From: Chloroflexota bacterium
GTDB lineage: Bacteria > Chloroflexota > Limnocylindria > Limnocylindrales > CSP1-4
Assembly: GCA_021786385.1 (NCBI GenBank)
Contig: JAJYNJ010000063.1
Coordinates: forward strand, 1 to 32,882
Direction: 5' to 3'
DNA: 32,882 nt
The position numbers were made by a program, and so were the translations under genes. Shown piece after piece: positions 1 through 32,882 of this stretch (positions are counted from its first letter, which is position 1; every line of letters starts with the position of its first letter). The notes beneath the pieces are model-generated. The model was not told the DNA's origin and ran no database searches. It was given only the letters and a program-made list of their open reading frames with translations.

Positions 1-2
1 CG

Positions 3-1088
3 ATGACGATGATCGAGAGTCCGCTCCTCGCCATGACCCGCACGACGCCGACCGACTACTGGAACGACTCGTGCGCGGTCGACGAGCTCGAGTACGCGGT
101 GGCGCGGGGGGCGTCGGGCGCGACCTCGAACCCGCCGATCGTGCTCGAGGTGCTGCGCCACGATCCTGACCCCTGGCGGGCCCGGGCGTGCGAACTGTAC
201 GCGGCGTTCCCGACCTGGTCGGAGCGCGAGCTCACCTGGCAGCTCGTCGAAGAGCTCGCGGTGCGCGCTGCGGCGGTCCTGACGCCCGTCTTCGAGGCCA
301 CCGCGGGGGCCAAGGGCCGCCTCTCGCTGCAGACCGATCCGACCCTTTACCGTGACAGCGCGGCGATGAGCGCCCAGGCCGTGCACTTTGCGGGCTTGGC
401 GCCCAACATCCAGGTGAAGCTCCCCGTCACGTCCGCGGGCCTCGCCGCGATCGAAGACGCGACCGCGGCGGGGGTCCACATCAACGCCACCGTCAACTTC
501 ACGCTCGCGGGCGCGCTCGCGGTGGGTGAGGCGGTGGAGCGCGGCCTGGCGCGCTGGGCCGCCGCGGGCCACGACCCTGCCTCGCTCCACCCGGTCTGCA
601 CCCTGATGGTCGGCCGGCTCGACGACTGGCTCAAAGCGGATGCCGAGCGCGAGGGGCTCGTGCCCACCCCGGGCGTCCTCGACTGGGCGGGGATCGCGGT
701 CTTCAAGCGCGCCGCTGCGCTCTACGGGGCGCGCGGGTACCGCACCCGCCTCTTGGCCGCCGCCTACCGCCATCGGCTCCACTGGACCGAGCTTGTGGGG
801 GGCGACGTGATCTTGACCATGCCGCACGCCTGGCAGGTGCGCTTCAACGCGAGTGGGATCACCCCGGCGCCGCGCATCGCCGAGCCGGTCCCTGCGCCGG
901 TCCTCGACGAACTGGGCACGCTCGCGGAGTTCCGCGCCGCCTACGAACCCGATGGCTTGACCATTGCCCAACTCGACACGTACGGCGCGACGGTGCGCAC
1001 GCTGCGCCAGTTCATCGGCGCCTACCACGAGCTCCAAGCCACCGTGCGCGACTTCGTCCTGCCGAACCCCGATCAGCGGCCGGCCTAG
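3..1088 (+). CDS. Transaldolase-family protein
   Basis: Transaldolases are Schiff-base (beta/alpha)8 enzymes that move a dihydroxyacetone unit between sugar phosphates in the cytosol. Family signatures visible here are the N-terminal ATSNPPIV segment (family GVTTNP motif), NIQVKLPVTSAG with the probable Schiff-base lysine K139, the INATVNFTLAGA strand, and MVGRLDDW. The protein is 361 aa, in the size range of the family. ATG codons at 3, 9 and 33 are all in frame and no upstream sequence is available to choose between them. It lies 45 bases before the methylmalonate-semialdehyde dehydrogenase gene and is probably co-transcribed with it, which suggests the end of a sugar or polyol (perhaps inositol) catabolic operon extending upstream of the window. 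The family call is firm; the substrate is not known. Confidence 0.85.
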   Translation: MTMIESPLLAMTRTTPTDYWNDSCAVDELEYAVARGASGATSNPPIVLEVLRHDPDPWRARACELYAAFPTWSERELTWQLVEELAVRAAAVLTPVFEATAGAKGRLSLQTDPTLYRDSAAMSAQAVHFAGLAPNIQVKLPVTSAGLAAIEDATAAGVHINATVNFTLAGALAVGEAVERGLARWAAAGHDPASLHPVCTLMVGRLDDWLKADAEREGLVPTPGVLDWAGIAVFKRAAALYGARGYRTRLLAAAYRHRLHWTELVGGDVILTMPHAWQVRFNASGITPAPRIAEPVPAPVLDELGTLAEFRAAYEPDGLTIAQLDTYGATVRTLRQFIGAYHELQATVRDFVLPNPDQRPA

Positions 1089-1133
1089 GGCGCGCCCTGC
1101 TGCCCGCCGACCCCACCCAAGGAGGCACCCGCC

Positions 1134-2672
1134 ATGAGCATTGCGAGCCCCACGAGCGCCGAACCTGCGCCGGCCGAGCTGCCCCTCCTCAGCCATTGGA
1201 TCAACGGGCGCGTGGTGGCCGAGCCAGGTGCCCCGACCCAGCCCGTCTACAACCCCGCCACCGGCGAGCTGATCGCGCACGTGGCGCGGGGCGGTGCGGC
1301 CGAGGTCGATGCTGCGGTGCGGGCCGCCCAGGCCGCCTTCCCGGCCTGGCGCGACACCCCCTTGATCGCGCGCAGCGCGATCTTCTTCGCCTATCGCGAG
1401 CTCGTCTGGCGCCACCGCGAGGAGCTCGCCGCGCTCATCACCCGCGACCACGGCAAGACCTACCCCGATGCCCTGGCCGAGGTGCTGCGCGGCTTGGAGA
1501 CGATCGAGTTCGCCTGCGGGCTCCCGGTGCACCTCGCAGGGGTCAACACGCCGAACGTCTCGACCGCGGTCGACGTCCTGACCCTGCGCCAGCCGCTCGG
1601 CGTGACCGCCGGGATCACCCCCTTCAACTTCCCGGCGATGGTGCCCATGTGGATCTACCCGATCGCGCTGATGGCCGGCAACACCTTCATCTGGAAGCCC
1701 TCCAGCCATACCCCAGGCGCGACCCAGCGCCAGGCCGAGCTCTGGCGTGAGGCGGGGCTTCCCGACGGCGTCTTCAACGTCGTCTATGGGGGGCGCGAAG
1801 CGGTCGGGGCGCTGGTCGAGCATCCGGGCGTCGCTGCGATCCAGTTCGTCGGCTCGACCCCGGTGGGCCGCGCCGTCTACGAGACCGGGATCGCGCACGG
1901 CAAGCGGGTGGCGGCCTACACGAGCGCCAAGAACGCCATGGTGGTCCTCCCCGACGCCGACATGGAGCTCACCGCCGACGCCGCGGTCGCCGCTGGCTAC
2001 GGCTCGGCAGGGGAGCGCTGCATGGCCCAGACGCTCGTCCTCGCGGTCGGTGATGCCGCCGATCGGCTCGTCCCCTTGTTGCTCGAGCGGATCGGGCGGC
2101 TCAGGATCGGCCCCGGGATGGAGGAAGGGGTCGACATGGGCCCGCTCTATTCGGCCGAACATCGCGCCAACGTGATCCGCTGGATCGAGCGCGGCGTCGC
2201 CGAGGGCGCCACCCTCCTCGTCGACGGGCGTCCCTTCGTGCACCCCGCGCACCCCGCGGGCTTCTATCTCGGGGTGACCCTCTTTGACCACGTGACCCCG
2301 CAGATGGCGATCTATCAAGAGGAGATCTTCGGCCCGGTCTTGGGGATCGTGCGGGTGGCGACCTACCAGGAGGCGGTGGCGCTCATCAACACCCATCAGT
2401 ACGCCAACGGGACCGCGATCTTCACCACCGATGGGGGTGCCGCGCGGCGCTTCCAGTTGGAGGTCGACGTGCCGATGATCGGGGTCAACGTCCCGATCCC
2501 GGTCCCCGCGGGCTACCTCTCCTTCGGCGGCGCGAAGGGCTCGGCGTTCGCCGACCTGCAGATGCGCGGCGAGGATGGGATCCGCTTCTTCACCAAGCAG
2601 AAGGAGGTCACGGTGCGCTGGCCCGAACCTGGGCGGCGGGCTGCTCTGAGCTTGGTTTTCCCGGGGAATTAG
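1134..2672 (+). CDS. mmsA: Methylmalonate-semialdehyde dehydrogenase (CoA-acylating)
   Basis: Aldehyde dehydrogenase superfamily member of the MmsA/IolA type, which converts methylmalonate semialdehyde or malonate semialdehyde with CoA and NAD+ to propionyl-CoA or acetyl-CoA plus CO2, in valine or myo-inositol breakdown. At 512 aa it is full length. Visible features are HWINGRVV at the N terminus, GITPFNFPAMVPMW, the nucleotide-site segment FVGSTPVGRAVYETG, the catalytic cysteine C296 in GERCMAQT, and EEIFGPVLGIVR. The GERCMA context is that of the CoA-dependent subfamily. A strong AAGGAGG ribosome site at 1119-1125 supports the ATG at 1134. With the transaldolase-family gene just upstream, inositol or related sugar catabolism is more likely than valine degradation, but that is inference. 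A 62-aa reverse frame inside it is a shadow. Confidence 0.93.
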   Translation: MSIASPTSAEPAPAELPLLSHWINGRVVAEPGAPTQPVYNPATGELIAHVARGGAAEVDAAVRAAQAAFPAWRDTPLIARSAIFFAYRELVWRHREELAALITRDHGKTYPDALAEVLRGLETIEFACGLPVHLAGVNTPNVSTAVDVLTLRQPLGVTAGITPFNFPAMVPMWIYPIALMAGNTFIWKPSSHTPGATQRQAELWREAGLPDGVFNVVYGGREAVGALVEHPGVAAIQFVGSTPVGRAVYETGIAHGKRVAAYTSAKNAMVVLPDADMELTADAAVAAGYGSAGERCMAQTLVLAVGDAADRLVPLLLERIGRLRIGPGMEEGVDMGPLYSAEHRANVIRWIERGVAEGATLLVDGRPFVHPAHPAGFYLGVTLFDHVTPQMAIYQEEIFGPVLGIVRVATYQEAVALINTHQYANGTAIFTTDGGAARRFQLEVDVPMIGVNVPIPVPAGYLSFGGAKGSAFADLQMRGEDGIRFFTKQKEVTVRWPEPGRRAALSLVFPGN

Positions 2673-2711
2673 GGGTTGGTGCCGCCACAGCGGCCGCCGG
2701 AGGAGAGATGC

Positions 2712-3497
2712 ATGAACCCAATCGATAATTTCCGACTCAGTGGGCGCGTCGCCCTGGTTTCCGGAGGTGGTGGCGCGATTGGCAGCGCGCTCGGTGAGGC
2801 CATGGCTGCGGCTGGGGCCAAGATCGTCCTTGCGGACATCGATCGGGATCACGTGGACGAGGCAGCGGTCAGGGTCCGTGCGGCGGGGGCAGAGTGTGTC
2901 GCGATCGCCGCCAACGTGACCGCCGAGGCTGACGCGGAACACGTCGTGCGGACCGCGCTCGACCAGTACGGGCGCCTCGACATCATCGTCAATGCGGTGG
3001 GCGGCGGGGCCGGCAAGGCACTCTTCGCAGCGCACGAGTATCCGCGAGATGCCTGGGACTCGATCATGGAGCTCAATCTGCGCTCCACTGTCGTGGCGAC
3101 GCAAGCAGCGGTCCGAGCAATGATCAAAGGCGGCGATGGTGGCCGGATCATCAACATCAGCTCGGTCCGGGCGTTGCTGGGGATCAATGCCGGATATTCG
3201 GCCTACGTTGCCGCCAAGGGGGCCGTCACCGCGCTGACCCGTCAATGGGCCACGGAGTGGGCGAAATACGGAATCACCGTCAATGCGATCGCACCGACCT
3301 TCGTGGATACACCACAGGTGGCGATGCTCCTTGCCGATGAGAAATTCCGAACCGATCTGGTCAGCCGCGTTCCCCTCGGTCGTGTCGGCCGCACTGACGA
3401 TCTGGTGGGTCCCGTAATCTTCTTCGCATCACCGGCCTCTTCGTTTGTTACGGGTCAGATGCTCATGGTCGATGGCGGCTTGACGGCCACGCAATAG
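2712..3497 (+). CDS. Short-chain dehydrogenase/reductase (SDR)
   Basis: Classical SDR of 261 aa: an NAD(P)-dependent Rossmann-fold oxidoreductase of the 3-oxoacyl-ACP-reductase-like or sugar/polyol dehydrogenase-like group. The glycine-rich cofactor loop reads SGGGGAIG near residue 16, followed by the acidic LADID at the end of strand 2, which favours NAD(H). The catalytic serine lies in INISSVRA, Y165 and K169 form the YxxxK pair in SAYVAAKGA, and the C terminus has the usual GQMLMVDGGL. An in-frame ATG at 2676 would add 12 residues, but the GGAGGAGAG ribosome site at 2699-2707 fits the ATG at 2712. It follows mmsA by 39 bases in the same direction. Substrate is unassigned; the NNAG motif is altered to NAVGG. 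Confidence 0.9.
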   Translation: MNPIDNFRLSGRVALVSGGGGAIGSALGEAMAAAGAKIVLADIDRDHVDEAAVRVRAAGAECVAIAANVTAEADAEHVVRTALDQYGRLDIIVNAVGGGAGKALFAAHEYPRDAWDSIMELNLRSTVVATQAAVRAMIKGGDGGRIINISSVRALLGINAGYSAYVAAKGAVTALTRQWATEWAKYGITVNAIAPTFVDTPQVAMLLADEKFRTDLVSRVPLGRVGRTDDLVGPVIFFASPASSFVTGQMLMVDGGLTATQ

Positions 3498-3539
3498 AAC
3501 GTTGCAGCGTTGGCCGCATCCCGCGGGTCTTGAGAGAGG

Positions 3540-4418
3540 ATGGGTATGGAACAGCTGACGCGCAACGTGTGGACGACGACGAAGCTCAGGGGCTGCAACC
3601 CCAGCTTCGTGAGCACGTCCGACGGCGTGGTCGTGATCGACACGCCACAGCTGCCGACGAAGGCCGTCGTGATGCGGCGGGAGGCGGAGTCACACGGGCC
3701 GATCCGCTACCTGATCAACACCGAACACCACGTCGACCACATCTTCGGCAATCATTGGTTCAAAGGTGCGGGTACTGTCGTGCACCACCAAGGCGTGCAC
3801 GAGCGGTTCATGGTTGCATACCCTGAACTCGACCCATTCGAGTACGCGCTCGAGGCGATCCCGACGGATGATCCCGATGGCGGAGCATTGGTCCCTTCCC
3901 GCGAGGCGTACTACGCTGATCTCAACAAGTACGGCATCGTGTTTACCGGCGATCTCACGCTATTCGTGGGGGACCATACGTTCCGGCTCTTGCACACTCC
4001 AGGACATACACCTGGTCAGGTCGCCGTGCACGTCCCTGAAGAGCGGGTTGTCTTCACTGGGGACACCATCTTCTCGGAGTGCGCAACGTGGCTGATGACG
4101 TCGGACGTCGATCGATGGCTGGCATCGCTCGAGCGCCTGCGCTGTCTCGATGTGGATTACGTGGTTCCGGGGCACGGCCCAGTGACTGACCTGCGATATA
4201 TCGCGACTCAACGGGCGATGTTGTTGGAATGGAAGGCCGCGGTGGCCGTCGCCGTCGCGAAAGGCTGGACGCGTGAGGAGACGGTGGAGCGAGTTAGCTT
4301 CGCGGACCGGTATCCGGTGGATGTCGGCCAGGAGTACATGATGGACTACATCCAGCGAATGAACGCTGGCTCGCTGTGGGACAAGCTGACCGCAGCGCCG
4401 CAAGTTGCGGGTTGTTAG
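3540..4418 (+). CDS. Metallo-beta-lactamase-fold hydrolase with ExHxDH metal motif
   Basis: A 292-aa MBL-fold protein. The family binds one or two metals and hydrolyses thioesters, lactones, phosphodiesters or similar bonds. The first motif, normally HxHxDH, reads E62-x-H64-x-D66-H67 here (TEHHVDH), so the first histidine ligand is replaced by glutamate. The other ligands are present: H156 in HTPGHTPG, D175 in FTGDTIF and H212 in PGHGP. The C-terminal region is helical with no added domain recognised. A GAGAGGA ribosome site at 3532-3538 lies close before ATG 3540; a second in-frame ATG at 3546 is better spaced, so the first two residues are uncertain. The gene sits between an SDR and a PPDK-like protein in a probable operon. 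Substrate is unknown. Confidence 0.9.
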   Translation: MGMEQLTRNVWTTTKLRGCNPSFVSTSDGVVVIDTPQLPTKAVVMRREAESHGPIRYLINTEHHVDHIFGNHWFKGAGTVVHHQGVHERFMVAYPELDPFEYALEAIPTDDPDGGALVPSREAYYADLNKYGIVFTGDLTLFVGDHTFRLLHTPGHTPGQVAVHVPEERVVFTGDTIFSECATWLMTSDVDRWLASLERLRCLDVDYVVPGHGPVTDLRYIATQRAMLLEWKAAVAVAVAKGWTREETVERVSFADRYPVDVGQEYMMDYIQRMNAGSLWDKLTAAPQVAGC

Positions 4419-4442
4419 GGGGCACTCGCGCATGCCGGGCCC

Positions 4443-6677
4443 GTGTCATCAACGAACTGGGCGTCCAAGCGCTTGTTGGCGAGGGAGCATGAGGGCGTGA
4501 CCCGCGTCTACGATCTGGACCACGACCACGCGCTACCCCTCGAGCAGGTGAACACGTTGGTCGGGGGCAAAGCAGCGAACCTGAACGTCATGGCTCGGGA
4601 ACTCGGGCTCCCGGTCCCGCCAGGGTTCGTGTTGACGACGGAAACTTGTGTGCAGTACCTCGCCAGCGGGTGGCCTGCCGACCTGGAGGAGGAGATGCGC
4701 GCGCACATGGAACGGGTCGAAGCGCGGGTTGGTCGGCGTTTCGGGGACCCGCGCGACCCGCTCTTGGTGAGCGTCCGCTCTGGTGCACCGGTTTCGATGC
4801 CCGGCATGATGGACACGATCTTGAACGTCGGGCTCACCGAGGCGGTTGTCGCCGGATTGGCAACGGTGACCGGCGACGCGGCCTTCGCGCGAGATTGCCA
4901 GCGCCGGTTCCAGGCGATGTACCGCGAAACAGTGGGTGGCCTGCCCCCTGACGATCCGTGGCTTCAATTGCGGGGCGCGGTAGAGGCGGTCTTTCGGTCT
5001 TGGAACAGCGAGCGGGCGCGCGCCTATAGGCGGCGGGAGGGGATCGCCGACCACCTCGGGACCGGGGTGGTGGTCCAGGCGATGGTCTTTGGCAACCGCG
5101 ACGAGGACTCGGCCACCGGGGTAGTCTTCACACGCAACCCGGCCACTGGCGAGCCGCAGCTCTATGGCGACGTCCTCTTTCACGCCCAGGGAGAAGACGT
5201 GGTCGCGGGGACACACGATCCAGCGCCGATCGCTCTCCTCGAGGAACGGCTTCCGGCGGTCGCCGGGGAGCTGCGCACGATCGCGGCCACACTCGAGCGC
5301 CATTACGCGGATCTCTGCGACATCGAGTTCACGATCGAGTCGGGTCGCCTCTGGCTTCTGCAGGTGCGGGTCGGCAAGCGTAGCCCTCGTGCAGCCCTCC
5401 GGATGGCGGTCGAGATGGCGGAGGACCCATCGTTCCCCCTAACCCGGGCGGAAGCCGTGCGTCGGGTCGCAGCATACCTCGCCGATCCGCCGCTGGTCGA
5501 GGTTCACCACGCACAACGGCCGCGACCGTTGACGGTGGGGCTGCCGGCGTCGCCAGGGGTGGCGAGCGGAGAGATCGTCGTCGCCCCCGACATCGCAGAG
5601 ATCGCGGCCGCCGAAGGGCGTTCCGTGATCCTGGTGCGTACCGAGACCTCGCCCGAGGATGTGCGCGGGATGGCGCACGCGGCTGGCGTCTTGACCGCCA
5701 AAGGCGGGTTGGCGAGCCACGCGGCCGTGGTGGCCCGTGGCTGGGGGATCCCGGCGGTCGTAGGCGTCGGGGCGCTCGAGGTCGGTCCGGGTGGCATCGT
5801 GGTCGCCGGTCAGCAGTTTGCCTGCGGGGATACGATCACGATCGACGGAGACGGCGGGGAGGTCTTCGCGGGAGTGGTGCCGAGCAATCGGGAACCAGCG
5901 CCCGAGGCCGCGCTCCTGTTGCGCTGGGCGAGGGAGCTTGGGATCCCGATCGGCGGCACAGACGCGTCCGCCGCCGCTCGTCCGCCCGCACGCGCCACTA
6001 GCTCGACGGCAAGCGACGACGGGGAGCGTCGTGCCGGGGCTGGAGCGACGAGCGAAGGTGATGCCGACGATCTCGTCCGAACGATGTTGGTCAAGGGGCG
6101 CGCCGCTCCTGAGGCGCTCGCCGCGGCGCTGGGGGTCTCTCCAGGCCATGTCAGCGCCCTACTGGACCGGTTGGCGGAGGCCGGGATGGTCGACGCTGGT
6201 GGGTTTGGATCACGCCTCACCGAGCTCGGTCAGGCGCGCGCCGTCGCCCTGTTCGCGACCGACCGGGACCGCATGGGCGGCGCGGCTGCCGTCAAGGAGC
6301 TCCTCGATCGCTTCCTCCCGCTCGACCAGGAGATCAAGGCGCTTGTCACGACGTGGCAGATGCGGACCGTCGATGGTCGGGCCGTCGCGAACGACCACAC
6401 CGACGGCGCGTACGATGCGGCGCTGCTCGAGCGGCTGGCGAACCTGCACGCCGCGGTGGTGGCGTGGCTGGAGCCGCCGTGCGAGGTGCTGCCGCGTCTC
6501 CGCGGCTACCGCGACCGGTTACAACGGGCACTGGACCAGGCCCGCAATGGGGATCGACGCTTCGTTGCCTCCCCGTTGGTGGAGAGCTACCACACCGTCT
6601 GGTTCGAGCTCCACGAGGAGTTGATCCGGCTCTCTGGCAAGACGCGGGCCGAGGCTACCGCTACCCCGTCGGGATAG
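4443..6677 (+). CDS. PPDK-like protein: ATP-grasp plus phosphohistidine domain, no PEP barrel, C-terminal winged helix
   Basis: Residues about 20-330 match the ATP-binding domain of pyruvate phosphate dikinase: GGKAANLN, SVRSGAPVSMPGMMDT, FTRNPATGE, HAQGEDVVAGT, CDIEFTIESGRLWLLQVR. Residues about 360-480 are the swivelling domain with the phosphohistidine H426 in KGGLASHAAVVARGWG. The roughly 350-residue PEP/pyruvate-binding TIM barrel of full PPDK (about 870-900 aa) is absent. After a low-complexity linker (about 495-540) comes a winged-helix-like segment (APEALAAALGVSPGHVSALL, then LTELGQAR) and a helical C terminus. Short mycobacterial PpdK proteins also lack the barrel. The protein could still make phosphohistidine from ATP, but the acceptor is unknown. 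GTG at 4443 has a weak ribosome site; an in-frame GTG at 4497 is an alternative that keeps all motifs. Confidence 0.85.
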   Translation: MSSTNWASKRLLAREHEGVTRVYDLDHDHALPLEQVNTLVGGKAANLNVMARELGLPVPPGFVLTTETCVQYLASGWPADLEEEMRAHMERVEARVGRRFGDPRDPLLVSVRSGAPVSMPGMMDTILNVGLTEAVVAGLATVTGDAAFARDCQRRFQAMYRETVGGLPPDDPWLQLRGAVEAVFRSWNSERARAYRRREGIADHLGTGVVVQAMVFGNRDEDSATGVVFTRNPATGEPQLYGDVLFHAQGEDVVAGTHDPAPIALLEERLPAVAGELRTIAATLERHYADLCDIEFTIESGRLWLLQVRVGKRSPRAALRMAVEMAEDPSFPLTRAEAVRRVAAYLADPPLVEVHHAQRPRPLTVGLPASPGVASGEIVVAPDIAEIAAAEGRSVILVRTETSPEDVRGMAHAAGVLTAKGGLASHAAVVARGWGIPAVVGVGALEVGPGGIVVAGQQFACGDTITIDGDGGEVFAGVVPSNREPAPEAALLLRWARELGIPIGGTDASAAARPPARATSSTASDDGERRAGAGATSEGDADDLVRTMLVKGRAAPEALAAALGVSPGHVSALLDRLAEAGMVDAGGFGSRLTELGQARAVALFATDRDRMGGAAAVKELLDRFLPLDQEIKALVTTWQMRTVDGRAVANDHTDGAYDAALLERLANLHAAVVAWLEPPCEVLPRLRGYRDRLQRALDQARNGDRRFVASPLVESYHTVWFELHEELIRLSGKTRAEATATPSG

Positions 6678-6778
6678 GCGCCTCTGTTGTCCGACGAAGG
6701 GAAGCAGGCGCGGTGGAGGCCAGCTCGGCTGCCGAGGATTGGCGGACGCAGGCGGGTCGCCCCCGGCCGGCGGGCTTG

Positions 6779-7579
6779 TCACGGTTCCACGAACGCCGCT
6801 CGCAGGGCCTGTTGCTCGCGCGGGCCGAGCCCCAGCGCGTCGGCAACGTACTCCTCGATCGAACCGTGTCGGCGGCGCACTTCGTGGAGCGCCGCTTCGA
6901 GGTACGCACGACGAACGGTCAGGATCGGTCGCAGCAGTTCGGGGTCGCCGCCTCGATCGCGGGAACTGGTCGAGCTCGCGGTCGACCAGCGGCGCCAGTC
7001 GTGCGTTGCTCAGCAAGAAATCGGCGACCACCAGTTCCTCGGGAACGCCGAGAGGGAGCAACAATGCGGCGGCCGCCCAGCCGGTGCGGTCTTTCCCCGT
7101 TGAACAATGTACGAGCACTGGGCGAACGGCTGCATCCGCAAGGCCACGGAAGAGTCGCCCGTAGGCGTCGCAGGCGCTCTCCAGTCGGACAAAATCTCGA
7201 TAGTGGGCGACCCACATCGCGGCCGCGCGTCCATCGCGCAGGATCGCGGTGCTTGCGACGGGGTCATCGAGGAAGGCACGCAACTGCGCTGGGCTACCGA
7301 GCGCGGTGTCTCCGATCACGTCGGCCACGACGGAAGAGACGTTGGCCAAGATCGGGTCAGGGGCCGACTCGCGCTCAGGCGCGGTGCGCAGGTCATAGAT
7401 CGTGCGCACCACGAGGCTGGCACACGCGGCGGTGTCGGCCGGCGACAGTCCGTAGAGTGCCATCGACCGGTAGCAGAGCCCAGTTCGGACAGCCCGCCCT
7501 CCTTGGTTGGATAGCCACCCGCGCCGCGCAGGTTGAGGAGCGAACGCATCGATAGAAGCGGCGCGTCCAACTTGGTCAT
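6779..7579 (-). pseudogene. Tyrosine/dual-specificity phosphatase-like protein, two apparent frameshifts
   Basis: Read on the minus strand from ATG 7579, the protein begins MTKLDAPLLSMRSLLNLRG and GGYPTKEGG, changes frame near 7493-7495, continues as VRTGLCYRSMALYGLS and TIYDLRTAPE, carries the P-loop phosphatase signature VLVHCSTGKDRTG (Cys near 7104), changes frame again near 6953-6963, and ends GGDPELLRPILTVRRAYLEA to a TGA at 6779. All three pieces match one bacterial tyrosine phosphatase of the NxRDxGG / HCxxGKDRTG type, about 265 aa if repaired. One missing base (in a G run) and one extra base would restore the reading frame. The gene follows livF with the same orientation, 83 bases downstream. 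Either it is a recent pseudogene or the assembly has two indel errors. Confidence 0.8.
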
Positions 7580-7617
7580 CGGTCTCTTCTCTTGCGGGTT
7601 CGCGATCCCTCGCCGAA

Positions 7618-7632
7618 CGGCGCGAAGCGCCG
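7618..7632 (-). terminator. GC-rich hairpin after livF
   Basis: A perfect 6-bp stem (CGGCGC / GCGCCG) with a GAA triloop lies about 30 bases downstream of the livF stop and before the phosphatase-like gene. There is no T tract, so it is only a possible attenuator or Rho-dependent pause site, not a canonical intrinsic terminator. Confidence 0.3.
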
Positions 7633-7662
7633 GAACGGTCTGCGTGCCGCGACGCGGATCAA

Positions 7663-8436
7663 TCAAATGGCGCGCGGTGCGGCCGCGGCGCTGGGCGAGC
7701 TTGCTCCCGCGCTGCCGACCGGCTCGACGCCGAGGTACCGACGCTGCGCGCTTTGATCCGCCATAAGCGTCTCGGCGCTCGTCTCGTGGACGATCTCGCC
7801 CCCCAGCACGATCAGAATGCGGTCGGCCAGGGCGGTTGCCACGGCGAGGTTCTGTTCCACGAGGAGGAGCGACACTCCTTCGGCAACGAGCGTGCGACAG
7901 GTCTCGACCAATGTCTCGACGACCGTGGGTGCGAGGCCTTCCGACGGTTCGTCCATGATGAGCAGCGACGGATTGGTCAGGAGCGCCCGTCCGATCGCCA
8001 GCATCTGTTGTTCGCCACCAGAGAGACGCACCCCACTGATGTGCCGTCGCTGCGCAAGCGCCGGGAAGAGCTGGTACACCGCGTCGATTGTCCACCGGCC
8101 CCGTTGCACCAGCCGCTGGTCGATCATGCGGAGGTGCTCGTCGGTGGTGAGCGAGCGGAAGAGACGGCGGCCCTGTGGCACGTAGCCGATCCCCTGGCGG
8201 CAGATCTCGTACGGCGCGCGACCGATCAGCTCGTGCCCGGCAAAGCGAGCCGAGCCATGGGCGCGCGGCGGCGCAATCCCCATCAACGCTTTGCAGAGGG
8301 TTGTCTTGCCCATGCCGTTCCGCCCCACGACGGCCGTGGCGCCGTTGCCGATCGAGCACGTGAGACCGTGCAGGACGTGGGCGCCGCCGTAGAAGGCGTG
8401 CAGCTCGCGGATCTCGAGCATCGGTTCAGACGGCAT
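7663..8436 (-). CDS. livF: Branched-chain amino acid-type ABC transporter ATP-binding protein LivF
   Basis: ABC ATPase of 257 aa, the LivF-type partner that powers uptake together with LivG at the cytoplasmic face of the LivHM permease. Walker A is GRNGMGKTT, the signature is LSGGEQQMLAIGRAL, Walker B is LLIMDEPSEGLAP, and the switch histidine region reads LLVEQNLAVA, all typical of LivF (SEGLAP after Walker B is characteristic). The chosen ATG at 8436 overlaps the livG stop by 11 bases; an in-frame ATG at 8421 is also possible and would give a more usual MLEIREL start. It is last of the four livHMGF genes. The family imports hydrophobic amino acids but many members take up aromatic acids, amides or urea, so the substrate is open. 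Confidence 0.93.
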   Translation of the reverse strand: MPSEPMLEIRELHAFYGGAHVLHGLTCSIGNGATAVVGRNGMGKTTLCKALMGIAPPRAHGSARFAGHELIGRAPYEICRQGIGYVPQGRRLFRSLTTDEHLRMIDQRLVQRGRWTIDAVYQLFPALAQRRHISGVRLSGGEQQMLAIGRALLTNPSLLIMDEPSEGLAPTVVETLVETCRTLVAEGVSLLLVEQNLAVATALADRILIVLGGEIVHETSAETLMADQSAQRRYLGVEPVGSAGASSPSAAAAPRAI

Positions 8437-9178
8437 ACGTACGCCCCAGGTAGATGTCGTGGACGCGCTGGTCCGCGCGGATTTCGGCCGGTGTCCCTTC
8501 TAGCACGACACGCCCGTAATGCATGATCGTGACCCGTTCCGCGATCGTCAGGGCCACGTCCATATCGTGCTCGATGAGCATGACGGTGACGTCGCGGTCG
8601 AGCGAGAGCAACAGCTGGGTGAGGAGCTGGCGTTCGGCCCGCGACAATCCGGCGGCGGGCTCGTCGAGCAGAAGGAGGCGTGGTTCAGCGACCATGGCGA
8701 TCCCAAGCTCGAGTTGGCGTTGCTCGCCATGGGAGAGGTCACGGGCCGACGAGCGCAGGCGGTCCGCAAGGCCGACGCGCTCCGCAGCGCCACGTGCCCG
8801 GGACCGGAGGCGCGCGTCCCGGCGGTTCGCGACGAACCGCAAATGCCCACCGTCGGCACCCAACGCTGCGACGTACAGGTTGTCTTCGACGCTGAGGCCT
8901 GGCAGGACTCGCGATGTCTGAAAGGTGCGCGCCAAGCCAAGTCGGGCCCGCTGCCACGCAGGGAGGTTTGTCACGTCGCGACCGAACAGTTCGATCGCGC
9001 CCGCGGTTGGCCGCTCTGCGCCGGCGATCAGGTTGAAGAGGGTGGTCTTGCCCGCCCCGTTGGGCCCCAGGACAGCGCGACGCTCGCCCGGCGTCACCTC
9101 CATCTCGACGGCCTGGACGGCGTCCACTCCGGCAAAGCTCTTGGACAGGTTGCGTAAGCGGACGATGGACTCGTTCAC
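8426..9178 (-). CDS. livG: Branched-chain amino acid-type ABC transporter ATP-binding protein LivG
   Basis: ABC ATPase of the LivG type, 250 aa from the GTG at 9178. Walker A is GPNGAGKTT, the Q-loop region reads GLARTFQTSRVLPGLSV, the signature is LSHGEQRQLELGIAM, and Walker B is LLLLDEPAAGLS with IEHDMDVAL after it, as usual for LivG. An ATG at 9211 is in frame but would overlap livM by 29 bases; the GTG at 9178 has GAGGGG upstream on the minus strand and leaves a 4-base gap to the livM stop, so I prefer it. LivG and LivF form the heterodimeric motor of the importer. Confidence 0.93.
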   Translation of the reverse strand: MNESIVRLRNLSKSFAGVDAVQAVEMEVTPGERRAVLGPNGAGKTTLFNLIAGAERPTAGAIELFGRDVTNLPAWQRARLGLARTFQTSRVLPGLSVEDNLYVAALGADGGHLRFVANRRDARLRSRARGAAERVGLADRLRSSARDLSHGEQRQLELGIAMVAEPRLLLLDEPAAGLSRAERQLLTQLLLSLDRDVTVMLIEHDMDVALTIAERVTIMHYGRVVLEGTPAEIRADQRVHDIYLGRTYAV

Positions 9179-9182
9179 GTCG

Positions 9183-10190
9183 CTAGCCCCTCGGTTGCTC
9201 GCTCGCGCCACGATCGGCGAGAGCCGGCAGCTGCTGGTTGCTCAGGGCGTGGCGGACTCGTCGGTCGATCGACGTAAGGACCCCCGTCAGCCCGCCGGGC
9301 GACACCAGAACGATCGCCAAGAAGAGGATGCCGAGGACGGTGGCGTAGCGGTCCGTGAAAGCGGGGCCGTAGATCGAGAGGACGGTGAGGGTGAACGCCC
9401 CGATCCATGCCCCCTCCAAGCTGTACATCCCCCCGATAACCGCGGCCTCGAGCACCCCGATCGTTACGCCGAGTGAGATCGAGTCGGCTGAGATCCGCGT
9501 GTTGGTCCACGCCGCAAGGACACCCGCCGTGCCTGCGATGGCGGCGGCCAGCGCGAAGGCCAAGGTGCGGTGCACGCGGACGTTGTAGCCGAGGGCCGTC
9601 ATCCGCTCGGGATCGTCCCGGACCCCCTGCAGAGCCATCCCAAACGGGGTGCGTACCAGGTAACGCAGGAGGAGGTGGAAGCCGACGGCGACCAGGAGGA
9701 TGAAGTAGTAGATCGCGGTGGGATGCCGCACCGGATCGCCGAGCCACGACGGCGGGAAGACGGCGTTGATCCCTTCGTGGAGGCCAAATGCCGGGACGGC
9801 CGAGAAGAGGTAGTAGCTGATCTCGCCGAGCGCGAGTGTGATCATCAAGAAGTACGTGCCGGTGCTGCTGCTCGCCAATGCTCCAAAGAGGAGGCCCGCG
9901 GTAGCGGCGGCGGCGATCCCGATCAGCCCGGCGAGCGCCGGATCGACGTGTGATTCCACGGCCAGCGAGGCGGCGAGGAGGCCGGCAACGCCGAAGAGCC
10001 CAGTTTGGGCGAGCGACACGAGACCGCCGTAGGTCGAGAGGAAGGTCAGGCTGATCGCGCAGAGGCCGGTGGTCAGCGTGGGGAGCGCGATCGAGCTCGA
10101 GACGTACGTCGGGGATAGCTCTGGCAGCAAGGTAACCATGATCCCGATCACGGCGAGCACGATCCAACGCGCCGTGGTGTACGCGCGCAT
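9183..10190 (-). CDS. livM: Branched-chain amino acid-type ABC transporter permease LivM
   Basis: Integral membrane permease of 335 aa with about nine or ten hydrophobic segments. It starts at ATG 10190 (MRAYTTARW) and shares one base with the livH stop (TGATG), indicating coupled translation. LivM landmarks are GGLVSLAQTGLFGVAG, SSSTGTYFLMITLALGE, RTPFGMALQGVRDDPERMTALG (the cytoplasmic coupling loop) and GGMYSLEGAWIGA. It pairs with LivH to form the translocation pore. A much longer open frame extends upstream through livH, but that part is a shadow. The C terminus ends with a short polar tail. Confidence 0.93.
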   Translation of the reverse strand: MRAYTTARWIVLAVIGIMVTLLPELSPTYVSSSIALPTLTTGLCAISLTFLSTYGGLVSLAQTGLFGVAGLLAASLAVESHVDPALAGLIGIAAAATAGLLFGALASSSTGTYFLMITLALGEISYYLFSAVPAFGLHEGINAVFPPSWLGDPVRHPTAIYYFILLVAVGFHLLLRYLVRTPFGMALQGVRDDPERMTALGYNVRVHRTLAFALAAAIAGTAGVLAAWTNTRISADSISLGVTIGVLEAAVIGGMYSLEGAWIGAFTLTVLSIYGPAFTDRYATVLGILFLAIVLVSPGGLTGVLTSIDRRVRHALSNQQLPALADRGASEQPRG

Positions 10191-11296
10191 CAGGCTGGCC
10201 TCCCAAACAGGCCGGTCGGCTTGAGCGCGAGGACGGCCGCTACCAGGACGAAGGTGACGACCATCGAGTAGGGGCCAAAGCCGGAGGGAAGGTAGACGGC
10301 CGAGTACTGTTCCACGAACGCCAGGAGGAGCGCGCCGATCGCTGCGCCTGCCAGGCTCCCCATCCCACCGATGATCACGACGACGATCGAGCTGACGAGA
10401 AAGACTTGGTCTTGGCCCGGTGCGAGGGAGAGGACGGTGCCGCCAAAGGCGCCCCCCAGCCCCGCGAGACATGAGCCGACGAAGAACGCCACGGCGAAGA
10501 CCGCGCGGACGTTGACGCCAAGCGCCGAGGTCATCGCGCCATCGTCGATCCCGGCGCGCACCACCATCCCGAAGCGAGTCCGTTGGATCCAGAACCAGAG
10601 CGCGATCCCGACCGCCAGTGCCACCCCCACCACGAAGAGCCGGAAGGCGGGGTAGGAGAGGTCGTAGATGCCGAGTCCGACCGGACCGGCGAGCAGATCG
10701 GGCGGCGAGACCTGCTGGGCGGTGCCGCCGAAGACGTTCAGCATCTGGTCGGCGAGGATCACCGACAGCGCGATGGTGATGAGGGCCTGGCGAAGGTCCT
10801 GGCCGAGGTTCCAACGGAGGAAGAGCTCCTCCATAGCCAGGCCGAAGACTCCGGCGGCGAGGGTGGCCACGATCACGGCAACCCACCAATTGACGCCCAA
10901 CGAGCTCGTCAGGGACCAGGCGATGTAGCCCCCGAGGAGGTAGAGCGACCCGTGCGCCATATTGACCACGCGCATCAGCCCGAAGATGAGGGTCAGGCCG
11001 CTCGCCGCGAGAAAAAAGAGCCCCGCCAGGCTGAGCGCGTTGAGGGTGATGATGATGAAGTTCGGGACGTTGCCGGACTCCCCCAGGCCGGCGTCGAAGA
11101 CTTGGTAGAACACCCAGGCGGCGCTGAGCACCGCCAAGGCACCCGCGACCGAAGCGCTTCGCCCGACTGCTAGCTGTCCCCGGCTGAGGAGGCCACGCCA
11201 CCTGGCCCACGCGCGGCCACGCCACCTGGCCCACGCGCCGCCACGCTCCGGCGCCCCCTCGCCCTCGGTGCTCCGCCGCCCGCCGCGTGTCTCCAT
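10190..11296 (-). CDS. livH: Branched-chain amino acid-type ABC transporter permease LivH
   Basis: Membrane permease of 368 aa, first gene of the minus-strand livHMGF operon. The core has the LivH pattern: NALSLAGLFFLAASGLTLIFG, RVVNMAHGSLYLLGGYIA, RTRFGMVVRAGIDDGAMTSALG and the final IGGMGSLAGAAIGALLLAFVEQY. The N terminus before the first membrane segment is unusually long (about 45 residues), Arg/Trp/Gly-rich, and contains an 8-residue tandem duplication caused by a 24-bp DNA repeat. AGGAGG directly abuts the ATG at 11296, which is too close; a GAGGAGG about 13 bases further upstream may serve, or translation may begin at a later codon and the repeat-bearing leader may not be translated. 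It diverges from the binding-protein gene at 11587. Confidence 0.9.
   Translation of the reverse strand: METRGGRRSTEGEGAPERGGAWARWRGRAWARWRGLLSRGQLAVGRSASVAGALAVLSAAWVFYQVFDAGLGESGNVPNFIIITLNALSLAGLFFLAASGLTLIFGLMRVVNMAHGSLYLLGGYIAWSLTSSLGVNWWVAVIVATLAAGVFGLAMEELFLRWNLGQDLRQALITIALSVILADQMLNVFGGTAQQVSPPDLLAGPVGLGIYDLSYPAFRLFVVGVALAVGIALWFWIQRTRFGMVVRAGIDDGAMTSALGVNVRAVFAVAFFVGSCLAGLGGAFGGTVLSLAPGQDQVFLVSSIVVVIIGGMGSLAGAAIGALLLAFVEQYSAVYLPSGFGPYSMVVTFVLVAAVLALKPTGLFGRPA
11191..11238. repeat. Perfect 24-bp tandem duplication in livH 5' end
   Basis: Positions 11191-11214 and 11215-11238 are identical 24-mers. In the livH frame each unit encodes eight residues, so the protein carries AWARWRGR followed by AWARWRGL. 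A partial third unit may begin after 11238. The unit length is a multiple of three, so copy-number change keeps the reading frame. Confidence 0.9.
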
Positions 11297-11325
11297 CCTC
11301 CTGGTCGCAACCTCCTCGGTTCTCC

Positions 11326-11353
11326 TTGACTCGACCTGGACGCAGGGTATACT
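11326..11353 (+). promoter_or_regulatory. Sigma-70-like promoter for the binding-protein gene
   Basis: TTGACT at 11326-11331 and TATACT at 11348-11353 are separated by 16 bases, a close match to the housekeeping promoter consensus in an otherwise GC-rich region. It points toward the binding-protein gene at 11587 and lies in the divergent gap with livH. It implies an untranslated leader of about 225 bases. Confidence 0.6.
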
Positions 11354-11586
11354 ACCGCTTAAGGATTATCGATTATCGTGCAAATGGCGCCAGCCAGCAT
11401 GGGCGGGCGTGGGGGACGAGCAGGACGGGAGATGGTGTGGCGCCCTGAGGGGCGTTTGTCTGTCCTGGCTGGCCGAGAAGGAGGGCGATGGAACACGGAA
11501 CGCGAGGTGTGTAGCCGACCCTGGCGCAGGCGGCTGAAGACGGACCGCATATCGAGGAGTCTGACTTTACAAAGGAGGCACGGGGT
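11354..11586 (+). other. Long leader of the binding-protein mRNA with GATTATC tandem repeat
   Basis: No gene is supported here. Just after the promoter, GATTATC occurs twice in tandem (11364-11377), an AT-rich island that could bind a regulator of the divergent liv genes. Further on, GCGCCCTGAGGGGCG near 11440-11455 can fold as a short stem. The region ends with a strong AAAGGAGG ribosome site (about 11570-11577) before ATG 11587. I did not recognise a known riboswitch. Confidence 0.35.
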
Positions 11587-13017
11587 ATGCACGGCCGATC
11601 GACCGATCCGACACGCGGTAGGTCACGTCAACTGGGTCTGCTCAGCATCGCCGCGGCGGCAGTCCTGGTAGTTTCAGCATGCAGCGGTGCGGCACCCACG
11701 GCGTCTCCGGCTGCACCCGCAAGCGCGGCGGCGACCGCGGCTGCGAACGCCGCCGCGGCGGGCGCAAGCACCGCGGCGGCGACGGCGGTGGGGAGCCCAA
11801 TCAAGATCGGGATCCTCACCACATGCGGCGGGCCGTTCGTCAGCTTCGAAGCCGAGTCGTTCTCGGGCGCGAAGTACGGTCTGATCAAGTTCGCTGGCGG
11901 GACGGCTGCTGGGCAGAACCCTGAGGATCAAGTCACGGGCGCCAGCGTGGACGGCCACCCGATCCAGATCTACTTCGGCTGCTCGGACGCGACTCCTGAC
12001 GTCGCAGTCGCCCAGGCGCGGCAGCTCGTCGAGGGCCAAAAGGTCGACATTCTCCTCGGCCCGCTCTCCGGTGACGAAGGGGTCGCCGTGGCGAACTACG
12101 CCAAGACACAGCCGAACGTCACCTTCGTGAATGGGACGTCGGGGGCGCAATCGACGACGCTGGCGGTCAAGGCGCCGAACTTCTTCCGGTTCGGCGGCGA
12201 TGGCGCCCAGTGGATGGCTGGCCTTGGCACGTACGCCTACAAGACGCTGGGATGGCGGAAAGTCGCGATCCTCGGTGAGGACTACTCGTACCCCTACACC
12301 CAGGCGGCGGGGTTCGTCGCGGAGTTCTGTTCGCTCGGAGGCAAGATTCCACAGCGGACCTGGGTTCCCCTCGGGGTGAGTGACTATTCCTCATACGTCG
12401 CTCAGCTGCCGCGCGACGTGGATGGCATCCTGCTCTTGACAGGCGGCACGGATACGATCGCTGCCGAGAAGAGCTACCTGCAACTGGGGGGTAACCCAGG
12501 CAAGAAGATGCTCGGCGGGTCGTCCGTGATGGATCCCACCTCGTTCGGCGTCGGCGACTCCCTGGTAGGGCTCGTCGGCGGGTCCCCCGTGCCGCTTGGT
12601 GGGACGAGCCCGGAGTGGGCCGACTACGTGAACGGCTTCCTGAGCGTCTACCCCAAAGTTCCCGCCGACAGCCTCTTCACCGTCCTCTACTACGATGGGA
12701 TGCAGGCGATCATCCAGGCACTCCAGAAGGTGAACGGCGATCTCTCGAACGGGGAGACTGCGTTCCGCGCCGCGTTGACCAACCTCAACCCGACCTTCCC
12801 CAACGGCTCGGCCACCCTCGACGCGAACCGCAATTCGATCCAGCCGGCCTATGTCGTCCAGATCGTGAAGACGAGCAGCGGCCTCGGCTTCAAGGTGCTC
12901 GAGACCGTCAAGGACGTGTCCCAGACATTTGGCGGGCTCTTCGGTCCGAACTCGCCGACCCCGAGTCGCACGCAGCCCGCCTGCACCGCTGGTAACCCGC
13001 CGCCGTGGGCCAAGTGA
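11587..13017 (+). CDS. Branched-chain amino acid-type ABC transporter substrate-binding lipoprotein
   Basis: A 476-aa periplasmic-binding-protein type 1 (Peripla_BP_6-like) lipoprotein. The N terminus has basic residues, a hydrophobic stretch and a lipobox VVSAC with lipidation at the cysteine near residue 32, followed by an Ala/Ser/Thr-rich linker to about residue 68. The binding domain starts at PIKIGILTTCGGPF, where the family usually has an acidic or Ser/Thr pattern for ligand contact, and continues with VDILLGPLSGDEGVAVANYA and KVAILGEDYSYPYTQAAGF. The gene has a strong AAAGGAGG ribosome site. It diverges from livHMGF and supplies the missing binding protein for that importer. The ligand cannot be assigned from sequence; the neighbouring molybdenum hydroxylase suggests a small carboxylate or heterocycle (inference). 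Confidence 0.93.
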   Translation: MHGRSTDPTRGRSRQLGLLSIAAAAVLVVSACSGAAPTASPAAPASAAATAAANAAAAGASTAAATAVGSPIKIGILTTCGGPFVSFEAESFSGAKYGLIKFAGGTAAGQNPEDQVTGASVDGHPIQIYFGCSDATPDVAVAQARQLVEGQKVDILLGPLSGDEGVAVANYAKTQPNVTFVNGTSGAQSTTLAVKAPNFFRFGGDGAQWMAGLGTYAYKTLGWRKVAILGEDYSYPYTQAAGFVAEFCSLGGKIPQRTWVPLGVSDYSSYVAQLPRDVDGILLLTGGTDTIAAEKSYLQLGGNPGKKMLGGSSVMDPTSFGVGDSLVGLVGGSPVPLGGTSPEWADYVNGFLSVYPKVPADSLFTVLYYDGMQAIIQALQKVNGDLSNGETAFRAALTNLNPTFPNGSATLDANRNSIQPAYVVQIVKTSSGLGFKVLETVKDVSQTFGGLFGPNSPTPSRTQPACTAGNPPPWAK

Positions 13018-13024
13018 GAGGACT

Positions 13025-13087
13025 GTGAGCCGGTCTCACAGGTGATACGGTGGGGTCCAGCCTGCGGCCCCAGACGGGACCCCACCG
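13025..13087 (+). terminator. Tandem hairpins after the binding-protein gene
   Basis: Two inverted repeats follow the stop codon. The first is GTGAG-CCGGT-CTCAC at 13025-13039. The second has an 11-bp perfect stem, CGGTGGGGTCC at 13048-13058 with GGACCCCACCG at 13077-13087, and an 18-base loop. No T run follows, so this is a terminator-like or mRNA-end-stabilising structure rather than a textbook intrinsic terminator. Confidence 0.5.
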
Positions 13088-13168
13088 CGTACGCACAGAC
13101 CGTGTTGGTCGTACCGACATCGTCGCGCCAATCCTGATTGTGGGCGATCGGGGGACACCGGGGAGGTC

Positions 13169-14956
13169 ATGCGCGTGACCGAGATGAGCGAAGAGATCCT
13201 GGGGCAGTTCCTGGGAGACGAGAACTTTCCAATCACGTGGGATTCAGAGCTCGAAAAGCAGCTCTTTTGGGTCTACGACGACCTCCACTCCCCTCATCCA
13301 CTGAGCCCTATGTATTTCGACATCGGCGGCTGGTGGTTGACGTGCGACCACATGTTCCGTCGCTTTGGCACTCCCTTCGCGTGCGACTGGATCGCCAAGA
13401 ATGTCAACGGCTACCTGTACACGGCCGCGGTGCCGCCACGTCCTGAGTTCCGGGTCGACGCATCGGAGTACGGGGCTCGCTATGGAGCCCGCACCCCGCT
13501 GGATCCACAATATGCCGCGCGGATCGGCGCGTATCTTGACACGGTACTGCCAGTCTACGGACAGGAATTTGCGAGCTGGTGGCGAGATCGCTTCGTCCCT
13601 GAGATGCAGCGCAATTTTGCGTATCTTGAGGATCAGCTGGATCAGCAAGACAAGCTGACGTTACCGGCCCTCGCTTGTCTGCTCGAAGACGCGATCGATA
13701 TTCATGATCGTCACTGGAAAATCCACTGGATGTTGAACTTTGCGCAGCTCTCGGCCACGCTCAACTTGCGAGCCGTAGCCGAGAAGACGCGGGGCGCCGT
13801 GGACGAAAAGCTCCTGGGGCGTTTGCAGAACTCAGTGACAGATCGGAACTGGGACTCGATCGAAGCGCTGTGGAGCATGAAGGAAGAGGCGAAATCAGAT
13901 CCGGAGCTCGCGGAAGCGTTCGCCGGGGAGACCGCCGATGAGATCCTTGCTCGGTTGCAGGCGTCCGGCCGTGGACGCCGTTATCTAGGCGAGCGAGTCG
14001 CTCCCTACCAGCGTGAATTCGGTTGGCACGCCGTCTGGAGCCACGAGTTGGTCTTCCCAACGGTGCGTGAGAATGTGGCGCCTGTGCTGGAGTCGGTGCG
14101 GGAGTACATCCAGTCAGACTACGATTACCCCAAGGTGCACCAGGAGGCACGAGACGATCTCGCTCGCGCGTCCCAGGAGATCTTGGAGGAGCTGGAGGGA
14201 GCTGCACTGGAGGAGATGCGCACGGCGCTGGAAATGAACCTCCGCCTAGCTCCGTTGACACCAGACCATCACTTCTACATCGATCAAGGTACCAACGCGC
14301 ATCTGCGTCTTGTCTTACTGGCCATCGGCAAGAAGCTGGTGCATGCCGGCGTGCTCGACAACCCTGAGGACGTCATGTTCCTCAAGTACAACGAGTTACG
14401 TGAGTTGATCGGAGATCACGCCGCGTTCGACGGTCGTGCCGTGGTGACCTCGCGACGTGCTGAGCGGGAGCGGCAGTACCGTATGCACCCGCCCGACTGG
14501 ATCGGGACTGCTACCCCGAGCCAGCTGGCGTTCCCATACCTGATCAACTGGGGCTTTCCGGACAAGTTTTACCGTTCAGCGCCGAAGCGCGCCAACCAGC
14601 TCACCGGCATCGCCGGCTCCCCTGGGGTCGTGGAGGGGACTGCGCGAGTCGTCCTGGACGAGGCGCAGTTCGACGACGTGAGAACGGGCGACATCGTGGT
14701 CTGCCAAATGACGAACCCCGCATGGGTCCCGCTGTTCACCCGGATGGCTGGTCTCGTGACCGACTCCGGCGGAACGACATCCCACTCGGCAGTTCTCGCG
14801 CGCGAGTTCGGGATGCCCGCGGTGGTCGGCACCTCGACGGCGACACGGACGATCAGCACCGGCGATCGCGTGCGGGTTGATGGGACCAACGGAGTCGTCG
14901 AGATCCTCGACAGTAGGCAACAGGCCCCAGAGGGTGGCGAGATGAGGGAACGATGA
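13169..14956 (+). CDS. PEP-synthase-like protein with C-terminal phosphohistidine (swivelling) domain
   Basis: A 595-aa protein. Residues about 485-580 form the PEP-utiliser swivelling domain: GIAGSPGVVEGTARVV, then GGTTSHSAVLAREFGMPAVVG with the probable phosphohistidine H539. The long N-terminal part is helical, begins LFWVYDDLHSPHPLSPMYFD, and resembles the region preceding this domain in PEP-synthase-like and phenylphosphate-synthase-type proteins. There is neither an ATP-grasp domain nor a PEP/pyruvate barrel, so it must receive phosphate from a partner; the 4443-6677 protein has an ATP-grasp domain and is a candidate. GGGAGG precedes ATG 13169; ATG 13184 is an alternative. It overlaps the HprK-like gene by 4 bases (ATGA), indicating coupled translation. 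The acceptor is unknown. Confidence 0.85.
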   Translation: MRVTEMSEEILGQFLGDENFPITWDSELEKQLFWVYDDLHSPHPLSPMYFDIGGWWLTCDHMFRRFGTPFACDWIAKNVNGYLYTAAVPPRPEFRVDASEYGARYGARTPLDPQYAARIGAYLDTVLPVYGQEFASWWRDRFVPEMQRNFAYLEDQLDQQDKLTLPALACLLEDAIDIHDRHWKIHWMLNFAQLSATLNLRAVAEKTRGAVDEKLLGRLQNSVTDRNWDSIEALWSMKEEAKSDPELAEAFAGETADEILARLQASGRGRRYLGERVAPYQREFGWHAVWSHELVFPTVRENVAPVLESVREYIQSDYDYPKVHQEARDDLARASQEILEELEGAALEEMRTALEMNLRLAPLTPDHHFYIDQGTNAHLRLVLLAIGKKLVHAGVLDNPEDVMFLKYNELRELIGDHAAFDGRAVVTSRRAERERQYRMHPPDWIGTATPSQLAFPYLINWGFPDKFYRSAPKRANQLTGIAGSPGVVEGTARVVLDEAQFDDVRTGDIVVCQMTNPAWVPLFTRMAGLVTDSGGTTSHSAVLAREFGMPAVVGTSTATRTISTGDRVRVDGTNGVVEILDSRQQAPEGGEMRER

Positions 14957-15840
14957 AGGCCCAACTCCAGTGTTCCGAGGAGATGTCGGCCGGTGCTGCC
15001 CGCTTGCGTGTGGACGTATTAGGTGGCACACCGCGAGAGCATGTGCTCGAAGACATGACCTTCCTGAACTACCGACTCGCGGACGTTCGGCTCGAAGCAC
15101 ACCCGACCTTGGCTGAGCCTGACATCGTCTGGTATCAGGACGGCGAGAAGGATGTCACGTACGACGGGCGTAGGGTGACGTTCACCGGTGACTGGCCCGC
15201 GGGGCCAATCCAGAAGGTCGTCGTCGCCCTGTTGGCCCTGCGGATGGAGGCCCAGGGCCTGCATCCGTTCCACGCCTCGGCGGTGCGCTACCGAGGCAAG
15301 ACCATCATGTTCTTGGGCGGCGAATCGAACCACGGTAAGTCGATGGCGCAGATCGAGGCATGTCGCCGTGGCGCTCTCCTCGTCTCGACCGAGACGACGG
15401 TGGTAGACGAAGCAGGCCGAGTGGTGGTCGGCTCGAAGGAGCCCTTCATCAAGAAACGCACCGAAGGGACGGAACGCGCCGACAAGGCGGCTCCGGAACG
15501 CGGCGTCGAGAAATTCTTCGGCTCGATGCCTACCTGTTCGGTCTACGCGGAGCCCAGCGCGGTGGACCTGGTGGTGGTGCCCTCGATCGATGGCAATTTC
15601 GACCCTGATCTTAGTGCGATGATCCCCTTCGAGCGACAGTTCCAGTCGCTCCACTCGCTGCAGAATTACGTTCTCTTGAACGAGCTCCTCGCGCCCGGGT
15701 TTCCCATGCCGATCGTCGACAGCGACGCGTTGCGACGACGCCGTGCCGAGTTCGTGGCGCGGTTCGCCGAACGCCCGTACTACTTCGTCCGCGCAGCGAC
15801 CCCACAGGTCCTACTCGACCAGGTCGAGCAGGTGCTCTGA
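14953..15840 (+). CDS. HPr-kinase-like P-loop protein
   Basis: A 295-aa protein resembling the HprK/PEP-carboxykinase-like P-loop fold. The hallmark is HASAVRYRGKTIMFLGGESN followed by HGKS, giving a Walker A G123-E-S-N-H-G-K129-S130; HPr kinases have a similar sequence, with a beta strand and a histidine-containing segment before a GESGxGKS loop. After the P loop, where HPr kinases and relatives usually carry an Asp-Asp pair (VADD-like), this protein has V144-S-T-E-T, so the catalytic acidic pair is not conserved. No N-terminal HprK domain and no HPr gene are seen. Its start overlaps the phosphohistidine-protein gene by 4 bases and it is followed after 15 bases by the molybdenum hydroxylase genes. 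It may modify or sense the neighbouring protein. Family assignment is moderate; function is unknown. Confidence 0.65.
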   Translation: MKAQLQCSEEMSAGAARLRVDVLGGTPREHVLEDMTFLNYRLADVRLEAHPTLAEPDIVWYQDGEKDVTYDGRRVTFTGDWPAGPIQKVVVALLALRMEAQGLHPFHASAVRYRGKTIMFLGGESNHGKSMAQIEACRRGALLVSTETTVVDEAGRVVVGSKEPFIKKRTEGTERADKAAPERGVEKFFGSMPTCSVYAEPSAVDLVVVPSIDGNFDPDLSAMIPFERQFQSLHSLQNYVLLNELLAPGFPMPIVDSDALRRRRAEFVARFAERPYYFVRAATPQVLLDQVEQVL

Positions 15841-15855
15841 GCGGGGCGGTCGGAG

Positions 15856-16728
15856 ATGCACCGGTTCGTCTACGAGCGTCCCGAGGCGCTCGCGGACGCG
15901 GTCGAGCTCTTCGCGCGCCACGGGGCGGCGGCGCGGCCGCTGGCTGGTGGGACCGACCTCATCATCGGCCTGCGCGACGGTTCCGCGCGCCCGGCGGTCG
16001 TGGTCGATCTCAAGCGGATCGCCGAGTTGCCGCCGACCATCGAGGAGCAGGGTTCGTGGCTCCGCATCAGCGCGACCGTGGTGATGTCGGACCTGCTGGC
16101 GGACGCGCGAATCCGACATGAATTCCCCGCGCTCGCGGAGGCGGCCGCCGCCGTGGGATCGGTGCAGATCCGTAACCGCGCGACGGTCGCGGGGAACATC
16201 TGCAACGCATCACCGGCCGCGGACACCGCGCCGCCGCTGCTCGTCTACGGTGCGGTGGTCGTCGCGGTGAGCGACGCGGGCACCCGCCGCATCCCACTCA
16301 CCGACTTCTTCGTGCGCTCTGGTGTCACGACGCTCCGATCCGACGAGTTCGTCACTGCGATCGAGCTGCCCCGCCCCTCGGCACCCCTAGGAGCGGTCCA
16401 CCTGCGGCGCACGCGCCGCCGTGGGCACGACCTGGCCTCGGTCACCTTGAGCTGCGCGATCGACCGGGACGGGGTGACCCGTTTGGCGTACGGGAGCGTC
16501 GGCCCACGGCCGATCCTCGTGGTCGACGAGAGCGGCCGGCTTGCCGACCGTGGCGCGTCCGACACGGTCAAAGAGGCGATCCTGGACCGGCTGTTCTCAG
16601 CAGCGTCCCCCTCCCCCCGCTCGATGCGCGCCAGCCCCGAGTACCGGTTGGCGATGCTGCGCGTCTTGGGACGCCGTGCCGTCCGCGTGGCGCTCGTCCG
16701 GCTCGACGGAGGTGTCCAGGATGGGTGA
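15856..16728 (+). CDS. Xanthine dehydrogenase family protein, FAD-binding (medium) subunit
   Basis: A 290-aa FAD-binding subunit of the CoxM/XdhB type that passes electrons from the iron-sulfur subunit to the final acceptor. Typical FAD-contact motifs are present: LAGGTDLIIGLRDGSARP near residue 33 and TVAGNICNASPAADTAPPLL near residue 112 (family TIGGN...PasD). The C-terminal CO-dehydrogenase flavoprotein-like region follows. It is first in the order medium-small-large, the order seen in carbon monoxide dehydrogenase and many aldehyde or heterocycle hydroxylases. Its stop overlaps the small-subunit start by 8 bases. Confidence 0.93.
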   Translation: MHRFVYERPEALADAVELFARHGAAARPLAGGTDLIIGLRDGSARPAVVVDLKRIAELPPTIEEQGSWLRISATVVMSDLLADARIRHEFPALAEAAAAVGSVQIRNRATVAGNICNASPAADTAPPLLVYGAVVVAVSDAGTRRIPLTDFFVRSGVTTLRSDEFVTAIELPRPSAPLGAVHLRRTRRRGHDLASVTLSCAIDRDGVTRLAYGSVGPRPILVVDESGRLADRGASDTVKEAILDRLFSAASPSPRSMRASPEYRLAMLRVLGRRAVRVALVRLDGGVQDG

Positions 16729-17194
16729 GACGATCCAGATCGTGGTGACCGTGAACGGGCGACGACGTGCGCTTGACGTGGAGCCCACGGCGACCTTGCT
16801 CGATCTGCTCCGGGACGACCTCGGGCTGACGGGAAGTAAAGCCTGCTGTCTGGTGGGCGAGTGCGGGGCGTGCACGGTGCGGTTGAACGGTCGCATCGTC
16901 GATTCTTGCCTCGTCCTGGCAGCCGAGGTGGACGGTGGGGAGGTGATGACGATCGAGGGGTTGGCGCCCGACGGTCGTCTGACCGCGCTGCAGGAGCGCT
17001 TCTTGGACCATGGGGCGGTCCAGTGTGGCTACTGCACGCCGGGCCAGCTGATGGCCGCCACCGATCTGCTGGCGCGGATCCCGCACCCGACGGTGGCAGA
17101 AGTTGAAGAGGGACTGGCGGGCAACCTTTGCCGTTGTGGCTGTTACGTGCAGATCACCGAGGCGGTGCTCGCCGCCGCGGAGGGCGAGCGGTGA
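16721..17194 (+). CDS. Xanthine dehydrogenase family protein, [2Fe-2S] (small) subunit
   Basis: A 157-aa subunit with two iron-sulfur clusters. The N-terminal plant-ferredoxin-like domain has the cysteines in ACCLVGECGACTVRLNG plus a later one in DSCLVL; the C-terminal helical domain has QCGYCTPG and NLCRCGCY. In many relatives the last motif is LCRCTGY; here a cysteine follows the glycine (CRCGCY). The ATG at 16721 preserves the whole ferredoxin fold and overlaps the FAD-subunit gene by 8 bases; longer open frame upstream is a shadow. The stop overlaps the large-subunit GTG start by 4 bases. Confidence 0.95.
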   Translation: MGETIQIVVTVNGRRRALDVEPTATLLDLLRDDLGLTGSKACCLVGECGACTVRLNGRIVDSCLVLAAEVDGGEVMTIEGLAPDGRLTALQERFLDHGAVQCGYCTPGQLMAATDLLARIPHPTVAEVEEGLAGNLCRCGCYVQITEAVLAAAEGER

Positions 17195-19560
17195 GGGCGG
17201 AAGCGCTGTCGCAGGTCGGCCTGGGGCGGGTGGGCCACTCGCCGCAGCGAGTCGGCGGTCGGACACGGGTCACCGGCGAACAGCGGTACGTCGGCGACAT
17301 TCATCTTGCAGACGAGCTCCAGGTCAAGTTAGTGACGATCCCTGCGGCGCGGGCTCGCATCGTCGCGATTGACGCCGCGGCTGCCCAGGCCGTGCCCGGG
17401 GTGCGGCTGGTCTTCACGCCGGCGGACCTACCCCAGCCGGTCCCCCGTTTCGGCCCGCAATTCGCGGACCGGCCGGTGCTCGCCGTCGGCGAGACGAAGT
17501 ACCACGGCGAGCCGGTCGCGGCGGTTGCAGCCGAGACGGTGGAGGCCGCCGAAGAGGCGGTGCGGCTGGTTCAGGTCCACTACGAGGAACTGCCCGCGCT
17601 GGTGACGATCGGCGCGGCGCTCGATCCTGCTGCGCCACTTGTGCAGGACCCATCGTCGCGCCCGGGGGATCCACTGGCGCACACAAACGTCCTGCGCGAA
17701 CACCGCTACGGCTGGGGAGATCTCGACGCCCAAGCCGCCGAGCTCGTGGTCGATCATCGCTATCGCTTCCCGATGGTGACCCACTTCGCGATCGAGCCGC
17801 ACGCGTTCCTGGCGGCGCCGGACGGGTCCGGGATCGTCGTCTGGAGCACAATCCAGCATCCTTACTGGTTGCAGCGCATGCTGGCGAAGTTGCTCGGGTT
17901 GCCCCTCGCCAAGGTCCGCGTCATCGCCCCCGACCCAGGGGGTGGCTTCGGTGGCAAGCAGCACACCAAGTACGAGCCGCTCCTTGCGTTCATGGCGCTG
18001 CGCGTGGGTCGGCCGGTGCGGCTCGTCCTCAGTCTCGAAGAGAGCTTCCAGGCTGCGCGGCGGGCGGCGGCGGAGGTGCAGGTGCGCACGGGCGTCTGCC
18101 GCGATGGCACGCTCGTCTTTCAGGAGATCGCGGCGGACTACCTGATCGGTGCCTACGCCGACATCGCGGATCGCGTGGTCGGGAAGGGCAGCTACATCGC
18201 GTGTGGTCCCTATCGACTCCCGGCGGTGCGAATCGTTGCGCGGGCGATCCTCTCGCACACCGTCCCCTCGACGGCATTTCGCGGCTTCGGAACGCCGCAG
18301 GTGATCTGGGCGGTCGAATCGAACATCGACGAGGTTGCCCGCCGGCTGGGTCTCGATCCGCTCGAGTTGCGCCTCAAGAATGTGGCGCGCAAGGGCGAAG
18401 TCTTCATCCCGGGGGACACGCCCGCCGACGGCGACTGGGCGGAGTCGCTGCGAAAGGCTGCGGAGGCGATCGGCTGGGGGACGCCGCGCGCCCCCGGCAG
18501 AGGTCGCGGGATCGCTCTCGGGATCAAGTTAGGTCCGACCACCGGCCTCTCCTACGCCACCGTCCGGCTCCTGGCGGACGGATCGGTGATCGTCTCCGCC
18601 GGGACCTCCGACATGGGTCAGGGAGCCCGCACGGTGTTCGCCCAAATCGCGGCGGACGAGCTTGGCGCACCGCTCGACTGGGTGACCGTGGTGATGGGCG
18701 ACACCGCGGTGGTCCCCTACGACCAGCAAACTTCCGCAAGTCGTTCGACCGTCTTGATGGGGAGCGCGGTGCTGCGCGCGTGTCGGGACGTCCAGGCACA
18801 GCTCCGTGCGATGGCCGCTCGCCTCTACGAGATCGACGAAGCTGCGGTCGAGGTGACACGTGGGATTGTGCGCCTTCCGCAGCGCGAGCTGCCGATCAGT
18901 GTGGTGCTGAGCGAAGGCCTCGGGCCGCTCGGGGGAGAACTGATCGGGACGGGCGAGGCACGCAAGGAGCCCGTGCCCGGGCATCCATTGGGCGGCACTG
19001 CAGCCTTCTACGACTTCAACTGCACAGCGGCTGAGGTCGAGGTGGACGAAGACACCGGCGACGTCACGATCCTGCGCTACGTGAGCGTCTCCGATGTTGG
19101 AACCGCAATCAACCCGCTGCAGGTCCACGCCCAGGACGCCGGAGCCGCGATCATGGGACTCGGCCACACCTTGATGGAGCAGTACATCTTCGACGAGGCA
19201 GGGAGGATCCGAAACCTTGGGGCGATCGACTACCGGATCCCGACCAGCATGGACCTGCCCCGCGCGTTCGAGACGCTGCTGGTCGAGAACGGCGATGGCC
19301 CGGGTCCGTACGGCGCGAAGGGGATCAGCGAGGGGGCGCTCCTCCCGGTCGCTCCGGCGATCGCGGCGGCGATCCGCGACGGGACGGGGGTCGCGATCCG
19401 GGAGCTACCGCTCACGCCCGAGCGCGTCTGGCGCGCGTTGCGCGAGCGGGATGCGGCCGAGACGGCGTCAGACGTGCAAGGTGTTCCGCTGGCTGAGGGT
19501 TTCCCGATGGCCGCCAGGCACGGCAAGCCATCAAGGAGGCGTCAACATGGGCAAGGATAG
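17191..19560 (+). CDS. Xanthine dehydrogenase family protein, molybdopterin-binding (large) subunit
   Basis: A 789-aa catalytic subunit. The start is GTG 17191, which overlaps the small-subunit stop in GTGA; an earlier ATG at 17128 would read through that gene. Molybdenum-cofactor motifs are PGGGFGGKQ, AFRGFGTPQ, GTSDMGQGARTVFAQIAADE and GPYGAKGISEGALLPVAPA, with E714 as the probable active-site glutamate. The AFRGFG loop differs from the VAYRCSFR loop of form I CO dehydrogenase, so this is a hydroxylase of organic substrates rather than a CO oxidiser. The substrate is not determinable. No XdhC/CoxI-type maturation gene is seen nearby. The end of the gene overlaps a short reading frame starting at 19548 that the IS element interrupts. 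Confidence 0.94.
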   Translation: MRAEALSQVGLGRVGHSPQRVGGRTRVTGEQRYVGDIHLADELQVKLVTIPAARARIVAIDAAAAQAVPGVRLVFTPADLPQPVPRFGPQFADRPVLAVGETKYHGEPVAAVAAETVEAAEEAVRLVQVHYEELPALVTIGAALDPAAPLVQDPSSRPGDPLAHTNVLREHRYGWGDLDAQAAELVVDHRYRFPMVTHFAIEPHAFLAAPDGSGIVVWSTIQHPYWLQRMLAKLLGLPLAKVRVIAPDPGGGFGGKQHTKYEPLLAFMALRVGRPVRLVLSLEESFQAARRAAAEVQVRTGVCRDGTLVFQEIAADYLIGAYADIADRVVGKGSYIACGPYRLPAVRIVARAILSHTVPSTAFRGFGTPQVIWAVESNIDEVARRLGLDPLELRLKNVARKGEVFIPGDTPADGDWAESLRKAAEAIGWGTPRAPGRGRGIALGIKLGPTTGLSYATVRLLADGSVIVSAGTSDMGQGARTVFAQIAADELGAPLDWVTVVMGDTAVVPYDQQTSASRSTVLMGSAVLRACRDVQAQLRAMAARLYEIDEAAVEVTRGIVRLPQRELPISVVLSEGLGPLGGELIGTGEARKEPVPGHPLGGTAAFYDFNCTAAEVEVDEDTGDVTILRYVSVSDVGTAINPLQVHAQDAGAAIMGLGHTLMEQYIFDEAGRIRNLGAIDYRIPTSMDLPRAFETLLVENGDGPGPYGAKGISEGALLPVAPAIAAAIRDGTGVAIRELPLTPERVWRALRERDAAETASDVQGVPLAEGFPMAARHGKPSRRRQHGQG

Positions 19561-19619
19561 AGAAGTGGGTCCAGCCGGGTCCGTGACGCCTCAGCAAGTT
19601 GTCCATGCTGCGGAACCAA
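19548..19619 (+). pseudogene. 5' fragment of a gene interrupted by the IS element
   Basis: A well-spaced AAGGAGG at 19534-19540 precedes ATG 19548, inside the end of the large-subunit gene in another frame. It encodes MGKDREVGPAGSVTPQQVVH and four to six more residues before the left inverted repeat of the IS at 19620. The frame would run to 19657 inside the IS. This looks like a fourth operon gene whose remainder was lost or displaced by the insertion. No family can be assigned from so short a piece. Confidence 0.5.
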
Positions 19620-19636
19620 TCAGCCTGGCTGAGACA
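19620..19636 (+). repeat. IS left terminal inverted repeat
   Basis: Reads TCAGCCTGGCTGAGACA. It pairs with the right end at 21123-21140, read on the opposite strand as TCAGCCTGAGCTGAGACA, the only difference in this stretch being one extra A. Confidence 0.75.
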
Positions 19637-19641
19637 CGGCG

Positions 19642-20657
19642 TCATCCGATTATCTGATTCGGCTTCTCCTTCGGCTCGTTGATCCAGGCGACGGTCGGGA
19701 GCGCCGGCGGGACGGGGGCGCCGCGAACGAAGCGCTCGGGATGGGCGAGGTAGGCGGTCTCGAGGACGGTGGCCCGGCAGCGACGGACCGCCTCGGCGGT
19801 GCCGAGGTGGACCGAGGCGGGGGTGTGGAAGCCGATGCCGCTGTGGCGGTGCTCGAAGTTGTAGTGGCGGTAGAAGCGGGCGCAGAAGGCGCGCGCGTCC
19901 TCGAGCGAGCCGAAGCGCTCGGGGAACGTCGGACAGTACTTGAGGGTCTTGAAGGCGGCTTCGCTGTACGGGTTGTCGTTGGATACGTGCGGGCGGCCGT
20001 GGCTCCGGGCGATGCCGAGCCGGTCGAGGAGCGCGGCGACGGGTCCCTCTGCATCGCCGCGCCGCGATCGGCGTGGATCGAGAGCAGCGTCGGGTCGAAG
20101 GGCGCCGGCTGCGCCGCGACAACGTCGTCGATCCAGGCCTGCACGATCTCGCCGTCCTCGGCTGCGGCGACGAGATGGCCCGGGCTGAAGCGGCTGAAGA
20201 TGTCGAGCATCGTGAGGAGAATGAACCAGCGGCCGCGGACAGGACCGCGCAGCTTCGTCGAGTCGTAGCTCCAGACCCGATTGGGCCCGGTCGCGAGGAG
20301 CTCGGGGATCGCGCGGGCCGGGTGGCGCGCCTGGCGACGGCGCTCGCGGACCTCGTCGGCGGATCGGAGCAGCCGGTACATCGTCGAGACCGAGCCCAGG
20401 TAGCGGCCCTCGTCGAGGAGCACGGCGTACACCTGTGCCGGTGCCTCGTCGACGAAGCGCGGCGCGTGGAGGGCCTCGAGGATCGCCGCGCGCTCGGGCT
20501 GCGCGAGCGCGTTGGTCGGTGTCGGACGCGCCGGACGGGGACCCGCCACGTGGTGACGCAGCCGCCGGTAGTGGGTCGCCCGGGACCGCCCGAGCGCGGC
20601 ACACGCGCCGGCGATGCCCAGGAGCGGGCCGAGCTCGGCGAACGCGGCCTCGCTCAC
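19642..20657 (-). pseudogene. IS3-family transposase OrfB (integrase core), frameshifted
   Basis: DDE transposase. From GTG 20657 (overlapping the orfA stop as GTGA) it reads an N-terminal HTH-like region and the first catalytic Asp in NRVWSYDSTKLRG, then the second in LSIHADRGAAM. Just after this, at about 20041-20051, the frame shifts; the neighbouring frame continues as VAALLDRLGIARSHGRPHVS, then NDNPYSEAAFKTLKYCPTFP with the catalytic Glu, and ends KPNQIIG at the TGA at 19642. A single missing base restores one protein of about 338 aa. The shift is inside the catalytic core, far from the orfA/orfB junction, so it is not programmed frameshifting. Confidence 0.85.
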
Positions 20658-21073
20658 CGCCGCTGCTTCTCGTCCTCGCTCTCGGCCAGCAGCCGCTCCA
20701 AGAGCTCGGAGGCTTTTCCCTGGATCTCGATGACGAGGCGGGCCTTGTGCAGCTCCGCCTCGGCCCGCTCGGCGCGGCGACGGAGCCTGCCGAGCTCGGA
20801 GGCATCGGCTCCGGGATGTGGTCGGGGCTTCGGCGCGAGGCCGGCCAGGGCGCCCGCGTCGCGCGCCCGCCGCCAGTCGATGATGTGGGAGCTGTACAGC
20901 CCCTCGCGTCGGAGCAGGGCGCCCTTCTCGCCGGGCCTCGAGGCTCCCTCGTACGCCTCGAGGATGGCGAGCTTGTATGCCGCGGTGAACGTCCGGCGGA
21001 CGGGTCTGTCGGGAGGTCGATCGTCGCGCATCTGCGCATCATCGGCGCGATCGAGCTCGAAGGCGATGGCCAC
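20654..21073 (-). CDS. IS3-family transposase OrfA (HTH protein)
   Basis: A 139-aa protein with the helix-turn-helix of IS3/IS911-type OrfA: RTFTAAYKLAILEAYE, then GALLRREGLYSSHIIDWRRA, followed by a Leu/Ala/Glu-rich coiled-coil-like C terminus that fits the OrfA leucine zipper. GTG 21073 gives the longest frame; ATG 21031 just before the HTH is also plausible. The end overlaps orfB by four bases (GTGA). Confidence 0.85.
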   Translation of the reverse strand: MAIAFELDRADDAQMRDDRPPDRPVRRTFTAAYKLAILEAYEGASRPGEKGALLRREGLYSSHIIDWRRARDAGALAGLAPKPRPHPGADASELGRLRRRAERAEAELHKARLVIEIQGKASELLERLLAESEDEKQRR

Positions 21074-21122
21074 GGGGAAGATCCTTTCCCCGCCCTGGAG
21101 TGGGAAGCGAGACTACGCGGCC

Positions 21123-21140
21123 TGTCTCAGCTCAGGCTGA
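21123..21140 (-). repeat. IS right terminal inverted repeat
   Basis: On the minus strand it reads TCAGCCTGAGCTGAGACA, matching the left end except for a single inserted base. It lies about 50 bases upstream of the orfA start, the expected position for an IS3-family end. Confidence 0.75.
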
Positions 21141-21232
21141 CAGCCAGGGATCCAGGTCACATGTCGGGACCGCGGTGGTGTGATAATGGCTGCGCTTCGC
21201 GTCTCAAAACCTCAGGATCCGTGAGGGCGGCG

Positions 21233-23347
21233 ATGCATCCTACGAGGTTAACGACCGAGCCACGATCACCTACCCCAGGGCCGCGGTCCTGGGAGCTGCC
21301 GCGCGAGCGCGGACCGCTGCTCGACCTCATTCTGGACAACATCCCCCTGGCGGTGTTCTGGAAGGATCTGGATCTCGTCTACCAAGGCTGTAACCGCGAG
21401 TTCGCGCGCGACGTAGGGATCGCCGATCCGGGGGAGATCGCGGGCAAGAGCGACCGTGACTTGATCTGGACTCCGGACCAGGTGATCGCCTGGCAAGCCG
21501 CCGAGCGAGCTGTGATCGAAACAGGCACCGCGGCCCACCACGTAGTCGAGCCGGTCATCCGAGCAGACGGCGTCACCATCTGGGTCGAGGTCAGCCGCGT
21601 GCCACTCAAGGACCAGGCTGGGACGGTGACGGGGATTCTCGGTGCCTATGCCGATGTGACCGAGCGCCGGCGGGCCCAAGAGGCCCTCTACGAATCACAA
21701 CAGATGCTGCAGCTGATCATGGACAACATTCCGCAGCGCATCTTCTGGAAAGATCGCGCCTCAGTCTACATGGGCTGCAATATCAACTTCGCGCGCGGCG
21801 CCGGCCTCGTGGCATCCCGCGCCATCGTGGGCAAGACCGACTTCGAGCTGCCGTGGGCGAACGAGGAGGCGGCCTGGTACCGCGAGGTTGACCAACGGGT
21901 CATGCGGAACGACGCCGCCGAATACCACATCATGGAGACCCAGATGCAGGCGGACGGCCACCGTATCTGGGTCGACACGAACAAAGTGCCCCTTCACGAT
22001 CGTGACGGTCGCGTGGTCGGCATCTTGGGCACCTTTGAGGATGTCACGGAGCGTAAGCGGGCGCAGGAAGCACTGCAGAAGGCCCACGACGAGTTGGAGG
22101 TGCGGGTCAAGGAGCGAACCGCTGAGCTGCGCGCGATCAACGATCAGCTGCAACTCGAAATCGCCGAACGCCGGCAGGTTGAGGCAACCGAACACGAGCA
22201 GCGGACCCTGGCCGAGGCACTACGCGACACCGCTGCATTGCTCAACAGCACACTCGACCTGGACCAGGTTCTGGACCGGATCTTGTCGCAGATCGGCCGC
22301 GTGGTCCCGCACGACACAGCGAGCATCGTGCTCCTTGATGCTGGTACGGTGGGGGTGGCGCGATACCGCGGGCGGGTCCAAGAGAGAAGGGTCGCGGGTC
22401 GGACAGAGGCCAGGCGGTATCGGCTCGACGAGCTGCCGACGCTGCGCACCATGGCCTCCACACACGCACCGCTGATTATCTCGGACACCCGTACGTCAGC
22501 GAATTGGGTGGATCTTAAGAGCGAGGAACGAGTCCGTTCATACATGGGCGCCCCGATCACCTTTGAGGGCGATGTCATTGGGTTCATCAATCTCAATGCA
22601 GTGACGCCTGGATTCTTCCAGCCGCACCAGGCGGAGCGCCTCCGCGCCTTCGCCGACCAAGCCGCCATTGCCATCCGCAATGCGCGCCTGTATGAGCAAG
22701 CCCAGGCAGCGGCTGCCCTGGAGGAGCGCCAGCGCCTGGCACGTGACCTCCATGACGCCGTCAGCCAAACACTCTGGACCGTGTCGCTCACGGCCGATGT
22801 ACTGCCAGAGCTGTGGGAGCGAGACGTGCGCGAGGGTAGGCGGGTGCTGGGCAACCTCCGCCGCCTAACCAGAGGAGCGCTGGCCGAGATGCGGACGCTG
22901 CTTCTGGAGCTGCGCCCGGCTGCACTGTCGGAAGCCAACCTCGATGAGTTGCTACGTCAACTGGCCGCGGCGACGATGAGCCGCAAGAAGATCGACGTCG
23001 TGGTCTCCGTCCGCGGCACGCGATGTGTGCCGGTGGAGCTAAAGGTCGCCTTGTACCGGATCGCACAGGAGGCGCTCAACAATGTGACCAAACATGCCCG
23101 GGCAACGCGCGTTGCGGTGGACCTTGTAGCCAACGCTGCAGGCGTCGACGTGTGGATCCGGGACAACGGCCGGGGCTTCGAAGTCCACGACGGAGGATCG
23201 GACCACTTGGGCCTGCAGATCATGCGTGAGCGCGCTCAAGCGGTCGGGGCACAGGTTGTGGTCGCCAGCCGGCCTGGCCATGGGACCACCATTCATGTCG
23301 CCTGGAAGGACTGTGCGATTGCGGCGGCCGGAGGCGGTGCGACGTGA
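21233..23347 (+). CDS. PAS-PAS-GAF sensor histidine kinase (NarL-type partner)
   Basis: A 704-aa cytoplasmic kinase without evident membrane segments. Two PAS domains (about residues 25-145 and 155-280) share the phrases DNIP, FWKD, VY.GCN and FAR, indicating internal duplication. A coiled coil (KAHDELEVRVKERTAELRA) leads to a GAF domain (about 330-480). The HisKA_3 phosphoacceptor is H507 in RLARDLHDAVSQTL, and the ATPase domain has NNVTKHARA, RDNGRGFEV and GHGTTIHV. ATG 21233 is chosen because the PAS domains start soon after; GTG 21221 and ATG 21161 are alternatives, and the open frame continues back through the IS right end. It overlaps the response regulator by 4 bases. The signal is unknown. 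Confidence 0.92.
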   Translation: MHPTRLTTEPRSPTPGPRSWELPRERGPLLDLILDNIPLAVFWKDLDLVYQGCNREFARDVGIADPGEIAGKSDRDLIWTPDQVIAWQAAERAVIETGTAAHHVVEPVIRADGVTIWVEVSRVPLKDQAGTVTGILGAYADVTERRRAQEALYESQQMLQLIMDNIPQRIFWKDRASVYMGCNINFARGAGLVASRAIVGKTDFELPWANEEAAWYREVDQRVMRNDAAEYHIMETQMQADGHRIWVDTNKVPLHDRDGRVVGILGTFEDVTERKRAQEALQKAHDELEVRVKERTAELRAINDQLQLEIAERRQVEATEHEQRTLAEALRDTAALLNSTLDLDQVLDRILSQIGRVVPHDTASIVLLDAGTVGVARYRGRVQERRVAGRTEARRYRLDELPTLRTMASTHAPLIISDTRTSANWVDLKSEERVRSYMGAPITFEGDVIGFINLNAVTPGFFQPHQAERLRAFADQAAIAIRNARLYEQAQAAAALEERQRLARDLHDAVSQTLWTVSLTADVLPELWERDVREGRRVLGNLRRLTRGALAEMRTLLLELRPAALSEANLDELLRQLAAATMSRKKIDVVVSVRGTRCVPVELKVALYRIAQEALNNVTKHARATRVAVDLVANAAGVDVWIRDNGRGFEVHDGGSDHLGLQIMRERAQAVGAQVVVASRPGHGTTIHVAWKDCAIAAAGGGAT

Positions 23348-23997
23348 CGCGCCAGGGCCGCATCCGTGTCGTTGTTGTCGATGATCACGACATGCTGCGC
23401 CAGGGCCTTGCCACCTTCTTGCGCGTCTCGCGAGACTTGGTCCTGGTTGGCGAAGCGTCGAACGGCGAGGATGCCGTCCGCGTGTGCCGTGAGCTGGCAC
23501 CCGACGTCGTCCTGATGGATCTCGTGATGCCTGAAATGGATGGCGTCCACGCCATCGACTTGATCCACCAGGCGCAGCCCAATATCCGGATCATCGCGCT
23601 GTCGAGCTTCGGCGAGGACCAGCTGGTCAAGGCAGCGATCAAGGCTGGTGCTACGAGCTACTTACTGAAGAACATCTCCGCGGCTAACCTCGCCGCAGCG
23701 ATCCGAGCGACCCATGCAGGCTTGCCCACCTTAGCCCCGGAGGTCGCACCCGCGTTGGTCGCCACGGGCACGAGTTCCCCCTGCCTGGGGCGCGGGTCGG
23801 ACCTGACACGGCGGGAGCGAGAGGTGCTCGCTCTCATGATGGAAGGACTCTCGAATGCGGAGATATCCAGCCGCCTGCGCGTGAGCCCATACACGGCGAA
23901 GAACCACGTGAGTAGCATCCTCGGCAAGCTCGGCGTAAGCAGCCGAACGCAGGCCGTCAGCCTGGCACTCCACGCTGACCTAGTCCGCCCAGACTAG
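23344..23997 (+). CDS. NarL/LuxR-family response regulator
   Basis: A 217-aa regulator: receiver domain with the acidic pair D13/D14, phosphoacceptor D59 in VLMDLVMPEMDG, and the conserved Lys in SYLLKNIS; then a LuxR-type HTH, LTRREREVLALMMEGLSNAE and SPYTAKNHVSSILGKLGV. The GTG start overlaps the kinase stop (GTGA), so the two form one transcriptional unit. It may control the downstream DUF1097/Tm-1-like genes in the same orientation, which begin 120 bases later; this is inference from position. Confidence 0.95.
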   Translation: MTRQGRIRVVVVDDHDMLRQGLATFLRVSRDLVLVGEASNGEDAVRVCRELAPDVVLMDLVMPEMDGVHAIDLIHQAQPNIRIIALSSFGEDQLVKAAIKAGATSYLLKNISAANLAAAIRATHAGLPTLAPEVAPALVATGTSSPCLGRGSDLTRREREVLALMMEGLSNAEISSRLRVSPYTAKNHVSSILGKLGVSSRTQAVSLALHADLVRPD

Positions 23998-24038
23998 CCC
24001 GAAATCACCACGCGAAAGTCGCTCCCTGTGCTCATGCG

Positions 24039-24058
24039 TCGCCCGCACAGGCGGGCGA
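24039..24058 (+). terminator. Perfect 8-bp hairpin after the response regulator
   Basis: TCGCCCGC at 24039-24046, loop ACAG, GCGGGCGA at 24051-24058. The stem is very stable. There is no T tract. It may end the kinase/regulator transcript or form part of a leader for the next gene together with the hairpin that follows. Confidence 0.45.
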
Positions 24059-24059
24059 T

Positions 24060-24103
24060 ACTCGTGCCGCTTACACCAGCCGATAGCTGGTGGGTGCGCG
24101 AGT
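24060..24103 (+). promoter_or_regulatory. Structured leader hairpin before the DUF1097 gene
   Basis: CACCAGC at 24074-24080 pairs perfectly with GCTGGTG at 24086-24092 around the loop CGATA, and an outer ACTCG at 24060-24064 pairs with CGAGT at 24099-24103. The structure ends two bases before the AGAGGAGG ribosome site (24105-24112), where folding could influence translation. It does not match a riboswitch class I recognise. Confidence 0.4.
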
Positions 24104-24117
24104 GAGAGGAGGTCCGC

Positions 24118-24696
24118 GTGGCGACAACCGAGACCAAAGAAACCATCCCGCTGTGGCTCGCGGTGGCCATCACCGTAGTCGTGTCACTTCCCTTCGGGTT
24201 GTACCTCGACAAGTACAACCTGCCGTTGTGGGTCGCGTTCATCGTGTGGGCCGAGTACTTCGCGCTCGGTGCCAAGCCTGAAGCGCTTCGCCTCATGCTG
24301 CCCTCCTATGCGCTGGCGGCGGTGCTGACCGGGATCACCATGGTCGCCGTGGCGGTGCTGGCACCGAGCCTACCCAAAAACGCGGCCCTGGCGCTCTGCC
24401 TCTTCATCGGCGTGGGCGCCATGGTCTACATCATGCGCTACAGCAAGACCCTGCAGGCGGGCTCCCTGCCCTATTTCAACGGGATCTCGATGCTGCTCGG
24501 GGTCTACTTCACGGGCGCCTACCCGACCACGGCGTTCACCACCGACCCCAACCTGTTGCCGCTGGTGGCCACCCTCTGGACCATCCTGGGCGGCGTGCTC
24601 GGCGCGGCGCTTGGCTGGTTCAACGTGACGATTACCTTCCCCCGGCCGGTCTCGCGCAGTTCGTCGCCGCAGGCCAGCACACCGGTCAAGGTCTGA
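24118..24696 (+). CDS. DUF1097 family membrane protein
   Basis: A 192-aa membrane protein with about five or six hydrophobic helices, matching the DUF1097 (YcdZ-like) pattern: small inner-membrane proteins of unknown or possibly transport function. Hydrophobic segments include LWLAVAITVVVSLPFGLYL, the ALAAVLTGITMVAVAVL stretch and LATLWTILGG-like helix near residue 155; YFNGISMLLGVYF is a conserved-looking loop. The GTG start at 24118 is supported by AGAGGAGG six bases upstream. It is 31 bases ahead of the Tm-1-like gene and likely in one operon with it. A transporter role for the operon's substrate is a guess. Confidence 0.8.
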   Translation: MATTETKETIPLWLAVAITVVVSLPFGLYLDKYNLPLWVAFIVWAEYFALGAKPEALRLMLPSYALAAVLTGITMVAVAVLAPSLPKNAALALCLFIGVGAMVYIMRYSKTLQAGSLPYFNGISMLLGVYFTGAYPTTAFTTDPNLLPLVATLWTILGGVLGAALGWFNVTITFPRPVSRSSSPQASTPVKV

Positions 24697-24727
24697 TCGG
24701 CAGAAGGATAGGGAAAGGGAGAGTGAG

Positions 24728-25942
24728 ATGGCCAAAACGGTCGTGATCGCTGGCGCCCTCGATACGAAGGGCCGGGAGTTCGCGTACGTCCGAGACCTCA
24801 TCCGCGACGCGGGGCTCGACACGCTGGTGGTGGACTTCGGGGTGATGGGCGAGCCGGCCTTCGTGCCCGAGATCCGCCGCGAGGAGGTCGCGGCGGCCGG
24901 GGGCGGCGACTTCGCCCGCCTGCGCTCCGGCGAACACAAGGACGAGGCCATGCAGGCGATGGCCCGCGGCCTTGCGGTCGTCGGACGCCGCCTGCACGAC
25001 GAGGGCCGGCTCGACGGGATCATCAGCATGGGCGGCAGCGGCGGCACCTCGATCGCCACCACGGCCATGCGCGCGCTCCCCGTGGGGGTGCCCAAGCTGA
25101 TGGTGTCGACCATGGCCGGCGGGGACGTCAGCGCTTTTGCCGGCACGAAGGACATCACCTTCATGCCCTCGATCGTCGATGTCGCCGGGTTCAACCGGAT
25201 CAGCCGGCGCATCTACGCCAACGCCGCCGGGGCGATCGTCGGCATGGTGCGGGCCGAGGCACCCGCCGCGGTCGAGGAGAAGCCGCTCATCGCCGCGTCG
25301 ATGTTCGGCAACACCACCGCGGCGGTGGACCACGCCCGGGAGCTCCTGGAGGCCAAGGGGTACGAGGTGCTCGTCTTCCACGCCACGGGGACCGGCGGGC
25401 GGACGATGGAAGGTCTCGTCGCCGACGGCTTCATCACGGCCTCGCTCGACCTCACCACCACCGAGCTCGCCGACGAGGTCTGTGGCGGGATCCTCTCCGC
25501 CGGGCCCGAGCGCTGTCTCGCGGCCTCGCGCGCCGGCATCCCCGCGGTGCTCGTGCCGGGCTGCGTCGACATGGCCAACTTCGGCGGCATCGAGACGGTG
25601 CCGGAGCGCTACCGCGGCCGGCTCCTCTACCAGTGGAACCCCAATGTGACGCTCCTGCGCACGAACGTCGAGGAGAACCGGCGCATCGGCGAGCTGCTCG
25701 CGGCGGCCGCCAACGCTGCGACCGGACCGGTGGCGATCCTGCTGCCCCTGGGCGGCGTCTCGATGCTCGACTCAGTCGGCCACGAGTTCTGGGACCCCGA
25801 TGCCGACCGCGCCTGTTTCGAGGCGATCAAGGCGCACCTGCGGCCCGGCATCCCGGTCATCGAGATGGCCGAGAACATCAACGCGCCGGCCTTCGCCGAG
25901 CGCGCCGTTGCGACGCTGCTCAAGATGCTGCGCTCGGCCTGA
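24728..25942 (+). CDS. Tm-1-like ATP-binding protein (UPF0261)
   Basis: A 404-aa protein of the UPF0261 family, the bacterial counterpart of the N-terminal domain of tomato Tm-1, the resistance protein against tomato mosaic virus. Family features include VIAGALDTKGREFAYVRDLI at the start, SMGGSGGTSIATTAM near residue 100, FMPSIVDVAGFNRISRRIY, HATGTGGRTMEGLVADGF and the C-terminal ILLPLGGVSMLD. The biochemical function of the bacterial family is not established. It precedes a TIM-barrel gene that corresponds to the C-terminal half of Tm-1, so the two probably act together. ATG 24728 follows a purine-rich GGGAGAGTGAG. Confidence 0.92.
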   Translation: MAKTVVIAGALDTKGREFAYVRDLIRDAGLDTLVVDFGVMGEPAFVPEIRREEVAAAGGGDFARLRSGEHKDEAMQAMARGLAVVGRRLHDEGRLDGIISMGGSGGTSIATTAMRALPVGVPKLMVSTMAGGDVSAFAGTKDITFMPSIVDVAGFNRISRRIYANAAGAIVGMVRAEAPAAVEEKPLIAASMFGNTTAAVDHARELLEAKGYEVLVFHATGTGGRTMEGLVADGFITASLDLTTTELADEVCGGILSAGPERCLAASRAGIPAVLVPGCVDMANFGGIETVPERYRGRLLYQWNPNVTLLRTNVEENRRIGELLAAAANAATGPVAILLPLGGVSMLDSVGHEFWDPDADRACFEAIKAHLRPGIPVIEMAENINAPAFAERAVATLLKMLRSA

Positions 25943-26002
25943 GGCGGGGCCTCGTTGCCGCCCCGGGCGGCGCCGGCCTCGAGGAGCAGACGCGTCCCAG
26001 AC

Positions 26003-26010
26003 AAGGAGGA
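26003..26010 (+). promoter_or_regulatory. Ribosome binding site that decides the TIM-barrel start
   Basis: AAGGAGGA is one base before ATG 26012 but seven bases before ATG 26018. The spacing favours 26018 as the start. Confidence 0.6.
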
Positions 26011-26017
26011 CATGGCA

Positions 26018-26854
26018 ATGGCGATTCCGCGCGAGGAGATCCTGCGCCGGCTGCACGAGCAGGTGGCGGCGGGCCGCCCGATCGTCGGCTGCGGCGCGGG
26101 GACCGGCATCTCGGCCAAGATGGCCGAGGCCGGGGGCGCCGATCTCATCATCATCTACAACTCGGGGCGCTACCGGATGGCCGGGCGCGGCTCGCTCGCC
26201 GGCCTCTTGGCGTACGGCGACGCCAACGCGATCGTCGTCGAGATGGCAGCCGAGGTCCTGCCGGTGGTCAAGGACACCCCGGTGCTCGCCGGCATCAACG
26301 GCACCGATCCCTTCCGCTTGATGCCGGTCTTTCTCCGCCAGCTCAAGGAGATCGGCTTCTCGGGCGTGCAGAACTTCCCGACGGTGGGGCTCATCGATGG
26401 GGACTTCCGGGCCAACCTCGAAGCGACCGGCATGAGCTACGAGAAAGAGATCGAGGCGATCCGCCTCGCGCACGAGCTCGAGCTTTTCACCTCGCCCTAC
26501 GTCTTCACCGCCGATGACGCGAAGGCGATGGCGAAGGCGGGGGCCGACGTGCTGGTGGCCCACATGGGTCTGACGACGGCGGGCACCATCGGGGCCGGCG
26601 TCGCGCTGACGTTGGACCAGGCGATCGAGCGGGTGCTGACGATCGCCGAGGCCGGCCGCTCGGTCCGCGCCGACATCCTCGTGATCTGCCACGGCGGCCC
26701 GCTCGATGAACCCGACAACGTGGGGACGGCGCTCGCGCGGATGCCCGGCATCGCGGGCTTCTTCGGCGCCTCGAGCATCGAGCGACTACCCACCGAACGG
26801 GCGATCCGGGGCCAGGTCGAGGCGTTCAAGGGGCTGGCGCTGGCGCGGAGCTGA
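26018..26854 (+). CDS. Phosphoenolpyruvate hydrolase-like TIM-barrel protein (Tm-1 C-terminal type)
   Basis: A 278-aa TIM-barrel protein of the family named PEP hydrolase-like, related to the PEP mutase/isocitrate lyase barrel. Landmarks are [65 protein letters not shown] and a C-terminal CHGGPLDEP. The name is a database label; the reaction is uncertain. An in-frame frame open from 25955 includes 21 extra residues unlike the family. It is separated from the UPF0261 gene by 75 bases. Together the two genes correspond to the fused halves of tomato Tm-1. Confidence 0.88.
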
Positions 26855-26873
26855 GCGGTCGGCTTGACGGAGG

Positions 26874-26904
26874 GGCGGCGGCATGGCCCGCTCGTACCGC
26901 CGCC
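26874..26904 (+). terminator. GC-rich hairpin after the TIM-barrel gene
   Basis: GGCGGCGG at 26874-26881 pairs with CCGCCGCC at 26897-26904 across a 15-base loop, 20 bases past the stop. No T run follows. It lies in the 185-base gap before the amidase gene, which holds no supported gene. Confidence 0.35.
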
Positions 26905-27039
26905 TGTCCGTGTCAGGCGCAGTGGAGTCAGGAGCCGCCTGAGTCGGGCGGCGGTCATGGCCAGGTCCGACCGCAGGACGCTGGCCGCCCTGCCGGCCGG
27001 TTCGTGTGTTCGGCCCGGCCTTCGAGCAAGGAGCTCATC

Positions 27040-28377
27040 ATGAGCAGCATCGTGGAGCCTTCCGATCTCGTTGTCGTGACCCGGTACACGCGGGGCGTCA
27101 TCGGCCCGAGCCTCGGGACGGCTGGGACGGTCAAAGACGGCGGACGGATCCGCACCGTGACACCACCCGGCTGCTGGGGCCCGATGATCACGCCAATCTT
27201 CGCCGGCGGTCACGAGGTCTCCTGGCCAGTCGCCGTCGAGGGCGCCAAGGTGGGCGACGCCATCGCCATCAGCATCGAGCAGGTCGCGGTCCGCTCCCGG
27301 GCGACCAGCTCGGGAACCATGATCACGAAACGCGCGGCGTTCGGGAGCGACCCGTTCGTCGACCGCAAGTGCCCCGCGTGCGGCACGCCCTGGCCGGAGA
27401 CCCGCCTCGAGGGCACCGGCCCCGATGCCGTGCGGTGCGCGACCTGCGGAGCCGAGTGCAGCCCGTTCGCGTTCGACGAGGGGTACACGATCACGTTCGA
27501 CGACGAGCGGCTGATGGGCCTGACGGTCGACGCGCGGGTCGCGCACGCGTTCGCGCTCGACGCTCGCGCGGTCGCCGCTCTGCCCGAGGGCAGCGAGCAG
27601 CATCCGATCCTCGTGTATGAACCGCACACCATCCCTGGCACCCTCGCACGGCTGCGCGCGTTCATCGGCAACATCGGGACGATCCCCTCAACGGACATGC
27701 CCGACTCCCACAACGCCGGCGACTTCGGCGCGTTCCTCGTCAGGGCCTCGCACAAGTTCGCCCTGAGTGAGCAGGAGCTCGAGGAGCATCGCACCGATGG
27801 CCACCTCGACTGCGACTCGGTGCGCGCCGGAGCCATCCTCGTGGTCCCGGTCAAGGTGGACGGCGGCGGGATCTACATGGGCGACGCGCACGCCAACGAG
27901 GGCGACGGGGAGCTCTCGTTGCACACCACCGATATCACCGCGGCGGTCGAGGTGCGGGTGGACGTGCTGAAGGGCGTGCATCTCGAGGGACCGGTCCTGC
28001 TGCCGGTCGCCGAGGACCTTCCCTGGATCGCCCGGCCATTCACAACCGAGGAGATCGAACGGGGGCGCACGCTCGGCGCGCGCTACGGCGTGCAGGTCCA
28101 GGCAGACGTCGCCCCGGTCCAGTTCATCGGCACCGGGCCGACCATCAACGACGCCACCGATAACGCAATCGGGCGAGCGGCGACGCTGCTTGGTATCAGC
28201 CAGGCTGAGGTGCGCAACCGCTGCACGATCAGCGGCGACGTCGAGATCGCGCGGCTGCCCGGGGTGGTGCAGCTCACGATGCTGGCCCCGCTCGACCTGC
28301 TCGATCGCGCCGGCCTGGGTGACTTGGCGCGCAGGCAGTACGGTCTCTACCTCCCTGCCGAAGACGGGGGGCAGTGA
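27040..28377 (+). CDS. Acetamidase/formamidase family protein with cysteine-rich insertion
   Basis: A 445-aa member of the FmdA/AmdA family, which hydrolyses formamide, acetamide or related short amides to ammonia and the acid. Family features are the N-terminal GPMITPIFAGGHEVSWPV region, GTIPSTDMPDSHNAGDFGA and the metal-region GDAHANEGDGEL. Residues 111-140 hold a zinc-ribbon-like pattern: C111-P-A-C114, then C133-A-T-C136 and C140, which suggests a bound zinc or regulatory insert. GCAAGGAGC before ATG 27040 sets the start; the frame is open 36 bases further upstream. The TIM-barrel and Tm-1-like genes precede it on the same strand. The true substrate is not known. Confidence 0.85.
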   Translation: MSSIVEPSDLVVVTRYTRGVIGPSLGTAGTVKDGGRIRTVTPPGCWGPMITPIFAGGHEVSWPVAVEGAKVGDAIAISIEQVAVRSRATSSGTMITKRAAFGSDPFVDRKCPACGTPWPETRLEGTGPDAVRCATCGAECSPFAFDEGYTITFDDERLMGLTVDARVAHAFALDARAVAALPEGSEQHPILVYEPHTIPGTLARLRAFIGNIGTIPSTDMPDSHNAGDFGAFLVRASHKFALSEQELEEHRTDGHLDCDSVRAGAILVVPVKVDGGGIYMGDAHANEGDGELSLHTTDITAAVEVRVDVLKGVHLEGPVLLPVAEDLPWIARPFTTEEIERGRTLGARYGVQVQADVAPVQFIGTGPTINDATDNAIGRAATLLGISQAEVRNRCTISGDVEIARLPGVVQLTMLAPLDLLDRAGLGDLARRQYGLYLPAEDGGQ

Positions 28378-28686
28378 ACAAAGCGAGCAGGGCTGCCTTC
28401 CCCGTGGCGGCTACCGCTTGAGCGTCCCGCCCCCTGGGGCCCCACGACGACTGCGTGACCTCTGGAGTACCCACCCTGAGCCCAGCGTAGTCCGGACGAA
28501 TGCTGTCCGACCTGGGCTGCCACCGTTCGGTGATGCTGCCGGGCTAGGGCGCCTCCGCAGCGGGCTGACCGCTCCACGTACGGTCACCCGCCGGCCGCCC
28601 TCCAGCCTCGTGGTCTCGACCACGGCGCTCCGAGACGCACCGGCATCGGGGTCGGATCGTCGCGCCGGTGGCGTCGGGCAGATCGC
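28378..28686. other. Gene-free gap between convergent genes
   Basis: About 310 bases between the amidase gene (plus) and the lipoprotein gene (minus). Open frames here are short, GC-biased and resemble no family. A small CCCC-CT-GGGG inverted repeat lies near 28430 and GTCCGGAC, a palindrome, near 28490; neither makes a convincing terminator. Confidence 0.5.
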
Positions 28687-29418
28687 TCAACTGCCGTCGC
28701 GGATGACGCGCGCGGTCCGCAGGTCCACGGTGACGCGGGGCGGGTACGGGTAGGAGGCGTCCGGGCTTGTGACCAGCGCCGAGGCACAGAAGCCGGCTGC
28801 GCTCGGACAGGGGACTGGCGCAAACTCGCGGAACGCAAGGCCGGCAACCGTGCTCGCGTCCGCGCCGAGCCAGGCCAAGGTCGCCGGATCCGCCTTGACG
28901 GCGGCCTGGAAGCAGACCCGCTCGTACGCCGAGAGCCCGCTCGGGACCGAGGCGGGGTCCTCGACGCGCAACGGGCGCGGTGCGGCACCGTTGGTCGTGA
29001 GGACCACGCGGAGCTGTGTGCCAGTCTCGTAGTCGTGGAAGGTGACGGAGGCGCGCCCATCCGACTCGGCGACCTCCGCTGGCACGAGCAGGTGGCCCGC
29101 GAGCGAGGGACCGGCGCTCGTCGAGGGGAGCCAGGCGCGTGCCACCCCGACCAGCGTGTCGGTATAGCCGATGCCGCGCCGATCGACGACGGGCAACCCT
29201 GGCGGGTCGGCCAGCACCGCCGGGTCCCTGCAGCTCGGCGGTGCACTCGGGAGCGCGCCGCCCAGTGCCGCGCTCGGTGCTGCTGCCGTGGGGGTGGGCG
29301 CGAAGCTGGCGGTGGCGGCATGGAGCGTCGCCTGCTCGAGCGCAGGTGGCGGCGAAGCGCTGCAGGCGCCAACGACGACGAGGAGCGGAACGAGCCCGAT
29401 GCGGGGCACCTGAGCCAT
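28687..29418 (-). CDS. Putative secreted lipoprotein, unknown function
   Basis: A 243-aa protein with a lipoprotein signal: a short basic start, the hydrophobic IGLVPLLVVV and a lipobox VGAC with cysteine at residue 19. An Ala/Pro/Ser/Thr-rich linker of about 40 residues follows, then a globular region with cysteines near positions 63, 169, 203 and 211 that could form disulfides. No known domain was recognised. Its ribosome site is weak. It lies downstream of the MFS gene on the same strand, separated by 154 bases with nothing identifiable, so it may have its own promoter. Confidence 0.65.
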   Translation of the reverse strand: MAQVPRIGLVPLLVVVGACSASPPPALEQATLHAATASFAPTPTAAAPSAALGGALPSAPPSCRDPAVLADPPGLPVVDRRGIGYTDTLVGVARAWLPSTSAGPSLAGHLLVPAEVAESDGRASVTFHDYETGTQLRVVLTTNGAAPRPLRVEDPASVPSGLSAYERVCFQAAVKADPATLAWLGADASTVAGLAFREFAPVPCPSAAGFCASALVTSPDASYPYPPRVTVDLRTARVIRDGS

Positions 29419-29572
29419 GGCGAGTAGCGTCGAGGGTACCAGACCCCGAAGGTGCCCTCGAGCACGTACGAGAGCTCGTCAGCCGCGCGCTGGCGTCCGC
29501 CCCCACTTCGAAGTGCGCGCCAAGTCCGCCGAAGTCGACCAGGACGCCGTCGCCGCAGCCCGCACCATCGGG

Positions 29573-31357
29573 TCAGTCCTCGTCACGCGCGGGCTCGAGC
29601 GCCAGGCTGACCCGTTCGGACCGACGCTCCGACCTGTCAGTGGCCAGCAGGGCGGCCTCGAGCTGCGCGGCCTCCAGCTCGTCGTGCACGTAGCGCCCGC
29701 CGCGCAGCCAGGAGGCGCTGGCCGCCACGAGGAAGATTACGATCGAGAAGATCGAGACTACCGCCACCCCGTCGTGGAACGGGCCAGCGATCAACGACGG
29801 GAAGAAGCTCGTGCTTACGAGGCGTGCGGCATCCCCGGTGGGCAGCGCGGCGAGCACCCGCGGCCCGAGCAGGGTCGCCAGCGGGTTGTAGCCGAGGAAC
29901 GCGGCGAACAGGTAGCCCACGGCCGGCAGATGGGAGAGGGCGGTGGCCATCCCCGCGGGGACATGGTTGGCGGTGAGCCCGCGGTACATGGCGCCCGGCA
30001 CGTTCGCCGAGAGCCCCCCGATCATCAGCGTGAAGAAGACGCCGATCGAGAGCGGCATGCCGGTGTTCTGGAACGTCGCGCGCATCCCAGAGGCGGCGCC
30101 CCGGTAGCCTGCCGGCACGCTGTTCATGATCGCGGCCGTATTGGGCGAGGCGAACATCCCGAAGGCCACGCCGTTGAGGAAGATGACGAGCGCAAAGGCT
30201 GGGTAGGCGAAGTTCGCCGGCAGGACCAGCAGGAGCGCGAATGAGAGGGCCGCCAGGAGCATGCCGCCGGTCGCGAAGGGGCGCGCCCCGTGGCGATCCG
30301 AGAGCCAGCCGGACACCGGTCCCGCCACGACGAAGCCGACCGTCAGCGGCAGCATATAGATGCCCGCCCAGAGCGGCGTCTGCGCGAACGAGTAGCCGTG
30401 CAGGGGCAACCAGATCCCCTGCAGCCACATGATCAGCAGGAACTGCAGCCCGCCCAGCCCGATCGCGCTCAGAAGGCCGGCCAGGTTGCCGGCGCTGAAG
30501 GCGCGGATGCGGAAGAGCTCGAGGTTGAACATCGGTGCCGCGACCCGTCGCTCGATCAGGATGAAGGCAACGAGGAGGGCCGCCCCGCCCACGATCGCGC
30601 CGATCACGAACGGGTTGCCCCAGCCCATCGTCGCCGTCCCGTACGGGGAGATGCCATACGTGATGCCGATCAAGAGGAGGCCCAGGCCGGCCGCGAACGT
30701 GGCGTTGCCCGCCCAGTCGATGCGTGCCGGATGGCGTTCGCCCACCTCGCGCAGCGCGAGGTACGCCCAGATCGTCCCGACGATCCCGATAGGCACGTTG
30801 AGGAGGAACACCCAGCGCCAGTCGATTGCGGCCAAGACACCGCCCAGGATGAGCCCGACAAAGGATCCCGCCTGGAAGGCGATCTGGTTGATCCCGAGGG
30901 CCATGCCGCGCTCGGTGGCGGGGAAGGCATCGGTCAGGATCGCGGCCGAGTTGGCCATCAGCATGGCACCGCCCACCGCCTGCAGCATACGCATGGCGAT
31001 GATCTCGAGCGCCCCAGCCGCGCCAGTACTCGGGGTGGCCGAAAGTGCGATCGAGCCCAGGGTGAAGATCACGAAGCCCAGGTTGTAGATGCGCACCCGG
31101 CCGTACATGTCCCCGATCCGTCCGAGCGTGACGACGAGCACCGCGGTGACCAGCAGGTAGCCCATCAGCACCCAGAGCAGGTAGCTGAAGTTGGCGGGAT
31201 CGAGCGGGTCGAGCACGATGCCCCTGAAGATGGCGGGCAACGCGATGATCAGGCTCGTCGCGTTGATCGCGGCCATCAACGCCCCGAGCGTCGTGTTGGA
31301 GAGCGCGACCCACTTGTACGGGAGGTGGGCCAGGCCCCGGCGGTGCGGCGCCGTCAT
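29573..31357 (-). CDS. MFS transporter, DHA2 (EmrB/QacA-like) family
   Basis: A 594-aa membrane protein with about 14 hydrophobic segments, as expected for the DHA2 drug:proton antiporter family. Visible motifs are LGRIGDMYGRVRIYNLGF (motif A, after helix 2), FQAGSFVGLILGGVLAAIDW with WRWVFLLNVPIGI (motif C region) and a later loop SDRHGARPFATGG. ATG 31357 overlaps the MarR stop as ATGA; the reading frame remains open further upstream, but that segment is Arg-rich and belongs to the MarR gene in another frame. Pairing with a MarR regulator supports efflux of a toxic or organic compound under its control. Confidence 0.93.
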   Translation of the reverse strand: MTAPHRRGLAHLPYKWVALSNTTLGALMAAINATSLIIALPAIFRGIVLDPLDPANFSYLLWVLMGYLLVTAVLVVTLGRIGDMYGRVRIYNLGFVIFTLGSIALSATPSTGAAGALEIIAMRMLQAVGGAMLMANSAAILTDAFPATERGMALGINQIAFQAGSFVGLILGGVLAAIDWRWVFLLNVPIGIVGTIWAYLALREVGERHPARIDWAGNATFAAGLGLLLIGITYGISPYGTATMGWGNPFVIGAIVGGAALLVAFILIERRVAAPMFNLELFRIRAFSAGNLAGLLSAIGLGGLQFLLIMWLQGIWLPLHGYSFAQTPLWAGIYMLPLTVGFVVAGPVSGWLSDRHGARPFATGGMLLAALSFALLLVLPANFAYPAFALVIFLNGVAFGMFASPNTAAIMNSVPAGYRGAASGMRATFQNTGMPLSIGVFFTLMIGGLSANVPGAMYRGLTANHVPAGMATALSHLPAVGYLFAAFLGYNPLATLLGPRVLAALPTGDAARLVSTSFFPSLIAGPFHDGVAVVSIFSIVIFLVAASASWLRGGRYVHDELEAAQLEAALLATDRSERRSERVSLALEPARDED

Positions 31358-31896
31358 CGCGCCAGCCCCGGGCCGGCGGCGCCGGCAGGGGGAACGCCGC
31401 TGGCGGCGGCGAGGGGCTGCCGCGTCGTCCGCGGCGCCGGGGTCTCGTCGGGATCTGCGTCGTCCGCAGGCCAACCCTCGAGCAGGCGCTCGAGCAGCGT
31501 CGCGAGGAGCAGCCGCTCGCCCGGCGTCAGGCGTTCGACGCGCCGCACCAGGCCGCTCGACTCGAAGAGCGCCCGATCACCAAGCGCCTCGTGCGCCCGG
31601 GGGGTCAGCCGCAGGGTGGTGATGCGCCGGTCGGCGGGATCGGCGGCGCGCTCGACGAGCCCCGCCGCCTCCAGGCGATCCACCAGGTTCGTGGCGCTGG
31701 AGGGCTTGAGCCCGAGCGCGCCGCCCAGGCGGTTGATGGGGACCTCGCCCAGATCGCGCAGGAGCCGCAGGGCGTGGAGATCGCCGAGCGTCACACCGTA
31801 GGTGTGGGCCAACTCGCGCTGCAGGGGATCGGCCAGCGCCACCGCCCGCAGATACGCCCGCAGGGCGCGGCGCGTGTCAGGAGACCATTCGGACAC
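31354..31896 (-). CDS. MarR-family transcriptional regulator
   Basis: A 180-aa winged-helix repressor. The core reads YGVTLGDLHALRLLRDLGEV, INRLGGALGLKPSSATNLVD (recognition helix) and RLEAAGLVERAADPADRRIT (wing with the DxRxR-like pattern). The C-terminal 35 residues are Ala/Pro-rich and probably disordered. GTG 31896 is preferred because GGAG lies six bases upstream; the long open frame to 32583 has no family similarity. The stop overlaps the MFS start by four bases, so regulator and exporter form one operon, probably autorepressed and released by the exported compound. Confidence 0.88.
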   Translation of the reverse strand: MSEWSPDTRRALRAYLRAVALADPLQRELAHTYGVTLGDLHALRLLRDLGEVPINRLGGALGLKPSSATNLVDRLEAAGLVERAADPADRRITTLRLTPRAHEALGDRALFESSGLVRRVERLTPGERLLLATLLERLLEGWPADDADPDETPAPRTTRQPLAAASGVPPAGAAGPGLAR

Positions 31897-31913
31897 CGAA
31901 CACTCCACTCTTG

Positions 31914-31940
31914 TGTATAGTCGCAGAGACGGGAGTATAG
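31914..31940 (-). promoter_or_regulatory. Promoter/operator candidate of the MarR-MFS operon
   Basis: On the minus strand, CTATAC occurs twice (31915-31920 and 31935-31940), 20 bases apart, that is two helical turns. TATACT and TATACA could serve as -10 elements. The position, about 20-45 bases before GTG 31896, fits a promoter and operator. MarR sites are usually palindromes, so a direct repeat is atypical. Confidence 0.35.
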
Positions 31941-32228
31941 CGGATGCCGGCATCGCCATCGCGCGGCAGCACCGGCTCGCTCGCCGCGGCGGCCGGCATG
32001 GTGTGGCAGGCGCCGTATCCGGATCCGGCGGAGGACCCGCGCCTGCCATCCTCGAGCTCGCCGGGCAGGTGATCAGCGAGGTCGCCCGTAAGGTCCCAGT
32101 GACACCGACAAGGGGTCTGATCGGGTCGGCGCGCGTGGCCTGGTCAAGTGCTCCGCTCCCTCGGGCGACGATGAACCCACGGCGTCCGCCCCGGCCAATG
32201 GCGAGCGCCGGCGGCGGTGCCGCTGACC
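31941..32228. other. Gene-free region upstream of marR-like gene
   Basis: About 290 bases. A 42-codon plus-strand frame at 31944-32072 and a segment resembling protein (ILELAGQVISEVARKVP in another frame) are present, but neither has a good start with a ribosome site or a family match. Confidence 0.4.
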
Positions 32229-32626
32229 TCAACGCTCGGGTTCTCCGCTCTGCTCCAGCGCCTCCACCGTCACGAAGCGGACGAACGCCTGCCCGAGCGG
32301 AGTGAGCAACCTCCGGACGTCCTCTGCGACGCGCATCTGCACCGAGATGTCGTCGAGGGCATTGAGCAGATCCCCCGTTGGAGGTCGGCGATGTCGAGTT
32401 CGACCTCGGCATCAAGGCCGTCTGTGGCGATTGCAGTCGCGCGTCCCGCGATTGCCCCGACGGTGTAGACGTGATCCCCGGCGGCCGGCTTGGCGCCGCG
32501 CTGCGCGACGGCCGCCAGTACACGGAGATGCGCGGGTCGCAATTGGTCGAGTAGGTCGATGTACCGATCCCACACGCGCCCATCTAACACGTCCTCAAAC
32601 AGAACGGCGAATTCCTCCCGCCTCAC
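32229..32626 (-). pseudogene. Hypothetical protein gene with apparent frameshift
   Basis: From GTG 32626 on the minus strand the product begins VRREEFAVLFEDVLDGRVWD and RYIDLLDQLRPAHLRVLAAV, then AELDIADLQRG-like sequence to a run of five Cs at about 32372-32376 (Gs on the coding strand). Beyond it the frame with sensible protein composition is the neighbouring one: DLLNALDDISVQMRVAEDVR, RLLTPLGQAFVRFVTVEALE and a TGA at 32229. A sixth G would give a single protein of about 132 aa. Upstream of GTG the same frame stays open to a stop with protein-like sequence (RAFGARVQDRLDSEF), so the start is uncertain. No family was recognised; the composition suggests a small helical cytoplasmic protein. 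Confidence 0.55.
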
Positions 32627-32882
32627 GAACTCGCTGTCGAGGCGGTCCTGAACGCGGGCCCCGAATGCACGGCATGGTCACGGGGCATGGAGTGCGATCG
32701 TGCCTACGCGAGCGCCTGCCCAGCAGCTCAGCTGAGGACCGACGCTCCGGCACCATCGCTGGCTGGTATGCGCTCCCAAGCGCCGGCAGACTATTTGCCC
32801 GGGGCGCGGTATCGTTCGTCTTCCAGCCGCCGGCGCCCGTGTCGCCCCGGGGCGTGGAGGGGGTGAGGCGCCGTGCGAAGGG
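32627..32882. other. Window end, no gene supported
   Basis: About 255 bases. Apart from a possible N-terminal extension of the hypothetical gene at 32627-32700, I see no coding frame, RNA or strong hairpin. The window ends before the next gene can be identified. Confidence 0.4.

What the first reader, a model, noticed from the sequence alone, without database searches (positions are those of the whole stretch)
4443..14956. Dispersed PEP-synthase-like phosphotransfer proteins without the pyruvate barrel
Seen: the 4443-6677 protein has the PPDK ATP-binding domain and phosphohistidine H426; the 13169-14956 protein has a phosphohistidine H539 domain but no ATP-binding domain. Neither has the PEP/pyruvate barrel. 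Known: phenylphosphate synthase uses separate polypeptides for the ATP-binding part and the histidine part of a PEP synthase to phosphorylate phenol. Inference: these two proteins may together phosphorylate a non-pyruvate substrate linked to the importer and the molybdenum hydroxylase encoded between and after them.
Basis: partly seen in the sequence, partly recalled or inferred. Interest (0 to 1): 0.62.

Follow-up and report, generated by a model that had tools for sequence, protein, structure and literature searches.

The report
Two-part kinase with swapped ATP donor
Two proteins from one bacterial gene cluster most likely work as a split enzyme in which one burns ATP and hands its phosphate through histidines to the other, which puts it on a nutrient; the ATP part belongs to the same family as VadK, a tuberculosis kinase with no known phosphate acceptor, and has replaced the ATP part used in other phyla.

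Summary
The 4443-6677 protein (P1) has a PPDK-type ATP-grasp plus phosphohistidine H426; the 13169-14956 protein (P2) has the RPH/PpsA-like half with H539 and no ATP-grasp; neither has the barrel, and the genome's only barrels are in a full PPDK and PTS EI. The phenylphosphate-synthase idea is right for P2 (same architecture as HpeH/PpsA/CreH) but wrong in detail for P1. P1 is a VadK (Rv1127c)-class protein with its own histidine, fused to a winged-helix/helical domain that elsewhere is a separate gene beside VadK. In 151 related genomes P1 and P2 co-occur (43 both, 1 and 6 alone; p = 5e-30). P2 orthologs in Thermogemmatispora, Solirubrobacter and Rhodobacteraceae instead have a stand-alone PEP-synthase-class ATP-grasp. 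Of 65 P2-bearing genomes typed, 46 have P1, 19 the stand-alone donor and none was seen with both; the P2 tree needs only 2 switches. So P1 is very probably P2's ATP-side partner, a new donor type for two-component small-molecule dikinases, possibly using a His-to-His relay. VadK-class, accessory and P2-like genes also cluster in Mycobacterium, Rhodococcus and Diaphorobacter. The substrate is unknown; Mo hydroxylase and HprK-like genes are conserved neighbours.

The parts
4443..6677 (+). P1: VadK-class ATP-dependent phosphoryl donor (PPDK-type ATP-grasp, swivel domain, C-terminal accessory domain)
   Evidence: Pfam PPDK_N + PEP-utilizers; NCBIfam PRK05878 509.8 bits over cut-off 456; best PDB match PPDK 6.7e-116, over the ATP-grasp and swivel parts
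5718..5720 (+). Codon of P1 catalytic His426 (GGLASHAAVVAR)
   Evidence: Aligned to the PPDK catalytic His; H in 27/27 homologs
6036..6674 (+). P1 C-terminal domain (aa 532-744): winged helix plus helical bundle; a separate gene next to VadK-like genes elsewhere
   Evidence: AlphaFold pLDDT 91.8; DtxR/MarR-like winged helix only, E >= 5e-3; stand-alone homologs beside VadK-like genes
13169..14956 (+). P2: RPH/HpeH/PpsA-like subunit: substrate domain plus phosphohistidine swivel domain, no ATP-grasp
   Evidence: PEP-utilizers only; NCBIfam PRK08296 and RPH-type C-terminal parts; RPH PDB match 1.8e-31 over aa 379-581
14783..14785 (+). Codon of P2 catalytic His539 (GGTTSHSAVLAR)
   Evidence: H in 88/88 homologs
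14953..15840 (+). HprK/PEPCK-fold P-loop protein (GGESNHGKS), start overlaps P2 stop
   Evidence: AlphaFold pLDDT 85.4; Foldseek ATP-PEPCK 5e-8 and HprK 1.3e-4; 64-83% identity in 24 relatives
15856..16728 (+). Molybdenum hydroxylase FAD subunit
   Evidence: Pfam FAD_binding_5 5.4e-46
16541..17194 (+). Molybdenum hydroxylase 2Fe-2S subunit (ORF; true start probably near 16725)
   Evidence: Pfam Fer2_2 2.2e-28
17128..19560 (+). Molybdenum hydroxylase large subunit
   Evidence: Pfam MoCoBD_1/2, Ald_Xan_dh_C; no NCBIfam function model over its cut-off
3..1088 (+). Transaldolase/FSA-like protein, recurrent cluster member
   Evidence: PF00923 6.9e-35, far below NCBIfam cut-offs; syntenic
1134..2672 (+). 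Aldehyde dehydrogenase of methylmalonate-semialdehyde type
   Evidence: TIGR01722 615 bits over cut-off 448.5; syntenic
2676..3497 (+). Short-chain dehydrogenase, recurrent, also beside P2 in the stand-alone-donor clade
   Evidence: adh_short
3540..4418 (+). Metallo-beta-lactamase-fold hydrolase, just upstream of P1
   Evidence: PF00753 2.2e-26; syntenic
11587..13017 (+). Branched-chain-type ABC substrate-binding protein
   Evidence: Peripla_BP_6 1.5e-45
7663..11296 (-). Branched-chain-type ABC importer: two ATPases (7663-8436, 8426-9211) and two permeases (lower part of the reading frame 9183-11234; 10190-11296)
   Evidence: ABC_tran and BPD_transp_2

Best explanation
P1 and P2 are the two components of a small-molecule dikinase. 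P1's PPDK-type ATP-grasp takes a phosphoryl group from ATP, probably with Pi giving AMP + PPi, onto its own H426. The phosphate reaches H539 on P2's swivel domain, either by His-to-His transfer or by P2's swivel visiting P1's ATP site. P2's swivel then delivers it to a hydroxyl of a catabolic substrate held in P2's rifampin-binding-like domain. The phosphorylated compound enters a pathway with the molybdenum hydroxylase, SDR, aldehyde dehydrogenase and hydrolases. P1's C-terminal domain is the fused form of an accessory protein that elsewhere is encoded next to VadK. Shown: domains, invariant catalytic residues, genomic pairing, replacement of the alternative donor. Inferred: phosphotransfer between P1 and P2, its route, the PPi product. 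Unknown: the substrate.
For: Complete catalytic set in P1, and a single swivel His plus substrate domain in P2. P1/P2 co-occurrence: 43 both, 1 P1 only, 6 P2 only, 101 neither of 151 genomes, Fisher p = 5e-30; on one contig within 15.1 kb in 25 of the 43. P2 orthologs outside this group lie by a stand-alone PEP-synthase-class ATP-grasp. Of 65 P2-bearing genomes with a typed donor, 46 have P1 and 19 the stand-alone one, none seen with both; the P2 tree needs 2 changes (shuffled minimum 13). No stand-alone ATP-grasp in the own genome. Mechanistic precedent: HpeHI, where the H subunit's swivel His carries phosphate to the phenol (PMC12167813), and VadK, which autophosphorylates on its His with ATP/Mg (PMC13400623).
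Against: No biochemical evidence; no complex was modelled. P1 having its own swivel domain is unexpected for a mere donor, so the route is uncertain. Six genomes have P2 and no detected P1 (mostly incomplete MAGs; one has a P1 fragment at a contig end) and one has P1 without P2. Several Actinobacterial-type loci carry VadK-class + accessory genes without a P2-like gene nearby, so VadK-class proteins are not always paired locally. Part of the co-occurrence reflects common descent.
Confidence: 0.75

Rival explanations
1. P1 is an independent VadK-like regulatory histidine kinase that acts on cluster enzymes, and P2 takes phosphate from the PTS (EI/HPr) or from the full-length PPDK.
For: VadK is described as a regulator binding methylcitrate-cycle enzymes (PMC13400623). 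The own genome has EI and HPr on contig C93 and a full PPDK on C73. EI alone can phosphorylate rifampicin in vitro (PMC13099321).
Against: Exclusive use of P1 or the stand-alone ATP-grasp by P2 orthologs with only two switches is expected for a donor and not for an unrelated regulator. PPDK is present whether or not P2 is.
Confidence: 0.13
2. P1 and P2 pair, but P1's ATP-grasp phosphorylates P2 H539 directly as in HpeHI, and P1's own swivel is regulatory or serves another acceptor (a sub-variant of the best explanation; overlaps with it).
For: HpeI and PpsB donors have no swivel and work this way (PMC12167813); the stand-alone donor it replaced lacks one too.
Against: P1 H426 and its GG..SHAAVVAR context are invariant or nearly so, hard to explain if the domain is bypassed; in PPDK-class enzymes the tethered swivel is the natural acceptor.
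Confidence: 0.3
3. P1 and P2 phosphorylate two different substrates of one pathway and do not exchange phosphate.
For: They are not adjacent in most genomes, and P1 carries a C-terminal domain of its own.
Against: P2 lacks any ATP site and would have no dedicated donor; the stand-alone ATP-grasp is what P1 substitutes for.
Confidence: 0.08
4. Decayed pieces of a PEP synthase or PPDK, or chance resemblance.
For: Both lack the barrel.
Against: Full-length open frames with invariant catalytic residues in dozens of genera and several phyla, in conserved clusters.
Confidence: 0.01

Closest known systems
Two-component phenolic dikinases HpeHI, CreHI, PpsAB (phenylphosphate synthase) (PMC12167813)
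   Same: P2 has the H/A-subunit layout: rifampin-binding-like part plus C-terminal swivel His; ATP part on a second polypeptide; encoded in a catabolic cluster
   Different: Their ATP subunit is a small PEP-synthase-class ATP-grasp without His; P1 is PPDK class with its own phosphohistidine and an accessory domain
VadK / Rv1127c (PRK05878) of Mycobacterium tuberculosis (PMC13400623)
   Same: PPDK_N + swivel His, no barrel; P1 is over the PRK05878 cut-off. VadK has an operonic partner, Rv1126c, that improves its solubility and was removed with 2 M NaCl during purification
   Different: P1 carries the accessory domain as a fusion and is coupled to P2; VadK is proposed to be a regulator of the methylcitrate cycle and no phosphate acceptor is shown. 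Homology of the P1 domain to Rv1126c itself was not tested
Rifampin phosphotransferase RPH (PMC4844700)
   Same: P2 corresponds to its rifampin-binding and swivel domains
   Different: RPH is one polypeptide with its own ATP-grasp
Pyruvate phosphate dikinase
   Same: P1's ATP-grasp and swivel
   Different: No PEP/pyruvate barrel
PTS enzyme I / HPr relay
   Same: If the relay is real, a His-to-His phosphoryl chain ending on a small molecule
   Different: ATP instead of PEP; soluble two-protein chain; no EII

Membership tests
Two-component small-molecule dikinase (HpeHI/CreHI/PpsAB) | H subunit: rifampin-binding-like domain plus swivel domain with catalytic His, no ATP-grasp | tested here: met
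   P2: (by sequence; P2 fold not predicted, HpeH/PpsA sequences not compared directly)
Two-component small-molecule dikinase (HpeHI/CreHI/PpsAB) | I subunit: stand-alone PEP-synthase-class ATP-grasp without a phosphohistidine | tested here: not met
   P1: PPDK model 518 bits vs PEP synthase 132; own swivel H426. The stand-alone partner of P2 orthologs elsewhere does meet it: 238 vs 58 bits
Two-component small-molecule dikinase (HpeHI/CreHI/PpsAB) | ATP-dependent phosphorylation of a phenolic substrate | not testable with these tools
   No assay; substrate unknown
VadK (PRK05878) | PPDK ATP-grasp + swivel His, barrel absent, over the family cut-off | tested here: met
   509.8 bits vs cut-off 456; no barrel
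VadK (PRK05878) | Small accessory partner protein encoded with it | tested here: met
   P1 C-terminal domain is homologous to the gene next to VadK-like genes in M. avium, M. branderi and Diaphorobacter; Rv1126c sequence itself not compared
VadK (PRK05878) | ATP/Mg-dependent autophosphorylation on His | not testable with these tools
   Only residue conservation
Pyruvate phosphate dikinase / PEP synthase | PEP/pyruvate-binding barrel (PF02896) | tested here: not met
   Absent from both proteins; own-genome copies only in full PPDK and EI
Rifampin phosphotransferase | All three domains on one chain, over NCBIfam RPH cut-off | tested here: not met
   P2 146.6 bits vs 999
HPr kinase/phosphorylase (14953-15840) | HprK/PEPCK P-loop fold | tested here: met
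   Foldseek PEPCK 5e-8, HprK 1.3e-4; TM-scores low (0.2-0.48), so fold class only
HPr kinase/phosphorylase (14953-15840) | Match to Pfam/NCBIfam HprK families | tested here: not met
   No family hit

The most novel reading that the evidence does not exclude
P1 and P2 form an ATP-driven phosphorelay, ATP to P1-His426 to P2-His539 to small molecule, built from two swivel domains: a soluble, PTS-like chain that uses ATP (with Pi, making PPi). VadK-class proteins in general, including M. tuberculosis VadK, would then be donors whose natural acceptor is an RPH/HpeH-like protein.
Probability: 0.4. Interest if true: 0.75.

Novelty: new variant of a known kind. Interest (0 to 1): 0.58.

Why it matters
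Two-component small-molecule dikinases were recognised as a subfamily only recently, with PEP-synthase-class donors in all characterised phenolic kinases (PMC12167813). Here the donor has been exchanged for a PPDK-class protein that carries its own phosphohistidine, an exchange that can be followed across phyla. It gives VadK, an autophosphorylating kinase of M. tuberculosis without a demonstrated phosphate acceptor, a concrete and testable class of acceptors, and reads its operon neighbour as a subunit that other bacteria fuse to it. It also marks a widespread, conserved but uncharacterised catabolic cluster, with cultured representatives (Thermogemmatispora, Thermomicrobium roseum) in which the stand-alone-donor version can be studied.

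Tried and rejected
Stand-alone barrel partner: none in the assembly. HpeI-like ATP-grasp elsewhere in the own genome: none. Naming the substrate: family models for the Mo hydroxylase, transaldolase-like, MBL, cyclase and phosphatase neighbours are all below their curated cut-offs, and the recurring genes point both to heterocycle or aromatic breakdown (Mo hydroxylase, cyclase PF04199, FAH-like, ABM, formamidase) and to sugar-type carbon (transaldolase-like, transketolase-like, IolC-like kinase), so no call was made. A regulatory Thr next to the catalytic His, as in PEP synthase/PPDK, is not conserved in P1 or P2, so PDRP-like control is unlikely. Residues of P2 that track donor type: only two positions, and H378/R follows the clade rather than the donor. 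The phosphatase between P1 and the importer is not a core member. Papers on the cluster or on Tm-1-like/PEP-hydrolase function: none useful. The P1 + P2 complex and the P2 fold were not modelled (the two folding jobs went to P1's C-terminal domain and the HprK-like protein).
Full report
Observation. P1 (window 4443-6677, 744 aa) and P2 (13169-14956, 595 aa) are as described. P1 has PPDK_N (8.6e-49) and the PEP-utilizers swivel domain (1.4e-21); P2 has the swivel domain only (1.7e-25). P1 aligns with PPDK over its ATP-grasp and swivel (6.7e-116) and exceeds the cut-off of PRK05878, the short barrel-less 'pyruvate, phosphate dikinase' family (509.8 vs 456 bits; PPDK model 518, PEP-synthase models 132 and 111). 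K43, R112, E295, Q307, R309 and H426, aligned to the PPDK catalytic set, show no substitution in the homologs that cover them. P2 matches PRK08296 and the C-terminal halves of RPH-type proteins and RPH structures over aa 379-581 (1.8e-31). In the own genome PPDK_N occurs only in P1 and in a full PPDK, swivel domains in those plus P2 and PTS EI, barrels in PPDK and EI only.

Conserved cluster. In 20 relatives the same set recurs: P2, a GntR/FadR-type regulator (missing in this window), the HprK-like gene, the three Mo hydroxylase subunits and P1, with transaldolase-like, aldehyde dehydrogenase, SDR and MBL genes, and often Tm-1-like, PEP-hydrolase-like and ABC genes. Eighty named loci from Chloroflexota, Dormiibacterota, Actinomycetota and Pseudomonadota extend this.

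P1 and P2 go together. Of 151 related genomes 43 have both, 1 P1 only, 6 P2 only, 101 neither; Fisher p = 5e-30 (the p-value ignores shared descent). The P1 class is separated from full PPDKs by score (P1 at least 733 bits; PPDKs at most about 394, one outlier of 533). In 25 of the 43 the genes share a contig within 15.1 kb; in the other 18 they are on different contigs of fragmented MAGs.

The donor switch. P2 orthologs in Thermogemmatispora, Rubrobacteraceae, Thermoleophilia, Acidimicrobiia and Rhodobacteraceae are accompanied by a stand-alone ATP-grasp of about 275 aa of PEP-synthase class (238 bits against 58 for PPDK), i.e. an HpeI/PpsB-like subunit. Thermomicrobium roseum has the same arrangement on its large plasmid. 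Among the 80 loci 24 show P1 (plus two fragments at contig ends), 18 the stand-alone donor, none both. For 23 loci without a local donor the whole genomes were searched: 19 have P1 elsewhere, Solirubrobacter pratensis has the stand-alone donor, three have neither. Of 65 typed P2-bearing genomes 46 have P1 and 19 the stand-alone one; the whole-genome check for 'both' was made only for the 23 and for the 151 relatives, where a few P1 genomes have other ATP-grasp genes at unrelated loci. On the P2 tree (quick maximum likelihood) donor type needs 2 changes against a minimum of 13 in 200 shuffles. This pattern is what is expected if P1 and the stand-alone ATP-grasp do the same job for P2.

VadK connection. 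Homologs of P1's C-terminal domain are separate genes beside VadK-like genes: P2-like - accessory - VadK-like in Diaphorobacter; VadK-like - accessory - one gene - P2-like in a M. avium plasmid; VadK-like - accessory - P2-like in M. branderi; in Rhodococcus LW-XY12 the accessory domain is fused to an AMP-binding protein next to the VadK-like gene, with a P2-like gene nearby. Of 20 loci from the phylum of Solirubrobacter chosen only for the accessory domain, 9 have a VadK-class gene nearby and 2 of those a P2-like gene as well; 11 have no VadK-class gene. The VadK paper reports that VadK autophosphorylates on His422 and that its operonic partner Rv1126c improves its solubility and was removed by a 2 M NaCl wash (PMC13400623). 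P1 is thus read as a fusion of a VadK-class protein with its accessory subunit. The domain folds as a winged helix plus helical bundle (pLDDT 91.8); only the winged helix has PDB matches, weak ones to DtxR/MarR regulators.

HprK-like gene. AlphaFold and Foldseek place it in the PEPCK/HprK P-loop class (5e-8 and 1.3e-4, low TM-scores). No family model matches. Its role is open.

Mechanism. By precedent of HpeHI, where H581 of the H subunit is needed for transfer from ATP on HpeI to the phenol and HpeH alone transfers phosphate between phenols (PMC12167813), P2 is the substrate-phosphorylating subunit. P1 differs from HpeI in having its own, invariant swivel His. Two routes remain: relay H426 to H539, or direct phosphorylation of H539 at P1's ATP site. 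PPDK-class chemistry predicts AMP + PPi with Pi consumed, against AMP + Pi for the stand-alone donor. These steps are inferred. A PTS rival exists because the genome has EI and HPr.

Verdict. The phenylphosphate-synthase analogy needs changing: P2 is of that kind, P1 is of the VadK kind. The substrate is unknown. I rate it a new variant of a known kind.

Noticed in passing
window 6519-7463, minus strand: Tyrosine-phosphatase-family ORF (PF13350, 1.6e-31) between P1 and the importer, overlapping the end of P1 tail to tail; a homolog lies just upstream of P2 in a close relative (L023 10385-10882).
   Followed up: partly
window 19642-21042, minus strand: Integrase-core (rve_3) ORF between the Mo hydroxylase and a sensor kinase, probably a mobile-element remnant.
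   Followed up: no
window 24728-26854: Tm-1-like (UPF0261) and PEP-hydrolase-like genes side by side; in many relatives and in Thermomicrobium roseum the pair sits directly with the P2 cluster, suggesting a role in the same pathway.
   Followed up: partly
L094, L112, L106, L126: Clusters with the stand-alone donor add a cyclase (PF04199), a histidine phosphatase, FAH-like, ABM or DUF4202 genes in a compact arrangement; the histidine phosphatase may remove the phosphate later in the pathway.
   Followed up: partly
L124 7192-9453: In Rhodococcus LW-XY12 the VadK accessory domain is fused to the C-terminus of an AMP-binding protein, next to the VadK-like gene.
   Followed up: no
L139, L146: The accessory domain also lies beside a PEP-synthase-class ATP-grasp plus swivel protein (L139) and a 140-aa swivel-only protein (L146), so it may serve swivel domains generally.
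   Followed up: no
   Followed up: no
window 13169-15840: The GntR/FadR regulator that lies between P2 and the HprK-like gene in most relatives is missing here; the two genes overlap by 4 bp.
   Followed up: yes
window 20435-23997: PAS/GAF sensor histidine kinase with a LuxR-type response regulator downstream of the cluster; not seen as conserved in the syntenic loci.
   Followed up: no
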